Shown here: one piece after another, positions 1 to 64,000 of the stretch | How positions within the stretch are numbered: the stretch's first letter is position 1 | Layout of the letters: the number at the start of each line of letters is the position of its first letter | DNA from: a virus | Direction: 5' to 3' (one strand) | DNA length: 64,000 bases | Virus record (IMG/VR): IMGVR_UViG_3300036768_001490 | Span: 62,001-126,000 of that record | Notes under the pieces: generated by a model | The model's database searches: none | Told to the model about the DNA's origin: nothing | Seen by the model: the letters and a program-made list of their open reading frames with translations, nothing else | Program-made: the position numbers and the translations under genes

Positions 1-558
1 CGGCGTGTTAGAGTCCAGGGCATACTTGTGCCCGTCCAGCTCGTCGTTCTCGGTGGAGGCAGGATGGTCCGTGCCGCCGAGGCCGCCCTCTCTTTTGTCC
101 TCCTTGCCGGCCTTGGCGGACTCCGTTTCGTTCTTAGGGTCTTCGCCCGTGGGCTGGACGTTGGTGCCGATCTGCATTTGGTCGTCTGCAGCCGAGCCGC
201 CGACGCTGACCGCTTCTCCCTCTGCTGTCTTCTGCCGGCCGCCGGGACGGCGAGCGAAACGCGCGGCCAGGTCGAAGATGTTGAAGGCGCCGTTGGCGCT
301 GCCTACCTTGGCCTCGGATGCATTCTGCACGCTGGGAGGACCTTGGTCCTCGTTGACGTCCTCCGTGTTCTCGTCGAAACGTTCTCCCGTGGTGACGTCC
401 TGCAAGCGGTCATCCACCTCACCGCTTGGATGATCGGTCTCGCCGCCCTGGGAACCAGGTTCGCTGAGAGGCTGATCGTCCTCAGCAGTCTTGATCTGGC
501 CGACTTGCCGAAGGAACTGCTCGATGGTACGGATCGAATTCTGCGCGGAGGTAGGCAT
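1..558 (-). CDS. Acidic low-complexity protein after the prohead protease, scaffold candidate (partial)
   Basis: The frame opens at the ATG at 558 and is still open at the left edge, giving 186 codons of a protein whose C-terminus is missing. It starts MPTSAQNSIRTIEQF and is highly acidic and polar, with many E, D, S, G and N, a TDHPS-type stretch near the start and a TDHPAS stretch near the edge. I see no catalytic motif or membrane segment. It lies directly downstream of the prohead-protease-like gene. In many large tailed phages that slot holds a scaffold or capsid-assembly protein, and the acidic composition fits a scaffold, but that is inference from position and composition only. Confidence 0.6.
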   Translation of the reverse strand, partial: MPTSAQNSIRTIEQFLRQVGQIKTAEDDQPLSEPGSQGGETDHPSGEVDDRLQDVTTGERFDENTEDVNEDQGPPSVQNASEAKVGSANGAFNIFDLAARFARRPGGRQKTAEGEAVSVGGSAADDQMQIGTNVQPTGEDPKNETESAKAGKEDKREGGLGGTDHPASTENDELDGHKYALDSNTP

Positions 559-639
559 GTGACTGCACTCCTTTGCAAGTTTCCGGCCGCGTGTGTTCCG
601 TCACGGCGGCGAGTGGCCTTCGTGGACTGGGCCCGTTGG

Positions 640-2157
640 TTAGCGTGCCTGATTTTGGCAGCACGACAACCTTGCGGTCAAGAGGAAGTCATCATCGGAC
701 CCGGCGATCCGCTGCAGGGCGGCCACCTTGTAGACCGCGTAGTCGCGGGCCAGCTCCTCTGCTGCCTGGTCGTCGTGGTCCGCTGCTGCTGTCCTGGCCG
801 GCGCGGCCGCAGCACCTTGCCGCAGCGCGGCCCGCTGCGCGCGCTGGAAAACGGCATTTTTCTCCAGGGAGTAAAGACAGCGCACCCGCTCGGCGTAGCG
901 GCGCTGGCTGGCAGACGCCAGCTTCTCTCCGGGCGCGTAACGGTTCCGCGACAGCCTTCTTTCCAGGCTGCCGTCCGCGATCATGCGACGGTAGACACCA
1001 GGCAGTCGGACGGCGGCGGCAGAGGCCAGCGCTGCGCGCTTGGTCAGGCGGGCAAAATCGCGCAACGGCAGGATGATTTTCTGGTCCGCCAGGGCGCCCA
1101 GGGCAGCGGCCATCTTGACGTTGTCATTGTCGCCCAGGCCAATGGCATCCAGGTCGAAGTCGGGTTGCACGCTGGTGGTGAAGGCGTACCGGGCCGCCGC
1201 ATCTGCCGGGTCGCTGGCTGCGCCGACCTGGTCCTCCAGGTCGGCCAGGCCGTGGGCCAGCTTCACCTGTCCGGCCAGGAAGAGCGCCCGGCGGTCTGCC
1301 CAGGGACCGTCCTGGGCCAGAACCACGTCCAGCGGCGCCAGAACGCCAAGGTCGTCCGCCAGCTGGGCCCCGCCGCGATACCCGGGCAGGAGGTCGGCAG
1401 CTGACTTGGTGAGATAGTCGGCCTTACCGCCGTAGGCGATGCGGTCCGCTGGCCGGAAAACGGCGCTGATGTCGAACCAGTGCGGCTCGTCGTTGTCCAC
1501 GTAGAGGATGCGCGCGTCGTTGCCGTGCTTGACTAGACGGGTGAGGTTCTCGGCGCAACCTCCCCCCTTGCAGGAAGCAGACGTGCAATACTCCTCGCGC
1601 GAGCGCGCCCGGTTGCCGCACTCGCTGCACACGTCGTAGGGCACGCGGCACGCCATGCTGACCGGGATGTCGTCACCCCGGGCGAGCTTCTCCAGCTCCC
1701 GGTCGGCCACCCGGCCGCCGTTCCGCTCGGCCGCGGACTTCTCCCTGTTGAGGGCCACCAGAAGCTCGACGCGGCGCATGTCCGGGTTGTAGGCGGACAG
1801 CCGGACCTGGCCGTAGCTGATGTTTGGATCCTTGTTCTTGTGATTGCGGTAAAAACGGGCGAACTTGACGAAGGTGTCGTGGTACTTCTTGCAGACCGCT
1901 TCCCGGAAGGCGTCGCCGTTCCGGTTGGGGCCGTATGCCTCCGACGCCCCCAGAGCGATCAGGTGGACCGGTTCCTCGTCCGCGGCAATCTTGACTGTGT
2001 CCAGGTAGGGCAGGAAGACGTTGGCGGAGCCGGAGGCACGCTTGATGAACTGCCGGCGGTCGTGACCGCGCAGTCTGCCGGATGCCATCTTGACCAGGGA
2101 TGCCACCGGGCCGTCAAAGTCCCAGCCGGACGGGCTGACGATCTTGACCATCGCCAT
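640..2157 (-). CDS. Prohead protease-like capsid maturation protein
   Basis: The protein has 505 residues and starts at the outer of two close ATGs, with GGAGG about 11 bases upstream. Residues 76-84 contain the NRNGDAF motif, followed by KYHDTF (91-96), HKN (106-108) and YNPDMRRVELLV (123-134). I associate this succession with prohead-protease or head-assembly proteins of large phages. A cysteine-rich patch around residues 182-206 (CSECG, then CTSASC, then GGGC) could bind zinc. The usual family role is cleavage of scaffold and head proteins during capsid maturation. I could not assign catalytic residues. The acidic protein downstream is a natural partner. Confidence 0.6.
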   Translation of the reverse strand: MAMVKIVSPSGWDFDGPVASLVKMASGRLRGHDRRQFIKRASGSANVFLPYLDTVKIAADEEPVHLIALGASEAYGPNRNGDAFREAVCKKYHDTFVKFARFYRNHKNKDPNISYGQVRLSAYNPDMRRVELLVALNREKSAAERNGGRVADRELEKLARGDDIPVSMACRVPYDVCSECGNRARSREEYCTSASCKGGGCAENLTRLVKHGNDARILYVDNDEPHWFDISAVFRPADRIAYGGKADYLTKSAADLLPGYRGGAQLADDLGVLAPLDVVLAQDGPWADRRALFLAGQVKLAHGLADLEDQVGAASDPADAAARYAFTTSVQPDFDLDAIGLGDNDNVKMAAALGALADQKIILPLRDFARLTKRAALASAAAVRLPGVYRRMIADGSLERRLSRNRYAPGEKLASASQRRYAERVRCLYSLEKNAVFQRAQRAALRQGAAAAPARTAAADHDDQAAEELARDYAVYKVAALQRIAGSDDDFLLTARLSCCQNQAR

Positions 2158-2178
2158 GAGTTCTCTTGCCTCCTGCTT

Positions 2179-3633
2179 CTACTTCCGCTGTTGCTGCTGT
2201 TGCTGCTGTTGCTGCTGTTGCTGCTGTTGCTGCTGTTGCTGCTGCGTGGTCGTCGTGGGCTTGACGTGCTTCCGTACCAGCTCGCGCAGGCTTTCATGCC
2301 GCTTCGCTTCATCTCGTCTGACGTTGTACAACAGCTCTAATGCTGGCGGTAATGCATAGACTGCTAACCGGCCGCCGACACGTACGCCCTTGCTGGGCGA
2401 GGCGTACTGGTACGGTCCAATCCGGCGCAAGGGTCGTCCTGCCTGTCCCTCGGGAGATTTAAGGTAGCCCTCCTGCTTGTATTCGGAAAGTTGGTGGCGG
2501 GTAAGTTGCATCTTGACGGGATGGTCGATGCCTGTGGATTGAGTGCTTAATTGCGGTTCTCCTCCTGTGGTGGTTCCTCCTTTCGTGGTTTCTCCTTTCG
2601 TTGTTATCTTCGCCGGCGGGTTGTAAATCACCTCCGCTAAGACTTCGTCACGAGGCCCCGTCGTCGTGGAGGCTCTGCTCAGCAGTTCCATTGCCGTCAT
2701 GCCTTTCTCTCTGCCCGTCGCCAATGTGGAATAAACCCTCTCCATTCGTTCGGGAGTAGCACCAGGCTTTGGGGTTTTGAGGTCGGGAGCAGTTCCTTTT
2801 TCGGCACTAACTCTATTCAAGATGTTGATGACTTCTTCTGGCAATGGTGGATTGATTTCTCTCATTCCCTTAGCCAGATGCAATGGTTCAATAGAAGCCT
2901 TCGGCCGGAGGTAGCCGACGCGGAGCCATTCCCCCGTGCGCAGTGGCTGAGTATGTGTCAGGATGTCAACGACCCCCAGGGCCGGCAGGATGGAAGAAGA
3001 GACCGGCAGATTCTTGTCTATGAACGTGTCGCCTCCTCGCCAGGGTTGAAACGTCCTCTTCGCCACGGCTGCCAGGTTTTCGTAGATGTTGCCAGCGTAC
3101 CTTCGGGCCGTGGAAGGCTCGGCGGTCAGATTCCTGACCTGTTCAGACAGCTCATCCAGCTTATTCTCGTCGATTACCACTTTCTTGCCGCCGCCGATGT
3201 CCACCTCGATCTTTTTCCCTCCACTTGCATCTCCTCCTCCACTGCCGCTACTCCCCTTGTTGCCGCTTCCACCCTGGCCGGAGCCGGCGGCCGGGCCACC
3301 TACTCCCATCAGGTGGGCGGCCCCTCCGCCCACTATGGTGCCCGCCAGACCGCCAAGCAGGGCAGGACCGAGGATGCTCCTCCGCTCGTGCTCTTCCTTT
3401 TCCTGGTTGCTCCAGATGGTGCCCAGTCCACCAATGGCAGCGCCGCCGACTCCGCCAATCAGGGCGCTCGCGGCCGTCGGGTTGGCCTTGGCCCATTCGC
3501 CAAAGGAGGTAAGGAAGTCGCGCTCTTTCTGGGCCTTCTTCTCCAACGGGGTCGGTAGGCGCGTGCGCAGCTCCACGGCGCGGCGGGCCAGTGCCTCCAC
3601 CGCTCCTTCCAACGTGGTCCGGTCGGGGTGCAT
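2179..3633 (-). CDS. Glycine-zipper virion-like protein with a polyglutamine tail
   Basis: The protein has 484 residues; the start has a good AGGGAGG. Residues 55-110 hold two glycine-zipper hydrophobic stretches (ALIGGVGGAAIGG, and LLGGLAGTIVGGG), followed by a Gly/Ser linker and then a polar middle with an AKITTKGETTKGG-like threonine/lysine region. It ends in a tract of about 20 glutamines capped by RK, encoded by alternating CAA and CAG codons. Glycine-zipper segments in large-phage head clusters often belong to internal proteins that associate with membranes during infection; here that is inference. The region around 2330-2880 has lower GC than its neighbours. No enzyme motif seen. Confidence 0.6.
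   Translation of the reverse strand: MHPDRTTLEGAVEALARRAVELRTRLPTPLEKKAQKERDFLTSFGEWAKANPTAASALIGGVGGAAIGGLGTIWSNQEKEEHERRSILGPALLGGLAGTIVGGGAAHLMGVGGPAAGSGQGGSGNKGSSGSGGGDASGGKKIEVDIGGGKKVVIDENKLDELSEQVRNLTAEPSTARRYAGNIYENLAAVAKRTFQPWRGGDTFIDKNLPVSSSILPALGVVDILTHTQPLRTGEWLRVGYLRPKASIEPLHLAKGMREINPPLPEEVINILNRVSAEKGTAPDLKTPKPGATPERMERVYSTLATGREKGMTAMELLSRASTTTGPRDEVLAEVIYNPPAKITTKGETTKGGTTTGGEPQLSTQSTGIDHPVKMQLTRHQLSEYKQEGYLKSPEGQAGRPLRRIGPYQYASPSKGVRVGGRLAVYALPPALELLYNVRRDEAKRHESLRELVRKHVKPTTTTQQQQQQQQQQQQQQQQQQQRK
2181..2243 (-). repeat. CAA/CAG microsatellite encoding polyglutamine
   Basis: A trinucleotide array of CAG and CAA codons (read on the minus strand), mostly in a CAA-CAG-CAG pattern, forms the end of the 484-residue virion-like protein. 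Such arrays slip during replication, so length is likely to vary between isolates. A second glutamine-rich C-terminus occurs in the 1266-residue protein at 56852-60652. Confidence 0.85.
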
Positions 3634-3679
3634 GGCAACCTACCTCCCTGTCTCCTCCTGTCTTTGCCAGCTGTCCGTC

Positions 3680-5020
3680 CTAGCCAAGCACCGACTTGGG
3701 TGCCGAGGCGATCTCCTTCGTGAAAGGAGTTATATCCCTGCTCTGGGCCATGATCCGCTCCGTGTCTGCCAGTTCCTTGGCCTCGAACGGCTCCATCAGC
3801 CCCGCCAGCCGACGGTGCAGTACCGGCCGCAGCAGGGCCGCGTTGTCCGCCACGCGCGGCGCCACCTGGGAGATCTCGTTGTATGCCTGGAGTACCTTGT
3901 CCGGGTCGTAACCCGAAATGGGGTCGTCCGGGTCCGTCATGAATCGGGTCAGCATGGCATGCGACCGGATCTTGCGCAGCTCGTTCCGGTGGGTCGGGTC
4001 TTCCAGTTCTAGCCAGATGTCCTCCAGCAGCTCCTTCTTGGTCTGGGGCACGTTTTCCAGCAGGCGGGACACCATCGAGCCTGCCGTGGCAGCAATCGGA
4101 GTGTTGAACATCACAATGTCAGCGGCCGCCTTGTCACTGCCTCGTTGCGGTCCCGGCGGCCGTGGACCGCTGGCCTGAACGAAAGGGCGGAACGCTTCCT
4201 CCCGTACCGTGGCTTCCTTGGTCCGGCAGGCTGCCAGGGCCTGGCGGGCACGGACGCAGTCCTCCGCCGCCTGGATGCAGGCGCGGATGGAAGAGAACGG
4301 CTCGCTCTCCAGGTCCAGGGGCGACTTCTGGACCGTCAGTCCTGCCGCGGCCCGCTTCTCGCGTAGGTGGGCCTGAGAGTAGACCAGGTCAAGGAGCGGC
4401 GGCGCCGCGTTGCCGAAATAGGTCCGGGCCGCCTGCTCGACCGCGGCGAACGGCAGCCGGTCACGCGCCGTTTTCTTGAAGTAGTGTACCAGGCCGCCGA
4501 CATGGTGCCGGACCCGGTCGGCCGCCGCCGCTGCCCGGCGCGACCATTCCTCGGTCATCTGCTGGTGCCGCTGCACCGCGCCGTAGGCCCTGTGCAGCGC
4601 CGCCATTGAGTCCCGCGGATACGGCGCCGGGCGGTCAGCCAGAGGCGGCATCTCCCGCGCCGCCTTCTCCCGTGCGGGCCGCTTCCACCAGCGGTCCGGC
4701 GGGGAAGCATACTCATCCGGTAGGCGCTCCGACGCTTTCTTCTCGCCGCCGTAGAGATCGGCAATGACCTTCTCCGGGTCCGCCAGCGGATAGCTGGCCA
4801 GCTTGTCCAGGACGTTGCCGCCGCTCTGCCACTGGCCCAGCTGCCGGCCAGTGTTGTAGGCGTGGGCCACCAGCCGGATCTTGCCCGGCCCGAACTTCTC
4901 TTCCCGGGCAACCTTGGCCAGGGCCTGGTCCGGCGCCATGCCCCCTTCCACCAGGTCGTTGGCGCGCCGGACCGCTTCCACCAGCTGCTGCTCTTCCGCC
5001 GAGTCGATGGTCTGGACCAT
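3680..5020 (-). CDS. Unrecognised virion-cluster protein, 446 aa
   Basis: I do not recognise a family. The protein begins MVQTIDSAEEQQLVEAV and has an N-terminal helical part (LVEAVRRANDLVEGGMAPDQALAKVAREEKFGP, read in pieces at residues 13-45), then a basic, tryptophan-containing linker near residue 110 and a long predicted-helical remainder. There are no clear membrane segments or enzyme motifs. The start has a strong GGAAGGAGG. Short gaps of 20-45 bp on both sides place it in one operon with the head genes, so a structural or assembly role is likely but not shown. Confidence 0.55.
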   Translation of the reverse strand: MVQTIDSAEEQQLVEAVRRANDLVEGGMAPDQALAKVAREEKFGPGKIRLVAHAYNTGRQLGQWQSGGNVLDKLASYPLADPEKVIADLYGGEKKASERLPDEYASPPDRWWKRPAREKAAREMPPLADRPAPYPRDSMAALHRAYGAVQRHQQMTEEWSRRAAAAADRVRHHVGGLVHYFKKTARDRLPFAAVEQAARTYFGNAAPPLLDLVYSQAHLREKRAAAGLTVQKSPLDLESEPFSSIRACIQAAEDCVRARQALAACRTKEATVREEAFRPFVQASGPRPPGPQRGSDKAAADIVMFNTPIAATAGSMVSRLLENVPQTKKELLEDIWLELEDPTHRNELRKIRSHAMLTRFMTDPDDPISGYDPDKVLQAYNEISQVAPRVADNAALLRPVLHRRLAGLMEPFEAKELADTERIMAQSRDITPFTKEIASAPKSVLG

Positions 5021-5041
5021 GCCGTCCCTCCTTCCTTCTCG

Positions 5042-6079
5042 TTAGGGCAGCGGCGCCTCCTTGCGCGCGGCAGCGCCGGACTTCCGGCTGGGAGCCGGCA
5101 ACTTGTCCGGCCAGTCCTTGCCCAGGTCCGGCGCCTGCCCTCCGGCCGCGACCTGGAGCAGCTCATCATCGCGCAGCTCGGCCGCCATGCGGTCGAAGCG
5201 ACCGACCTCCGTGTCGCGGTATACCTTGTCCCCCTCGTCGCCGAAGGCCCAGGGGATCTCGTCGATCATGGCCTGGATGTGCCGCTCCGTGACTGTCCGT
5301 TGCTGCTCGCGCGACTCCTCCGAGCGCTCGAACTCGATGATGCGGGCGTGGATCTGGAACAGCTCCATCGCGTTGTACTTGTTGACCTCGAACTGGAGCG
5401 CCGCCTGCACGGAGCGCCGCCGGATGATGGCCGCCCAGGTCGCGTCCAGCCAGTTGGCCATGTCATCTGGCGACGTCAGCGGCTTGCCGACAGGCAGCGC
5501 GTGGATGAAAAAGTCAACCAGGTGCGGGCCGCCGAAGTAGGCGAACAGCTTGAGCGAGGCGTCTAGGAACGGGTGAGCCACGGTGCTGTCACGCGGCATG
5601 ACCACGCCGTCGTGGCTGACCGGCGCGGGGGCATAGTGCCGGTCGAACGCGGGCAGCAGCACCTGCTTGGTGATCCAGTCCCGCGCGTTCAGGTGCTCGA
5701 CCACGTTGAAGAACAGTGCCTCGTACCAGCGGATGGCGCCTGGCGTCGTCTTCATGACCTCGGCGATGTGCTCGAAGCTCTGTCGGGCCAGCAGGCGCGC
5801 CTCGATGAACAGGGCCCCTTCCGGCTCGCTGCTGTACCGCTCGTGGAACTCGTGCGCGTAGTACAGGTCGGGCATGTCCCAGAACAGGCGCTCGCGGTCA
5901 GCTTCGCTTTCGATGTGCTGCCAGCGCAGCTGGAACTTGCGCGCGGCCCGGATGAACTCGTCGTCGTGCCGCGTGCAGCGGCCGGGATTGGACCAGCGCA
6001 TCATGGACATGACCCGTTCCCAGCGCCAGTCTGGCCGACAGAAGAAGCTCTTCTTCTGATAGGTGGCGTTCAACTTCAT
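5042..6079 (-). CDS. Helix-turn-helix-containing protein, small-terminase candidate
   Basis: The protein has 345 residues and a GGGGAGAGG ribosome site. Residues about 93-127 read as a helix-turn-helix of the kind 'EARLLARQSFEHIAEVMK' then 'TTPGAIRWYEALFF', where a repeated helix is followed by a recognition-like helix and an aromatic WYEALFF motif. The remainder is helical, with an acidic middle and a basic Pro/Lys-rich tail. DNA-binding proteins of this layout in phage head clusters can be small terminase subunits or sigma-like regulators; I cannot choose. No large terminase is in the window to support the first reading. Confidence 0.45.
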   Translation of the reverse strand: MKLNATYQKKSFFCRPDWRWERVMSMMRWSNPGRCTRHDDEFIRAARKFQLRWQHIESEADRERLFWDMPDLYYAHEFHERYSSEPEGALFIEARLLARQSFEHIAEVMKTTPGAIRWYEALFFNVVEHLNARDWITKQVLLPAFDRHYAPAPVSHDGVVMPRDSTVAHPFLDASLKLFAYFGGPHLVDFFIHALPVGKPLTSPDDMANWLDATWAAIIRRRSVQAALQFEVNKYNAMELFQIHARIIEFERSEESREQQRTVTERHIQAMIDEIPWAFGDEGDKVYRDTEVGRFDRMAAELRDDELLQVAAGGQAPDLGKDWPDKLPAPSRKSGAAARKEAPLP

Positions 6080-6094
6080 GCTTGTCCTCTCCCC

Positions 6095-6556
6095 TTACTG
6101 GCCCACGCACTGTTCGCCGCCGATGCACAGGGCAAACTTCTTCGCGCCGGACCCCTGCGGCGCGATCTTGACGTACAGCTTGCGCACGTTGCCGAGCTGC
6201 CGCCCGGGCGGCTGCCGGTCCTGACTGTAGAATATGAAGCCGTAGCCACCGGTGGCCGTGTCCGAGAAGTAGATGAGCTTGCCGTTGCTGCCGTGCAGGT
6301 CGGGCGTGACCCGATAGCAGTCGGGCGGGATCGGACCCGTCTCGGATCCGACCGTGTCGGACATCTCCGTCCCCTCCAGCACGCTGACGTGGTTGTACAG
6401 GGCCACGGTCAGGTCGGCGAGGACGCCGTCGTACTGGACCACGATGATCTTCGAGACCGACGTGCGGCTCGGAAAGTCCACCGCGACAACCCGAGCGTCG
6501 CCACCCTGGATCTCGATGCCCGACATTGGCGGAATTTCGTAAGGCACGCCCCCCAT
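6095..6556 (-). CDS. Small beta-rich protein, possible decoration protein
   Basis: The protein has 153 residues, starts MGGVPYEIPPM with GAGGAAC upstream, and looks like an all-beta fold: alternating hydrophobic strands, few long helices, ending KFALCIGGEQCVGQ with two cysteines near the C-terminus. It is separated by a few bases from both neighbours. Size, predicted fold and position between head-cluster genes resemble capsid decoration or minor head proteins, but I recognise no family and the functional label is inference. Confidence 0.45.
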   Translation of the reverse strand: MGGVPYEIPPMSGIEIQGGDARVVAVDFPSRTSVSKIIVVQYDGVLADLTVALYNHVSVLEGTEMSDTVGSETGPIPPDCYRVTPDLHGSNGKLIYFSDTATGGYGFIFYSQDRQPPGRQLGNVRKLYVKIAPQGSGAKKFALCIGGEQCVGQ

Positions 6557-6558
6557 TG

Positions 6559-9204
6559 CTAGTTCCTCGCTGCTTCCAGGACGCTGGGCTCGGACGGGTC
6601 GGGGTTGCCCACGCCGTCCAGCAGGCTGCCGATGCCCTTGACTGTCTTCTCCTGGAGGAACAGGCAGACGTCGCCCAGCGTCTCAAAGGCGTTCCGGATG
6701 GAGTCCTCCAGCTCGGGCAAGTCTTGCTTGCCGTAGCGGTCCTCGAACTCCTCCTGGTGCCAGTAGAACATGAACAGGATCCGTCCCAGCTTGTCCAGCG
6801 CCTTCATCAGGTCGCCCAGGTAGCGGTCGATGAGGGTTTCCTGCCGCACCGACTTGAGCATGCCGCTTATCATGGCGGTGTCGAAGACCTCCTTCTGCCC
6901 GGACATGACCGCCTGCTGCGCCACCTGCATGGCCCGCTCGTCCGGCAGGTAGAAGGGGTCGTAGGCGGACGGGTTGGCCAGCTGGGACGACAGCGCGTCC
7001 ACCGGCAGGAACTCCTCCTGCGGGTAGATGGCAGGGACCGCGCCCAGGCCGCTGGGCTCGACCCCCAATAGCGGCGGCGGGAGCGCGGGCGCCTGCGGCC
7101 CCGGTTGCAGGTCCGTTCCCAGAGGCAGAGGGAAGCCCTGGCCGTACTTGACGAAGTAGGTGACGGGGCGGCCGCGCAGCCGGCTGGCGGCTGCTTCCTT
7201 GAGCATGAGGCGTGCCTGCTTCTCGCGCAGGCCGTGGTCGCGCACCAGGGAGATGAGCGCCGCCTTCTTGGACATGCGCTCCTGTCCGCGCTCGCTCCGG
7301 ATCCACACCTCGCCGGCACCCGTGTCGTGCAACCGCACCTGCGGCAGCGTGCCTTGCAGCATGAACTGGACGTCAATCAGGTTGCCTGGCTGGATCGGAG
7401 TATCAGCCGAGCCACTGTGGCCGCTGTCCTTCGCCTCGTCGTCCTCTTCCGCCCCGGAAGGCGCTTCGACCGTGATGACCTTGTAGTCTGCCGGCACGTA
7501 CAGCTCTCCGTTGACCGAGCGCAGGCCGGAGCCCCGCCGCCGGTTGATGACCAGCCAGTCGCCTCCTTGACCGTAGACCATCCACTCGCGGTGGCGCGGC
7601 CATTGCCTCCGGGCCGCTTGGCCAGGAGGGACGTCCCACCAGCGCACCTGGTCCTGCCATTCCACCCGGTAAGTGCCGTCGCCGTAGTCCTCCAGCACGC
7701 GGAACGGCACCGTACCCGAGCCGTTGGCGTGCAGGGCGACATAGGTGCCGCCCTCTTCCAGGCTGTCCACGCTGTCCAGGCCACGGACATAGTCCACGAA
7801 GTCCTGGCGCACCGGACAGTCGCAGGTCTTGACCCAGATGTTGTGGCGGTGCGTGTTTAGCCAGTCCCGCGGCCGTTCCCGCCGCAGCACCAGATAGAAG
7901 TCCTCGCGGCCGCGGCCGGAGTGAGGATGGCAGATGACCACCATCTCCTGGAAAGTGCCCGGCTTCTCCAGCACTTCGTACAGGCCGCTCTCCGCCGGGT
8001 TGGCCAGCTCCATCCGGACCTGCGTGTTGTAGGCGATGCTGGTGTCGTCACCGTGCGGGTCGCGCTGGTCCCGGATGAGTACCGTGTCGCGCAGCAGCCG
8101 CTCCCGTTCCTCCTCGGTCAGCTCGTCCTTGTTGACCGTGATGGGCACGTCGCCGTCCACGTCCAGGGCGATGACGGTCAGGCTGGCCTTCTTGGGCTCC
8201 TGCTCCTGCTCTGCCTCGTTCAGCAGCGCCGGCTGGGGCTGCTTATTCTTTTTGTTGCGCCGCAAGGGACGGGGAGGAACGATGTAGGACTCCGCTGCCT
8301 TGGTGACGAGGCTGTCCGCCGTGACCAGGGCCTGCTCGGCCAGGCGGCGGAAGAAGTCGGCGCCGTAGAACTGGTCGAAGCCTTTTTTGATGAGAGGATA
8401 CTTCAGGTAGCACTGCTCGAAGGCTAGCTTGAGCAGAGGGAAGTCCGCCAGGAAGCCGGACAGGTCGAACCGGTGCGCATGGGGTGCCAGGGCAGCCTTC
8501 CAGGGGGACGCCACGACCTGGTCCAGGCGCAGGTCGGTGGCGTCCTTGACCAGGTCGGGGTACAGGGCACTAGCCTTTCCGACTGCCAGGGCGCAGGCAA
8601 GCGGAAGGAATGGCCGGGCCCAAGCGGCAACGTGGACCGGCAACACCTGGCCGTGCCGGTCGGCGGCATACTTGGAGACGGACGGCGGCAGCTGGAGGCG
8701 GGTCAGATTGGGCATCAGGCCGCCAAGCTGGAAGGTGGTCTGATCGGACGGCTCTCCCAGGGTGTGGGGCAGGCGCGAGATCAGGTGGTTGACCCAGTTC
8801 TCCTTCAGGGGGACAAAGGTGTTGTACTTCTTGATGTAGAGCAGCTCGTGCCCTTTCAGGTCGCCATTGAGGAAGAAGCAGGGGACGTAGAGCCACTGGT
8901 CTCCCACCTTGAAGCCGAACAGGCCCACCGCCTTGGTGTTGTCCTCGTTGCGGTCCACGAGCTGGAAGCCGATAATGAAGTCCAGCAGGCGCGGGCTCTT
9001 GTCCTTGATGTAGGAGTAGGCAAGCGAGGAGAATGCCTGCTCGAACCCTTGCTCCTGCTCGCCGCCCAGGGACGCTGTCTTGAAGTGGGTGGTAGCACAG
9101 GAGCGCAGGTGCTGCCGGAGCGCCCGCGGCGGCAGGGCCGAGCGCCAGTAGGAACCGACCGCCGTGGCCCGTTTCTCGAACAGCGACTTGCGCGCGGTGT
9201 ACAT
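6559..9204 (-). CDS. Large conserved head-cluster protein, 881 aa
   Basis: I chose the ATG at 9204 (MYTARKSLFEKRA) because a GAGG lies about ten bases upstream; a GTG at 9243 would add 13 residues and overlap the preceding stop. The N-terminal third has an aromatic, well-conserved look (KAVGLFGFKVGDQWLYVPCF, then NGDLKGHELLYIKK), a pattern I associate with uncharacterised structural proteins of giant phages. A middle region has beta-rich DNA-mimic-like acidic segments and the C-terminal part (after about residue 650) is Pro-rich, then helical. A portal or neck role is possible from its place near the protease; nothing in the sequence proves it. Confidence 0.55.
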   Translation of the reverse strand: MYTARKSLFEKRATAVGSYWRSALPPRALRQHLRSCATTHFKTASLGGEQEQGFEQAFSSLAYSYIKDKSPRLLDFIIGFQLVDRNEDNTKAVGLFGFKVGDQWLYVPCFFLNGDLKGHELLYIKKYNTFVPLKENWVNHLISRLPHTLGEPSDQTTFQLGGLMPNLTRLQLPPSVSKYAADRHGQVLPVHVAAWARPFLPLACALAVGKASALYPDLVKDATDLRLDQVVASPWKAALAPHAHRFDLSGFLADFPLLKLAFEQCYLKYPLIKKGFDQFYGADFFRRLAEQALVTADSLVTKAAESYIVPPRPLRRNKKNKQPQPALLNEAEQEQEPKKASLTVIALDVDGDVPITVNKDELTEEERERLLRDTVLIRDQRDPHGDDTSIAYNTQVRMELANPAESGLYEVLEKPGTFQEMVVICHPHSGRGREDFYLVLRRERPRDWLNTHRHNIWVKTCDCPVRQDFVDYVRGLDSVDSLEEGGTYVALHANGSGTVPFRVLEDYGDGTYRVEWQDQVRWWDVPPGQAARRQWPRHREWMVYGQGGDWLVINRRRGSGLRSVNGELYVPADYKVITVEAPSGAEEDDEAKDSGHSGSADTPIQPGNLIDVQFMLQGTLPQVRLHDTGAGEVWIRSERGQERMSKKAALISLVRDHGLREKQARLMLKEAAASRLRGRPVTYFVKYGQGFPLPLGTDLQPGPQAPALPPPLLGVEPSGLGAVPAIYPQEEFLPVDALSSQLANPSAYDPFYLPDERAMQVAQQAVMSGQKEVFDTAMISGMLKSVRQETLIDRYLGDLMKALDKLGRILFMFYWHQEEFEDRYGKQDLPELEDSIRNAFETLGDVCLFLQEKTVKGIGSLLDGVGNPDPSEPSVLEAARN

Positions 9205-9239
9205 GGCTGACGTCACCTCGTCCTTGTTCCTGGTCACGG

Positions 9240-10415
9240 TCAATAGTAATTCGAGTTCAACAGTCTGTTGATGTCGTAGGCGGCGTATTGCTGCGCCTGC
9301 TGCTGGCGTTTGCGTTCGTCCTTCTTCTGCGGGAGGATGTGTTCATACGTGAACGCCTGGGGGCGATAGTTAAGTTTAACTGGAGCGTATGGATTCATGT
9401 ACGCATGGTGGATCTGGTTCCCCCGTTGCTGGTAACGGCCTGGACCAAAATGTGACAGGTAGCCGAGGCTGTCGTCTACTTCGTCATCAAACTTCTGTTG
9501 TCCAGGTTGTGCCGGCTGAGCTGGTGGCTTCGCTGGTGGCTGCGCTGGTGGCTGCGCTGGTGGCTGCGCTTGCTGCATCTCGGAAGGATGGTACGTTACG
9601 TTCAACGGTATAGGAAATCGCATATTTTCGCTCTTACTCTCTGGATTACTCCTGTAATAAGTTTGCCAGTTGCCCGAACCTTTTGCGAGTTCTCGCAGTT
9701 CTCCGAGCCTTGATGTTGGAATAAATTCCATCTGCTGACTGCTCCGCAGGCTTTCTATTTGGTCATTCAGCACTTGTTTACGAAAAGGATTGGTTTCATT
9801 GTTGGCCTCAGTTTCCAATAAACGTATGGTTTCAGCAATTCTTTTGCCAACGTCCGATTTGCTGTACTCGTAGTCGTATTCCTTTTTTAACTTACTTAAT
9901 GCCTTCTGTGCGCTATCCAAGTAATACTGGGCATTCACTGATCCGCCGAAAGACTTTGGTAGGGAATCTAGGAGGGTATAATCTGAACCAAATTCGTTTT
10001 TCTTCAGCTGATTTATCAAACGCAGCTTCTTGCTAATATCTCCCGCTGATCCAATATCACTGTATAGTGATCGAACCAACTCATTGTAACGCTCCATAGC
10101 GTTTTGGTAGGCTTCCTCCGCTGGAACCTCTTTGAAGAAAGGTGACAACCAGGGTGGCGGAGCGTCTTTTGCACCATATTTCAGATCACGATGAACGTCG
10201 GATATATGGCCATATAATCCTGTGCCAATACCAGTAATCCCGAGAGCACCGAGTATTTTTCCGTAATGATTTCTTAAAAGATTAGTAGCAGAGCCAAGCA
10301 ATGGAATCCTTGGCCCTCTGTACAGAGCATCCTTGTACAGACCATTGCGGCGGCAGATGTCGTCCAGTGTGGCACGGCAGGCGAGCGCCAACCCCGCGGT
10401 GAGTTCCCTGTTCAT
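9240..10415 (-). CDS. Low-GC virion-like protein with a hydrophobic N-terminus
   Basis: The start at 10415 (MNRELTAGLALACRATL) is preceded by GAGAGG; the longer frame to 10577 would overlap the RNA polymerase gene and lacks a ribosome site. The 391-residue protein has a short hydrophobic segment near residues 45-60 (LGALGITGIGTGLYGH), a long helical middle, then a PAQPPAQPPAQPPA proline repeat and a glutamine-rich end. Bases 9600-10330 are clearly AT-richer than the flanks, with codons such as AAA, TTA and AAT that neighbouring genes avoid, which suggests an acquired or fast-evolving insert. Function unknown; the layout resembles its virion-like neighbours. Confidence 0.5.
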   Translation of the reverse strand: MNRELTAGLALACRATLDDICRRNGLYKDALYRGPRIPLLGSATNLLRNHYGKILGALGITGIGTGLYGHISDVHRDLKYGAKDAPPPWLSPFFKEVPAEEAYQNAMERYNELVRSLYSDIGSAGDISKKLRLINQLKKNEFGSDYTLLDSLPKSFGGSVNAQYYLDSAQKALSKLKKEYDYEYSKSDVGKRIAETIRLLETEANNETNPFRKQVLNDQIESLRSSQQMEFIPTSRLGELRELAKGSGNWQTYYRSNPESKSENMRFPIPLNVTYHPSEMQQAQPPAQPPAQPPAKPPAQPAQPGQQKFDDEVDDSLGYLSHFGPGRYQQRGNQIHHAYMNPYAPVKLNYRPQAFTYEHILPQKKDERKRQQQAQQYAAYDINRLLNSNYY

Positions 10416-10485
10416 GGTTTCGTCCTCTCTTCCTTCAGGCATGGCGATTATAATCACCAGCGCCGGTAAGTTGCCAGCCTGGCCG

Positions 10486-13400
10486 TTACCAGCCAAAGGT
10501 CTCGCGGAACTGGCGTCTCCAGTGCAGGGGATTGAGCGCCGGCAGCGTTCTGCCGCCCGTGCCTGGAATGACCGCATTGCCTGTCAAATAGTCATCCCAG
10601 CCGGCCGCGGGACGCGAAAGAACGTCAACGATAAATTCAGTAGCATTGACAGCTCGGCGGAGGCCCTTGGTGTCCTTGGTGCCCTTCGCGTTCTCTTCAG
10701 CTAGCGCGCCAGCTAGAGCGTCCCTGACCAAGGTGGCCTCTTCCAGCATCTTCCCTCCCGTGAGCGGGTTCAGCGCTTCCTTGCGCTCCTCGTGACTGAA
10801 CGGGTTGATCATCTTGTGCCCCATCGCCATGTAAGTGAGGGACTGGGTGGGCGAAAGTTTGGAACTTTCTATGACAAGCTGGGCAGGCGTCTTGGTCTTG
10901 GCAATTTCCACATCGCGGATGAATTTCTCTTCCTGTTGGCTCAAACTTTCTCCTCTGGCCTTCTTGGCCTTGAGCCTCTCTGCTTCGGGGATGTCCTTTT
11001 CATGCAGTTGCTTCATCACGATCTTCTCGGCCTCCGTGGCAATGCCTTCCGCCTGCGCTGACATCGTCGTGCCGGCCGTGTGGATGTCCGCGACCGTCTT
11101 GGTAATGTTCTTAATCAGGTTCATGCTGCCTTCTGGGTTGTTGCTGTCCCGCTCAACGCGCGTGATCCCCTTGAACAGCCGGTGGAGCGAGTCGGCGACG
11201 ACGTTGCCCAGGGGGCCGTAATCCTTCGCACGCTCGTCTTCACTCAGCTGCAGTGCCGGCGTGAACGCGAAGGGGTCCACCGCGTTTCCACTCGCCAGCT
11301 CGCCTCGCCGGAGCCTGTCAGCCTGGTGTTTCCGGATGAGATTGCCAACGGCCGCCTGCGCCTCGAAGTGCTTGCCGATGTTCGACTCGGACGTCAGCTT
11401 GCTCTTGGCGGCGCCGTCGTCTGCCTGATCTTCGGACAGTGCCCGGTACAGGTCTTTGAAAAGGTTGTAACCCTCCACGCCCAGCTGGGCCCCTCCTTCC
11501 AGCATGATACGGCCGGTGTTGACGTGGTTGGAGCGAATGCCAAGTGCCGTGAGCAAGTTCATGCCCGGCTGCTGCCGCCACTTGTACAAGTCGAACAGGT
11601 CGGCCGTTCCCTGGATGGCCTTCTGGTTCTCGCTGCGGAACTTTCCCTCGGACGAGAGCAGCCGGTCCCAGCCGCCCTCTTGCCAGTCCTCCAGAATGTT
11701 GCTTCCGGCTTCGCCCAGGCCAGCGATAATAGCCGCAGGATTGACGACATATTTGCCTAGCCAGCCGGCCACGTTGAGCATCTTCGTGCCGCCGGACGTC
11801 AGTCCTCCCGCCGCGTTGAGGAGCCGAGCCGTAGTTCTTTCGCCCAGCAGGCGTTTCGCCACGTTGCTGGACGCTAGCCAATTCAGGGCCGTGCCGGTGC
11901 CTTGCATTCCACTGCCGGAAATCGAGGACAGCGCCTGCACGCCGGAAAACGGCAAGGACGCCAGGCTGACATAATTGTGCCACTTGAGCTGATTGTCGTC
12001 TTTCTTGCCTGCTGCCTCTGCATTATTGCTATTGTTTACGGCGGCGTCGCTATTGTTTACGACAGCATCTTCATGGCCACGGCCCAGGTCGAAGGCCAAG
12101 TAGGCCGGCGGCACAGCATACTGGTGGGGCGAGTGGGACGATTGGGAATACGGGTGGGGCAAGTGGGGCGATTGGGAGAAATCGTAGCTGAAGGTCCGCG
12201 GGCCGGTGACGTAGTCACCGTAGTCAGGCTGCTGCTGGCTGTTCTCGCCGGGACGTCCCGTCCCAGGCAGGTATCCTGGCGGCACCGGTCTGCCCTGTCC
12301 CTGCTGGCCTGGTCCAAAGGGCTGGTACTGGTACTGGCCGCGCACGTAGGGGCTCCGGCTGGTCAGGACATGGATCGCGTTCGGGTCCAGCAGGGAGCCG
12401 AAGCGGATGGCAGAGCCGACCAGGCCGCCGAAGCCAGAGTTGGGATCGTTCGGGTTGCCGCCGCCGCGGACAAACATGGCGGCCTGACGCGGATCGTCGT
12501 GCTGCCACATCATGGGTCTGCCCCGCGTGTACTCCCCCTGGTGCGGCGCGTACTGGTAGGGCTGGTACATGGTGGCGGGAGTGCGCACGACGCCGCGGAA
12601 CGGGTCTGGATTCCGGACAGAGGTTGGGCGGGTGGCCCCGGCGGTATGGGAGTTCCCTGCTGGCTGTGCCGCCGGCTTCGCCCCGCCGGAAGGATTCGCT
12701 CCGCCAGAGGCCGCCACCGGCTTGCTGCTGTCCTTGTTGTCGTCGGCGGCGGACTTGCCGAAGAACTGCGCCTCCGCCTGCCGCAGCAGGGCGTCCGCTT
12801 CCTGCCGCTGCGCTTCCTGGTCCCAGGACGACTTGTACCAGCCGCGGAAGATGCGGGACAGCATGCTGCCGCCCTCGTCGCTGCCGGCAGCTGCCGGAGG
12901 AGGTAAGTCGAGCGCCAGGCCGTCCGTGGCTACTAGCCGCGGTGCCGTCTTTCGCCGCGCCCCTCCCCGGGCGCTTTCCTCCATGCCGTCGGGAACGGTC
13001 CCCGGCTCCGGCTGACGTACCGGTCCGACCAGGCCGAAGTCCGAGGCCCTGGCCAGACCCGGCACGAAGCTGGTGCCGGACTCGTCCCAGCCGCGCCCCC
13101 GGTGGACGGCCTCCAGCAGGCCACCCTTGATGCCGGAGCCGTACATGCGCGCCAGGACGTCCGGGTCGTGCTGGAGAGAGTACATGCCGCGGATCATCTC
13201 GCCCTGGAACGGCGGCGGCTCGTCATGGACGACTACCCGCCGGATGCCGAACTGCTGAAGTTCCCGGATGACGCTGGGACGGACCCGGGTGCCGATGGTG
13301 TAGTGCAGCACCGGCTTCTCCAGGTACTTGCCGACCGCGCGGCGCACGTCCAGCTCCTGGTGGCCGGCGCGGGGCTGGTAGTTGTATTCCAGCGTGGCGT

Positions 13401-15372
13401 AGGGCACCACGTCGTCCGGCAGGTTCCCGCCGAACTCGTCCGTCAGGCGGACGTGGTTGATAAGGCCGCGGGCCAGGATTTCCACGTTGCGGCGGTTGAC
13501 CTTCAGCCCGGCCGACCGCATGGCGTCCGTGTAAGCCTGGACAAAGTAGCGGCGCCCCTCGCCGATGCCCTTGTGCTGCACGATCAGGTGTGGCTGCGGG
13601 ATACCGTCACTGATGACGTCACCGGCCTCGACCGTGTCGCCAGGACGGACCCGCAGGTTGAAGCCGGCGCCGACGTAGTGCCGGGTGCCGTTGATCCAGA
13701 CAAACTTGCCTCCGGCCGGAGCGTCCTCGATGCGCTCCACCGTGCCATCCTCGGTCGCGTGCGCTGCTCCGCCGCGGAACACCTTGGGCACCTGGATCAG
13801 CTGGTTAATGTACTGGAAACCGCTCACGGCCTTCTCACGTCCGGCCACGCCACCGCTGTGCTTGGCCGAAAGCTGCGCCTGCGACAGCGGCTCCGACAGG
13901 GCCTGGGCGGCGGTGAGGCCAACCTGCTCGCCGCGGCCAGGCAGAACGCCGCGTTCACGCACACCAACGTCCCGTGCGTAAACACCACCATCAGGACTGC
14001 CGCCCACCACCGGACTTCGCACAAGAATGCGAGCATGGCCTCTCCGCCGGATGTCCTTGAGAATCTTTGGCGTCAGCACCGTGTTCTTCCGGTACGGCCC
14101 CACGTCCTGAGCCAGCAGGGCGCCCTCGTTGTCCGGGTCGTCCACGTCCACGGGAAGTCCGCGCGGCGTCGGGTCGTCCCGCGGGTCTTCCTCGTCCACT
14201 ACCACCAGGCGGTGCGAGACCTGGTTGAGCTGCTTGCTGTTGGACACGACCATGCCGTTGGCCAGCACGAACAGGTGGTCCGGGTGGTCCACTTCGATGT
14301 CATAGGTCGGCCGCCAGCCGACTTCTTCCCGCCGCACCAGGCGGCACAGCAGGACGTGCCTGTCCACCGGCCGCCGCGGCTCCTCTCCGTACCCGACCCC
14401 GGCCGGGACAAGGGCCGGCTGCCGCGGCCTCGCCGCCACCAGGCGGAGGCCGGCAGCTGCCACCTGACGCAGCGGCAGCAGGAGGTAGGGACGTCGTCCT
14501 CCCGGCGGCGCTGCCAGGACACGGTGGTCCTCTGTCGCCTCGATGGTGATGGCGGCCCTGCCGGCGCGGAAGACGTACCGCCAGACCCGGCGGAGACCGT
14601 GGACAAACAGGGCCCGGACCCGCGTGGGGAACGTCCGTCCCCGCCGGTCGGCACCGAGGACAAGGTCGCCGGGACGCAGCTGCTCGATGGGGACGGAAGT
14701 CCCTTCCGGCCGGCACACCTGCGTTCCTTCCGCCAGGCACAGGAAACCGGCGTCCTGCGTGGAAAACTTGGTCGCCATGACGCCCTTGCGCGCCCCGTAG
14801 GTGCCTGCCCAGTATTCGACTGGCCGGTAGCCCTCGCTGTAGGACGACAGGATCGGCAGAGGCAGCACGTCGTCGCGGTGGTCGGCGAAGAGCAGGCCGG
14901 TGCCGCGCAGCTCCGCCAGGTTCATGGCGTTGCCGCGCGAACCGGACAGCACCTGGAAGGCCAGTGGGTTTTCCTCCCGCAGCGATTCCTGGTAGACCTC
15001 GTCTGGAATCTTCTCGGCCGCGCGGCCCACGGTCAGGACCAGCAGGTCGTTCCGCTGCCGGTCGGTCAGCCGGTCGTCGTCAAGGATCTTCTTGACCTTG
15101 GACCACAGTTCCCGTTGCTTCCGACGGGCAATCTCGGACTTGGCCATGTGCCGCAGGCCGAAGGAGAAGCCGCCCGTCTCCGACGCGGCCTGGCGGCCGA
15201 TGTCCGCCAGGTGCTTGCTAACGTCGCGGTATCGCTCCGTATGCTTCCGCGCCAGCTGGCGCAGCAACTCCGCCATGCCCTTCTTGTCCAGGACACGCTG
15301 GTAGTCGCGCAGGTCTTCTGGCAACGTCTCGTTGACCAGGAGCTGCCCCATGCTGGTGCGTAGAACTGGCAT
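10486..15372 (-). CDS. rpoC (C-terminal part): RNA polymerase beta' C-terminal part with a mini-intein, fused to a virion-like extension
   Basis: The start at 15372 (MPVLRTSMGQLLVNETLPEDL) sits four bases after the previous stop. The first part matches beta' beyond the catalytic loop: LLVNETLPEDL, SGSRGNAMNL, PILSSYSEGY and EYWAGTYGARKG. A 167-residue intein follows, then GLTAAQALSEPLSQAQLSAKHSGG (in two pieces, the trigger-loop region) and the C-terminal clamp up to about residue 780. After that come about 850 residues unlike any polymerase: Gly/Pro/Gln/Tyr-rich linkers (YQPYQY, PGQQGQGRP), small hydrophobic segments and long helices ending WRRQFRETFGW. The extension resembles the other virion-like proteins here. 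No stop or frameshift separates the two halves, so this is one polypeptide; an in-virion role is inference. Confidence 0.85.
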   Translation of the reverse strand: MPVLRTSMGQLLVNETLPEDLRDYQRVLDKKGMAELLRQLARKHTERYRDVSKHLADIGRQAASETGGFSFGLRHMAKSEIARRKQRELWSKVKKILDDDRLTDRQRNDLLVLTVGRAAEKIPDEVYQESLREENPLAFQVLSGSRGNAMNLAELRGTGLLFADHRDDVLPLPILSSYSEGYRPVEYWAGTYGARKGVMATKFSTQDAGFLCLAEGTQVCRPEGTSVPIEQLRPGDLVLGADRRGRTFPTRVRALFVHGLRRVWRYVFRAGRAAITIEATEDHRVLAAPPGGRRPYLLLPLRQVAAAGLRLVAARPRQPALVPAGVGYGEEPRRPVDRHVLLCRLVRREEVGWRPTYDIEVDHPDHLFVLANGMVVSNSKQLNQVSHRLVVVDEEDPRDDPTPRGLPVDVDDPDNEGALLAQDVGPYRKNTVLTPKILKDIRRRGHARILVRSPVVGGSPDGGVYARDVGVRERGVLPGRGEQVGLTAAQALSEPLSQAQLSAKHSGGVAGREKAVSGFQYINQLIQVPKVFRGGAAHATEDGTVERIEDAPAGGKFVWINGTRHYVGAGFNLRVRPGDTVEAGDVISDGIPQPHLIVQHKGIGEGRRYFVQAYTDAMRSAGLKVNRRNVEILARGLINHVRLTDEFGGNLPDDVVPYATLEYNYQPRAGHQELDVRRAVGKYLEKPVLHYTIGTRVRPSVIRELQQFGIRRVVVHDEPPPFQGEMIRGMYSLQHDPDVLARMYGSGIKGGLLEAVHRGRGWDESGTSFVPGLARASDFGLVGPVRQPEPGTVPDGMEESARGGARRKTAPRLVATDGLALDLPPPAAAGSDEGGSMLSRIFRGWYKSSWDQEAQRQEADALLRQAEAQFFGKSAADDNKDSSKPVAASGGANPSGGAKPAAQPAGNSHTAGATRPTSVRNPDPFRGVVRTPATMYQPYQYAPHQGEYTRGRPMMWQHDDPRQAAMFVRGGGNPNDPNSGFGGLVGSAIRFGSLLDPNAIHVLTSRSPYVRGQYQYQPFGPGQQGQGRPVPPGYLPGTGRPGENSQQQPDYGDYVTGPRTFSYDFSQSPHLPHPYSQSSHSPHQYAVPPAYLAFDLGRGHEDAVVNNSDAAVNNSNNAEAAGKKDDNQLKWHNYVSLASLPFSGVQALSSISGSGMQGTGTALNWLASSNVAKRLLGERTTARLLNAAGGLTSGGTKMLNVAGWLGKYVVNPAAIIAGLGEAGSNILEDWQEGGWDRLLSSEGKFRSENQKAIQGTADLFDLYKWRQQPGMNLLTALGIRSNHVNTGRIMLEGGAQLGVEGYNLFKDLYRALSEDQADDGAAKSKLTSESNIGKHFEAQAAVGNLIRKHQADRLRRGELASGNAVDPFAFTPALQLSEDERAKDYGPLGNVVADSLHRLFKGITRVERDSNNPEGSMNLIKNITKTVADIHTAGTTMSAQAEGIATEAEKIVMKQLHEKDIPEAERLKAKKARGESLSQQEEKFIRDVEIAKTKTPAQLVIESSKLSPTQSLTYMAMGHKMINPFSHEERKEALNPLTGGKMLEEATLVRDALAGALAEENAKGTKDTKGLRRAVNATEFIVDVLSRPAAGWDDYLTGNAVIPGTGGRTLPALNPLHWRRQFRETFGW
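14239..14739 (-). mobile_element. Mini-intein in RNA polymerase beta'
   Basis: The element is 167 residues with no endonuclease domain. It begins with Cys1 (CLAEGTQVCRPEG) directly after the extein STQDAGFL, contains a block-B-like TEDHRVL, a block-F-like TYDIEVDHPDHLFVLANG and ends VVSN before Ser+1 (SKQLNQ). The penultimate residue is Ser rather than His. It interrupts the beta' region just after the EYW-GARKG motif, a highly conserved site. Confidence 0.85.
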
Positions 15373-15374
15373 GG

Positions 15375-15794
15375 TCACTTCACCCACACCCTCTGGCCGT
15401 CAGCCAGGCGCAGGCAGCGCGACCGAGGGGAGAACAACCAGATGGTGATGCGCGGCTGGTTTGCCATGCATACCTCGCGGCAACGCCATACATGGTGCTC
15501 GTCCTGGCTGCTGGACACCAGCAACAGGACCACAGGCAGGCGTCGGGAGCGGGCGCCGTAATAGAGGGACTTACCCACTGCCTCGGCCCAGTCGGGTGCC
15601 CAGGCCACGGCGACGGCATGGTGAGGGGTCAGAAGGTCGATGCGCGTGCCGTCGTAGTTGCTTGCCCCGGCCTGGGCCGGCAGGCCGCTGGAGGTCAGGC
15701 TGGCTGCCAGGCATCCAGCCCAGTCCTCCTCTTCGGGAACGTTGCCGCCGGTCAGCAGGCGGCGCAGCCACGACCGGAAGTGCTGGAGCATCAC
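15375..15794 (-). CDS. Degenerate PD-(D/E)XK nuclease-like protein
   Basis: The protein has 139 residues. The order YDGTRIDLLTPHHAVAVAW, then WAEAVGKSLYYGARSRRLP (both cited in part), then a hydrophobic VVLLLV strand, follows the core of small PD-(D/E)XK endonuclease-like domains, where one expects D, then E-x-K on the next strand and a Q/K-LYY helix. Here the Asp of RIDLL and the LYYGA helix remain, but the strand expected to carry E-x-K reads AVAVAWAP, so the key acidic residue and lysine look absent. It is probably a non-catalytic relative. It lies between two unknown genes within the polymerase block. Confidence 0.5.
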   Translation of the reverse strand: MMLQHFRSWLRRLLTGGNVPEEEDWAGCLAASLTSSGLPAQAGASNYDGTRIDLLTPHHAVAVAWAPDWAEAVGKSLYYGARSRRLPVVLLLVSSSQDEHHVWRCREVCMANQPRITIWLFSPRSRCLRLADGQRVWVK

Positions 15795-15802
15795 GCCGGC
15801 CC

Positions 15803-15818
15803 AAAATCCGTTTTTTAG
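15803..15818 (+). repeat. AT-rich 16-mer, copy 1
   Basis: AAAATCCGTTTTTTAG stands out in GC-rich DNA. It overlaps the stop of the 274-residue gene. An identical 16-mer in the other orientation is at 43900-43915 and a 14/16 match at 59644-59659. Confidence 0.6.
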
Positions 15819-16639
15819 CTGTCCGCGGGCACCTGCCCGTCCGCTGGGACCGGGACCGCCACGTCCACTTCCTCCTGGTCCTGCTCCTGTCGGGACCGTC
15901 CCTTCCGGGACCGTCCCTTCCGGGGACGCTGCTCCGTGGTCGCGTCAACGGCAGCGTCCGCTTCCTGGACGAAAGAGGAGGGAGAAGGGACGTCCTCCGT
16001 CTCCGCCGCTGGCAGGTTGGCTGGATGCAGCAGGCATTCATCCACGGGGCCGCTGCCTGGGTCCGGACGCGGCTGCCCTCCGTCCTGCTGGGCCCGGGCC
16101 GCCGGGGCCTCTTCGGCCGGAGTGTAGGACAGGCGGCATTTGTGGTACTGGTCCTCCGTGATGACCTCGCGCGTCACCATCATTTCCAGGGCAGCGCGGG
16201 TCCGGCGCAGCAGCGCTCCGGCGCCATGCCGGACGTAAATGACCAGGCCGATAGCACCCTGGTGCAGCCGGGCCGCCGCTTCCTGCAAGACCTCAGAGAT
16301 GTCTCCTTCCTCACGCACGACCAGGCGGTCGTCGCCTCCTGTGGGCCAGAAGGCGGTCCTGGCCGGCGGCGGCGCAGCGGCCGTCCGCTCCGGGCAGCGG
16401 TAATACTCATCCGCCGAATAGAGGACGTCCGGGTAGCGCGTGGCCGGTCGCCTAGCCAGCCGGCAGGCCGGCGCGGGCCGCGCCCGCGTGTAGCACTCCT
16501 TGGTCACGGCCGAGACGTCGTTGCTGGCGTAATACCTGTCCGCGCTGCTCCGGTCGCGCCAGAAGTTTGTCCGCCGGGAAGGGATGGATCTGCGTGGAAG
16601 TTCCGGTGCCAAGGGCATTCCCTCCTTGTGTGCCTGCAT
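15815..16639 (-). CDS. Unrecognised 274-aa protein with a charged tail
   Basis: I recognise no family. The N-terminal half is Arg/Tyr-rich (RRTNFWRDRSSADRYYASND), the middle holds a compact predicted domain (residues about 105-165, EEGDISEVLQEAAARLH then a hydrophobic GAIGLVIYVRHG strand), and the tail alternates acidic segments with the basic KGRSRKGRSR. Two starts are possible: ATG 16639, or ATG 16618, which has AAGGAGG but only two bases of spacing. It sits in the gap between beta' halves together with four other small genes. Confidence 0.45.
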   Translation of the reverse strand: MQAHKEGMPLAPELPRRSIPSRRTNFWRDRSSADRYYASNDVSAVTKECYTRARPAPACRLARRPATRYPDVLYSADEYYRCPERTAAAPPPARTAFWPTGGDDRLVVREEGDISEVLQEAAARLHQGAIGLVIYVRHGAGALLRRTRAALEMMVTREVITEDQYHKCRLSYTPAEEAPAARAQQDGGQPRPDPGSGPVDECLLHPANLPAAETEDVPSPSSFVQEADAAVDATTEQRPRKGRSRKGRSRQEQDQEEVDVAVPVPADGQVPADS

Positions 16640-16678
16640 GGCAAGGGCCGTTTCCGCCTGGGATTATCACCCGTCACG

Positions 16679-16960
16679 TCACTCGCGTGGACGGGGTCCA
16701 GCGATCAGCTGGGCTCCCGGGGGTGGGCCCGACAAACGGATGCGGTCCACCACGGTCGTCTGGGAGACGCCGAGGCGGCGCAGCAGGCGGTTAAAGTCCT
16801 CCATGCCCGCCATGCTGGCCGAGTAGGCGCCGTCCGGGCCGTAGTGAGCGGCGGCGAAGATCGGCGTGCCGTCGTCCGTCTCCAGGATGACCTGGCTGAC
16901 CGGAAGGACCAGTACCTGCCCGCGGCCAATGCCGTCGAGCGGGATGAGCTTGGCGATCAT
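16679..16960 (-). CDS. Small conserved-looking protein, 93 aa
   Basis: The 93-residue protein begins MIAKLIPLDGIGRGQVLVLP. The first half is beta-like and the second a helix with a sequence reminiscent of a small DNA- or RNA-binding turn (DFNRLLRRLGVSQTTVVDRI). Its ATG overlaps the TGA of the upstream gene by four bases (ATGA), a sign of translational coupling with the coiled-coil repeat protein. Function unknown. Confidence 0.45.
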   Translation of the reverse strand: MIAKLIPLDGIGRGQVLVLPVSQVILETDDGTPIFAAAHYGPDGAYSASMAGMEDFNRLLRRLGVSQTTVVDRIRLSGPPPGAQLIAGPRPRE

Positions 16961-17787
16961 GCAGCGCCGCCCTTTGCCGCCCGTGCCGCCTGGCGGAAAC
17001 GGGCAATGGCAGCCGCCCGGTCCTGCACGGCGCTGAAGCCACTTGTGTCAAAGGATGAGCCGTCAAAGGCGTGGCCGTTGCCGCGGTAGGCCCGGCGGTC
17101 ATGCGCCGGCTTCTCTGCCCCCGGCTTGCCCGCCGGCTGTATGCCCTCCAGGGGAGGAATGGGAGGGATCGCGCCCTCCTCGCCCCCTGCGCCGTCAGCA
17201 GACGGGTCGATGCCAGGCATGGGACCGCCCGTGGTCGAGGCGTGGGCCAGGTTCGTGAGGTCTTGCTGGGTGGCGACCATCTCCGAGGCAGGGATCTTGA
17301 TGCCGAGCTGGTCGGCGATGCGTGCCTGGATCTTCAGGATCGACAGCAGCACGGCGTTGGTGTCGATCTTGGGCTTGATGACGCCGCCCGTGTTGCCACC
17401 GTTGCCACCGTTGCCACCGTTGCCACCGTTGCCACCAGAACCGTTGCTCGACTGCATCTGCTGGATCTGCTGCTGGAGCTGACGTACCTGGTCCTGCAAG
17501 GCAGCCACGTCCGCGCTGTTGTCCGGCGACGGCGGTGGCGACGGCATGCCGCCCGCTGCCATCATGCTGGGGTCTGCCGGCATGCCGCCCGCTGCCATCA
17601 TGCTGGGGTCTGCCGGCATGCCGCCCGCTGCCATCATGCTAGGGTCTGCCGGCATGCCGCCCGCTGCCATCATGCTGGGGTCGCCGGCGGGCACGAAGGC
17701 ACGCTTGTGGAACCCGCCCAGGTTCCGCCGTGCCATCTTGAGGACTTCAAAATTGACCAGATGGTCGTCGCGCGTGGGGGCGCCCAT
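16957..17787 (-). CDS. Repeat-bearing coiled-coil virion-like protein
   Basis: The start at 17787 (MGAPTRDDHLVNFEVLKMA) is chosen because GGAG lies eight bases upstream; the longer frame overlaps the membrane-protein gene. The 276 residues run as: a short basic head, four copies of the 12-mer DPSMMAAGGMPA, a coiled-coil rich in Q (ALQDQVRQLQQQIQQMQ), a GGN repeat, then a helical segment with KIQARIADQLGIKIPASEM and a Gly/Pro-rich end. This is the layout of a linker or scaffold protein rather than an enzyme. It is coupled to the 93-residue gene downstream. Confidence 0.55.
   Translation of the reverse strand: MGAPTRDDHLVNFEVLKMARRNLGGFHKRAFVPAGDPSMMAAGGMPADPSMMAAGGMPADPSMMAAGGMPADPSMMAAGGMPSPPPSPDNSADVAALQDQVRQLQQQIQQMQSSNGSGGNGGNGGNGGNGGNTGGVIKPKIDTNAVLLSILKIQARIADQLGIKIPASEMVATQQDLTNLAHASTTGGPMPGIDPSADGAGGEEGAIPPIPPLEGIQPAGKPGAEKPAHDRRAYRGNGHAFDGSSFDTSGFSAVQDRAAAIARFRQAARAAKGGAA
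17549..17692 (-). repeat. Four tandem 36-bp repeats
   Basis: Four nearly identical 36-bp units encode the 12-residue repeat DPSMMAAGGMPA. One unit differs by a single base (CTAGGG for CTGGGG on the plus strand). The units are directly adjacent and stay in frame, so this is a coding minisatellite, not a CRISPR array. Confidence 0.85.
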
Positions 17788-17879
17788 GTGAAAGCTCCAT
17801 TTTTCGTGGTCACGTACCGTGTGGCCCAGTCTACCGTACCTTGCCGGGCGCACACCAGTCCGCTTCGTCCGCCGCCCCC

Positions 17880-18380
17880 CTACGACGCCCGCCGCGGCCG
17901 CCGGAGACGGCGCCACAGCCGGCGGAGCGGCCGGACGTAGTAGTGGCCGACGAAGCCGCGGACCAGGGGCCAGCCGAGAGCCCGGCGGACGTCGTTTTCC
18001 CAGGCCGTGATCGGGCACTCGGCCCGGCTGCACACGGACCAGATGATGGCGAAGCAGGCAGGAAAGGCCAGATACCACGGGGCGTAGAACGGGGCGACGC
18101 AGAAGGCGGCCGCGTTCGCGCCCACCAGGGCCGAGTGGAACAGCCAGATCGCGGCCCAGCGGAATATGAGCCACGTCCGCTGCCACTCCCGCTCCCGGAC
18201 GGCCCCCACCTCCTCCGCTGCCCGGCGCAGCATGGCCAGCGACTGCCGGAGCGAGTCGTTCGTGCTGGTCTGGCCCACGGCCTCGTCCAGGGCGGTAAAG
18301 AGACAGCGCAGGTCCGCGTCCGAAAGGTACTCCCGTGCCAGGGCCAGGATGTTGCTGGCCTCCTCGGTCGTTGTTGGCAT
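17880..18380 (-). CDS. Two-segment membrane protein with a CPIT-WEN motif
   Basis: The start at 18380 (MPTTTEEASNILALAREYL) has GGGAGG five bases upstream and lies just after the stop of the beta/beta' gene, so the two are probably co-translated. Of 166 residues, the first 80 form a soluble helical part; then come two or three hydrophobic segments (residues about 82-128), followed by CPITAWENDVRR and a very basic tail (RPLRRLWRRLRRPRR). The CPIT-x-WEN motif after a membrane helix recalls the DUF2784 family, but the protein is otherwise different and I rate that link as weak. Confidence 0.55.
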   Translation of the reverse strand: MPTTTEEASNILALAREYLSDADLRCLFTALDEAVGQTSTNDSLRQSLAMLRRAAEEVGAVREREWQRTWLIFRWAAIWLFHSALVGANAAAFCVAPFYAPWYLAFPACFAIIWSVCSRAECPITAWENDVRRALGWPLVRGFVGHYYVRPLRRLWRRLRRPRRAS

Positions 18381-18381
18381 G

Positions 18382-20136
18382 TCAACCTCCCAGGATCTCG
18401 ACAGGGGTGTCCACTGTGATTTCACCGCGCCGATAGGCCCGGATGGCATCCTGGCGGGAACGGAACACGCGCGGGCGCTTCCTTGACACGGAGCGCCGCC
18501 GGGTGGACTCGTACAGCCCGCCCAGGTACTCCTGCCCCGGCATGTGTACCGGCGACTGGAAGTCCGCCGGCGAGAACAGGGACCGGCTGGGCAGCAGCCG
18601 GTCGTATGCCTCCTTCACCGCCTCCGGCGACGTCGGCACGTGGAACTGCATGGCGTCGCCGTCGAAGTCGGCGTTGAACCCCTTGGTCACGAGGGGGCTC
18701 AGGTGGATGGTGTTTCCGCTTACCAGCCGGGGGCGAAAGGCCAGGATGCCGAACTTGTGCAGCACGGGGGCCCGGTTGACGTACACGGGGCGCTCTTCCA
18801 TTTCCTCTTGCATGATGGAGCGGGCCAGCGGCGTCCGCTCCCGGACGTGGCGCAGGGCCTCGCGGATCGGCAGGCCGCGCCGCCGGAGCCGGCGGACGAT
18901 GAACTTGCTGTAGACGTCGAACGCCTGGTTCTCCGGGATGCCGATGGAGTCCATGTCCATGTCCGGGTCCGGCGTGATGACGGCCCGGCCGACGTTGTCC
19001 ACGGTGGTGGAGAGCAGCTTGCGCTGCATCGTGCCGAACTTGGGGGATTCTCCGAAGATGCTCTTCAGGATCCCACTGACGCCCTTCTCCTGGAGCTTGG
19101 GGTGCATGGGCTCGCCGAGACCCACGACGGCCTGGAAGGCGTGGTAGACGGCCAGGCGCTCGGGGCCCGCGTTCTTCTTGCCCACCTGCTTGACCATGTC
19201 GTTGTAGTTGCGGATGGCGTCCAGCAGCTCCTTGTACAGGTAGTTGGGGTCCGATATAAGCGGGATGCCCGTGTCTCCCAGCATGGACACGGGCCGGAAG
19301 GCAGGCGGCAGCACGGGCACCCGATGCAGCACCCAGTCGCGCGGGTGCAGGCCGAGCTTCTTGGCGCTGTCCAGGTACTGCCAGCGACGGATCGCCTCGT
19401 CCCGGTGGGAAGCGCGGCCGTACCGCCACTCCGCCCGGGCCTTGTCCAGCTCCTTGTCCAGGTCCAGCTGGTCCAGCGCCTTGGCCACGGCCTGGGGTCC
19501 GCTGCCGTACCCCGGCAGAGACTCGTCTCCGGCCAGCACCGCCTCGAACTTCTTCTGCGTCAGGCCCAGGATGCGGCGGATCGGCTCCTCCATGACCGGG
19601 TTCGGCAGCGGCTCGGGCAACTCGATGGCGGCCCAGCGCCGGCCGCCGTGTCCACCCGTCAGTTTGGGGTCAAACAGGCCGCCGGGGATGGGACTCATGT
19701 TGTCGTCGAAGCGCACCAGCTCCCCGGAACGGATGATGCGGTTGCCTGCCAGCTCCTTGACGTCCTGGTCCGTCAGGGCCATGACGTTTGCCCGGTGCCC
19801 GTCCGGGACGACATTGATGCCTGCCGCCTTCAGCTGGTGGACGAACTTATCGTACACGTAGGGCACCTTGGGCTTCACCGGCGTGAAGCCCAACATGAAC
19901 TGGAGCCAGAACTGTTCGTTCTTCTGTCCCCGGATGAGGCGGGCGTCCCGGAGCGTCTCCGTGGCCCCGTGGGACATCAGGGCGTTGACGTCCAGCATGG
20001 ACAGCCTCTTCGAGTTGCTGACGAGCACGCCGCAGACCGCGTACAGGTGGACGTCAGCGACCGTGATGTCGTAGACATCGGCCAGGCTGTCCCTGCCGGC
20101 AGACGGACAGTATGGCCGGACCTCCCTGACGCGCAT
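18382..20136 (-). CDS. rpoB-rpoC (central part): IntC of a split intein, then RNA polymerase beta C-terminus fused to beta' N-terminus
   Basis: Residues 1-41 are the C-terminal half of an intein (SLADVYDITVADVHLYAVCG, then VLVSN). Ser42 opens the extein SKRLSMLDVNALMSHGATE, matching the beta C-terminus after GEM (compare cellular GEMEVWALEAYGA). From about residue 111 the sequence is beta': RIIRSGEL, PGGLFDPKLTGG, IELPEPLPNPVMEEPIRRIL, APVLHKFGILAFRP and the Mg-binding NADFDGD at 488-494, so catalysis is likely intact. It ends after VDTPVEILGG, near the point where cyanobacterial beta' is split. The missing remainder is at 10486-15372. Maturation needs trans-splicing with the upstream gene, 31 bp away. 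Confidence 0.92.
   Translation of the reverse strand: MRVREVRPYCPSAGRDSLADVYDITVADVHLYAVCGVLVSNSKRLSMLDVNALMSHGATETLRDARLIRGQKNEQFWLQFMLGFTPVKPKVPYVYDKFVHQLKAAGINVVPDGHRANVMALTDQDVKELAGNRIIRSGELVRFDDNMSPIPGGLFDPKLTGGHGGRRWAAIELPEPLPNPVMEEPIRRILGLTQKKFEAVLAGDESLPGYGSGPQAVAKALDQLDLDKELDKARAEWRYGRASHRDEAIRRWQYLDSAKKLGLHPRDWVLHRVPVLPPAFRPVSMLGDTGIPLISDPNYLYKELLDAIRNYNDMVKQVGKKNAGPERLAVYHAFQAVVGLGEPMHPKLQEKGVSGILKSIFGESPKFGTMQRKLLSTTVDNVGRAVITPDPDMDMDSIGIPENQAFDVYSKFIVRRLRRRGLPIREALRHVRERTPLARSIMQEEMEERPVYVNRAPVLHKFGILAFRPRLVSGNTIHLSPLVTKGFNADFDGDAMQFHVPTSPEAVKEAYDRLLPSRSLFSPADFQSPVHMPGQEYLGGLYESTRRRSVSRKRPRVFRSRQDAIRAYRRGEITVDTPVEILGG
20014..20136 (-). mobile_element. Split intein, C-terminal half (IntC)
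   Basis: Forty-one residues at the start of the beta/beta' gene include a block-F-like DVYDITVADVHLYAVCG and end VLVSN before Ser+1. The length and the Ser-Asn ending resemble naturally split DnaE-type inteins, whose IntC is about 35-40 residues. The partner IntN is the last 98 residues of the preceding gene. Confidence 0.88.
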
Positions 20137-20167
20137 GCTACGCCCTCCCTGGAGACCGCGCCGGACC

Positions 20168-23100
20168 CTAGCACTCCATCAGGTCGTCTCCCGCCGCCAG
20201 CTGGCACGCCAGCTTCCTGCTGCCATCTTGCAGCACGAACTCATGGTTGCGGGTGCATACCAGCGTGGCTCCGTCCGCCAGCTCGACCTCCACCAGCGTG
20301 GACGCGGGCACCCGGTAGTGGAACCAGTCCGTGACGGCGTACCAGCCTGCCTCCTGGCCCTCCAGGCCCCGCGCGCGGACGCGCAGAGGCAGACGTCCCT
20401 CCACCACCTGCCGGATCGTCCGCGGCCCCTGGTCCGTGTGCAACACGGTGTCGCCCAGGAAGCAGCCCATTTCCCCTCCCTTGGACGGGCTCTCGTCCAG
20501 GGAGTACGCGCCCCCGCCGCGGCCCTGGCCCTTGGAATTGCCGGACAGCATCGGCTTGCCGTTGCGACGGACATACAGCAGACCTGTCTCCATTTCCGCG
20601 CAGTAGACGATGCCGTTGTAGTCCTTGGTCCAGAAACGGCCCTCGCCCGGACCGGCCCAGGCATCGGTGCGCTCCGGCACCACGCGGCAGACCCAGGAGG
20701 GCAGGAAGTGGGAACTGGGCCCGGGCGGCCGCCGCTGCACGATGGCGCCAAGTCCCGCCCGGATGAACAGCTCCTGGAAATCGTCCGCCAGGCCCCGGGA
20801 CAGGGACACGTAGCCCAGGCGCCGCCCCGCCTCGTCCCTGCCGCAGCTAGCCAGCCAGGCGGCACAGGTCCGGCGCAGCACGTCCGGCGGCTGCTCCAGC
20901 AAGTGGCGTGGCAGGCGCTTGGAGCGGGCATGCCCGCCGTACCGCCGCAGGTGTTGCGCAAGAGGACGGTGCGCCAGGACGTAACCCTTACCGGGGACGT
21001 ACTCCCACGGCAGGGCCAGACGTTGCAGCAGCTCCTCCAGCGCCGCAGCCCGCGCCGGCCCGTCGCCCGGCTTTTGCCCACGGACGAAGAAGGTGACGTC
21101 CGCGCGCCGCGGCGTCACCCGGGCATGGCCCGCGCCGGCCCACCAGCCGACCAGCTCGGCGTAGTCCCCGCAGTCCATCTCCTGGCCGCACACGAGCAGT
21201 CTGGCAGCGCAGACCTGGCCATTCTCCACTGGCCAGCCAAACTGGGGCACGCGGAAGCGGCGGCCATGCACCTCCTGCGCCGGCAGCAGGGCGCACACCG
21301 GGTCGGGACACTGGCCCAGGTCCGCGTACAGGCGGTGGTTTCCCGTGACCAGGTAGTCGAGGTCGCGGCTCGTGAAGCCGTACAGGGTGCCACGGAAGGA
21401 AGCCCGGATGAGGCGCAGCGGCCGCTCGAACACCAGCCGGCCGCCACGCACCGTGGCCAGCTCGTCGTCGCAGCGCACCTGGGGCCAGGGCACCCAGCCA
21501 CGGGCAGTCAGGGCCTCCGTGGCGGCATCGAAGCACTCCGCCGTGTGGTGCAGCTTCATGAAGAAGCGGTTGCCGGTAGCGATCCCGCGGACCTTCATGT
21601 CCCTTTCCGGCCAGAAGATGTCCTCGGTGTCCTTCAGGCCGTGCCGCTCCAGCTGCCGCCGCACCCAGGCGGTCATGTCCTCCTCGCCCTCGAAATCAGT
21701 CACCTTGATGGGGCGTCCCAGCTTCCGGGCCAGCTTGCCCAGCATGGCCTCCGCGATCTGGGCCGGGTTGACACGGGTGATGACGCCGAGCGGGTTCAGC
21801 AGGACTTCCAAAGGCTCGCCGTCCTCGCCCCGCGGCATCAGGCTGTCTGGCACAATGGCGGCGACCACGCCCTTGTCCCCGTAGCGCCCGGACATCTTGT
21901 CGCCGACCTGCATTGGCTCGACGGACTTGACCACGACGACCGGCCCGCTCTTGCTCCAGACCACGTCGGTGACGACGCCCGGCTGGTGGTGCTTCCACAG
22001 CACGCTCTCGTCGTTGTACCCAGGCTGCTTCTTCCGGTGGACCTTGTTCTGTGCATGCTCCCGCTGCCGCGCCGCCAAGATGAGCGGGTCGCCGTACTGG
22101 ACGACCGTGCCCGGCTTGACCGTGCCGTCGTCGTTGATGGTGTCCAGCACCTTCCGCTCGAACTTCTGGGGAAAGAGGCCGATGAAATCGCGCTTGCCCA
22201 GCTTGTGTCGGTCGCTCACCTCCAGACTGTGCTGGTACATGTGCTCGGACGACATCTTCTTGGCCATGCCCTCGGAGATCACGACGGCGTCCTCGTAGTT
22301 GTACCCCAGGTAGGGCCAGTAGGCCACGCGGGCATTGACCCCCAGGGCCATCGCGCCGTTGTTGTCCGTGTAGTTGCTCCGGGCCAAAAGCTGGCCGCGT
22401 CGGAAGTTGTCGCCTGGTCGGACCAGGGGGATCTGGTGGATGAACGTCTTGCGGTTGAATGGATAGTTGTCGTACAGCTCGATCTCTTCCTTCCGGCCAT
22501 CCGCGTACTGGACCTTGATTACTCCGTCACGGACGTCGATGACCCGTCCGTCCGCACCAGCCTCCACTGCGCCAAGGTGCTTGCCGTACTCTTCCTCAAA
22601 AGATCTCTTCCCCTTGGACTCTGGTGTGCCGGATTGTACAAGCGGAGCCTCGGCGGCGATGAGAGGAAGGGCCTGCGTAATGTAGCGGCTGCCCATCGCC
22701 ACGCGCTGTCCCTTGACCATGCTTTTAAGCGGCACCAGGTTGCCCAGAGGGCTGAACGTGTCCTCGAAATGAGGGATGACAAAGTCGATGTCTTTCTTGC
22801 GCACATAGGACAGTTTGCCTCCCTTCATCACAGGCACGCGCTTGCTGTCCCAGCGGAGGACGTCCGGCGTGGCCACGGCCGCGTCGGCCAGGTCGCGCGG
22901 CCCCTTCCAGACCAGCTTTCCCCTCCGGTCGAGCAGCTGCACGTACAAGCTGCCGTCACTCCCCTTGCGCGCACCCCGGGCCACATGCAGGTCCACGCCT
23001 GCCCGGAAGCTGTTACCAGACCAGTGACCCGGAGTGCCGTCCCGGCGGACGTAGAGAAGTCCGCCCGGCACCGTGGCGCAGTAGACGGGGCCGTCGTAGT

Positions 23101-25330
23101 CCAGCCGGTAGTAGGACGCTGGCGATGCGCCCCATTCCTCGTCGCCAGCATAGAGGCGGACGCGGTGCCGGCGCCGCTGCCCGTCCGGCTCAGGACGCAG
23201 CACGCTGGGGATGCCCAGCGTGAAGGCCAGCAGGACCATCTGCTTGGCCAGGGCCAGGCTGCTAGACTGGAACTGGACGAACCGGCCGTGCCGGTCCTTC
23301 CTTCCACCGGCCAGCAGCAGGACCGCGTACAGGCGGCGGCGGGACTCCAGGCTGCCGGCCAGCAGACAATCCGGCAGCCTGCGGCCGTGTGGACCGTCCA
23401 GCTCCCGGCAGAGACCGGCCAGGCGCCTGTCCTCCAACACGAAGACCTGGCCGGCCGCGTCATACTCCCAGACAAGTCCCAGGCGCGTCAGCAGGGCGGT
23501 GAGCCGCGCGTGCTGGGAACGGTACGCTTGCGGACGGCAAGACAGGCGCAGCCTGTCCGGGTTGATGACGTCTTCCTCCTGGTCAGCCGTCCCGGCCGCG
23601 GCCGTGTACCAGCAGACCAGCTCCGCCCAATCCTCCGCCGACCCGGGCCGACCCGAGGTCCACTCCTCCCAGGCACCGTATAGATCATCGCCGCGGTAGC
23701 AGGGACCGCCGCCGAGATGGAGGCGGGGCCGGCCAAAGGCTGCCGCGGCCGTCTCTTCCTGGTAAGTCCCGTCCGCCTGGCCGCGCGGCCGCACCCACAG
23801 GCGATGGTCCGGCGTGACCAGATAGCTCAGCAGCCGCGTCCGCACACCCAGCAGCTTGCCACGGTAATGGCCACAGTGCAGCTGCGTGGGCCGGTGCCAC
23901 TCCACGGTGCCACCGACCAGGCAGGCCAGCTCGTCCTTCTGGGCCACTTCCGGCCACGCCTTCCAGCCGGAGCGAGTCATCACCTCGGTCCGGGCGTCGT
24001 AGCACTCCGGCGTGCGCAGCGGGTCGATGAAGCCCAGGTGCGACGGCTGCACGGAGCGGGCCTCGTCCGGAATGGAGTCGATGTTCGGGATGCCGCCCTC
24101 TCCCATGCGCGTGATCCGCGTCTGCTTGTCAAACACTTCCGCCGGGTTGATCTCCTCCAGCGCCTCTGCCAGGCCGCTGCCCAGCAAGACCTCCTCGATC
24201 TGAGGCGTCAGGGCACCGCTCGGCATCTTGTCCAGCGAGCCGGCCAGGGAGACCTTGCGGAACAGCTGCGCCAGGGTCCGGCCGTGGTCGCGGGCGATGC
24301 GCTCGGCGAACATGTCCTCGGGACCGAGGAAGACCTGGTAAGCCAGGTGGTCGCGGTCGTCCGGGTCGGTTTCCCGGCGGCTGACCTGGAGCAGCTTCTG
24401 CGTGGCCTTGAGGATGACCTCCTTGCTGAGCCGGTCATACGGCTGCCCCAGGGTGTGGCGGGTGACTTCCGGGTCCAGCTCCATCGCCTGGAACTTGGCG
24501 ACCAGCTTTTGCCGTTCGCTGCCCTCGTCCCCGTCCCGCTCGTTCTTCCGCAGCAGGCGGTCGGCCAGTTTTCGCATGGTCCCCCGGTCGGGATACTGGG
24601 CATTGGCGGCGTACAGATCGTTGCCCCAGTAGGCCCGCACCTCCCGGTCGGTGGCCCCCATAGCTTGCAGCAGCGGCAGTAGCGGCATCTCCGCCTGGCC
24701 CAGGCGGATCTTGAACAATCCCTTTTCTGGGTCCAGGAAGTAACGGTGCGAGACGCCCTTCCCTGGCAGCACGTTGACGTGGCTTTCCAGCTCCCCGTTG
24801 TCCTTGATGCGGGTGAAGATGCCCGGCCGCAGCCGTTGCTGGTGGCTGACCGTGTACTCGTTGCCCCGGTGGATGAACGTCCCCAGGCTGGACAGATAGG
24901 GCACGCGCGCGATGACCTGGGTGCGACGTTGTAGCTCCTTGCCAGTGGCCGAGTCCTCCAGCACCCAGGTGCCCTGCAAGCGCCGGGCCAGCGTGCCGCC
25001 CGTGAGAACGGCCTGCTTGCGCTGACGGCGAGAGAAGCGCTCCGGGTCGGCCCACTTCACGTCGGTCAGGCGCAGACGGTGCTTGCCGTCATCCAGCGGA
25101 GCAATGGACTGGGCGGCATGGAGCACGTTGTCGTAGAGGGAACGGCGCGTGGCATCGGTGTCGCCAAAGGCGCGCAATGCCGGCAGAGGTGACGGCGGAG
25201 CCGCGCCGGCGCCGGCGAGCACGGCGTCGGCCCTCGTTGGTGGCAGTAGCGACGACACGGCTTGCCCCTTCCTTGCCAAGTCACCTTCCCGTCCGCCGCT
25301 ACCGTGTCCGGCCGGACGGAGCGCGGCCAT
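20168..25330 (-). CDS. rpoB (N-terminal part): RNA polymerase beta with two inteins and a C-terminal IntN
   Basis: The precursor has 1720 residues. Exteins are 1-442, 774-1265 and 1599-1622. Beta signatures include FIHRGNEYTVSHQQRLRPG (residues 152-170), HLGFIDPLRTPE, GYNYEDAVVISEG, the catalytic-site lysine motif MQVGDKMSGRYGDKGV, LLNPLGVITRVN and MKLHH, then YSLDESPSKGGEMG. Two large inteins interrupt at RTPE and HHTAE; the chain then stops inside a third, at residue 1720, leaving an N-terminal half. After two cis events and one trans event the beta part would continue into the next gene's product. The start at 25330 has GGGGG upstream and overlaps the previous gene by 32 bp. No alpha, omega or sigma subunit is seen in the window. 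Confidence 0.93.
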   Translation of the reverse strand: MAALRPAGHGSGGREGDLARKGQAVSSLLPPTRADAVLAGAGAAPPSPLPALRAFGDTDATRRSLYDNVLHAAQSIAPLDDGKHRLRLTDVKWADPERFSRRQRKQAVLTGGTLARRLQGTWVLEDSATGKELQRRTQVIARVPYLSSLGTFIHRGNEYTVSHQQRLRPGIFTRIKDNGELESHVNVLPGKGVSHRYFLDPEKGLFKIRLGQAEMPLLPLLQAMGATDREVRAYWGNDLYAANAQYPDRGTMRKLADRLLRKNERDGDEGSERQKLVAKFQAMELDPEVTRHTLGQPYDRLSKEVILKATQKLLQVSRRETDPDDRDHLAYQVFLGPEDMFAERIARDHGRTLAQLFRKVSLAGSLDKMPSGALTPQIEEVLLGSGLAEALEEINPAEVFDKQTRITRMGEGGIPNIDSIPDEARSVQPSHLGFIDPLRTPECYDARTEVMTRSGWKAWPEVAQKDELACLVGGTVEWHRPTQLHCGHYRGKLLGVRTRLLSYLVTPDHRLWVRPRGQADGTYQEETAAAAFGRPRLHLGGGPCYRGDDLYGAWEEWTSGRPGSAEDWAELVCWYTAAAGTADQEEDVINPDRLRLSCRPQAYRSQHARLTALLTRLGLVWEYDAAGQVFVLEDRRLAGLCRELDGPHGRRLPDCLLAGSLESRRRLYAVLLLAGGRKDRHGRFVQFQSSSLALAKQMVLLAFTLGIPSVLRPEPDGQRRRHRVRLYAGDEEWGASPASYYRLDYDGPVYCATVPGGLLYVRRDGTPGHWSGNSFRAGVDLHVARGARKGSDGSLYVQLLDRRGKLVWKGPRDLADAAVATPDVLRWDSKRVPVMKGGKLSYVRKKDIDFVIPHFEDTFSPLGNLVPLKSMVKGQRVAMGSRYITQALPLIAAEAPLVQSGTPESKGKRSFEEEYGKHLGAVEAGADGRVIDVRDGVIKVQYADGRKEEIELYDNYPFNRKTFIHQIPLVRPGDNFRRGQLLARSNYTDNNGAMALGVNARVAYWPYLGYNYEDAVVISEGMAKKMSSEHMYQHSLEVSDRHKLGKRDFIGLFPQKFERKVLDTINDDGTVKPGTVVQYGDPLILAARQREHAQNKVHRKKQPGYNDESVLWKHHQPGVVTDVVWSKSGPVVVVKSVEPMQVGDKMSGRYGDKGVVAAIVPDSLMPRGEDGEPLEVLLNPLGVITRVNPAQIAEAMLGKLARKLGRPIKVTDFEGEEDMTAWVRRQLERHGLKDTEDIFWPERDMKVRGIATGNRFFMKLHHTAECFDAATEALTARGWVPWPQVRCDDELATVRGGRLVFERPLRLIRASFRGTLYGFTSRDLDYLVTGNHRLYADLGQCPDPVCALLPAQEVHGRRFRVPQFGWPVENGQVCAARLLVCGQEMDCGDYAELVGWWAGAGHARVTPRRADVTFFVRGQKPGDGPARAAALEELLQRLALPWEYVPGKGYVLAHRPLAQHLRRYGGHARSKRLPRHLLEQPPDVLRRTCAAWLASCGRDEAGRRLGYVSLSRGLADDFQELFIRAGLGAIVQRRPPGPSSHFLPSWVCRVVPERTDAWAGPGEGRFWTKDYNGIVYCAEMETGLLYVRRNGKPMLSGNSKGQGRGGGAYSLDESPSKGGEMGCFLGDTVLHTDQGPRTIRQVVEGRLPLRVRARGLEGQEAGWYAVTDWFHYRVPASTLVEVELADGATLVCTRNHEFVLQDGSRKLACQLAAGDDLMEC
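20171..20464 (-). mobile_element. Split intein, N-terminal half (IntN)
   Basis: The last 98 residues of the beta gene begin with Cys1 (CFLGDTVLHTDQGPRTI) after GGEMG, contain the block-B-like CTRNHEFVL and then stop after LAAGDDLMEC. No endonuclease sequence follows; the complementary 41-residue IntC starts the next gene 31 bp downstream. Confidence 0.88.
20537..21535 (-). mobile_element. Intein 2 in RNA polymerase beta
   Basis: The intein spans 333 residues (1266-1598). Cys1 (CFDAATEALTARGW) follows KLHHTAE; TGNHRLYA is the block-B-like motif; the end is LLYVRRNGKPMLSGN before Ser+1. The central domain again looks like a decayed LAGLIDADG enzyme (LVGWWAGAGH and CAAWLASCGRD). Similarity of start, end and layout to intein 1 suggests that the two share an origin. 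Confidence 0.88.
23012..24004 (-). mobile_element. Intein 1 in RNA polymerase beta
   Basis: The intein spans 331 residues (443-773). Cys1 (CYDARTEVMTRSGW) follows RTPE; a block-B-like TPDHRLWV is at positions 64-71; the end is GLLYVRRDGTPGHWSGN before Ser+1. The middle resembles a LAGLIDADG endonuclease, but the two expected acidic repeats read LVCWYTAAAG and LYAVLLLAGG, without the catalytic aspartates, so homing activity is probably lost. Confidence 0.88.
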
Positions 25331-26297
25331 GTCCCCCTTCTGTCCCGGCAGGCACTGGCGGCACCATGACCGGCTCGGGAATGGCGTAGATCGCGTCCGG
25401 CTGCTGCTCGAACAGGCGCCGCTGCTGGCGACGCAAGGCGTTCTCCAGGAGCTTCCGCCGCGAACGCTTCTCTATCCGGTCGTACACGATGGCCCCCGTC
25501 AGCAAGGCGCTGAGGCCGGCATAGGCCCCATAAATGCCGGGAAGGCGCTCCAGGAAGCCGGGAATGCGATCCATGAGGCCGCCGATGTCCAGTGCCTCCT
25601 TTTCCAGGGAAGTGCCCAGCAGCTGCTGCATCCTGCCCCACAGTGCGTCGAGCGCCTTGCCGACCTTGACCATGTCCGGCTCGTCCTTCTCCTGGCCACG
25701 GTCGGCGGCCTTCTTGGGAGAAACGCCAGGCAGCGACTCCAGGGGCTCGTCGTACTGCGCGAGAATGGCCTGGCGGAACTCACGCCGCGCCTTGCTCAGC
25801 TCCTCCTCGTTTTCCCGCCGCCGCTGCTCCCGGAGCAGGTTCGTCAGGCCACCGTAGCCCAGGCCGAAGCCGCCGAGCGCGGCGGCGAACATGGCGGGGT
25901 AGTACCAGGGGAAGCCACCCTTGGAACGGGGCGGCGACACCTCCACCTGCACCTTCTCCACCTGCCCCTCCTTCACCTGCCCCTGCGGGGACTCCTCCAC
26001 CGGGTAGGGCAGCGGCAGCAGGGCAGGCCCCCAGCGCCGACGCTTGCGCTGCTTCGAGCGCATCATGTTGTACATGCCCACCGCGCTGGCGCCGGCGGCG
26101 CCGATGCCCAACGAGGCAAGGCCCAGTTTGCGGATGTCCTGCAATGCCTCGTCCTGGAGCTTGGACAGCTTCAGCCGCTTCACCGCGTTGACGAAGTTCT
26201 GCACGTCGTCCGGCGTGACATTCATCCCTTGCTTACTGGCGATTTCTTTCACCTGTGACGGGGAGAGAAAATTCGCGTTGCTGCGGAGGCCAAACAT
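25299..26297 (-). CDS. Membrane-associated virion-like protein, 332 aa
   Basis: The start at 26297 (MFGLRSNANFLSPSQV) has GGAG eight bases upstream even though it overlaps the previous gene by 65 bp; an ATG at 26225 would avoid overlap but has a poorer site. There is a hydrophobic segment near residues 55-75 (LGLASLGIGAAGASAVGMY), a second near 130-155 (YYPAMFAAALGGFGLGYGG), a helical charged part and a third hydrophobic stretch near 260-275, then a basic Arg/Gln-rich tail. No enzyme motif is present. The 3' end overlaps the beta start by 32 bp, so expression is probably coupled to the polymerase. Confidence 0.5.
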   Translation of the reverse strand: MFGLRSNANFLSPSQVKEIASKQGMNVTPDDVQNFVNAVKRLKLSKLQDEALQDIRKLGLASLGIGAAGASAVGMYNMMRSKQRKRRRWGPALLPLPYPVEESPQGQVKEGQVEKVQVEVSPPRSKGGFPWYYPAMFAAALGGFGLGYGGLTNLLREQRRRENEEELSKARREFRQAILAQYDEPLESLPGVSPKKAADRGQEKDEPDMVKVGKALDALWGRMQQLLGTSLEKEALDIGGLMDRIPGFLERLPGIYGAYAGLSALLTGAIVYDRIEKRSRRKLLENALRRQQRRLFEQQPDAIYAIPEPVMVPPVPAGTEGGHGRAPSGRTR

Positions 26298-26667
26298 GTC
26301 CTAACTCCACTGTCTTGTCACTCAAGAACGGCGTGCGCGTGCCATCTTCCAGGTAATACTCAAACCACTCGACGTAATGCTTGGTGGTCCCGCGCCAGAA
26401 TCGTTCCAGGTAAAACAGCTGAAACCAGCCGTTGCCGCAACACTCCATGACGTCGCAGAACAGCTTGTTCTCCCGAGGCACGGTCACGTCAAAGAACGCA
26501 TTGCGGAAGTCCGAGACCTTGACGACGCGAGCCTCGTACTCGTCCTCGGGCAGCACGGGCGCGGTCGGCCCACGGAACGGCAGGCCGTCCACAGACGACC
26601 TGCCCCACCAGAGCCGCTGCCCGGCGCTGTGCGTCCGGTTGCTGAACTTGACCAGGCTGGAAGGCAT
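26233..26667 (-). CDS. Conserved-looking aromatic protein, 144 aa
   Basis: The 144-residue protein has a distinctive core: DFRNAFFDVTVPRENKLF, CGNGWFQLFYLERFWRG and TTKHYVEWFEYYLEDG. The density of aromatic residues and the TTKHYVEWFEYYLE segment look like a conserved small phage protein that I associate with planctomycete genomes; no function is known to me. Two cysteines precede CGNGW. Its 3' end overlaps the next gene by 65 bp. Confidence 0.5.
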   Translation of the reverse strand: MPSSLVKFSNRTHSAGQRLWWGRSSVDGLPFRGPTAPVLPEDEYEARVVKVSDFRNAFFDVTVPRENKLFCDVMECCGNGWFQLFYLERFWRGTTKHYVEWFEYYLEDGTRTPFLSDKTVELGHVWPPQQREFSLPVTGERNRQ

Positions 26668-26685
26668 GGACGACGCTCGCGGGTT

Positions 26686-27096
26686 CTAGGGGAAGACACG
26701 CCCCGTCTTCCGCTTCTTCTTGGCATAGTCCTTGATGGCCCGCCGGCGGCGGAGGGCTTCCGTCTCCCGCTTGTACGCCTCCACCAGCTCCATGTTCTTG
26801 ACTTCCTCGATGTCCTGGTAGTCGATGTCGGTGGCGCGAGACAGGGCGTAACCGCCGATGCCGCCAATGATGGGCGGAGCAGCCAGAGCCAGCGGTAGGC
26901 CGTACATGAACAAGCCCTTTGCGACCCCCTCGCCCAGGCCGTACAACTTGTCCAGCATGCCCGTGATGAAGGCGCGCTTCTCCAGCAGGTCGTTGGCTGC
27001 CTGGACCCGTTCCAGCATCTGCGCCGGTGTCAGCTGCTCTTCCACACAGCGGGAGAGGAAGCCGACCTTGAAAGCCTCCCTGGCAGAAAGCGCCAT
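26686..27096 (-). CDS. Small membrane-associated virion-cluster protein
   Basis: The start at 27096 (MALSAREAFKVGFLSRCVEE) is chosen because GGAAGG precedes it; a longer start at 27114 lacks a site. The first 35 residues match a pattern seen in minor structural proteins of large phages (AFKVGFLSRCVEEQLTP). A hydrophobic glycine-rich segment follows (residues about 58-82), then a charged helix with a very basic end (KDYAKKKRKTGR). Probably a virion or membrane-associated factor; function unknown. Confidence 0.5.
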   Translation of the reverse strand: MALSAREAFKVGFLSRCVEEQLTPAQMLERVQAANDLLEKRAFITGMLDKLYGLGEGVAKGLFMYGLPLALAAPPIIGGIGGYALSRATDIDYQDIEEVKNMELVEAYKRETEALRRRRAIKDYAKKKRKTGRVFP

Positions 27097-27119
27097 GCCC
27101 CACGTCCTTCCCATACCAT

Positions 27120-27509
27120 TTACAGCCCGCCGCCGTATCCTGGCATGACCAGGCTGAGAGGACGACGGCGCACCAGATCCCGGCGGGCACTCGCGTCCGA
27201 CGGCATCCCCTGCTGCTGGGCCTTGCGGCAGACCTCGATCATGGCATCCAGGTAGTCTTGCAGGCGCTGCCGGTTGGCCTGGTCGAACTGGTCCTCCGTG
27301 TAGGGCACGCGCCGGCTGTTGTTGAGCATGTCCTGGATGCTGCGCAGGCGGTGCAGGCAGGTGCGGACGGAAATGACCTCATACGAGTTGTCCCGCTCGT
27401 CCTCTATGTGGATAAGGCCGCGCTCGGCCCAGAAGCGGAGAGGACCCAGGCGTACCAGGTCGCCAGCGGTCCCTGTGACCGCGCCGTCCGTGAACGTGGT
27501 ACTTCCCAT
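27120..27509 (-). CDS. Unrecognised protein, 129 aa
   Basis: The start at 27509 (MGSTTFTDGAVTGTAGDL) is preferred over 27605 because the longer form would translate through an 11-bp perfect hairpin. The first 60 residues look beta-rich (VRLGPLRFWAERGLIHIEDE) and the rest helical (FDQANRQRLQDYLDAMIEVC). I know no family. It lies in the operon of virion-cluster genes, 23 bp upstream of the next start. Confidence 0.45.
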   Translation of the reverse strand: MGSTTFTDGAVTGTAGDLVRLGPLRFWAERGLIHIEDERDNSYEVISVRTCLHRLRSIQDMLNNSRRVPYTEDQFDQANRQRLQDYLDAMIEVCRKAQQQGMPSDASARRDLVRRRPLSLVMPGYGGGL

Positions 27510-27549
27510 CAGCAAGCCATCCCGTCTTGCCGGCGAAGAGGGATCGGAA

Positions 27550-27576
27550 CCCGCCCCGGCACCGCGCCGGGGCGGG
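27550..27576 (-). terminator. Perfect 11-bp hairpin between small genes
   Basis: Arms CCCGCCCCGGC and GCCGGGGCGGG pair perfectly around the five-base loop ACCGC. No T-run follows on the minus strand, so it may be an attenuator, an RNA-processing or stability element rather than a full terminator. It lies between the stop at 27628 and the start at 27509. Confidence 0.5.
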
Positions 27577-27627
27577 CCGTTCGCAGCCCTCCTGCACGTC
27601 GCCACACATCACGTGAGGAGGAAGCTC

Positions 27628-28035
27628 TCAGTACGGCACCCAGTTCTGTGACGGTCCGGCGGCGCCAGGCCAGCCAGCCTGGTTGAACACGTGGACCAGG
27701 CCGTCCACCAGGACAGCGACGAGCCGGAGCCACAGCTTCTTGAGGATGGGATCAATCAGTCCCGCCTCCAGGAATTCCGGCACCTTGGGAATGTCTATCG
27801 GGGCAATGACCTCGTCGTAGAACTTTGCCGCGGCCGCCAGGACGGCCTCCTTCTTGTCCGCGCCGCTGGCGCCGCGGAACTGTTCTGCCAGCAGCACCAG
27901 GAACGTCACGGCCCGGATCGCCATCGACCAGACCTCGTCCAGGGAGAGGTTGGCCGGCATGCTCTCCCGTGCGCGGGTAATGAATTTGGCCACGTGGCCA
28001 TCCATCTGCTCGGTCAGGTTGCTGTCACTGTCCAT
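27628..28035 (-). CDS. Unrecognised helical protein, 135 aa
   Basis: The start at 28035 (MDSDSNLTEQMDGHV) has GGAGG seven bases upstream. The protein is almost wholly helical, with FITRARESMPANLSLDEV, WSMAIRAVTFLVLLAEQF and a repeated PKVPEFLEAGLIDPILKKLW motif before two hydrophobic helices. The mild hydrophobicity of the last third leaves open a holin-like membrane role, but no clear transmembrane pair is visible. About 30 bases encoding WSMAIRAV resemble a stretch in the cassette gene at 40566-41102. Confidence 0.45.
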   Translation of the reverse strand: MDSDSNLTEQMDGHVAKFITRARESMPANLSLDEVWSMAIRAVTFLVLLAEQFRGASGADKKEAVLAAAAKFYDEVIAPIDIPKVPEFLEAGLIDPILKKLWLRLVAVLVDGLVHVFNQAGWPGAAGPSQNWVPY

Positions 28036-28077
28036 TGCATGTCCTCCGTCCAAGTGTCCAGTAAAGTGACCTTCGCC

Positions 28078-29304
28078 CTAGCCGCCAAAGAGCTTGGGGA
28101 CCGCGGCGCCGATGATGCCAAGGGCCACGTTTCCTAACCCGAAGGACTGGGGAGAGAAAGGCGTACCGACTAGCAAGTTGAGGACATCGCCGACCAGCAC
28201 GCCATTCATGTAATTGCCCGCCGCGTTCATGGCCAGCTGCCCCAACTGGTGGAAAGTCACCCGGCCAGGGCGCGACTGCGGGTCGGGCATCTGTTGCGCC
28301 GCGTACATGGCTCCCATCGTCGAGCCGGCCAGCCTCGGTGAGGCCCCCGACTGCCACAGCGTCTGGCCCAGCGCGTTGATGTTGACGTCATAGGTTGACG
28401 GCTGGCGCCGCGCGTCATCGCCCAGAGTGTCGGCGAAAGCCCGCTTGATGAAGAAGTCCACGGCTTTCCGGTAGGGCTCCGCCAGCGGCACGTCCGCCAG
28501 CTGGTCCGACCCTCCCTTACCCATCCACGCCGACCGCGGCGACGGAGAAGGGGAGTTGCCGCCGGCGCCCATGCTGTTGATGCGGATGTCATGAAGCTGC
28601 TGGATAGTGTCCTTCCAGGCACTGCTGGGCTGCTTGCTGGTCGTCAGGCCATCCTTGCCGGAAAGGTCTGCGTTGGACAGGGAGGCCGTGTCGTCCCCCG
28701 GCTCGCCCCGGAGCAGCTCCGGGTCGTTGAAGCGGCGGCCGGTCATCTTGTTGGTGATGCCCCACAGCAGACCAGGAGAAGCACCCACCAGACCGCCAAG
28801 GATGAGCCCCGTGGTGCCCAGGTTGTCGCCGAACTGGTCGGGCAGCACAGAGGCCAATAGCTTGCCTCCGGCCCAGCCCAGGCCGGCGCCAAGCAGGCCC
28901 GATGTCAGCATGGCAGCCAGAGGGGAAGCCTGGTTGGGCAGGCCGATGACCGGATACTGTCCGGGAAAGAAGTTCAGGGCCTCGCCGATGCGCCGCAGCA
29001 CCTTGCTATACGCGACTTTAACCCAGCGCGTGTCCGGGTCCGACAGCTCGTCCAGGGACAGGGGAGACTGCCGCACCGCCGTGCGGCCGGCCCCGTGTTC
29101 CGCCGCCAGCTTGCAGCGGGCGAAATCGGTAGCCGTTGCCTGCGGGGCAAACAGGGCCACGCGGCCGCTGTCCGCGTGGCAGTAGTAGCCGACCGGGCTC
29201 AGAGTGTAGACGCCGGCAGCGCTCTGGCGCACGTCATGGGCCAGGGCGGCGAGCTTCTCGGCCCAGGTGTCGATGGTTTCCGGCAGTTCTTCCCAGCGCA
29301 ACAT
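28078..29304 (-). CDS. Glycine-zipper virion-like protein, 408 aa
   Basis: The start at 29304 (MLRWEELPETIDTW) has GGGAGG five bases upstream; a GTG at 29349 is possible but lacks a site. Hydrophobic, glycine-rich segments occur at residues about 125-150 (LAAMLTSGLLGAGLGWAGG), 160-185 (GLILGGLVGASPGLLWGI) and at the very C-terminus (LGNVALGIIGAAVPKLFGG). The centre is polar. The design is like that of the other virion-cluster proteins with membrane-active segments. A CCGGTTATG motif about 60 bp upstream may promote it. Confidence 0.5.
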   Translation of the reverse strand: MLRWEELPETIDTWAEKLAALAHDVRQSAAGVYTLSPVGYYCHADSGRVALFAPQATATDFARCKLAAEHGAGRTAVRQSPLSLDELSDPDTRWVKVAYSKVLRRIGEALNFFPGQYPVIGLPNQASPLAAMLTSGLLGAGLGWAGGKLLASVLPDQFGDNLGTTGLILGGLVGASPGLLWGITNKMTGRRFNDPELLRGEPGDDTASLSNADLSGKDGLTTSKQPSSAWKDTIQQLHDIRINSMGAGGNSPSPSPRSAWMGKGGSDQLADVPLAEPYRKAVDFFIKRAFADTLGDDARRQPSTYDVNINALGQTLWQSGASPRLAGSTMGAMYAAQQMPDPQSRPGRVTFHQLGQLAMNAAGNYMNGVLVGDVLNLLVGTPFSPQSFGLGNVALGIIGAAVPKLFGG

Positions 29305-29362
29305 CCGTGCCTCCCACTTGGGGCCGGGAGAGTCCATTCCCAGGACCACGGCTGCCGCCCAT

Positions 29363-29372
29363 CATAACCGGC
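29363..29372 (-). promoter_or_regulatory. CCGGTTATG motif, copy 1
   Basis: GCCGGTTATG on the minus strand, in the gap before the 408-residue gene. The same CCGGTTATG occurs in the gaps at 34306-34315 and 38975-38984. The TATG part could also serve as a -10 (TATGAT here). Confidence 0.4.
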
Positions 29373-29414
29373 CGCTCCTGGCCAATCCAGAGAAAAGAGG
29401 CCAGGGCAGGCCGG

Positions 29415-32228
29415 CTACAGCTCGCAGCGGTCGCCGGTACAGGCCCAGGAGCGCACGGGGCTGGCACTGTCCTCCTGCTCGTAATGCACCAGCTTGGCCC
29501 AGTTAAGCGTGGGAAAGCTGGCCACGAACTCGTCGTACTGCGCGCGGGTGAGTTCCTCGTTGGGGGCGTAGGTGTAGCGGCCGTTGTCCTTGGGCAGGAA
29601 GCTCAGGCCGGTGATATGGTCCCAGTGTTCCTGCCGGTAGACCCAGGCGCCGACCTCCAGCCACTCGTCGGCGTCGATGTAGATGGTGGCGGACACGGAA
29701 TGCTCCGCGTAGTTCTTCTTCCAGCTCAGCCAGTTCTCCAGCTGCTGCACCGCCGTCAGGTCGTCCCGCGTGATGGCCCCCGCCGGCGCCGCCTTGGGGA
29801 AGCCGAAGACCAGCAGCTCGCCCGGTGCCTCCGGGGCCGGCGCGTGCGGCACGCCACTGTCGATCAGGAAGCGGGCGATGGCGCTGTCCTTGCGCTCGCG
29901 CACCCAGCGGACCTGGTAGGGGGCGAAGCGCGGGCTGATGCCGGCTGCGCAGTCAAAAAAGATGCTGGAATCGCCGCCTGGCTTGATGCACGTGTCCGCG
30001 GCAGACAGGGCGATGCCGAAGCGGGGCGCGTACTGGGCCTTGGTGTCATGCACCACCTGCCGGAGGGCGCGCTGCAACTCGGCCAGACCCGCCGCGCCGT
30101 GATGCAGCAACGGGCAGTCGGCGTGGCCGGTGATGTCCACGCCTAGCAGCCGCTCCTCCTCGCAATTCTTCTTCCAGTCCGGCCGGATGTACTGGAACTG
30201 GGTGCAGGTGGACTGCATCAGTCCGAACAAGGTGGCCAGGCGGACCTTCCGCTTCAGGGAGTCCACCGTGTCGTCCGGCCGGGCGACCGCGATGCTCAGG
30301 TTGCAGAACTCATATGGCCGCAGGATGACCTCGGCGCACGGGTTCACGCCGAAGCGGGCCTTCCTGCGCCGCGCCGGCCGGTGGTTGACCGCCGCCTGCC
30401 GGTTGTAAATGCCGCGCTCGCCCGAGCGGGAATTGAGCAGGGCCAGCCACTCCCGCAAGAAGACGTCGATGGGGGGCCGTTCCTCGTAGACGGCCGAGTT
30501 GTTGGCCATCGTCAGGTACTTGCCGTCCGTCCAGTACGTCCGGTCGTTGTACCAGTCCCCCGACTTGATGTCGCGCATGCCGGCCGAGGCCAGATCGGAA
30601 AGGGACAGCGTTGCGGCCCGGCGCACGCCGCCGACCTGGACGATGCGCCCCGTGAAGCAGGCCAGACGGTGGGCGTCCGTGTCATCCAGGTAGCGACCCT
30701 GGCGGGCCAGGATGACGTTACGGCTGAACTCCATCAGCTCCAGAAACGGGCCAGGCCCCGAGGCCAGACCGCCCTTGGTACGAAGACGGCTGCCGGCCGG
30801 ACGCACGCCGCTGACGTCGAAGCGCACGTCATGGCCGTCAAACCAACGCTGGAGGGCCTCGAAGTAGGCCGTGCACCAGCCCTCCGTGCTGTCGGTCACA
30901 GCAAGGACGTCCGCCTTCTTGCCCCGCTGCTTCTTGACGCGCGGCAGCTCGCCGACGTAGTCCGACTCCACGCTGAAGCCGACCCCCGTGCCCTGCATGA
31001 GAATGTAAAGCATCTCAGGGAACGAGAAGATGTCCGCCATCGGCTGGTAGGCGCAGTTGCCAGTAACGATGCAGCCGTCCAGGACAAAGGACTGCTCGCC
31101 TGGCACCTCCAGGCACCAGACGTCCGTGTCCTCGCCGTGGCTGCCCACTTCCAGGACGAGAGGAGGCAAGGAGGCCGCGTCCGTGCCACCGGCGTCCGCG
31201 GCAAGGGACACGGCCTCGGCCGGAGCCGGGCACAGCTTGTCTCCGGCCACGATCCACGGCAGGACGTTGCCGTCCTGGCCAAGCCAGCGGTGGTCGCGCG
31301 TGGCATGCACGACATGCCGCTCTAGCCCCCGCGCCAGCACGATGGGATAGGTCACGTCCCTGCCGTAGCAGCGCACCGTGGCCGTGCGCCAGTTCCCCAT
31401 GTGGGTCAGGACGTCCACCGTGTCACCGTCAGCAAAGTCGAGAAAGGAACGCACGCCGTCCCGCGTCCAGAAGCGCGTGTCACGCCGCAGGCAGTTGTAC
31501 ACGCCGACGTGGCAGCGGTCGAGAGCCGGCCCCGCCATCTGCACCACGCGCAGGGCGGGGGACACCTCCAGGCGGTACATGGCGTCCGCCAGCTCGTCCC
31601 ACTCGGCCGCCGATAGTTTGCCGGCCACCAGCGGCAGGCGCTGGAACCAGGGGATGACCCGCTCGTACACTGCCTCCCGCCACGTCTCGCGCCGGCCGTC
31701 CTGGTCGCGCCAGCGGGAGAACTTGCCCATGAACTGGTAGTATTGCAGGTCGGTCGGAAAGTGCTTCCGGTCCTCCAGGAAGCGCGCGGCAACCTCGGGC
31801 GGGATGGGGCGCAGCTCCCGCGCCCGGCGCCGCTCCTCCCGGTAGTTCTGGTACTGCTCCGCCGCCTCGAACAGGCCGGCGCCCCACAGCTGCTGGATGA
31901 CCAGGCGCTGGACCTCCTCCACCCCCGGACGGGTGATGCCCTGGGCCGCCAGGTTGTTGCAGACGGCACGGGTGATCTGTTCGATCAGCGCCTGCTCCTC
32001 GCCAGCTCCCGGCACAAGGGAAGAAGGGCCACCGGCGTCCGCGCGGATGCTGTGGAAACACCGGGACAGGGCCCGGCGGATCTTGTCCGGGTCGAAGGGG
32101 ACGGCCTGGCCGTCCCGCTTCACGCACGTCCAGCCCGCGGACATTTCCTCGGGAGTGAGTGCTTTGCCGTTGCGAAGACCGGGATGGATGGCCGCTGCGC
32201 GCGCGGCCGACGAAGTGCCATGTTGCAT
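29415..32228 (-). CDS. nrdJ: Adenosylcobalamin-dependent ribonucleotide reductase (class II) with an intein
   Basis: The precursor has 937 residues. An ATP-cone-like domain starts near residue 33 (CVKRDGQAVPFDPDKIRRAL). After removal of a 146-residue intein, Cys392 joins HVGVYN, the position of the reducible active-site Cys. NPCAE at 629-633 gives the thiyl-radical Cys631 and Glu633, and Cys642 follows eleven residues after Cys631, the spacing known for Lactobacillus RTPR (C408, E410, C419). The C-terminal CTGDRCEL supplies the shuttle pair Cys930/Cys935. The enzyme makes deoxynucleotides for phage replication and needs B12 from the host. The start has GGGAGG. It is flanked upstream by a TATAAT box. 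Confidence 0.92.
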   Translation of the reverse strand: MQHGTSSAARAAAIHPGLRNGKALTPEEMSAGWTCVKRDGQAVPFDPDKIRRALSRCFHSIRADAGGPSSLVPGAGEEQALIEQITRAVCNNLAAQGITRPGVEEVQRLVIQQLWGAGLFEAAEQYQNYREERRRARELRPIPPEVAARFLEDRKHFPTDLQYYQFMGKFSRWRDQDGRRETWREAVYERVIPWFQRLPLVAGKLSAAEWDELADAMYRLEVSPALRVVQMAGPALDRCHVGVYNCLRRDTRFWTRDGVRSFLDFADGDTVDVLTHMGNWRTATVRCYGRDVTYPIVLARGLERHVVHATRDHRWLGQDGNVLPWIVAGDKLCPAPAEAVSLAADAGGTDAASLPPLVLEVGSHGEDTDVWCLEVPGEQSFVLDGCIVTGNCAYQPMADIFSFPEMLYILMQGTGVGFSVESDYVGELPRVKKQRGKKADVLAVTDSTEGWCTAYFEALQRWFDGHDVRFDVSGVRPAGSRLRTKGGLASGPGPFLELMEFSRNVILARQGRYLDDTDAHRLACFTGRIVQVGGVRRAATLSLSDLASAGMRDIKSGDWYNDRTYWTDGKYLTMANNSAVYEERPPIDVFLREWLALLNSRSGERGIYNRQAAVNHRPARRRKARFGVNPCAEVILRPYEFCNLSIAVARPDDTVDSLKRKVRLATLFGLMQSTCTQFQYIRPDWKKNCEEERLLGVDITGHADCPLLHHGAAGLAELQRALRQVVHDTKAQYAPRFGIALSAADTCIKPGGDSSIFFDCAAGISPRFAPYQVRWVRERKDSAIARFLIDSGVPHAPAPEAPGELLVFGFPKAAPAGAITRDDLTAVQQLENWLSWKKNYAEHSVSATIYIDADEWLEVGAWVYRQEHWDHITGLSFLPKDNGRYTYAPNEELTRAQYDEFVASFPTLNWAKLVHYEQEDSASPVRSWACTGDRCEL
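31056..31493 (-). mobile_element. Mini-intein in ribonucleotide reductase
   Basis: The element is 146 residues (246-391). Cys1 (CLRRDTRFWTRDGVR) follows HVGVYN; ATRDHRWLG is the block-B-like motif; the end is VWCLEVPGEQSFVLDG, then CIVTGN before Cys+1. There is no endonuclease domain. The insertion point is directly at an active-site cysteine, so unspliced protein should be inactive. Confidence 0.85.
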
Positions 32229-32431
32229 GGCTTCTCCTCCCTATGGACACTGGAAGTACCGTCGTGTGCCCGCGTGCCACCGCACCGGCGCCCTCCGCGC
32301 CTCGCAGCCAGGACCAGTGACGTCCGGCACCTCCCCGGCCCGGTGGTGGCGGGACAGCTACCCGGGACCCAGCGCTCCTGCCCGCGTCCTGCCTTTCCTT
32401 ACGCGCCCGGTCCCGGACTGCCACAGTGCCT

Positions 32432-32460
32432 ATTATACTGCGGTCCGTCCTCTCCTACGA
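32432..32460 (-). promoter_or_regulatory. TATAAT box upstream of ribonucleotide reductase
   Basis: A perfect TATAAT lies on the minus strand at 32432-32437, about 200 bp before the reductase start. The -35 region is poor (TTCGTA at 18 bp), so this is a candidate only. Confidence 0.4.
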
Positions 32461-32499
32461 AGTATTTTCCGGCTGACGGCGACGCCCCGGGACAGGCCG

Positions 32500-33603
32500 T
32501 CAGCCGTCCTCCTCCCCTTCCTCATCCTCCTCATCACCCTCCTCGTCGCCGTCGTCCTCCATTTCCATCGCCCCCAGCACGTCCTCCGGCGACAACATGA
32601 CGCAGGTGTCCTCCTGTACGACCGTGACGCTGACCTGCGCCGGGCCGCCTGCCAGCCAACCGTCGCCCCAGTAGGCGTCCGCAGCCACGCCGTCCTCTCC
32701 TGGGCGTCCAGCAGGGACAGGCAGGCAGCAAGCGTCCCGGCCGACACGGACGTCGTCGGCGGGAACCTTGTGCTTCTTCAGCCAGTCCCGTACCTGCTCC
32801 TCGTCCGCGCGGGACGTGCAGACCACGAGGCGGGCGCCGGCATCATGCAGACGGCGGGCCCACTCCAGCGCGCGCTCCCGGGGGCGCCCCAGGCCCGCGC
32901 CGCCCTTCCCTTCCTCCTCATCCTCCTCCTCCGGGCCGCCGTCCAGCAGGACGCTGTCCAGGTCCACCGCCAGGGTAAACGGCTCCTCCTCGGAACGGGC
33001 GCGCTTGACGACCCGCAGGGGGGCCACGGCGTCGGCGCCCTTCTTCGTGTCGTTCCGTCCCAGCACGCCGCGGCGACGGCAGGCGACGACCACGTGGAAG
33101 CCGTGCGTCGAGTCGGGCAGGGAGGGCAGGCCGTAGCTGCGGCGCAGGGCCTGCAACTCGGGGGAATGCACGCGCACGGACCAGATCCTGGCCATCCCAG
33201 GCCAGTGCCAGTCCTCGTCCGGCGCGGACTCGTACAGCCTCCCCAGGGAGTAGTGGAACTGCTTGCCCCGCTCCGTGATCTGGTCCGCGCCGCCGGCCCG
33301 CGCCACCTCCTCGGGGTGCATGACGACGATGTGCGCATTCATCCGGCCGCCGTCCCGTCCCGGCGGCAGCTCGACCCCCGGGGCGCCCAGGGCCGAGAAG
33401 ATGCCGTGGACCAGGGCATTCGGCACGGACAGCAACAGCCAGTCGCCGGCGGACAGGTAGAGCTGGCCGGCCAGGTCCGAGGACAGTTCCGGGGTGCCAC
33501 CGTCCTCCTCATCCTCCGCTGCCTGCTTGGTCAGGGACTGGCCGAGACGAAAGACGGCTGCCACCCAGTCCGGCAGGCCGTCGCGCACGCGCAAGATGGA
33601 CAT
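32500..33603 (-). CDS. Fusion of a 2H-phosphoesterase-like domain with a HAD-like domain and an acidic tail
   Basis: The start at 33603 (MSILRVRDGLPDWVAAV) has GGGGAGG seven bases upstream; any longer frame is overlapping. Of 367 residues, about 85-175 resemble a 2H phosphoesterase fold: NAHIVVMHPEEV at one end and HGFHVVVACRRRG at the other, with YGLPSLPDSTHGF between. Both His motifs lack the usual Ser/Thr. Residues about 205-270 are HAD-like, with DLDSVLLDGG and RLVVCTSRADEEQ, resembling polynucleotide-kinase-type 3'-phosphatases. The last 25 residues are almost all D and E. A nucleic-acid end-processing or nucleotide role is plausible, but catalysis is uncertain. Confidence 0.55.
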   Translation of the reverse strand: MSILRVRDGLPDWVAAVFRLGQSLTKQAAEDEEDGGTPELSSDLAGQLYLSAGDWLLLSVPNALVHGIFSALGAPGVELPPGRDGGRMNAHIVVMHPEEVARAGGADQITERGKQFHYSLGRLYESAPDEDWHWPGMARIWSVRVHSPELQALRRSYGLPSLPDSTHGFHVVVACRRRGVLGRNDTKKGADAVAPLRVVKRARSEEEPFTLAVDLDSVLLDGGPEEEDEEEGKGGAGLGRPRERALEWARRLHDAGARLVVCTSRADEEQVRDWLKKHKVPADDVRVGRDACCLPVPAGRPGEDGVAADAYWGDGWLAGGPAQVSVTVVQEDTCVMLSPEDVLGAMEMEDDGDEEGDEEDEEGEEDG

Positions 33604-33635
33604 TCGCGCCTCCCCGCGCCTTGCCTGTTCCGCGC

Positions 33636-34085
33636 CTACTTCATGAGCTGGGCAATGATGGCACCCAGGGACATCAGGGCGCTGATGATGACGCCTGCCA
33701 CGCCGGCAAGCAGCTGGCCCTGCGTGACCACCCGCGCCGCCTGGATACCGTTCAGGTGTTTCTGCAAGGAGGCAATGTCCCGCGCGTGCTGACTTTGCAC
33801 CACGGCCGCCCGCGCGTACATGACCTCCAACTCGGCCAGACGGTGCATGAGAGAGGGCTGGCCGTTGCCGTCCCGGACCAGCTTGACCAGCAGCTTGAAG
33901 TCGTCGGCCAATGTCTCCTGGATGCGCTGGATGCCGGCCAGCTGCACGCCCAGGCCGTGCTGGTACTTCGTGTTCTCGCGCAGGTCCGAGCGCAGCTCGC
34001 TGACAGCCTTCGTGAGGCTCTCCAGCTCCGTGGTCAGGCTGTGGATTGCCCGTTGCTCCGGCGTAGGGCCAGAGGTGGGTGACAT
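33636..34085 (-). CDS. XhlA-like coiled-coil protein with a C-terminal membrane anchor
   Basis: The 149-residue protein has a long coiled coil from about residue 9 to 115 (TTELESLTKAVSELRSDL, then IQRIQETLADDF) and a single hydrophobic C-terminal helix (QLLAGVAGVIISALMSLGAI) ending in LMK. This is the layout of hemolysin/XhlA-type phage proteins, which help holins or sit in the host membrane, although XhlA is usually shorter (about 90 residues). GGAGG lies seven bases before the start. No holin or endolysin has been recognised nearby, so a lysis role is only possible. Confidence 0.55.
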   Translation of the reverse strand: MSPTSGPTPEQRAIHSLTTELESLTKAVSELRSDLRENTKYQHGLGVQLAGIQRIQETLADDFKLLVKLVRDGNGQPSLMHRLAELEVMYARAAVVQSQHARDIASLQKHLNGIQAARVVTQGQLLAGVAGVIISALMSLGAIIAQLMK

Positions 34086-34305
34086 CGGCGCGCCTCCGTT
34101 TCCTTACGTTGGCCACCAGGGAATGGGAAAGGCTGGCCGGACGCTGTCTCCCCAGCTTCCCCAGGTGCTGGGGCACCGCCGCGCACCTTGCAGGCACGCG
34201 CCACGAGCGGCCAGACGGCGTTCCGCTCGACCTCCTAGCCCCCGGCTTTTCGCCACGGGACCGTACCCGACCAGGGTAGCGCCATCCTAAACGCTCCCCG
34301 GCACC

Positions 34306-34315
34306 CATAACCGGC
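34306..34315 (-). promoter_or_regulatory. CCGGTTATG motif, copy 2, in a 303-bp gap
   Basis: GCCGGTTATG on the minus strand, about 220 bp upstream of the XhlA-like gene. The rest of the gap (34086-34388) shows no convincing gene or terminator. Confidence 0.4.
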
Positions 34316-34388
34316 CGACGCCAGCGGCAGGCAGCGGCCGGCCAGCGACACGCATTGTAACGGCGGGCAGCGCCACGGGGCCAGACCA

Positions 34389-34652
34389 TCAGCCCACGGG
34401 TCGCACGCAACGCCCCTCGGTGAAGCTGTGACAGTGGTACGGCCGGCCGCAGTCGCAGGAATGGGTCAACGTGGCCAGAACCCGGGACACGGCGGCCTTG
34501 GAATGGGACCAGACCGGACCGACGCGCACGCCGCTGTAAAGGCATTCCGCGTACACGCAAAGCTGGTTCTGGCCCCTTTCGTTGCGGGACCGTGTGAAGT
34601 GAACGACGGCAGGCGCCGCCCGGCGTGGCAGGAAATGTCGGCGGCTGGTCAT
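34389..34652 (-). CDS. Cysteine/histidine-rich small protein, 87 aa
   Basis: The 87-residue protein has a basic N-terminus, then LCVYAECLYSGVRVGPVW, SHSKAAVSRVLATLTHSC and CDCGRPYHCHSF. Four to five Cys and three His near the C-terminus could bind a metal. I have an impression of related small planctomycete proteins with an 'SGVR-GP-WSHS' core, but no function. No clear ribosome site is visible, so the true start could be internal. A terminator lies just upstream, so it is probably transcribed separately from the glycosyltransferase gene. Confidence 0.4.
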   Translation of the reverse strand: MTSRRHFLPRRAAPAVVHFTRSRNERGQNQLCVYAECLYSGVRVGPVWSHSKAAVSRVLATLTHSCDCGRPYHCHSFTEGRCVRPVG

Positions 34653-34672
34653 GGTCGGGGCACTCGGAAAAG

Positions 34673-34703
34673 AAACCGGCAGACGTCCGTGGCCTGCCGG
34701 TTT
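34673..34703 (-). terminator. Rho-independent terminator after the 291-aa glycosyltransferase
   Basis: Arms AAACCGGCAG and CTGCCGGTTT form a ten-base perfect stem around an 11-base loop, followed on the minus strand by TTTCTTTTCC. It lies just downstream of the stop at 34808. Confidence 0.75.
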
Positions 34704-34807
34704 CGACGGTACTCCTCCGCCCAGGAGGAGATGCGCATGGTCCCGCTCTCCTTCCAGTCTACCACCCGGGGCGCGAGCTTTCCAGCCCGCCCGACGCAGG
34801 CCAGGGG

Positions 34808-35683
34808 CTAGACCTCCTGGACAATCTCCACACTATCGTCGGCCTGCAAGTTGACAGGGTAGAGGCCGTCCGGCCAGCGGCCCGAGGTTTCGTGGGTGAA
34901 GGCCACGGCGTCCACGCCGCTCACCGTCACCGTGGCAGCGTCCCACAGGTAGTGGTCCAGAGCGGCCCGCACGTCCGGCTCATGCCGCCGCAGCCACTCC
35001 GCCGTCCGTCCCCGGGACTGCGCCAGCTTGCGATGGGCCTCGTGGCCGCGCAGGTTGTTATGAGTCACGCCGACCATGTGGTGATAGGTCAGGTCGCCCA
35101 ACGCGACCAGGCGCGGCCGCTGGCCGATGGTGTGCGGCCCGCTCAGAATCTCAACTGCCGGCGACAGACGGAAATGCCCCTCCGGGCAGGGGAACACGTC
35201 CCGCGGCCCCATGACCGTCGAGGGGACAACGCGCTCGGCAGCCGGCGCCCCAGGCACCTCGCAGTGGACCACAAAGACCTCGTTGCTGTCATGGAAGTAA
35301 TAGAGCGACCCCGCGAACGCGGTCAGCGCGTCCGGGAAGCGCAGCTGCCGGTCCACCTGCACCTCCAGGCGTTCCGGCTGGTTCAGGTTGTCGTCGTCCC
35401 AGACAGTGATGAAGTCGCCCCGTGCCTGGCACAGGGCGTACAGCAAGCCCTCGGACGGCTGGTACACGCCGCGCGCGAACACCTTGACCACGCCTTCCCC
35501 ATCCACGCGCTGGGAAACGAAGTCCTGCACCAGAGAGGCGTAGTCGTTCTGGTCGCCCACCACGATGACCAGCTCGCGCCGCGGATAGGTCTGCCGCTGA
35601 AAGTCCAGGATGGCGCGTTGCAGCTGCCCCCAGCGCTCCGGGCGGCTGCTGCACAGGCACGATACCAGGGGGCCGTCCGCCAT
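34808..35683 (-). CDS. Family 2-type glycosyltransferase
   Basis: The protein has 291 residues. It opens with a GT-A fold: PLVSCLCSSRPERWGQLQRA, then TYPRRELVIVVGDQNDY and DFITVWDDDNLNQPERLEVQ, where the DDD is the metal/nucleotide-sugar-binding motif. The C-terminal part has HHMVGVTHNN and is unlike common families. The enzyme should transfer a sugar from an activated donor in the cytoplasm; the acceptor is unknown. AGGAGG lies seven bases before the start. It belongs to the 34808-38767 sugar-modification group. Confidence 0.75.
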   Translation of the reverse strand: MADGPLVSCLCSSRPERWGQLQRAILDFQRQTYPRRELVIVVGDQNDYASLVQDFVSQRVDGEGVVKVFARGVYQPSEGLLYALCQARGDFITVWDDDNLNQPERLEVQVDRQLRFPDALTAFAGSLYYFHDSNEVFVVHCEVPGAPAAERVVPSTVMGPRDVFPCPEGHFRLSPAVEILSGPHTIGQRPRLVALGDLTYHHMVGVTHNNLRGHEAHRKLAQSRGRTAEWLRRHEPDVRAALDHYLWDAATVTVSGVDAVAFTHETSGRWPDGLYPVNLQADDSVEIVQEV

Positions 35684-35708
35684 GCAAAGTCCTCCTCTCG
35701 CCTTCCAC

Positions 35709-36269
35709 CTAGACCGCGCCGCACAGGACCAGGGCGCTGGCGACCCGGTAGCCGTCCGGCTCGTTCACGTCCAGGGCCTCCACCAGCCCGACCGGGACAA
35801 TGTCCACGCGGACCGCCGGCGCCGGCGGCGCGGCGAACACACGCAGGCTGTCCAGCAGGACGTGCCCCTGCCGGAACAACCACGCCGGCTGGCACGCCGG
35901 ACTGCCGCCGTCCACGACCCGGGCGACGCACTCCTCGATCTTGGCCGCTGGCAAGAACGGAGTGGCAGGCCGCAGCACGGCCACGGCCGCGGCGCCGGCG
36001 GCCGGCCCCTGCGGCCCGCACAGCCAACTATCTAGACCGGCACGGTCGGCCAGCAGGTCCGCGGGGGCCGGCACCACCTCGACCTCCTCCGGCACCGCCA
36101 GCAGCTGCCGGGCCGTGTCTGCCAGGCCCGCGGAAACGACGCAGACGGACCGGTCCACGCCGCGGGCCTCCAGCAACTGCCCCAGGCACCAAGACAGCAC
36201 GGTCAGGTGCCCCAGGCGACGGAACGCCTGGTCGTCCTGGACAATCATGCAGGCCACCGTCCTGGCCAT
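35709..36269 (-). CDS. Cytidylyltransferase-like protein
   Basis: The 186-residue protein has VAVLRPATPFLPAAKIEECV in the middle and EALDVNEPDGYRVAS near the end. These match the 'LRPTSP' and 'D-N-P-D-A' elements of CMP-sugar (acylneuraminate-type) cytidylyltransferases. The N-terminal nucleotide-binding loop expected as 'IPARGGSK' is not evident (MARTVACMIVQDDQAF), so activity is uncertain and a degenerate nucleotide-sugar transferase is possible. Neighbouring glycosyltransferases suggest a role in supplying or handling an activated sugar. Confidence 0.55.
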   Translation of the reverse strand: MARTVACMIVQDDQAFRRLGHLTVLSWCLGQLLEARGVDRSVCVVSAGLADTARQLLAVPEEVEVVPAPADLLADRAGLDSWLCGPQGPAAGAAAVAVLRPATPFLPAAKIEECVARVVDGGSPACQPAWLFRQGHVLLDSLRVFAAPPAPAVRVDIVPVGLVEALDVNEPDGYRVASALVLCGAV

Positions 36270-36280
36270 CGCGCAGTCCC

Positions 36281-36874
36281 TTACGGCTGACCAGAAGAAG
36301 ACCAGCGCGGACGCCGCTCCGCCCTCCCCCGGCGCTCCACGCGCCCGTCCGTGTGGTAGATGGTGGACGACCCGTCATGCGGGTCCAGCGTGACCACCCG
36401 GTCGCGGCCAATGAAGGTGATGACCGCGTCCACCGGCACGTCCACCACGCCATCGTCACAAACAATCAGTCGGCCAGGGGTGCGGGCCGGGCCGGCCGGT
36501 CCCTTCCCAGACCACCCCTGACCATTCCCGCCGGCACCAGCAGCCGGCTGCGGCACCGGCCCGGGCTCCGTCAGCTGTTTCCTCTGTCCGTCCGGCCCCT
36601 CCAGAAAGCTCGACCCGTCCTCGTACAGCACAGCCCACCAGCCCCGCGCTCCTGCCACCGGCAGACGGCGCGGCCAGCGGCCAGGAGACGTCTCCTTCTC
36701 CTCCGTCTCTTCCACGCTGCCGGCCACCCCGGCCGACGACGTGGAAGGCACAGGAGAGGGAGCAGCGCCGTCCAGGATGACAGCCAACGCGACCAGCCCC
36801 AAGACAGCGGCGGCCGCCGCGGCGGCCAGCAGTCCAGGCCGCGCGGGCCAGCGGTCATGTCCCATCCCAACCAT
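36281..36874 (-). CDS. Single-pass membrane protein, 197 aa
   Basis: The 197-residue protein has one clear hydrophobic helix near residues 14-33 (GLLAAAAAAAVLGLVALAVI) with positive residues before it, so the bulk should lie outside the cytoplasm. The rest is Pro/Gly/Glu-rich linker, then a beta-like domain with RLIVCDDGVVDVPVDAVITF and GRDRVVTLDPHDGSSTIY. The start has GGAG five bases upstream. No enzyme motif; it may present or anchor the products of the surrounding sugar genes. Confidence 0.5.
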   Translation of the reverse strand: MVGMGHDRWPARPGLLAAAAAAAVLGLVALAVILDGAAPSPVPSTSSAGVAGSVEETEEKETSPGRWPRRLPVAGARGWWAVLYEDGSSFLEGPDGQRKQLTEPGPVPQPAAGAGGNGQGWSGKGPAGPARTPGRLIVCDDGVVDVPVDAVITFIGRDRVVTLDPHDGSSTIYHTDGRVERRGRAERRPRWSSSGQP

Positions 36875-36885
36875 GTTGCTCCGCC

Positions 36886-37686
36886 TCAGACCAGGTCGTC
36901 TGCCAGCAGGCAGTCCCGGACGTCCGAGGGTACGCAGCGCAACAGGCTGTCCAGGTTCGCAATGCGCTCCCGGACCCGGTTGCGGTTGCGTAGGCGGCGG
37001 CAGCCCGGGACCGCCCGGTCCGCGCAGGAAGGCAGCTCCAGGAAGTCAAATACCCGCTGCATCTCCCTCTGATAGTCCCGCAGCAGGTCACGGTACTGCA
37101 CCTCCAGACGGTCGGCGCAGGAGGCCCGGACCTTGCCCAGGGTGGCGGCGTGGCAGCGGCAGAACTCCGTCACCTCGTCCGCGTCCAGGTGGACCGGAGC
37201 AGGACAGGCCGCCGGCGCCGCGTCCCAGCCGCGCGTCCACACACCGGAGCGCTCGGCCTGCTTGAGGCTCACCAGGCAAGCCACCGGATTGCGCAGGACA
37301 ACGACCAGGCAGAAGTCCCCCTCGCGGTAACGCGACTCGAACAGCTCCCACAGCTCCAGCCGGCGCACGTCCGGGTACAGCACGCGGAAGCCGACCGCGC
37401 GCTCCCCCCGAAGGGGACGGTCCAGGATGACATGGTTGATGTACTGCCAGGGGGACGTCACGCCTTCCTGGAACCACTCCGGCAGGTGCCGCGGCCACCG
37501 GCTGGGGCCGAAGTATTCCTCGTGGCTGGCCCGCCGGACCTTCTCGTCCGGGTGAAACAGGTCGCCGTGGCAGACCGCGACGTGCCCCGGACGGTTGTTC
37601 AAGGTGGACTGGACCACGCGGGAGCCGCTGCGCACTTCGCCCACGACCACGTAGTTCAGGACGCGGACGTCCTGTCCTAGCAACAC
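36886..37686 (-). CDS. Sulfotransferase-like protein
   Basis: The GTG start at 37686 has GGGGGG upstream. Of 266 residues, VGEVRSGSRVVQSTL near the N-terminus fits the 5'-phosphosulfate-binding loop of PAPS-dependent sulfotransferases, CLVVVLRNPVACLVSLKQ fits the 3'-phosphate-binding strand, and RLEVQYRDLLRDYQREMQ plus VFDFLELP fits the C-terminal helix of Stf0-type enzymes. Such enzymes move sulfate from PAPS to sugars or other acceptors. The loop RSGSRVV lacks the usual 'T' and 'K', so activity needs testing. Its place among glycosyltransferases suggests sulfated glycans. Confidence 0.65.
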   Translation of the reverse strand: MLLGQDVRVLNYVVVGEVRSGSRVVQSTLNNRPGHVAVCHGDLFHPDEKVRRASHEEYFGPSRWPRHLPEWFQEGVTSPWQYINHVILDRPLRGERAVGFRVLYPDVRRLELWELFESRYREGDFCLVVVLRNPVACLVSLKQAERSGVWTRGWDAAPAACPAPVHLDADEVTEFCRCHAATLGKVRASCADRLEVQYRDLLRDYQREMQRVFDFLELPSCADRAVPGCRRLRNRNRVRERIANLDSLLRCVPSDVRDCLLADDLV

Positions 37687-37711
37687 GGTCCGTCCCCCCT
37701 TTCCCTGACGG

Positions 37712-38767
37712 TCAGGACAGCAACTGGCCGGCAGTCCCTGCCACTACCTCGTCGGACGTCCGGGGCCTGGCCTCGATGCCGAAGCCGGCCAGCAACACGC
37801 GCAGGTGCATGGCCTCCTGCTCGTCCAGCTCCCAGCGGCCGTGGTACTCCTCCTCGCTGTGGCCGTACATGAACTCCTCCCGGGGAGTGACGTTGTGCCC
37901 GTGGTAGGCTGCCACGGACAGGCCGTTAAAGGGGAACTGGCCATTGTCCACGGCCACGGTCCTGTCGCCGTAGTTCTCCAGCCAGAACGCCTGGGCATCG
38001 TTCACGTCCACGTCCGGGAAGCGCGCCTGGGAAGAGCGGGGCACCAGCATGGTGTTGGGGATGCCCTCTTCCTGGTGGTGGACGTAAGCCGTGGCCGTGT
38101 TAATGTCCACGCGCATCTGGTGCGTGAGCAGGGAGGCATGCCCAGGACGGCGAAAGCACATCTGGTAAGCCAGCTGGAGCGGATGGTAGTAGTCATCGTC
38201 GTCCCAGCAGGGACGGACCCAGTCGCCGTCCGCCAGCTCCAGGCCAATGTTGCGCATCTGGCCCAGGGTGAGCCGCCGCGGCAGGCTGACCCGGCGCTCC
38301 TTGATGGCGAAGTGGGGCACCGTGGTCACGTCCAGGTCGGTCGTGTTGACGATGACCAGCTGCTTGCGCGGGTAGACCTGCTCCACGAACTGCTGCACGG
38401 CCTTGCGGGCCATGCGGATGCGCTCCCGCAGGCCAAAGACCAGGATGCACGTCACCAGGGGCAAGTCCTCCCCCAGGCCGGAAGGAGGCACCACGGACTC
38501 CTTGCCCGCGTGCGGGTCCACCAGGGGGAACGGGAACGCGGACAGCGGTGCCGGCAGAAGGCTGGCCCCGCCGACCTGCCCACCTGCCTCTTCCTCCTTC
38601 TTTTCCTCCGGGCCTCGGTAGTCCGGGCTGGGAGGGACCGGCCTACCGGCCCGAATCGCCTCGACCTGCTCCCGCGTCAGATGAGGGAAGATCTCCCCCA
38701 GACTAGCCTTGGCCATCTCGCCGATGGGAATCCGCGCACTACCTCGGATCGGCATGCCGTTGCCCAT
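37712..38767 (-). CDS. Family 2-like glycosyltransferase, 351 aa
   Basis: The start at 38767 (MGNGMPIRGSARIP) is preferred because the longer open frame begins in the noncoding gap; GGAGGG is somewhat far upstream. An N-terminal charged linker (residues 40-80) precedes the catalytic domain: LVTCILVFGLRERIRM, VYPRKQLVIVNTTD and WVRPCWDDDDYYHPLQLA, where the DDDD-YYH motif matches nucleotide-sugar-binding glycosyltransferases. The protein ends in a helical region. A sugar is probably transferred in the cytoplasm; the acceptor is not known. Confidence 0.7.
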   Translation of the reverse strand: MGNGMPIRGSARIPIGEMAKASLGEIFPHLTREQVEAIRAGRPVPPSPDYRGPEEKKEEEAGGQVGGASLLPAPLSAFPFPLVDPHAGKESVVPPSGLGEDLPLVTCILVFGLRERIRMARKAVQQFVEQVYPRKQLVIVNTTDLDVTTVPHFAIKERRVSLPRRLTLGQMRNIGLELADGDWVRPCWDDDDYYHPLQLAYQMCFRRPGHASLLTHQMRVDINTATAYVHHQEEGIPNTMLVPRSSQARFPDVDVNDAQAFWLENYGDRTVAVDNGQFPFNGLSVAAYHGHNVTPREEFMYGHSEEEYHGRWELDEQEAMHLRVLLAGFGIEARPRTSDEVVAGTAGQLLS

Positions 38768-38974
38768 GTGTCGGATGCTCCCTCCAGAAAGAAAGGAGAA
38801 GGAAAGGACAGCGATGGGGCCGATGCCCCGCCGGACGGAAGGGACCACGCGACCGGGAACGGCAGAAGGGAAACGGACCGCCTGGTAAGGGTAAGGGGCT
38901 AAAGGGAAAGTTACCGTCACCGGCCGCGTGGACCCGTCCGTCCTGCCACAGGACAGCGGCGGACGACAGCATAA

Positions 38975-38984
38975 CATAACCGGT
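38975..38984 (-). promoter_or_regulatory. CCGGTTATG motif, copy 3
   Basis: ACCGGTTATG on the minus strand, 208 bp upstream of the glycosyltransferase start at 38767. A TTGCTT about 20 bases before TATGCT may make it sigma70-like. Confidence 0.4.
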
Positions 38985-39056
38985 CTTCCGACAAAAGCAA
39001 CTCGATTTTTGCAGGCAATGGTCCCCGCGGCAGGGACGGACCGGAAGCAAAAGAAC

Positions 39057-39090
39057 GGGGCCGGCCACGTAGACAGTCATGACCGGCCCC
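39057..39090 (-). terminator. Terminator-like hairpin of the noncoding region
   Basis: Arms GGGGCCGG and CCGGCCCC form an eight-base stem with an 18-base loop, followed on the minus strand by GTTCTTTTGC. It lies about 450 bases downstream of the promoter at 39541-39569. Confidence 0.6.
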
Positions 39091-39534
39091 AGCGGAGGGG
39101 AAGGAACGAACAGGTTGACAGCACTCGTACCCTTTGAGGAGGAAGGAGAAAGTTCCCTTGTGGCGGCCGCGCCGAACCGCCTTAACCCGCCAAGTACCCG
39201 CCCGGACAGCGTGCAGGCCAGCTGCTCCTCCCACCTTCGCCCCTGGTGGCAGCTTCCTTGCCCGGGTAGCCAGCCACAGCACGGCTGCTCCACCCCTGCG
39301 CCAGGACCGCCACGGCCTCCGTCATCCCAAACGCCGTCCGTGCCGGGAGGAAAAAAGCAACAGGATGCAACCCCCACCGGGCGGGACAAGGTACAGGGAC
39401 AGATACCGACGCTACCGTGGCCGGCCACGGCCAGCCGGCCCACGCTCGGCTTCTTGCCTGGTCCGAGCCGGACATGACAGTCGCCACGGCACCGTGGTCC
39501 TGGTCCCGCCTGGCGCACTGCAAGAGTTGCGCCA
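39057..39534 (-). ncRNA. Candidate noncoding RNA between promoter and terminator
   Basis: A near-consensus promoter at 39541-39569 and a terminator-like hairpin at 39057-39090 enclose about 480 bases with no well-supported gene. The sequence is GC-rich with several short inverted repeats (for example GGCCGTGGCCGGCCACGG-type). A protein of 117 codons starts at 39535, but that ATG would lie at the transcription start with no leader. A regulatory or decoy RNA is possible. Confidence 0.35.
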
Positions 39535-39540
39535 AGAGGG

Positions 39541-39569
39541 AGTGTAGAAAACGGCACGCGCACTGTCAA
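39541..39569 (-). promoter_or_regulatory. Strong sigma70-like promoter
   Basis: TTGACA (minus strand, 39564-39569), a 17-base spacer and TACACT (39541-39546). This is a near-consensus host-type promoter reading toward lower coordinates. Confidence 0.75.
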
Positions 39570-39649
39570 TAGGCCAGCTTCGACTTTTCTGCCAGGACGG
39601 ACCTGGGCTCCACCACCCCCACACCCACCTATTCCAGCCAGCCCTACAC

Positions 39650-39742
39650 CAGCCGAAAGCGACCACAAGAAGACATGCCTTGCTGATAGCTAAGAAAAAG
39701 AACGACGCCCCAGCCGATCCGCTTCCTGCGAATCGGCTGGGG
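39650..39742 (-). repeat. Cassette repeat R0 (partial) with terminator
   Basis: The left-most, partial copy of the intergenic repeat. It contains GCGACCACA-AGA-ACATGCCT and TAGCTAAGAAAAAGAACGAC as in the other copies. The terminator (39708-39742) has 15-base arms, CCCCAGCCGATCCGC and GCGAATCGGCTGGGG, with one mismatch, followed by a T-rich run (TTCTTTTTCTTA) on the minus strand. It closes the 151-residue gene. Confidence 0.8.
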
Positions 39743-39747
39743 AGAGA

Positions 39748-39775
39748 GGAGTAGTCACTACATGGTGACTACTCC
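39748..39775 (-). repeat. Stop-codon hairpin of cassette A
   Basis: Arms GGAGTAGTCAC and GTGACTACTCC, 11 bp perfect, loop six bases; the stop codon of gene A is in the right arm. Analogous hairpins end genes B and C. Confidence 0.75.
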
Positions 39776-40224
39776 ATCACAGCCCTAACCTCCTCCATGA
39801 CGATGGAGGATGCCTTCATCCAGCGGATGAAGGCATCAAAAGAACTCGCTCTTTTGATGCCTTCCCTGGCCAGCTCCAACCTCCATCCTGGCGGACCATG
39901 CGTACCGTCCACCTGGATGGTCTCCCCACCCAGGCGGAACATTATCTTCCCATCCCTCGATGGGAAGAATGCAGCCCCCCCACTACCCTCCGTCAGCATC
40001 CTTGCCATTTCCGAGACAATCCTGTTCCCTTCCTGGGTTCTCACCTTCTCCCAGCCCCATAGGGCCGGGTGGTGACACTTCCTTTCCCTCCCGGCCAAGT
40101 CGGCCAGGAGGATGACCGCTACGTGGTGGTCGACGCCTTGGCGTCGACCTCCACGCCCTTGGCGGGAGATAATATACTCCTCTGCCGCTTGGCGGAGGAG
40201 TCCAAAGGTATTGGTGGTGGACAT
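39769..40224 (-). CDS. Cassette gene A, hairpin-rich paralogue of gene B
   Basis: The 151-residue protein has AAAGGAGG eight bases upstream of its ATG. Its core (AVILLADLAGRERKCHHPALWGWE, quoted in part, then RIVSEMARML and GPPGWRLELAREGIKRASS) aligns with cassette gene B over HPA-WGW, RI and GPPGWRL-AREG, so the two are diverged paralogues. No enzyme motif or membrane helix is seen. The coding DNA contains at least eight perfect hairpins, including arms of 13 bp (39809-39837), 12 bp (39832-39861) and 11 bp over the stop codon (39748-39775). Function unknown. Confidence 0.7.
   Translation of the reverse strand: MSTTNTFGLLRQAAEEYIISRQGRGGRRQGVDHHVAVILLADLAGRERKCHHPALWGWEKVRTQEGNRIVSEMARMLTEGSGGAAFFPSRDGKIMFRLGGETIQVDGTHGPPGWRLELAREGIKRASSFDAFIRWMKASSIVMEEVRAVME
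40128..40149 (-). repeat. Ten-base palindrome in gene A
   Basis: Arms GGTCGACGCC and GGCGTCGACC with only TT between, inside the coding sequence of gene A. Confidence 0.75.
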
Positions 40225-40254
40225 AAGAGTCCCCTCCTTTGCGGCATCTAGCCG

Positions 40255-40542
40255 CAGTTGTGTGGTAATAAAAATTGGACAGGAACGTCCTGTCCACCTT
40301 TTGTGACATCAATGGAGAAGATATTTAGGCAGGAGGCGGAGCACCCTGGTCAGAGCAGGGAGCATGGCGCAGGTAGCGCGCCTGAGCCTGATGGGAAGTA
40401 CACTGGCCTGATTGGTGGGAAACGTCTCCCGTGCTTGCTGACCCACGCCAGACGAAAGCGACCACAGGAAAACATGCCTGGCTGATAACTAAGAAAAAGA
40501 ACGACGCCCCAGCTGGTCCGCTTCCTGCGGATCGGCTGGGGA
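40255..40542 (-). repeat. Cassette repeat R1: leader of gene A and terminator of gene B
   Basis: About 280 bases shared with R2 and R3 at roughly 90% identity by eye. From right to left it carries the terminator of gene B (arms near 40507-40541, minus-strand run TTCTTTTTCTTAG), a conserved core of about 150 bases with an AT-rich CTAAATATC block, and the leader hairpin GGACAGGA/TCCTGTCC (40277-40295) just before the Shine-Dalgarno of gene A. Confidence 0.85.
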
Positions 40543-40544
40543 AG

Positions 40545-40573
40545 AGGAGTAAGCCGCTACGCGGCTTACTCCT
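40545..40573 (-). repeat. Stop-codon hairpin of cassette B
   Basis: Arms AGGAGTAAGCCGC and GCGGCTTACTCCT, 13 bp perfect, loop TAC. It contains the stop codon of gene B. Confidence 0.8.
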
Positions 40574-41102
40574 TTCGGATCTCTTCCGTGATACTCCTCA
40601 CGACCGTACTCCAGATGGGTAGGTCATGAGGGATGGATATTACGTGAATCATTCTAAGTTGGGGTGGATACCCCGCTGATCGGAGTAGCCCTTCACGGGC
40701 TACTCTTAACCTCCATCCTGGAGGTCCGTGCTCGCGGCCGAGCAGTACCCTGCGTCCGTCATCCGTGACGAACACCAGCCTTTCTATCTCGGGGTGAAAT
40801 ACCCCGCCGTAAAACGGCGGCGATCCCCCTACGCTGCAGCGTCTTGCGACGGCCCGGATCGCCATCGACCATACCTCAATCCTTGCTTTGGGCTGTTGGC
40901 CGCTGCCCCAGCCCCAGAAAGCCGGGTGGCGTGCGCATCCCTCCTCTTCTCCGGCCATGTCAAGCATGGCGATGGCCGCAGAGTGTGCTGCAAGCTCCTC
41001 CGAGGAAACGTCTTTGCGATCCAGCCCGGCGAGGCGTAGGTAGTATTCCTCGGCCATGTTTGCCGCCATTATGAACCTGGTGGTTTCGTGATGGGACATC
41101 AT
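40566..41102 (-). CDS. Cassette gene B, paralogue of gene A
   Basis: The 178-residue protein has AAAGGAGG before two adjacent ATGs. Residues about 40-75 (AAIAMLDMAGEEEGCARHPA, then FWGWG) and GPPGWRLRVAREGLLRSAG match cassette gene A; the middle WSMAIRAVARRC resembles a stretch of the 27628-28035 protein. There is a Gly-rich loop (GGSPPFYGGVFHPEIER) and no membrane segment. The coding sequence holds hairpins such as arms of 13 bp over the stop codon (40545-40573) and 9 bp at 40683-40705, and an ACGCTGCAGCGT palindrome (40831-40842). Function unknown. Confidence 0.7.
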   Translation of the reverse strand: MMSHHETTRFIMAANMAEEYYLRLAGLDRKDVSSEELAAHSAAIAMLDMAGEEEGCARHPAFWGWGSGQQPKARIEVWSMAIRAVARRCSVGGSPPFYGGVFHPEIERLVFVTDDGRRVLLGREHGPPGWRLRVAREGLLRSAGYPPQLRMIHVISIPHDLPIWSTVVRSITEEIRKE

Positions 41103-41124
41103 GGTGTCCTCCTTTGCGGCTGTG

Positions 41125-41419
41125 CCGCAGTTGTGTGGTAATAAAAATTGGACAGGAACGTCCTGTCCGCGGCATTTATTGTGACATCAATGGAGAAGAT
41201 ATTTAGGCAGGATGTGAAGCACCCTGGTCAGGGCAGGGAGCATGGCGCAGGTAGCGCGCCTGAGCCTGATGGGAAGTACACTGGCCTGATTGGTGGGAAA
41301 CGTCTCTCGTGCTTGCTGACCCACACCAGCAGGAAGCTACCGCGAGAAAACACGACGGGCTGATAGCTAAGAAAAAGAACGACGCCCCAGCCGATCCGCT
41401 TCCTGCAGATCGGCTGGGG
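41125..41419 (-). repeat. Cassette repeat R2: leader of gene B and terminator of gene C
   Basis: A second full copy of the repeat. Terminator arms CCCCAGCCGAT (41385-41395) and ATCGGCTGGGG (41409-41419) are followed on the minus strand by a T-rich run. The leader hairpin GGACAGGA/TCCTGTCC is at 41150-41168. The central 150 bases are nearly identical to R1 and R3. Confidence 0.85.
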
Positions 41420-41428
41420 AGAGAGAGA

Positions 41429-41460
41429 GAGGAGTAGTCACCGAGTAGTGACTACTCCTC
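41429..41460 (-). repeat. Stop-codon hairpin of cassette C
   Basis: Arms GAGGAGTAGTCAC and GTGACTACTCCTC, 13 bp perfect, six-base loop. It contains the stop codon of the HEAT-repeat gene. Confidence 0.8.
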
Positions 41461-42366
41461 TTCTTTCTTGCCGCCAATCCTCCTCATGGCCTCGGCGACG
41501 GACTGTCGTACTCTTTCGTTTTGGTCCAGCCTATACCTGTTCAAGGCTGGCACGGCGTCCTTGCCGTCCGGGCCGAGCTTGCCGATGGCCTTGCACACAT
41601 GCTCTCGGATCATCCTGTTCTCGAGGGCTTTGACAAGAACCGGCAGCAAGGCCCTACCCTTGGAGGGGAAATCATCCACGATCTCCCCGAGGACCTCGAC
41701 CGCTGCTACCTGGGCGATATAGTGAAAGTAACCCGAACTAGAGTTCGGGTCGGATGAGATCAGCTTGACCATCATGGCGACCGTTTCGCCATCGTCCGGC
41801 GACACGGCGCCAAGGGCCTTGACCAGGCCCCTCACGTTTACGGTCTTGCTGTCCAGGCAGCGCTGAAGCGCTGCCCTCATAAGCGGGGCAAGCGGCCGAG
41901 CACCACGCTTCATCTCTTTGACTTCGTCGGCCAACGCCAGCAACTCTCTTGGCTGGCCGACTGCAAAGACGACCGCGTACTTGTACAGGTCTGGGCGAAC
42001 CTGCCGCAACGCTTTGGCGGCAGCCTGCACAACCTCCTTGTTGTTAGCCGACACCGCCATCGCCTCACACAGGGCATAGGCAGACTCCTCTTCCCTGGAC
42101 TTTGCCAATGCCTTGGCGGCGATCTTCTCGGCATCCGTACCTTCATGGCGCGCAATGGCTTCCTTGCACTTGGCCTTCGCCTGCTCTCCTCTCACGTCGC
42201 AGCCGCAGCCGCATTGCCAACCTAGCTTGGCCGCTGCACATGCCCCGATCACCATCCCGATCACCACTCCGAGCAGCAGGGCGGGAATGATGCCCTTGCT
42301 GCGGGAAGTTGCCGGCTGCAGCAGCACGACTACCTTGCACGAGTCGAGGACGAAGATGGTGTTCAT
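41452..42366 (-). CDS. Cassette gene C, membrane-anchored HEAT-repeat protein
   Basis: The 304-residue protein has GGGGAG before its ATG. A hydrophobic helix at residues about 27-50 (IIPALLLGVVIGMVIGACAA) is followed by a cysteine cluster (CGCGCD) and then HEAT/armadillo-like helical repeats (for example VAAVEVLGEIVDDFPSKG, then AIGKLGPDGKDAVPALNR, then ERVRQSVAEAMRRIGG). Such repeats form curved scaffolds for protein binding; the helix suggests it faces the membrane. The coding DNA again has perfect hairpins at 41731-41750 (9 bp), 41774-41792 (7 bp) and 41856-41875 (9 bp). Function unknown. Confidence 0.7.
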   Translation of the reverse strand: MNTIFVLDSCKVVVLLQPATSRSKGIIPALLLGVVIGMVIGACAAAKLGWQCGCGCDVRGEQAKAKCKEAIARHEGTDAEKIAAKALAKSREEESAYALCEAMAVSANNKEVVQAAAKALRQVRPDLYKYAVVFAVGQPRELLALADEVKEMKRGARPLAPLMRAALQRCLDSKTVNVRGLVKALGAVSPDDGETVAMMVKLISSDPNSSSGYFHYIAQVAAVEVLGEIVDDFPSKGRALLPVLVKALENRMIREHVCKAIGKLGPDGKDAVPALNRYRLDQNERVRQSVAEAMRRIGGKKEEE

Positions 42367-42414
42367 AACGAACTCCCCAAATGGGCGACGCCCAACTGAC
42401 GCACATGCGTCAGT

Positions 42415-42694
42415 CGTGGTTAGATTGGACAGGAACGTCCTGTCCGCGGCATTTATTGTGGCACCAATGGAGAAGATATTTAGGCAGGAGGCGGAGCACC
42501 CTGGTCAGGGCAGGGAGCATGGCGCAGGTAGCGCGCCTGAACCTGATGGGAAGTACACTGGCCTGGTTGGTGGGAAACGTCTCTCGTGCTTGCTGACCCA
42601 TGCCAGCCGGAGGCTACCACGAGAAAACATGCCGGGCCGATAGCTAAGAAAAAGAACGACCCCAGCCGATCCGCTTCCTGCAGATCGGCTGGGG
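42415..42694 (-). repeat. Cassette repeat R3: leader of gene C and terminator of gene D
   Basis: The third full copy. The leader hairpin is at 42427-42445; the conserved core and CTAAATATC block follow; terminator arms CCCCAGCCGAT (42660-42670) and ATCGGCTGGGG (42684-42694) close gene D. The copy differs from R1 and R2 at scattered positions only. Confidence 0.85.
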
Positions 42695-42709
42695 GGAATG
42701 CGGGCAGCC

Positions 42710-42856
42710 CTAAACGGGCCACCCGCAGGTGGGACACTCCTCCGTGAAACACGGAGGAGTGTCCTCACCGCAGTGAGGACACCTGTCGGCCCCCACTGCC
42801 TCCTCCTCATCGAGGAGGATGTCGTCGTCGTACTCGAAGTCGTAGTAGTACATCAT
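42710..42856 (-). CDS. Cassette gene D, 48-aa zinc-ribbon protein
   Basis: This gene is too small for routine gene finding. Its two adjacent ATGs follow AAGGAGGGG. The product is 48 residues: an acidic N-terminus (YYYDFEYDDDILLDEEE) and a CPHC-x9-C-x4-CPTC-type zinc ribbon (RCPHCGEDTPPCFTEECPTC in part), ending GWPV. The spacing of the four outer cysteines fits a rubredoxin-like zinc knuckle used for protein or nucleic-acid binding. The coding DNA is dominated by three perfect hairpins (15, 10 and 8 bp), two of which share an arm. It occupies the same repeat-flanked layout as genes A-C. Confidence 0.7.
   Translation of the reverse strand: MMYYYDFEYDDDILLDEEEAVGADRCPHCGEDTPPCFTEECPTCGWPV
42732..42764 (-). 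repeat. 15-bp perfect hairpin in gene D
   Basis: Arms GGACACTCCTCCGTG and CACGGAGGAGTGTCC with loop AAA. Its right arm overlaps the left arm of the next hairpin (42759-42782). Confidence 0.85.
42759..42782 (-). repeat. 10-bp hairpin in gene D, exclusive with the 15-bp one
   Basis: Arms GTGTCCTCAC and GTGAGGACAC with loop CGCA. Because it shares bases 42759-42764 with the previous hairpin, both cannot form at once in full. Confidence 0.8.
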
Positions 42857-42879
42857 TTCCCCTCCTTAAGGGATAACGT

Positions 42880-42945
42880 TTATTGGACAGGTACGTCCTG
42901 TCCACCTTTTATGACACCAGTGGAGGGGATATTTAGGCGGGGAGG
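42880..42945 (-). repeat. Cassette repeat R4 (partial): leader of gene D
   Basis: A short copy with the leader hairpin (42885-42903, variant loop), the ATGTC-like bases and the CTAAATATC block, before the sequence changes to the terminator of the metacaspase gene. Confidence 0.7.
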
Positions 42946-42975
42946 ATGGAGCGCCTGAATGTTGGCAGAGAAAGG

Positions 42976-43010
42976 AAAAACCCCGCCACCGTGACGCCAC
43001 GGCGGCGGGG
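42976..43010 (-). terminator. Rho-independent terminator of the metacaspase gene
   Basis: Arms CCCCGCCACCGTG (plus strand) and CACGGCGGCGGGG around a short ACGC loop form a long GC stem, followed on the minus strand by TTTTT. It is 33 bp downstream of the stop. Confidence 0.9.
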
Positions 43011-43043
43011 CCGTCAGGGATGACCGGAGGTGGAGCGCCCCGG

Positions 43044-43847
43044 TCAGAACAGGGGAGTATTCCGAAGCGCCGGCAGCGCGTTAAGCTGAGGCGTCTGCTG
43101 GAAGTCCCAGGAGGGCAAATACTGCCGCAACTGGCGGAAAACGTCCTGATACGTGCCGCCCCGCGACTGCACCAGCCGGAAGGCACGCAGGGCGTAATAG
43201 GTCATGGCGCCGCAGAAGCGGCCGCCAATCCGCGCGTCCGCGCTGTACTCATGGTCCCGGCAGGCCGAGAAGTGAATGACGCCAGGCAGAGGCTGGTCCT
43301 GCCACCGGACCTGCTGGCCAAAGGCGCGCTCCATGCCATGCCACAACGGACTGTCGGGCGAAAGGAAGTGGGACGGCGGCAGGAAACGGACCCTCCGCTC
43401 CGACACGCTGCTGTCCGTGGCGAAGCGGAAGACCGAGCCCGAATGGCAGCAGTCACTGATCCAGAGCAGGCGCGCTCCCGGACGCAGCCGGCCAAACAGA
43501 TCGGCCAGTTCGTCGTCCAGGATCAGGTTGCGGCCATTGTCGCCCATGTCCGCCGGGCACAGCGCCTCGTCCCGGCCGTCCGGCTCGTCCCCGGAGAGGT
43601 CCGGCAGCCAGGTGCCGTGGCCAGAATACGTCACGGCGCTGCACGTGCCCGGCGACGTCTGGTCGATGACCTGCCGCAGGGCCGTCAGGATGTTACAGCG
43701 GCTGGCCTGGCGCTCCAGCATGGAGACGACGTCGAAGCCCTGGCCATGCAGGAAGCTGCCCCAGTCGTTGGCATCGTTGATGCAGCCGCGCAGCTCAAAC
43801 GGAGTGCCCGTGTAATTGATGCCGATGCACAGTGCCTTGCCCGACAT
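43044..43847 (-). CDS. Metacaspase-like cysteine peptidase (C14)
   Basis: The 267-residue protein opens KALCIGINYTGTPFELRGC and follows the p20-like caspase-fold order: VTYSGHGTWLPD with His77, GRDEALCPAD with an Asp suited to the basic S1 pocket, and LLWISDCCHSGSVF with catalytic Cys134. The His-Cys dyad is intact. The C-terminal part (HFSACRDHEYSADA, then GAMTYYAL) looks like the p10-like region. Metacaspases usually cut after Arg or Lys and act in proteolysis or cell-death-like processes. It has its own terminator and GAGGAGGG ribosome site. It is a rare find in phage and may process virion or host proteins. Confidence 0.8.
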   Translation of the reverse strand: MSGKALCIGINYTGTPFELRGCINDANDWGSFLHGQGFDVVSMLERQASRCNILTALRQVIDQTSPGTCSAVTYSGHGTWLPDLSGDEPDGRDEALCPADMGDNGRNLILDDELADLFGRLRPGARLLWISDCCHSGSVFRFATDSSVSERRVRFLPPSHFLSPDSPLWHGMERAFGQQVRWQDQPLPGVIHFSACRDHEYSADARIGGRFCGAMTYYALRAFRLVQSRGGTYQDVFRQLRQYLPSWDFQQTPQLNALPALRNTPLF

Positions 43848-43899
43848 GCCTGCCCTCCTCTCCCATTGCCTCCGGGCGACGGCCCAGCCCGCAGGAAAC

Positions 43900-43915
43900 C
43901 TAAAAAACGGATTTT
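43900..43915 (-). repeat. AT-rich 16-mer, copy 2 (inverted)
   Basis: AAAATCCGTTTTTTAG on the minus strand, identical to 15803-15818 but opposite in orientation; it overlaps the 3' end of the small membrane-protein gene. Confidence 0.6.
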
Positions 43916-44156
43916 ACCGGGCAGACGGCTGGACCGGGGCATCTCCCCCGCTTCTGGCCGCCGACGTCTCCCGATCCGTCGGCGGCCGGCTGGCCGGCGG
44001 CCAGCCACGGAACCAGACGCCCAGGTAGTAGCAGACCTGGGCCAGTACCGTCCCGGCCACGAACAGCAGCACAAGCCCGAGGACCAGGACGCTGAGGCTG
44101 AAGGCCATCTGGCTCAGCGCGGGCCACTTCCCGTAGGCTTCCAACCACCTGTCCAT
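43914..44156 (-). CDS. Small single-pass membrane protein, 80 aa
   Basis: The start at 44156 (MDRWLEAYGKWPALSQ) has GGGGG seven bases upstream and lies below a good promoter. The product has one strong hydrophobic helix (residues about 20-45, LSVLVLGLVLLFVAGTVLAQ) and a polar tail of about 28 residues with GVWFRGWPPAS. I associate this type with small planctomycete and phage membrane proteins of unknown role. It precedes the metacaspase, and the two may be co-transcribed. Confidence 0.55.
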   Translation of the reverse strand: MDRWLEAYGKWPALSQMAFSLSVLVLGLVLLFVAGTVLAQVCYYLGVWFRGWPPASRPPTDRETSAARSGGDAPVQPSAR

Positions 44157-44218
44157 TGCGCCCCCAGACAACAGCCCGCCAGCGAAGGCGGCACGGAACG
44201 ACCTGACGTCCGGTGCCA

Positions 44219-44247
44219 AGTATAGACGGCACGGCCCCTGACAGCAA
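44219..44247 (-). promoter_or_regulatory. Sigma70-like promoter before the membrane-protein/metacaspase pair
   Basis: TTGCTG (44242-44247), a 17-base spacer and TATACT (44219-44224), both on the minus strand. It lies just upstream of the start at 44156 and can drive the membrane protein and the metacaspase. Confidence 0.7.
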
Positions 44248-44253
44248 GCCGGC

Positions 44254-44832
44254 CTAACGCGCCGCCAGCAGCTCCCGCGCCTGCCGCAGGGCCTCCTCGT
44301 AGCGCTCCCCGAAGTAGCACCGGTCCCCCGCGTGGGCCTCCTGGAGAAGTCCCTGGATAAAGCAGGGGGACACGCCCAGGTCGAGCAGGTCGGACATCAG
44401 CAGACGGGTCGCGCGGCGATAGCCCAGGTACGGGTAGCCCGAGTCACCGGCGGCATGGCAGTAGGAGCGGTAGCTGGACAGGGAGGCATAACGCTGGGCC
44501 AGCGGACAGTCCCCTTCCATCACATAGGTCCGGCGGCGCGTGCAGTACCACAGGCCGTCCAGGCAGGGGTAGGGCTCCAGCTCCTCCAGCCAGGCCGCGT
44601 GCAGGGCGTCCAGCAGCCGGCGGGAGCGGCGCGCGACCTCCGCGTCCGGGTGGGTCCGCCCCGCCAGCAGGACGGGCCGGACCTGCCAGCCCAGGCGCTC
44701 CAGCCGGACGGACGCCTCCTCGCGCCGGCCGAAGTCCGGGTCGCCCAGCTGGTGGACCAGGGACCAGGCGTCCGGGTCCAGGCACAGGGGCCCCGCCGCC
44801 CACAGGTAAAGGCCAAGGAACAGGGCGTCCAT
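44254..44832 (-). CDS. Exported protein with planctomycete-type HEAT segment
   Basis: The 192-residue protein has GGAGGG before its ATG and a hydrophobic N-terminus (MDALFLGLYLWAAGPLCLD), likely a signal peptide or anchor. Residues about 23-80 (LVHQLGDPDFGRREEASVRL, then HPDAEVARRSRRLLDAL) follow the HEAT pattern 'L--LG-P-F--RE-A---LE' very common in planctomycete proteins. The rest has Cys/Tyr-rich stretches (CLDGLWYCTRRRTYV, then YRSYCHAAG) that may bind metal or form disulfides. It supports a planctomycete host by style only; function unknown. Confidence 0.6.
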   Translation of the reverse strand: MDALFLGLYLWAAGPLCLDPDAWSLVHQLGDPDFGRREEASVRLERLGWQVRPVLLAGRTHPDAEVARRSRRLLDALHAAWLEELEPYPCLDGLWYCTRRRTYVMEGDCPLAQRYASLSSYRSYCHAAGDSGYPYLGYRRATRLLMSDLLDLGVSPCFIQGLLQEAHAGDRCYFGERYEEALRQARELLAAR

Positions 44833-44870
44833 CGTTCTCCCTCCATCCTCTTCTCGGAAGCCAGTCAGAG

Positions 44871-45512
44871 CTAGTTATGCACGAACAGCGTGGCGCGGAC
44901 CTTCACGACCAGCCGGGGGCCAGCTACCCGGACCAGCCGGTCGATCCAGTCGCCGTCCGCGTTGAACGATGTCTTGTCGAAGGGCACCCGCCGGGCCAGC
45001 GCCGCCGCCACCAGCAGGCCGCCCAGGTCCAGGTGCCGGTAGCGCGGCTGAGTGACCAGCGGCTGCCACAGCCGATGGCTATGGACCATGTCGCAGTAGG
45101 CCAGCTGGGCCGGAGGCCGCGCCGCCGTGGCCTCGGCCAGCAGCCACTCCAGGAAGACCGGGGCGTACCAGTTGTCGTCGTTGGTCAGCAGCAGCCACGG
45201 ACACGTCCCCGCCAGCTCCTCGATGGCGCGCTGCCGCCAAGGGTGGCCGAACTGCTGCTTCCGGCTGGGCGTCTCCACCAGGGACAGGCGGGAGTCGCGG
45301 GCCGCTTCCTGCTCCCATTCCCGCCGGACGTCCGCGCTGGCCGGCCCGTCGTGGTAGGCCACCAGCCGCCAGTGGGGGTAGGTCTGAGCCTGGAAGGAGG
45401 CCAGCAGGGAACGCAGGGCGGCGCGGCGGCGCGGCTCGTCGTTGAGATAGGTGGCGACTCCGATGCCGACCGTGGGCGTGCCCCGGACCTGCTTGCTCCG
45501 CCAGTAGCGCAC
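44871..45512 (-). CDS. Family 2-like glycosyltransferase, 213 aa
   Basis: The GTG start at 45512 has GGGAGG five bases upstream. The fold reads VGIGVATYLNDEPRRRAALR, then FQAQTYPHWRLVAYHDG and PWLLLTNDDNWYAPVFLE, where the NDDN motif is the metal/donor site of GT-A enzymes. The end (FNADGDWIDRLVRVAG) may form the acceptor side. At 213 residues it is short for the family, so it could be a single-domain enzyme. Gene order with the methyltransferase and Maf-like genes suggests one glycan pathway. Confidence 0.7.
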   Translation of the reverse strand: MRYWRSKQVRGTPTVGIGVATYLNDEPRRRAALRSLLASFQAQTYPHWRLVAYHDGPASADVRREWEQEAARDSRLSLVETPSRKQQFGHPWRQRAIEELAGTCPWLLLTNDDNWYAPVFLEWLLAEATAARPPAQLAYCDMVHSHRLWQPLVTQPRYRHLDLGGLLVAAALARRVPFDKTSFNADGDWIDRLVRVAGPRLVVKVRATLFVHN

Positions 45513-45534
45513 CGTGGCCTCCCGCCGCCCGCCG

Positions 45535-46146
45535 TCAGGGGCGCAGCGTCACCTCCACCATGCGGATGTCCAGGCCCGTGTGGGTGAAGTGGTCCACCGG
45601 GTCCAGCAGGACCACCTGGTAGCGCTCCCGGTCCAGGCCGTTCACCAGGGGGCGGCAGCCAAAGTCGTCCCGTCCCTCGTAGTAGTCGTCCAGCAGGACA
45701 AGCGTGTGCGGCCCCATGACCCGGGCGACAGCGCCCCAGTCCGAGGCCACCGTGTCCAGGCTGTGCCCGCCGTCCAGGAAGATCAGGTCCGGCCGGATGT
45801 CCGTGTGCTTCGACCAGGGAACCAGCCGGTCGCGCGTGAAGCCCTTGAACAGCGTGACCTGGGCGCCCGTGGCCAGCAGCCGGAGCTTGACCTCGCTCTC
45901 GCGCGGCGGCAGGCGCTCCTTGGACAGCTCCGCCCGCGCGATCTCCGGCGTGCATAGCTCGAACAGGTCGAAGCCGATGTAGTGGGCCGTGCGGCCGGCG
46001 CTGTCCTTCAGCCAGGTGCTGAGCAGCTGGCTGGCGCGCACGCCGTCGTACGTCCCCACCTCCAGGAAGACCAGGTGCTTCCGCCCGCTCCGGCCGATCC
46101 GGTCCAGGGCACGGAACAGGTGGACATACCTTCCTAGCATGGCCAT
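45535..46146 (-). CDS. SAM-dependent methyltransferase-like protein
   Basis: The start at 46146 is chosen because GGAGG lies about nine bases upstream. Of 203 residues, HLVFLEVGTYDGVRASQLLS is the SAM-binding motif I, HYIGFDLFELC follows, and DLIFLDGGHSLDTVASDW is the DGGH-type motif of methyltransferase-24 family enzymes. It should move a methyl group from S-adenosylmethionine; many relatives act on sugars or antibiotics. Its neighbours suggest sugar methylation. Confidence 0.7.
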   Translation of the reverse strand: MAMLGRYVHLFRALDRIGRSGRKHLVFLEVGTYDGVRASQLLSTWLKDSAGRTAHYIGFDLFELCTPEIARAELSKERLPPRESEVKLRLLATGAQVTLFKGFTRDRLVPWSKHTDIRPDLIFLDGGHSLDTVASDWGAVARVMGPHTLVLLDDYYEGRDDFGCRPLVNGLDRERYQVVLLDPVDHFTHTGLDIRMVEVTLRP

Positions 46147-46204
46147 GCCATCCATCCTCCTCCCAGACATTCCCATGCGGCCGTGACTCCCCGCCCTTCC
46201 CCCA

Positions 46205-46903
46205 TCACAGCCTGGGCCGCGCCCTACGGTACGGCGACGTGTCCCGCGGCGGAGGCAGACGGGACAGGCCCCGCTCCAGGCAGAGGCGCTGGTAGTCCTC
46301 CTGCGGAGCGTCCAGGCCGACAAACGGGCTCAGAGTCAGCGTCTGCACGCCGAACGCCTCGCGCAGGGCCTTGCGGACCTTGGCCGTGTACCGGCGGTAC
46401 TCCTTGTAGATGATGTCCGGCTCCAGGCCATAGAAGCGGACATGCTGGTCGTGGCCGTGGTGGTCGCCGCACAGGTCGCAGTGGTCGCAGCCGACCAGGA
46501 TGACCGTGCGCGCCCCCATGCGGGCGGCCATGTCCATCGCCGTACACTGGACGCCGCGACCCAAAAACAGAGTGTCCCGCGGCCGGGCGCGCAGCGTGTT
46601 CCAGTCCTCGCTGGTATGGAAGACGTAGTGGCTCGGGTCGTCCAGCTCCAGGCATTTCATGGGCGGCTTCTTCTTGATGAGCCACTGCGTTGCCGGCCGC
46701 GACGGCAGCTGGAGGTACTCCAGGACCAGCTCCGGATGGACCGTGATGGAGTAGGTGGGCGCGAAGTAGCGGAACGCCTGGTTGAGGCCGATGGTGACGC
46801 GGCCGCGCAAGAACTCCATTGGGAAGCAGCGCATGGACGGCCCCGTGCCAACCACGTAGATGTCGTCGTTGCAGTGCTTGCGGTAAAGTTGTTCGATACG
46901 CAT
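46205..46903 (-). CDS. Maf/MptE-like (DUF115) protein
   Basis: The 232-residue protein starts MRIEQLYRKHCNDDIYVVGT with AGGG upstream. The segment DDIYVVGTGPSMRCFPMEF, then GRVTIGLNQAFRYFAPTY, fits the DUF115 / MptE-like domain (the 'GxGPS' nucleotide-binding loop) found in motility-accessory factors and glycosylation proteins. A second member is at 50573-51220. These domains handle nucleotide-linked sugars or pterins; here a sugar role is more likely because of the neighbours. Confidence 0.6.
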   Translation of the reverse strand: MRIEQLYRKHCNDDIYVVGTGPSMRCFPMEFLRGRVTIGLNQAFRYFAPTYSITVHPELVLEYLQLPSRPATQWLIKKKPPMKCLELDDPSHYVFHTSEDWNTLRARPRDTLFLGRGVQCTAMDMAARMGARTVILVGCDHCDLCGDHHGHDQHVRFYGLEPDIIYKEYRRYTAKVRKALREAFGVQTLTLSPFVGLDAPQEDYQRLCLERGLSRLPPPRDTSPYRRARPRL

Positions 46904-46922
46904 GGCGTCACCCTGTCTACGG

Positions 46923-47063
46923 CTAGCGCCACAGGACCACGTTGGTGCGCCAGGGAGCGGACCGCATGTAACGGCGGAAGCGGCGCGTGGCCAGTCCCAG
47001 GAACACGCCGGTCCCGCCCCGCTGCTCCAGCCGGTGCGGCGCCAGCTCCACGCACCAGGGCAT
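46923..47063 (-). CDS. Very small basic protein, 46 aa
   Basis: The start at 47063 (MPWCVELAPHRLEQRGG) follows GGAGGAAGGGACC, a strong ribosome site, and the frame ends at 46923 in VVLWR. It is Arg-rich (GLATRRFRRYMRSAPWR) and has no clear fold. Supported by the ribosome site and tight spacing rather than by similarity; function unknown. Confidence 0.4.
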   Translation of the reverse strand: MPWCVELAPHRLEQRGGTGVFLGLATRRFRRYMRSAPWRTNVVLWR

Positions 47064-47112
47064 GGTCCCTTCCTCCAGCAGACGGCGCGCCCGCCAGCAC
47101 CTGCCCTTCTGC

Positions 47113-47733
47113 TCAGGCCGGCGCGGGCGAGATGTCCAGGCCGTGCTCCCGCAGCCACTCCTCCACGTCCAGCTGGACGGCAGCGTAAGCGTCGTGCCGC
47201 TCCGCGTGGCGCCGGTTCCAGATGCGTGGGCACAGGATGGCGCCGGCTGGCACGCCATCCTCCTGGGCCCGGCCAAGGAAGGAGTCCACGTTCTCGTCCG
47301 AGTCGTCGATCAGGAGCGCGTGGGGCGCCGCGCACAGGTGCTTGTGCCGCGTCATGACGTAGCGGTCAAAGCCCGGATCTCCCGTCCATGCCCGCAGCCA
47401 GCGCTCCTTGCCCCAGGAGGCGGCGCCGCTGGGCGGCGCCGTCAGGAAGAAGACATCGGCCCGCTGGCGCAGCCAGGCATAAAAGTCCCGCGCTCCCGGG
47501 TACTCCTCCAAGGAGGACCAGAAGGAGGCATCGAGCCGCCGCAGGCGGCGACGGTACTGCCCCAGCGACCAGCCCAGAGAAACGCTCAGGTGCCAGTAGT
47601 CGCCCGGCGGCCAGGAAGCCTGCCTCTCCTCGGCGTCCAGGCCAAGGGAGCGGTACATGCCGCCGACGAAATCGGCCACGACTCCGTCCATGTCCAGCAG
47701 GACCGTGGCCCTTCTCTTCTTCCTGCGGCGCAC
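47113..47733 (-). CDS. 5'-nucleotidase-like HAD protein
   Basis: The GTG start at 47733 follows GAGGTGG. Of 206 residues, VLLDMDGVVADFVGGMYRSL is HAD motif I of the deoxyribonucleotidase (NT5C) type, VFFLTAPPSGAASWGKERWL is the T-x-P--K segment of motifs II-III, and HALLIDDSDENVDSF is motif IV. These enzymes dephosphorylate (deoxy)nucleoside monophosphates and so tune nucleotide pools; the phage also has a reductase. Confidence 0.7.
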   Translation of the reverse strand: MRRRKKRRATVLLDMDGVVADFVGGMYRSLGLDAEERQASWPPGDYWHLSVSLGWSLGQYRRRLRRLDASFWSSLEEYPGARDFYAWLRQRADVFFLTAPPSGAASWGKERWLRAWTGDPGFDRYVMTRHKHLCAAPHALLIDDSDENVDSFLGRAQEDGVPAGAILCPRIWNRRHAERHDAYAAVQLDVEEWLREHGLDISPAPA

Positions 47734-48237
47734 CTATTCCACCTCGCTCTCCCCGTCTCCGTCCGCGGCGGCGCCACGGAACGGCCGCAGGAACTCCCAC
47801 TCCTCATCATGCCACCGGCCGTCGCCGGGCAACTGCGACCACTGGCAGCGCAGCCGGCCGTCCGGCAAGATGGCCATGACGGCCACCCCGCGCTCCCGGC
47901 CGCTTCTGCCGCTGAAGCCGACCACCAGCGTGTTGTGCATGCGCTTGCCGGGGCCATACGGGCTGTCGTCGCCGTACCACTGCACCAGGTAGATGTCCCG
48001 CGCCTTGCGGATGCTGGCGACCAGCTCGTAGCTCTGGCCGCTGGCGATGTAGTAGCCTTCCCGCAGCTCGTTCTGCCGCAGCGCGGCCGGCACGTCCAGG
48101 CGGTCGTCCGCCCCCGCCCGAGGGGGCGGCAGGTGCTCCGCCACGACGCCCTGGCGGACACAGGCGCAGTCCAGCAGCGGCGGCAGGCCGCAGGTAAGGG
48201 CCAGGAAGGAAGACAGGAACCAGCCATGCAGGGACAT
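47734..48237 (-). CDS. Probable secreted protein, 167 aa
   Basis: The start at 48237 (MSLHGWFLSSFLALTCGLPP) has AGGAGGG about seven bases upstream; the first 20 residues look like a signal peptide ending near CGLPPLLDCAC, which may be lipoprotein-like. The mature part has YYIASGQSYELVASIRKARD and DIYLVQWYGDD, apparently beta-rich, followed by an acidic C-terminus. No enzyme motif. The stop abuts the next start. Confidence 0.5.
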   Translation of the reverse strand: MSLHGWFLSSFLALTCGLPPLLDCACVRQGVVAEHLPPPRAGADDRLDVPAALRQNELREGYYIASGQSYELVASIRKARDIYLVQWYGDDSPYGPGKRMHNTLVVGFSGRSGRERGVAVMAILPDGRLRCQWSQLPGDGRWHDEEWEFLRPFRGAAADGDGESEVE

Positions 48238-48292
48238 GAAGATACCCTCCTGTGCGGTTAGGTGAAAGCCGGGGGCCACCCGGGCGGCCGCG

Positions 48293-49159
48293 TCACGTCA
48301 TGATCCCGCGGCCGCGGCCGCGCGAGTGGCGCCCCTTGTCGTGTACGATGAAGCCGGCCAGCGCGCTGTAAGGGACCACCGCCGCGTGTTCCCCGACCCC
48401 GTGGGCCAGGTCCACCCGGGGCACGTCCGGGCAACGCTCCAGAGCCTTTTGCAAGACGTAGCAGTCGTCCCAGCGCTGGAGGCCGCGGTAGGACTTGCTG
48501 ACGTAACACTGCCGCATCCAGTCCAGGCAGACAGCCCCGCTCCGGTCGATGCGGTAGCCGACGACGCAACCCTCCAGGACCGGGCGCGTGCTGCGCAGGT
48601 AGAAAACGTCCGCCTGGCCGCGCTGGAACCACTCCCACAGCCGGTCCACGGACACGGCCTGCTGGAACTCGCAGTCGGCGTCGATCCAGACTAGCGTGTC
48701 CGCTGCCAGCGTGCCCGCCCGCGCCAGCTCCCAGGCCAGGTCCAGCGCCGCCATCTTGCGGAACCAGCGGCTGGCGTTGCGGCAAAACCACTGGCCGACG
48801 CAGGGCATGCGGTGCCGCTTGTCGTGCGGCCCGTACGGGCCGCCAGGGCACTGGCAGCCGCGCTCCTCCCGGCCGCCCAGGTGGGTCGGGATGATGTCCG
48901 CGTTGTCCTCCAGCCAGCGGCGCAGGAACTCCCGGCTGCCCAGGTCCACGGCCAGCACCCGCTGGTCCCCCGGAGGGGCGCCGGCGGCGGCCACCGCGTC
49001 CGGGTCCAGCCCCTCCGTGCAGGCCAGCAGCCGGCCCGCCGTCCCCTGGTCGCGGAAGGACGCCAGCAGGGGCGCGCCGCTGATAGCGTACATGTCGGCG
49101 GCAAAGGACGTCACCCACAAGGGACGCAGCACGTCAGGCGGCACGGACCGTTCCTCCAT
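48293..49159 (-). CDS. Glycosyltransferase-like protein with WIDAD motif
   Basis: The start at 49159 follows GAGAGGGGG and overlaps the 3' end of the previous gene by 26 bases. The 288 residues have an N-terminal sequence-binding region (VTSFAADMYAISGAPLLASF) and TLVWIDADCEFQQAVSVDRL, a D-x-D-like donor-binding motif of GT-A enzymes. Later KSYRGLQRWDDCYVLQKALE and VVPYSALAGFIVHDKGRHSR suggest an acceptor-binding part. Two Cys-rich clusters near residue 102. Likely a glycosyltransferase, acceptor unknown. Confidence 0.6.
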   Translation of the reverse strand: MEERSVPPDVLRPLWVTSFAADMYAISGAPLLASFRDQGTAGRLLACTEGLDPDAVAAAGAPPGDQRVLAVDLGSREFLRRWLEDNADIIPTHLGGREERGCQCPGGPYGPHDKRHRMPCVGQWFCRNASRWFRKMAALDLAWELARAGTLAADTLVWIDADCEFQQAVSVDRLWEWFQRGQADVFYLRSTRPVLEGCVVGYRIDRSGAVCLDWMRQCYVSKSYRGLQRWDDCYVLQKALERCPDVPRVDLAHGVGEHAAVVPYSALAGFIVHDKGRHSRGRGRGIMT

Positions 49160-49403
49160 CCCCCTCTCCCGGGGCGGCAGCCATGACGTCGTACTCCTCC
49201 GGCCAGGGGCAGTAGCCGCCGTCCGCTGACCAATAGCGCCGGCCGTTCCGGCCGACGACCCAGACCTCCTGCCTGCTACCGTCCAGCAGAAGTAGTTCCC
49301 GGGCGGCCCGCACCGCCTCGGCCAGACAGCTCTGGCCCAGCTCCTGACGGCACACCCACGGCCCGCCCGGAAGACGGTGCATCGGCCAGTACAGAGGGAC
49401 CAT
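49134..49403 (-). CDS. Small protein, 89 aa
   Basis: The start at 49403 (MVPLYWPMHRLPGGPW) has GGGAG ten bases upstream. The 89 residues include a helix (CLAEAVRAARELLLLDG) and a beta-like segment (EVWVVGRNGRRYWSADGG). No family recognised. Its end overlaps the next gene by 26 bp, indicating coupling. Confidence 0.45.
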   Translation of the reverse strand: MVPLYWPMHRLPGGPWVCRQELGQSCLAEAVRAARELLLLDGSRQEVWVVGRNGRRYWSADGGYCPWPEEYDVMAAAPGEGDGGTVRAA

Positions 49404-49408
49404 CCGCG

Positions 49409-50215
49409 TCACGCTCCCTTCTTCTTGCCGCCCTTGCTCAGAAAGCGGGCATAGTCCGGGTGCAGGCCATTGGTCGTCCGCCAGTCCTCCCGGACATTCC
49501 ACTTCGCCAGGGCCTGCCGCAACATGTCGTCGGTGACGTAGCCGGTGGCGATGGCCACGCTCAGCTCCAGCTGCCACTCCCGCGCGTACGGATGGTCGGG
49601 CCGATACCAGGGCTGCTCCGGCTCCTTGGTGTAGTGCAGGAGCTTGGTCTGGCCCGGCTGGTACACGTTGAGGTGGTTCCAGGCGTCCTCGATCCGCTGC
49701 GGCGGCGGCTCCATCCAGGTGCAGTGCATGAAGTCGGCGTACGCCTGCTTGCTGGGATGGCGGCGCAGATGGTCCAGCACCCGCGCGATGTCCCATCCCC
49801 ACTGGCCCCGGGCCGCCTCGCAGTCGATGACCATGACGCTGGACTGCGGCCAGGGAGCGGCCGAGAACTTGTCCGGCTGGTAGGTCAGCCAGGCCGACGT
49901 GCCGCGCGGACCCGGCACCTGCTCCGGCTTGGTCCACAGATCCCAGATGTCGGACAGGACCAGCTGGTCCGCGTCCAGGTAAATGGCACGGCCCTGCCAG
50001 TTGCAGGCGGCCGGGACCATCCAGCGGCGGAGAGAGAAGCCCGTCCCCTGGGTGAAGCCGTCCGTCGGGTACTCCCAGGCCGGTCCCAGCATGGGCGTGA
50101 ACTCGACCGTCATGTCCGTACGCCGCTGGATGCTGCACTCCAGTACCTTGCGAGCAATCTCTGTCTTGGGCTCCGTGCCGATGAAGATACGGATCCGTTC
50201 ACCCACGTACCTCAT
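49409..50215 (-). CDS. GT8-like glycosyltransferase
   Basis: The start at 50215 (MRYVGERIRIFIGTEPKTEI) gives 268 residues. RIRIFIGTEP and GRAIYLDADQLVLSDIWDLW fit the glycogenin/GT8 pattern with the D-x-D metal site; WNHLNVYQPGQTKLLHYTKE, with its conserved His, fits the C-terminal part. These enzymes use UDP-sugars to extend glycans. The C-terminus is basic (GGKKKGA). Acceptor unknown. Confidence 0.75.
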   Translation of the reverse strand: MRYVGERIRIFIGTEPKTEIARKVLECSIQRRTDMTVEFTPMLGPAWEYPTDGFTQGTGFSLRRWMVPAACNWQGRAIYLDADQLVLSDIWDLWTKPEQVPGPRGTSAWLTYQPDKFSAAPWPQSSVMVIDCEAARGQWGWDIARVLDHLRRHPSKQAYADFMHCTWMEPPPQRIEDAWNHLNVYQPGQTKLLHYTKEPEQPWYRPDHPYAREWQLELSVAIATGYVTDDMLRQALAKWNVREDWRTTNGLHPDYARFLSKGGKKKGA

Positions 50216-50229
50216 TGCTGGCAACCTCA

Positions 50230-50538
50230 CTACCTCCCCATGCTCCCAGGGAACGTGTCCGCGGCCGGGGGCGCTGGCCCGACCTCCTTCTCGTGCGGCC
50301 AGGGCGGCCGGCCGCCCGGCTCCTGGTGGTCCACGTCCACCAGGACGCCCGTGATCTCCGGCAGAGTGCAAGTGAATTCCCGGCCCGTAACCAGGCAGCG
50401 CAGCACCACCGGCATGACCCAGCGGCTGCGCGTCAGGTCGAAGCTGCGCACCTCGCAGATGGAGCCGTCCGGCACCCGCACCACCGTGCCGGGGCGCAGC
50501 ATCTGGAGCAAGGACCAGACGTCCACGCTCGCGTTCAT
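50230..50538 (-). CDS. Small beta-rich protein, 102 aa
   Basis: The start at 50538 (MNASVDVWSLLQMLRPGTVV) follows GGAGG. The sequence RVPDGSICEVRSFDLTRSRW, then MPVVLRCLVTGREF, looks like a compact beta-barrel with a tail of Pro/Gly. No family recognised. It is separated by 14 bp from the next start. Confidence 0.45.
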   Translation of the reverse strand: MNASVDVWSLLQMLRPGTVVRVPDGSICEVRSFDLTRSRWVMPVVLRCLVTGREFTCTLPEITGVLVDVDHQEPGGRPPWPHEKEVGPAPPAADTFPGSMGR

Positions 50539-50572
50539 GCCCGCCTCCACCTCTCCCTCCCTTCCTCTCCCC

Positions 50573-51220
50573 TCATGCCAGCGCCGCCAGGTTGACCCAG
50601 ACCATGTGGTGCCGCGCCAGCGTCCGCTGGATTTCCTGGAACTGGCAGTCAAAGCTGTCCCGGCCGTTGGCCAGGCAGTGCCGAGGGTCCATGCCGGCAG
50701 CATAGGACGTACCGCCGTCGATCCCCAGCGTATACACTTCCTTGCAGCCGGCCAATGCCAGCAAGTTGAAGGCGGCCACCGCGCTGAAGTAGCGGACCCG
50801 CACCCGCCGGAGCCCGGGATGGTGACGCTGCCGCGGCACGCGCGTCGAGTTGTAAGACCACAGGCGGCCGGCAGCGGCCAGGTGGTCCAGGCCGCCCCAG
50901 CCGTCCCGCACCAGCTCCTCCAGGGTGAAATGGCCAGGGCCCATGTTCCGGTGCGGCACCCAGGGGAGGACCACGTCCGGGACATGGGGCAGGACCACGC
51001 CGTCCGCGGACAGGACGTCCGCGCGGCAGTCCAGGTACGCCTCCAGGTCCATGAAGTGGACGCAGGTGGCCGGCCAGACCCGGCACGCATGGTTGAGGGC
51101 CAGGACGTGAAAGCGGTCGAGGTCGAAGCAGTCCCGCAGGTCCAGCGACGGCCCCTTGCCCAGGACCAGCCAGGGCCTGGAACGGTACGTGCCCAGCCGC
51201 TCCACCGCGTCACCGATCAC
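50573..51220 (-). CDS. Second Maf/MptE-like protein
   Basis: The GTG start at 51220 gives 215 residues. RPWLVLGKGPSLDLRDCFDL, then RFHVLALNHACRVWPATCVH, matches the 'GKGPS' loop and following strand of DUF115-type proteins; VRVRYFSAVAAFNLLALAGC and KEVYTLGIDGG continue the Rossmann-like core. It is only distantly similar to the protein at 46205-46903. Likely a nucleotide-sugar-related enzyme in the same pathway. Confidence 0.6.
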   Translation of the reverse strand: MIGDAVERLGTYRSRPWLVLGKGPSLDLRDCFDLDRFHVLALNHACRVWPATCVHFMDLEAYLDCRADVLSADGVVLPHVPDVVLPWVPHRNMGPGHFTLEELVRDGWGGLDHLAAAGRLWSYNSTRVPRQRHHPGLRRVRVRYFSAVAAFNLLALAGCKEVYTLGIDGGTSYAAGMDPRHCLANGRDSFDCQFQEIQRTLARHHMVWVNLAALA

Positions 51221-51250
51221 ACGGAGGCCCTCTCTTTCCCGCCCATCTGC

Positions 51251-52267
51251 CTACCACACCCTGCCGTCCACCACGCGCAGGTTCTCCACATGGAAGCCGC
51301 CGTCCCGGGAAATCTCGACGTAGGCGAAGCCGTGGTTCCAGTTGTTGAGCGGCGCATACTCCGGATGCATGTCGCACAGGCAACCCGTGGAGAAGGTGGT
51401 GATGACCCGCTGCTCCAGGTCTTTCTCGCTGTGCTCGCTGCTGTGATGGAAATGGCCGCCCAGTACATGAGTCTTGGCCCGAAGGAAGAAGCCCCGGGCC
51501 GGGTTGACCGGATTGGAAATGCGGAAGCGGTACTCATGCCCGTGGATGACGTTCAGCTTGCCCAGCTGGATCGGCCTCCGGTCGGCCACCACCTGGATGC
51601 GCTGCTTCTTTAGCCCGACTACATTGTCCCAGCTGAAGGCGGGCACGTCCAGCAGCTCCGGCGCCTTGACCCGCATGTAGCGCTCGTACCTCTCCTCGTG
51701 GTTGCCAAGCTTGTAGACGATGCGGGCCCGAGGAAACTGCCGCCGCAGGCCAGACAGGAAGTATTGCAGGCTGCACAGCTCTTCCCAGAAGTCGCGCTTG
51801 CGCGGGTCACGCTCCCAGTGACTCACCGCATAGTGGTCGGCAATGTCGCCGTTGAGCAAGAGGAAGTTCACCTTGCGCGCAGCGGCAAGGTCCAGGGCCA
51901 GACGCAGGCTGGTCTCGTTGTGATAAGGGATGTGCAGGTCAGACAAGACCAGGGCGCGCATGGGGCCCGGAAAAGACACCGCCCGCCAGGAGTCGAAGTA
52001 GGACTGGGGCGGCGGGACCACGTTCTGCCAGGGGTCGCCCGGCCGCCGCGCGGGCCGGCGGCGAGAACTGTCCCCCTGCGGCCGACGGCTGGACGCGCCC
52101 GCCTGGCCCAGACGCCGACGGACCAGCGTGCGGGCATGCTCGATGCTGTTGAACAGCTCAGGGTGCTCCCGCACCGCCTTGCGCGCCAGGGTCAGGGCCG
52201 GCGCGTCCGGGAACCGATCAAGCAGCTCATCGACCACGGCGCCGGCTGCCGTCATGCGCCTGGCCAC
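51251..52267 (-). CDS. Calcineurin-like metallophosphoesterase
   Basis: The GTG start at 52267 has AAGGAGG six bases upstream. After a basic N-terminal stretch of about 95 residues, the 338-residue protein carries all metal-site motifs of this family in order: LSDLHIPYH, LLNGDIADHY, KLGNHEERY, VIHGHEYRF and GGHFHHSSE. Catalysis is therefore likely intact. Relatives include phage nucleic-acid and phosphoester hydrolases; the substrate cannot be told from sequence. Confidence 0.85.
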   Translation of the reverse strand: MARRMTAAGAVVDELLDRFPDAPALTLARKAVREHPELFNSIEHARTLVRRRLGQAGASSRRPQGDSSRRRPARRPGDPWQNVVPPPQSYFDSWRAVSFPGPMRALVLSDLHIPYHNETSLRLALDLAAARKVNFLLLNGDIADHYAVSHWERDPRKRDFWEELCSLQYFLSGLRRQFPRARIVYKLGNHEERYERYMRVKAPELLDVPAFSWDNVVGLKKQRIQVVADRRPIQLGKLNVIHGHEYRFRISNPVNPARGFFLRAKTHVLGGHFHHSSEHSEKDLEQRVITTFSTGCLCDMHPEYAPLNNWNHGFAYVEISRDGGFHVENLRVVDGRVW

Positions 52268-52284
52268 GGACCGCCTCCTTGTCG

Positions 52285-52677
52285 TTACACCCGCGCCTGC
52301 ACCCGCATCCCGCCCTGGTCGTGCCGCTCGATGTCAGACGGGTCAACGGCGTCGGTCCAGTACCATTCCACCAGTTCCACGTCGGTGACAGCCTCGAAGC
52401 GGTGCCACTCGCCCCGTCCGCAGACCAGCTTCTGACCCGCCGTGAGACGGACCGTGGCGCACGGGTCCTGGTCCCCACGCTGACGGTAAAAATGGACCAG
52501 CAGCTCACCGCGGACCACGTAAAAGGCGTTAGACTTGTCGCGGTGACAGTGCTGGCTGCTGTAACCGCCCGCCCGGATGGAAGCGTGGTGGACCTCGAAA
52601 GCGTGGCTGCGCTCCAGACCACGGTTGGTCCCCCAGGACTTCTCCAAGGCCACCGGCTCCGTCACTTCCGCTGGCAT
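52285..52677 (-). CDS. Cupin-domain protein
   Basis: The start at 52677 (MPAEVTEPVALEKSWGTN) has GGGAG upstream. The 130-residue protein has the first cupin motif HHASIRAGGYSSQHCHRDKS with two histidines and Lys/Glu, and the second motif VCGRGEWHRFEAV. It resembles the sugar-isomerase type (mannose-6-phosphate isomerase II-like) but is shorter. A role in sugar handling is plausible in this neighbourhood. Confidence 0.6.
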   Translation of the reverse strand: MPAEVTEPVALEKSWGTNRGLERSHAFEVHHASIRAGGYSSQHCHRDKSNAFYVVRGELLVHFYRQRGDQDPCATVRLTAGQKLVCGRGEWHRFEAVTDVELVEWYWTDAVDPSDIERHDQGGMRVQARV

Positions 52678-52721
52678 GCTCTCTTCTCCCCGGCGAAGAA
52701 CACCACGGCCGGCCCAGCGCC

Positions 52722-53345
52722 TCATTCCGTCACGGCCGGCGGCAGGCTCAGGGAGGACTGCCACGGCGGCGCCGGCGCTGCCAGCACCGCGCACCAGTAG
52801 GGCCGGCCCGAGCTGTCATAGGACAGGCCGAAGCCGGCATGCTGGTAGGCCGTGTCCTGGATGTTCTGCCGGTGGCCCGGACTGCTCAGCCAGGCCGCCA
52901 CCACCTGCTCCGGCCCCCGCTGGCCCAGGGCAATGTTCTCTCCACCCGTGCGCAGGCGATAACCCGCCAGGTGGACCCGTTCGGCAAGATTACGGCCAAA
53001 GAAGCCCGGCGTCCCCGTCTCCTGCCAGTGCTCCAGGGACCGGTTCAGAGACATCCAGTCCGCATGCTTCTGGGCCGCCAGGTGCAGCTTCCGGTCCAAA
53101 GACAGCGGACGCGCGCCGACCTGGGCGCGAGCCCGGTTGTGCAGCTCCAGCAGCCGGTAAGAAGTCGCGTCCGGTGCCGGCTCCGGCGGCGGAGGAGCTG
53201 GCAAAGGCGGCGGGGCCGAGGGGGACGCCGGGGGCGGAGCAGGCGCGGGCGACGGCGCCCCGCCCAGCGCGGATAGCAGCCAGTCCAGCAGGCTGCCACC
53301 AAGCTGAATGCACAACTGCCACAGGCTCTGCCAGAGCGACGACAT
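52722..53345 (-). CDS. CAP/SCP-domain protein with proline-rich linker
   Basis: The 207-residue protein has a hydrophobic N-terminus (residues 5-25), a long Pro/Ala linker and then a CAP domain: LLELHNRARAQVGARPLSLD, AAQKHADWMSLNRSLEHWQE, LRTGGENIALGQRG and AAWLSSPGHRQNI, which include the His/Glu/His cavity residues. CAP proteins are usually exported and have varied roles. AGGAGG precedes the start. It is placed beside the papain-like peptidase, and both may act outside the cell. Confidence 0.75.
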   Translation of the reverse strand: MSSLWQSLWQLCIQLGGSLLDWLLSALGGAPSPAPAPPPASPSAPPPLPAPPPPEPAPDATSYRLLELHNRARAQVGARPLSLDRKLHLAAQKHADWMSLNRSLEHWQETGTPGFFGRNLAERVHLAGYRLRTGGENIALGQRGPEQVVAAWLSSPGHRQNIQDTAYQHAGFGLSYDSSGRPYWCAVLAAPAPPWQSSLSLPPAVTE

Positions 53346-53399
53346 GGAACGGTCCTCCTCTTCTTTTTTCCTCCCCTGTGCCTGCCACTCCCACCGGCC

Positions 53400-54383
53400 T
53401 CAGCGGCCGCCGCCAGCGGGCAGGCGCCGGTACTGCTGGAAGTAGTCGTGCGCCGGATAGACGAAGCAGCCGTACTCCAGCGTGTCCGCGGGACGGTGAA
53501 TGCCGTCGTCGATGTCCTGGTTGCTGGGCAACTTGCCCGTAAAGGGACGCACCGCGACGGCGTGAGACGGTGGCGGCAGGAAGGACCGCCAGACGGCGGC
53601 GCCGGCCGTGTCCCGCCGCAACAGGAGAGACGGATCCTGCTCGCGCGGGCTGAAGGCGTACGCCCGCCCGGTCCAGGCCGAGACGAACCACTGCCAGGTG
53701 TGCGTGTAGTCGCTGTCCGGATAGTTCGGGTCGATGTAGCGCACCACCCAGTCCCGCGTCCGGTAGCCCTGGCCGTTGTCGAAATCGACCTTGTTGGATG
53801 TGATGTGCGTCAGCAGGATGGCGTGGTTCCCCTCCCGCACGGTAGAGATGCTGGCCACGACGGGCAGCCCCTCCCGCAACTGCTGCATCAGCCAGTCATA
53901 CCCCGCCCGGGTGTTGCCGTGCGGGTTGGTCCGCGCCCGCACACGCAGCGTCCGCAGCCAGTAGGCCACCGCCTCGTCCGTAGCTCCCGAGTGGAAGCCG
54001 ATGCCGCTCTCGACCACCTGGCGCGTGATCGTGGTCAGCGGCGCGATGCCGGCGTGCCGCCCCGCCATCTCCGCGCAGCACCACCAGCAGATGCCGTGGT
54101 CCCGACGGTTGCCCACACGCTCCTGCACGGTGATCGGGGCTTCCTGCCCCCGCGCCGCTGCCGCCAGCAGCAGACAGACAGCCACGACCAACACGTGGAC
54201 GACCGCGGCTACCCAGAACAGCCGCCGTGCCAGCGGACATTTGCCACTGCCTCCACGGGCAGCGTCCTTCTCTTCCCGCAACGGACGGGAACAGGCCCTC
54301 CGGCACACGCCCCGCGACGGACAGGAGGCCCGGCAACGTCCACCACCGTCCGCGTCCGGCCCCACGCCCACGCCACCTGCCAT
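53400..54383 (-). CDS. Membrane-anchored papain-like (C39-type) peptidase
   Basis: The start at 54383 (MAGGVGVGPDADGGG) is chosen because a perfect AAGGAGGT is six bases upstream. A single membrane helix near residues 52-75 (FWVAAVVHVLVVAVCLLLAA) leads to the catalytic domain: GICWWCCAEMAGRHAGI (Cys region), NHAILLTHI (His region) and YIDPNYPD (Asp). This is a papain-like cysteine-peptidase order as in C39-type proteins. The family cleaves peptides or leaders, often outside the membrane. At 327 residues the protein is longer than needed because of an extended C-terminus. Confidence 0.6.
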   Translation of the reverse strand: MAGGVGVGPDADGGGRCRASCPSRGVCRRACSRPLREEKDAARGGSGKCPLARRLFWVAAVVHVLVVAVCLLLAAAARGQEAPITVQERVGNRRDHGICWWCCAEMAGRHAGIAPLTTITRQVVESGIGFHSGATDEAVAYWLRTLRVRARTNPHGNTRAGYDWLMQQLREGLPVVASISTVREGNHAILLTHITSNKVDFDNGQGYRTRDWVVRYIDPNYPDSDYTHTWQWFVSAWTGRAYAFSPREQDPSLLLRRDTAGAAVWRSFLPPPSHAVAVRPFTGKLPSNQDIDDGIHRPADTLEYGCFVYPAHDYFQQYRRLPAGGGR

Positions 54384-54578
54384 ACCCTGACCTCCTTGTG
54401 GAGCAGGCACGGCCATCCTGGCCATCCGCGAGGACTGCTCCATCTCCTCATCCTGCCGAACTCAGACCAGCGCTCCACGGCGCCTGGCCTTCCCCCTCAC
54501 AAGCTGCAAGGTGGCGGTCTTAGAAGTTATGGAGAACGGGTTAAGCTACCCCGCTAGAGAGAATAGCTAAAAGAAAGA

Positions 54579-54608
54579 CCCCGATCAATCCAACAAGGAT
54601 GATCGGGG
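54579..54608 (-). terminator. Rho-independent terminator of the TROVE gene
   Basis: Arms CCCCGATCA and TGATCGGGG, nine bases, loop about 12, followed on the minus strand by TCTTTCTTTT. It lies about 50 bp downstream of the stop at 54660. Confidence 0.85.
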
Positions 54609-54659
54609 CCAAAGGAGTCTGGAAGCAAGCCCGCCGAGGCAAGCAGATGGCCAAACGGT

Positions 54660-56345
54660 CTAAATCTCGACTGCCTTGACCATGTCCACGAACCGCTGGC
54701 TGTCGTCAGCCAGGTGCGCGGCCATGACCTCAAAGACCACGTCGCTGAAGCCGCCGATATTCAGCGTTTCGGCAGTCTCCGGGGCCTGGGAGCTGCCGCC
54801 CATCTGCAAGTCACAGCAGATGAGCTTCGGCCGCGGAAACCGACCCAACCGCCGCTGGTTGGCCACAAACTTATCCCACTCATGCACGAGTGCCGTGACA
54901 CAGTGGAACATCCTCACTGACGGCGTTACCCAGCTCTGATTGTCAGAGATCAGGATAACACCGCAGAACGCCCGATCCTTGAGTTTCTCGTTGGCGTGCG
55001 CAACCGGCAAATGGCAGTCGGTGCCGCCACCGCCGAAGCGCGAAAGCCGAGTCGAGATGCTCAGAATCTGATCGCCCGGGTCAGCGCTGAACGGACGGAC
55101 CCAGTCGCTGAATGGCACGACGACCGAGTCGGGATTCTTGCGCAGAATCGCTGCTGAGATCAGCGCCGCCACGTCGATGCACCGCATCTTCGAGGACTGC
55201 CCCGGCTTGTCACGGCGTCCCGTGATCGGCGCAAGCATGGAACCGGAGACGTCGCAGCCAATGACGACAGGGCCAGGGAACTTCGGCACCGCCTCGCACG
55301 CCACCTCCGCGGCATCGTTGAGGGCCTTGCGGATGCAGTACGGGATCTCCTCGCTGGCGTTCAGATACGCCGCGAAGAACTGGTACGGCATCTGCTTGGA
55401 CCGACGGACCTCGTTCATGTCGGCAAGACGGCTGGCCACCTCATCGACCATGCGCGGGTCCCGGAATACACCGTGGCGGTTGAGCGTATTCAGGTTCATG
55501 CGCAACGCCTGGTAGCCCATGTTCCTGGCTATCTCCGCCCACACCGGACTCGGACGGACCAGGCGCCGGGTGGCGCCACAACCCTCGTACACCTCGCCCT
55601 TGACCGCGTCCACCAGGAGATCCCAGCGGATGTAGGTCTTGGCGAACTGCCGCGCAAGCTGCACCTGCTCGTCCGGGTCCGTGGTGCCGCGGAACCGGTC
55701 GAGCAGCCGGATCTCCAGCGGGAGATCGTCGTAGGTAGCCGGCCTCCACTTCTCGACCGGATTGCCGCACAGCCAGCCATACAACGCGCGACGGGCATTG
55801 TTGGGCGGCGTCGGCCGCACCAGGCGCAGCACGTCGCGCAACGACGGGTTCTTGCCGACCGAGGCCGACAGGAGCTTGTCGTCGCTAGCGTTGTTCAGCA
55901 GCCTGGACATGACCCGCTGCTTGGCGTGGCTGAAGCACCGCTTCCTGGTGCCGGCGCCGCTGCGCACCATCTGGAAGGCCGTCAGGATCATCTTGCCACT
56001 GTCCACGACACGGTCAGCAATCCGGTCCCACAGCTTGATGTCCATATCGGCGAGCTTCGCCCAACCCGCCGCCGGGGCGTCCTTGAGCAAACCGTCCCGA
56101 CGCGCGGCAATGCACGCCTTGGCCAAGAACTCGGGCGTCACGCACGCTGCCAGCTCGTGAAACCTGGCAAGCTGCTCGGCGCCGCTCTCGTAGTACGCCC
56201 CGTTGAAGCAGGACGTGAACAGGAACTGTGCCAGGGCATGTTCGGACCCGTAAGCGTAAGCCGAGCCGCCAGCCTGATTGATGGCATCAACCGGGCGGTC
56301 AACCAGGGCGGACGAACTGGTGCCGAAGAGGGACTTGCTGGCCAC
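54660..56345 (-). CDS. rsr: TROVE-domain protein with vWA (Ro60/Rsr-like)
   Basis: The GTG start at 56345 follows AAGGAGG with an eight-base spacer. The 561-residue protein has HEAT-like helical repeats of a TROVE ring (for example LARFHELAACVTPEFLAKAC, RFRGTTDPDEQVQLARQFAK, QALRMNLNTLNRHGVFRD) and a vWA domain with MIDAS residues DVSGSM (365-370) and a GGGGTD motif near 435. Ro60-type proteins bind misfolded RNA and small Y RNAs and take part in RNA quality control with exoribonucleases. It has its own promoter, an upstream structured RNA candidate and its own terminator. Confidence 0.9.
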   Translation of the reverse strand: MASKSLFGTSSSALVDRPVDAINQAGGSAYAYGSEHALAQFLFTSCFNGAYYESGAEQLARFHELAACVTPEFLAKACIAARRDGLLKDAPAAGWAKLADMDIKLWDRIADRVVDSGKMILTAFQMVRSGAGTRKRCFSHAKQRVMSRLLNNASDDKLLSASVGKNPSLRDVLRLVRPTPPNNARRALYGWLCGNPVEKWRPATYDDLPLEIRLLDRFRGTTDPDEQVQLARQFAKTYIRWDLLVDAVKGEVYEGCGATRRLVRPSPVWAEIARNMGYQALRMNLNTLNRHGVFRDPRMVDEVASRLADMNEVRRSKQMPYQFFAAYLNASEEIPYCIRKALNDAAEVACEAVPKFPGPVVIGCDVSGSMLAPITGRRDKPGQSSKMRCIDVAALISAAILRKNPDSVVVPFSDWVRPFSADPGDQILSISTRLSRFGGGGTDCHLPVAHANEKLKDRAFCGVILISDNQSWVTPSVRMFHCVTALVHEWDKFVANQRRLGRFPRPKLICCDLQMGGSSQAPETAETLNIGGFSDVVFEVMAAHLADDSQRFVDMVKAVEI

Positions 56346-56728
56346 GGTGTTGGCCTCCTTGGGTCATTGGAGTAAGCGCAGGTCGAACCCGTATCCCATC
56401 ACTGGCGGTGAGTACGCTCCACCGAGACAGTCAGATTGTTCACACAACGGGAGTCGAAGGGCGAATACCGACGAGTTCTCGAAGCAGCCTTTCTATCCTC
56501 AAGATGAAAGCCGCCCCGACAGTCGGTATGCTCCTTTCAGAATCAGACCATTCGGAGTCTCTTGATCTTCCAACTGCTGAGCCGCCGAAGGTTCGCCATG
56601 ACCAAGGACTCGAACCCAGAACAGAGAGATTACGGGCCCAAGAATGGCAGCCAGGTTAACTGGGTCCCGACGAATTCGTCGCGGCAGAGAAACATTCAGC
56701 ATGTACTCCGCCACAGCAGTCGGGATGC
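56346..56728 (-). ncRNA. Structured leader RNA, Y-RNA-like candidate
   Basis: About 380 bases lie between a promoter and the TROVE start with no good gene. They hold a 14-base palindrome (56668-56681, CGACGAATTCGTCG), a T-arm-like GGTTCGAGTCC (plus-strand 56606-56616) with no complete tRNA around it, a long-range stem ATACCGAC/GTCGGTAT enclosing nested hairpins (56463-56528) and a GGTG/CACC hairpin near 56410-56430. Bacterial Y RNAs of TROVE loci often contain a tRNA-like module, which fits. Alternatively this is simply a structured 5' leader of rsr. Confidence 0.45.
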
Positions 56729-56759
56729 CTATAAAACATGGTAGCGGGACGAGTGCCAA
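56729..56759 (-). promoter_or_regulatory. Promoter of the TROVE locus
   Basis: TTGGCA (minus strand, 56754-56759), a 17-base spacer and TTTTAT (56731-56736), or TTATAG at 19 bases. It sits immediately after the terminator of the large virion-like gene. Confidence 0.5.
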
Positions 56760-56763
56760 AATC

Positions 56764-56799
56764 AAGAGGTTCGCGCCAGAAATCCGGCGCGAACCTCTT
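56764..56799 (-). terminator. Terminator of the 1266-aa gene
   Basis: Arms AAGAGGTTCGCGCC and GGCGCGAACCTCTT form a perfect 14-base stem with an eight-base loop, followed on the minus strand by GATTTTGG. It lies about 55 bp downstream of the stop at 56852. Confidence 0.85.
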
Positions 56800-56851
56800 C
56801 TCGCCGCATGGGACAATGACTTCCTTCCGTCTGCCACGCCCGCAGCCAGCC

Positions 56852-60652
<3,801 letters not shown>

Positions 60653-60724
60653 GCTTACCTTCCCGGGACAGGATGGCCAGAAGTGTCAGGAGACATCATC
60701 ACTGTCGCCAGGCCAGGGACAGCA

Positions 60725-60767
60725 GCAGGGATGGTGGGAGGGCTGGCAGCCATCCCACCATCCCTGC
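60725..60767 (-). terminator. 15-bp hairpin downstream of the 889-aa gene
   Basis: Arms GCAGGGATGGTGGGA and TCCCACCATCCCTGC form a perfect 15-base stem with a 13-base loop that contains a four-base inner stem (GGCT/AGCC). No T-run follows on the minus strand, so it may be a weak terminator or a processing element. It lies just after the stop at 60775. Confidence 0.6.
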
Positions 60768-60774
60768 CACGTTC

Positions 60775-63444
60775 CTAGCGACGGCCGCCACTTGCCAGCT
60801 GGGCCAGCGCCTGGGCATTGGCGGACACGCGGTCGCCGATGGAGCCTATCGCTCCGCCGAGCGTGCCGCCGGCCAGAATGCCTGGCAACAGGCGGAGCAG
60901 GGCCCCATACCTTCCTCCTAACCGACCACCGCCGACCGGCAGCCGTTGCAAGTGGCGTGGCAAGTTGCTCAGTCCCTGGGACGCCCGCAGGTAGGCGTTG
61001 CGCATGGCGGGCATGGCAGTTCTGGCAGGACTCAACAGGTGCTGGGCACCGGCACCGATCATGGAACCGATAGCGGCGCCGCCAATGCCGATGGGGCCGA
61101 TGCCCTGGTCGTCAACTGCCTGGGGTTGCTGCTGCGCCGGGGCTGTCTGCGTGCCGAAGAAGAGCGCCTTCTTCGTCATCCGTTCCAGTTCCTTGGCGCC
61201 ACGGCTGACAGGCCCCGTGAAGGTGCGCTGCTTCGTGTACCGCAAGCGCGGTCTCGAAGGGAGGACATCCAAATCGGAATCCTCCTCATCGGCCTTCTTG
61301 GCCCAGGCCACCGTGCTGCGCGCTATCTTGGTCGCCAGCACGCCGCGCTGCTCGCCATTCAGGTGAGGATAGGCGGACCGGATCGCCCGCGTCAGCGACT
61401 TGCCGGCTAGCAGCTCGCTCTGGAGCTTGCGCACCTGCGCCGCCTTCTCCAGCGGCAGAACCCGGCAGATGTCATCCAGGTGGCTGCACATCAAACAGGC
61501 CGCCTGCTGCCGCACCAGGTCGCTCGCCTTCTTGACGACCGCCGAGCGCATGGCGTTCAACAGCAAGTCAGAAGCCCGCTTCTGCCGCCGCCGACGCCGG
61601 AGAAGGCGACCGATGCCGTAACCCGCCGAACCACCAGCACCCAGAAGACCGCCGCCAATTATCAAGGCGCGCGCTACCGGGTCCATCGACTCCCAATTCT
61701 TCTGGGCACTGTCCAGCAAGGGTGCAACACGCTCAGCGTAAAAGGCAGGGATGTCCTTCTCCACGAGCCCCCTGGCCCTCTCCTGCATCGCCTGCCAGCC
61801 CTCCTGAAGAGGAGCGCCAAACTGATTATACAGTTTCCGCAGCCAGCCAGGCTCTTCCTCCACATTGCTTGTCGTCGCACCACTGCCTGCAGCCGCACCA
61901 CTGCCTGCAGACGCATCGCTCGCTGCGGCCGCATCGCTTGCCGCCGCAGCCGCATCGCCCGCTGCCTTCACGCCTCTTCTCTTGCGCAGACGCCGGAGAA
62001 GACGGCTGAGGCCGTAACCCGACGCACCGCCAGCACCCAGAAGTCCGCCACCAACTATCAAGGCGCGCGCCAACGGGTCTAGCGACTCCCAATTCTTCTG
62101 GGCACTGTCCAGCAAGGGCGAAACACTCTCTGTGTAAAAGGCAGGGATGTCCTTTTCCACGAGCCCCCTGGCTCTGTCCTGCACCGCCTGCAAGCCCTCA
62201 TTAAACCTGTTCACCAGGGGAGCGCCATGCTGCTCATACAGTTTCCGCAGCCAGCCAGGCTCTTCCTCCACGTTGCTTGTCGCCGCACCACTGCCTGCGG
62301 CCGCACCACTGCCTGCGGCCGCACCACTGCCTGCGGCCGCATCGCTTGCCGCCGCAGCTGCATCGCCCGCTTCCTTCTCGCCTCTTCTCTTGCGCCGGCG
62401 CCGGCGCTCTATCAGGCGATCCAGGCCGAAGCCGGCCAGGCCGCCAGCTCCCAGAAGTCCGCCGCCAATCAGCAGGGCACGGGTGGTCGGGTCCAGCTTG
62501 TCCAGCCCCAGTCTGCTCCCCAGACGGGACAGCCAGTTCAGACTACCGGAGTCATCAGGCGCTGTAGGCAGAGTTAGCAAGCTCTTCAGGCGGCGGAGAT
62601 GCTCATCCTTGATAGGAGACGAAGCTAGCCCGCGATTCAGACGGTGGATAGACTCAGCAGCCGCGATAGGAGGAGAAGTTAGCCAGCGACTCAGGCTGCG
62701 AGAGAGAGGACCAATATAACTATTATCATTGGTAGGAGGCGAAAGTAGCTGGCTCTGCAGTTGCTCAATGTTCTTCAGATTGCGGCTAAACTCATCTCCG
62801 ACAGAATCCTGAGACGGAGGAGGTATCTGGCGTCGCAGGTTGCGGAAAAGCCCAAGATTATCATTATTGTTAGAAGGCGAACTATCATCCTTGGTAGGAG
62901 AAATTAGCCAGCGCTGCAGGTGCTGCAGGTTGCGGAGAGGCTCCTCCTCAGCAAGAGGCTGAGGCGGAGCTAGATATTTCCTCATGTAGCCGCTGAGAGA
63001 TGAATCAATAGGCTCTCCACGGGAAGGCGCGGCCATCTTTTGGAACCAAAGACGGCGCACCGCCGGCACGGTCGTCTCGTACAGCTCCTGGAGTCTCCTA
63101 GCCCCCAGGGAAGAACCGGAACCACCGGCCACCCCGGCCCTCTTCTCTCTTCTCCGTGCGTCCATGTCGATCCTCCGTCTGACGCCGGCGGACGTGCCGG
63201 CAGGAAACGTCTCCATGCCAGCCACTCCCCGGGCCGGCCCACCCAGCGCCGCCATGTCCGGCGCACCGTCCACGGCGCTGCACCTCTTCTCCCTCCCCTT
63301 CCCGTTCCCCTTCCCGTTCCCCTTCTTCTGGCCAACGCGCTCCGGCAAGTCCGCGTCGTCCGGGGTATGGGCCTCCCAGCGCCGCGCCATCTCCGGATCG
63401 TTGGCCCACATCCAGCGGCGCTGCGCCTCGCTACGAAAAGGCAT
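60775..63444 (-). CDS. Virion-like protein with three tandem modules, 889 aa
   Basis: The start at 63444 (MPFRSEAQRRWMWAND) has GGGAG nine bases upstream and matches the 'MPF-SEAQRR--WA--PE-ARRW' opening common to small phage proteins; a longer frame exists but is unconvincing. A helical region is followed by three copies of a module containing ALLIGGGLLGAGG-like Gly zippers, an Arg-rich segment (RRRRRKRR), Ala/Ser repeats and RARGLVEKDIPAFY, spaced about 135 residues. A Cys-rich helical domain (LVRQQAACLMCSHLDDICRV) and more Gly zippers follow. A virion role is likely; a pore- or membrane-related function is possible. Confidence 0.6.
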   Translation of the reverse strand: MPFRSEAQRRWMWANDPEMARRWEAHTPDDADLPERVGQKKGNGKGNGKGREKRCSAVDGAPDMAALGGPARGVAGMETFPAGTSAGVRRRIDMDARRREKRAGVAGGSGSSLGARRLQELYETTVPAVRRLWFQKMAAPSRGEPIDSSLSGYMRKYLAPPQPLAEEEPLRNLQHLQRWLISPTKDDSSPSNNNDNLGLFRNLRRQIPPPSQDSVGDEFSRNLKNIEQLQSQLLSPPTNDNSYIGPLSRSLSRWLTSPPIAAAESIHRLNRGLASSPIKDEHLRRLKSLLTLPTAPDDSGSLNWLSRLGSRLGLDKLDPTTRALLIGGGLLGAGGLAGFGLDRLIERRRRRKRRGEKEAGDAAAAASDAAAGSGAAAGSGAAAGSGAATSNVEEEPGWLRKLYEQHGAPLVNRFNEGLQAVQDRARGLVEKDIPAFYTESVSPLLDSAQKNWESLDPLARALIVGGGLLGAGGASGYGLSRLLRRLRKRRGVKAAGDAAAAASDAAAASDASAGSGAAAGSGATTSNVEEEPGWLRKLYNQFGAPLQEGWQAMQERARGLVEKDIPAFYAERVAPLLDSAQKNWESMDPVARALIIGGGLLGAGGSAGYGIGRLLRRRRRQKRASDLLLNAMRSAVVKKASDLVRQQAACLMCSHLDDICRVLPLEKAAQVRKLQSELLAGKSLTRAIRSAYPHLNGEQRGVLATKIARSTVAWAKKADEEDSDLDVLPSRPRLRYTKQRTFTGPVSRGAKELERMTKKALFFGTQTAPAQQQPQAVDDQGIGPIGIGGAAIGSMIGAGAQHLLSPARTAMPAMRNAYLRASQGLSNLPRHLQRLPVGGGRLGGRYGALLRLLPGILAGGTLGGAIGSIGDRVSANAQALAQLASGGRR
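61640..62500 (-). repeat. Triplicated module in the 889-aa gene
   Basis: Three copies of an approximately 405-bp module, with the conserved Gly-zipper stretch at about 61640-61684, 62035-62080 and 62450-62495. The copies diverge most in the Ala/Ser/Gly linkers, and the first copy is most different. Confidence 0.8.
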
Positions 63445-63472
63445 GACTGGTTCTCCCTTCCTGTCGGCGCAA

Positions 63473-64000
63473 CTATCCTTCACCCCTACCTGCCGCTTCC
63501 TTATCCCCGCCCTCTCCGTCCCGGAGGAAAAATCGGAGGCAGCGCTCCTCGGTGCCGGCCGGCAGGACGCCCCGGAACCGGTCCAGATAGGACAGCAAGG
63601 CCCCACGGAGAAGCTGACGGTCCACGGAAACGTGGACCTCCTGGTCCTCGTCGGTGCCCAACGTCAGACGGTAACGGCCGGTAGGGACCACTACCCCGGC
63701 AGCGGGACAGCGCAGGAACTGCCGCGCGCACAGGATGCGGAACAGACCGCCGCGCGTGTGCAGGGCGAGCGAGTTCTCCACCCACTCCGAGGACCAGCCG
63801 TCCGGGCCAGAGGAGACCGGCGGCGCCGCGTCCGTCTCTGCCTCGGACAGGAACCCTTCCAGATAGGCCACGCCAGCAAGCACCTGGCGCAGGCCGAACG
63901 CCAGCTCGGGGTGGTCTGTCTCCCGGAGTAGACCGTCCGCAAGTAGCAGCAGGCGCCGCAGCTCGCCACGGGACGGAAAGTTGGCGGGCAACACCGGCAT
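63473..64000 (-). CDS. Unrecognised protein, 175 aa (start at window edge)
   Basis: The ATG at 64000 is the last base of the window, so it may not be the true start. The 175 residues have an N-terminal helical bundle (ELRRLLLLADGLLRETDHPE, then LAFGLRQVLAGVAYLEGFL) and a beta-rich C-terminal half (TGRYRLTLGTDEDQEVHVSV). No family recognised. The stop lies 29 bp before the next start, so the two are probably co-expressed. Confidence 0.5.
   Translation of the reverse strand: MPVLPANFPSRGELRRLLLLADGLLRETDHPELAFGLRQVLAGVAYLEGFLSEAETDAAPPVSSGPDGWSSEWVENSLALHTRGGLFRILCARQFLRCPAAGVVVPTGRYRLTLGTDEDQEVHVSVDRQLLRGALLSYLDRFRGVLPAGTEERCLRFFLRDGEGGDKEAAGRGEG

Follow-up and report, generated by a model that had tools for sequence, protein, structure and literature searches.

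A metacaspase of a large tailed phage: active site, inheritance and possible roles in the infected cell

Background

Among the described proteins that lie closest to the one presented here are the bacterial single-domain metacaspases, such as GSU0716 (PDB 3bij), and the type I metacaspases Yca1, CgMCA-I and TbMCA2. For TbMCA2, the residues of the S1 pocket have been described as Cys92, Asp95, Ser156 and Asp211 (PMC4357240), and the calcium ligand Asp245 of CgMCA-I corresponds to Asp220 of TbMCA2 (PMC9622860). The orthocaspases have been reported to be calcium-independent (PMC5756287). Metacaspases were first reported from cultured viruses in medusavirus and HaV01, where a role in host death was proposed (PMC6450098). 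Also, eight metacaspase operons of C. botulinum have been termed phage-related (PMC3501461), and bacterial gasdermin-caspase systems are sometimes located near lysozyme or phospholipase genes (PMC9612521). A literature search that covered few subscription papers returned no paper on the metacaspase of a large phage. Viral metacaspases are already known from giant viruses, and the gene described here is a large-phage case.

The phage protein is 37-46% identical to bacterial single-domain metacaspases (L015-L094 in our locus numbering, and GSU0716), with which it shares the overall architecture, the catalytic dyad, the S1 residues, an Arg or Lys at the position of TbMCA2 Asp220 and an Arg or Lys in the linker. 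It differs from them in being phage-borne, in having no DUF7379-CHAT gene after it and in reading DCCHSG where the bacterial proteins read DSCHSG. With the type I metacaspases it has in common the p20 and p10-like halves, the dyad, the S1 residues and the equivalents of the metal-site residues Asp173, Asp189 and Asp190, but it lacks a prodomain and an arginine, Arg141, replaces the fourth metal-ligand Asp. Like the orthocaspase MaOC1 of Microcystis (PMC5756287), it is prokaryotic, has an acidic S1 pocket and is predicted to be calcium-independent and self-processing; MaOC1, however, is described as having no p10, and the p10-like half of the phage protein places it outside the orthocaspases in the strict sense. 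The metacaspases of medusavirus, HaV01 and Fadolivirus are likewise carried by viruses and provide the closest viral folds, although these giant viruses infect eukaryotes. The C. botulinum operons, likened here by description only, also place a metacaspase in a phage-related context. Gasdermin-caspase systems share the use of a caspase-fold protease in phage-bacterium conflict but belong to host defence, and PADLOC found no gasdermin among six neighbours of the phage metacaspase.

Results

The carrier is a large tailed phage

The window, the whole stretch of 64,000 nucleotides analysed here, comprises positions 62,001 to 126,000 of a virus record of 182,719 bases. Proteins of the carrier match phage tail-fibre, baseplate-wedge, RNA polymerase, DNA polymerase, primase, helicase and ligase families, and counterparts of its core genes are present in other viral records, 168-235 kb in length. 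The carrier belongs to the large tailed phages and encodes a multi-subunit RNA polymerase of its own.

Several further features of the record deserve mention in their own right. One RNA polymerase subunit (10486-15387, minus strand) contains an insert of ~167 residues (217-383) that is absent from the relatives L003 and L113; it resembles a mini-intein, starting with CLAEGTQV and ending in VVSN|S. An RNA polymerase beta'-like ORF (18382-20136, minus strand) begins with what looks like an intein C-terminus (HLYAVCGVLVSN|S). A Ro60/TROVE protein with a vWA domain is encoded at 54660-56345 (minus strand), and among the proteins of the carrier's own record (those of L011-L013 and four window genes) there was one Tubulin/FtsZ match (PF00091, E 2.5e-11), possibly a phage tubulin.

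Gene, family and fold

The metacaspase gene (43044-43847, minus strand) starts with ATG behind a good ribosome-binding site (GAGGAGGGCAGGC-ATG) and encodes a protein of 267 residues, organized as a p20 domain, a short linker and a p10-like half, with neither prodomain nor signal peptide. The match to the Pfam Peptidase_C14 profile scores 88.5 bits (cut-off 21.4; E 7e-25), with positions 2-225 of its 233 covered, and metacaspases of the PDB are matched at E 1e-27. A profile built from 17 relatives retrieved GSU0716, Yca1, AtMC4 and CgMCA-I, all at E 2e-44 or better; a search of PHROGs yielded no family for the protein. The AlphaFold2 model (pLDDT 87.9, pTM 0.88) found metacaspases or GSU0716 in each of the first 29 Foldseek rows, and strands and helices continue in the model up to the C-terminus; together with the Pfam coverage, this shows a p10-like half behind p20. 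A second IMG/VR record carries an identical copy of the gene within 16,801 surrounding bases that show 0 mismatches, the two records possibly coming from related samples. The gene is real, and its matches are far above chance. Pfam, PDB and fold thus agree with the preliminary description, made from the letters alone, of a phage-encoded metacaspase with an intact His-Cys dyad, and both catalytic residues lie where it had put them, His77 in YSGHG (codon 43617-43619) and Cys134 in DCCHSG (43446-43448).

Active site, metal site and linker

Motif and alignment match Cys22, Asp25, Ser75 and Asp132 of the phage protein to the four S1 residues of TbMCA2, so that all four are present, which supports the earlier proposal of an acidic pocket suited to Arg or Lys. 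In an alignment of 46 viral sequences, the window's included, with 27 bacterial homologues, Asp25, Ser75, His77, Asp111, Asp132 and Cys134 are invariant and Cys22 is kept in all sequences but one; the viral loci were picked by patterns spanning both catalytic motifs, so invariance at the motifs is partly built in. Neither Asp25 nor Asp111 is covered by these patterns. An Asp-rich stretch had also been assigned to the S1 site. The acidic run exists (DLSGDEPDGRDE), but it aligns with the metal-binding loop of metacaspases, and the S1 residues lie elsewhere.

The metal site itself is incomplete. Of the ligands Asp173, Asp189, Asp190 and Asp220 of TbMCA2, the first three have counterparts in Asp93, Asp111 and Asp112, but the fourth position, that of CgMCA-I Asp245 and of the calcium-ligand Asp in eukaryotic metacaspases, aligns with Arg141 (codon 43425-43427). 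Arg or Lys occupies this position in 43 of the 46 viral and all 27 bacterial sequences. We infer that the metal is replaced by a basic side chain of the protein itself and, because Arg141 occupies the calcium-site Asp position, the enzyme is predicted not to need calcium. In the linker, position 154 (an Arg in the phage protein, codon 43386-43388) is basic, Arg or Lys, in every one of the 71 sequences that are not gapped at this point; this conservation fits a candidate self-cleavage site, but could be structural.

An accessory gene in one branch of the phage group

A look into related phages, a check proposed at the outset, found the metacaspase kept in L003, a relative of 235 kb. Thirty loci were found through the RNA polymerase alone, the near-identical record among them; none of the other 29, of which most are fragments and nine are records of 168-205 kb, has a Peptidase_C14 match. 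All nine of these large relatives have both core genes tested, and all nine are missing the sulfotransferase gene (36886-37686) as well. A metacaspase does occur in L113, a distant relative with 45-50% identity in the RNA polymerase, directly upstream of the polymerase gene and in a different clade from the window's; it is likely to be a second capture. A single acquisition common to L113 and the window has no support from tree or position, though the L113 branch is long. Because relatives that share the core genes lack the metacaspase, and because L113 has a copy of another clade elsewhere in its genome, the gene is an accessory acquisition in one branch of this group of large tailed phages.

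Within that branch, the gene has diverged at the pace of the core genome: identity between L003 and the carrier is 62% for the metacaspase, 62-63% for the RNA polymerase and 64 and 68% for core genes. Gene order is collinear, the genes at 45535, 44871 and 43914 being followed by the metacaspase and then by those at 37712 and 36886. The two metacaspase genes have pN 0.275 and pS 0.593, corresponding to dN 0.34 and a dS of 1.17 that is near saturation, and hence to a dN/dS of ~0.3. From the equal divergence, the collinear position and this ratio, it follows that the metacaspase was inherited together with the rest of the phage and has been subject to purifying selection. The tree, whose bacterial sequences were sampled near the query only, groups the window and L003 proteins together (100/99), apart from the bacterial clades represented.

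Local genetics

Directly 3' of the gene, a 15-pair stem followed by T's (43012-42979, minus strand) forms an intrinsic terminator, as had been noted. The close promoter noted alongside it did not hold up: we found neither a sigma-70-like site 5' of the gene, a result of little weight where the phage encodes an RNA polymerase itself, nor a promoter motif shared upstream of the phage's genes. The metacaspase starts 66 bp behind a gene for a small protein with one TM segment (43914-44156, minus strand; ~44% identity to its L003 homologue), a possible operon partner, and may be the last gene of an operon. The same accessory stretch contains a glycosyltransferase-like gene (44871-45512, minus strand) that, among the relatives searched, is common only to L003.

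The gene had also been placed next to a cassette array. The adjacency holds (array at 39643-42941), but the array repeats are absent from the gene, and we rejected the metacaspase as a member of the array, there being no repeat copy in front of it. The array itself consists of repeats of about 60-240 nt with a core in four copies, a palindrome (GGACAGGACGTTCCTGTCC) and a shared terminator-like hairpin around small genes, and it resembles repeated promoter-operator units.

Discussion

We favour the reading, to which we give about an even chance, that the gene encodes an active, Arg/Lys-specific, host-directed accessory metacaspase kept by selection, whatever its pathway. The protein would be a cytosolic cysteine endopeptidase that uses His77 and Cys134 to cut after Arg or Lys; with Arg141 filling the metal site it would have no calcium requirement, and it may mature through self-cleavage near Arg154. 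Its targets would most likely be host proteins, so that it would alter the fate of the infected cell rather than mature the virion. Possible effects are the removal of defence or cell-death components, or help in the final destruction of the cell. The triggering or blocking of host death that the preliminary description had suggested would be compatible with the data.

A more specific role in lysis is unlikely but deserves serious weight. Here the protease would act late, together with the lysis machinery, either activating a lytic partner by an Arg/Lys cut or degrading envelope-linked host proteins. Metacaspases are carried at 46 viral loci, some on giant-virus-like contigs; the gene is directly adjoined by an endolysin in four phage loci (L006, L105, L106 and L114), and in two others a patatin-like phospholipase gene lies ~10 bp upstream of it (L097, 6866-7990; L099, 2700-4013). 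The adjacency is suggestive but statistically not firm, the chance of at least four endolysin neighbours being 0.03-0.21 under assumed gene densities. A single type of neighbourhood for the viral metacaspases was rejected, as the neighbours vary (terminase, ParB, endolysin, patatin). The small TM protein encoded directly upstream in the window would suit a lysis role, but small TM neighbours stand at chance level across phage loci (4 of 28, with 3.7 expected), the TM homologue in L003 lies ~5 kb from the metacaspase, and none of the window's genes beside the metacaspase is recognised as a lysis gene.

Somewhat more doubtful is a function in counter-defence, in which the protease would cut or pre-empt a caspase-family or other defence system of the host. 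The accessory distribution speaks for it, and so does the bacterial context: in about 24 of the 80 nearest bacterial homologue loci, a DUF7379-CHAT protein follows the metacaspase, a possible two-gene caspase-family system. This protein is very large and encoded directly after the metacaspase in L015 (6860-12784), and likewise in about 23 further bacterial loci. An Acb2/Tad1 hairpin anti-defence gene adjoins one viral metacaspase on the opposite strand (L124, 8909-9130, minus strand). The phage protein is also matched by the PADLOC 'caspase' model, but this match reflects the shared fold only, and PADLOC found no defence genes adjoining the metacaspase in the window.

It would be a considerably bolder step, and one we think has little chance of being correct, to suppose that metacaspases have been taken up by phages time and again to set off the destruction of the cell by proteolysis, an Arg/Lys cut activating a partner that attacks membrane or wall. 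This would be the phages' equivalent of the caspase-gasdermin pathway of bacteria.

Processing of virion structural proteins, as the preliminary description had suggested, is improbable. Arg/Lys specificity would suit Arg-rich proteins, but the nine large relatives without the gene share the core genes of the structural and RNA polymerase region, and virion maturation is unlikely to depend on a gene that is gained and lost among phages whose core genes are constant. Furthermore, the metacaspase sits among glycosyltransferase and sulfotransferase genes, ~28 kb from the polymerase and structural genes; a role in the virion that is confined to this branch might be accommodated in that the stretch may hold virion- or DNA-decoration genes. 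That the gene has no role, being either a recent acquisition of host DNA or a chimeric assembly, would agree with its absence from most relatives but is highly improbable given the identical copy in another record, the collinear and selected L003 homologue and the intact active site.

Conclusions

On the reading favoured here, a selected accessory metacaspase that is absent from relatives sharing the core genes offers a clean comparison for finding its substrates. If its target proves to be host death, defence or lysis, the gene would connect proteases of the caspase family with phage-host conflict on the viral side, as has been proposed for giant viruses.
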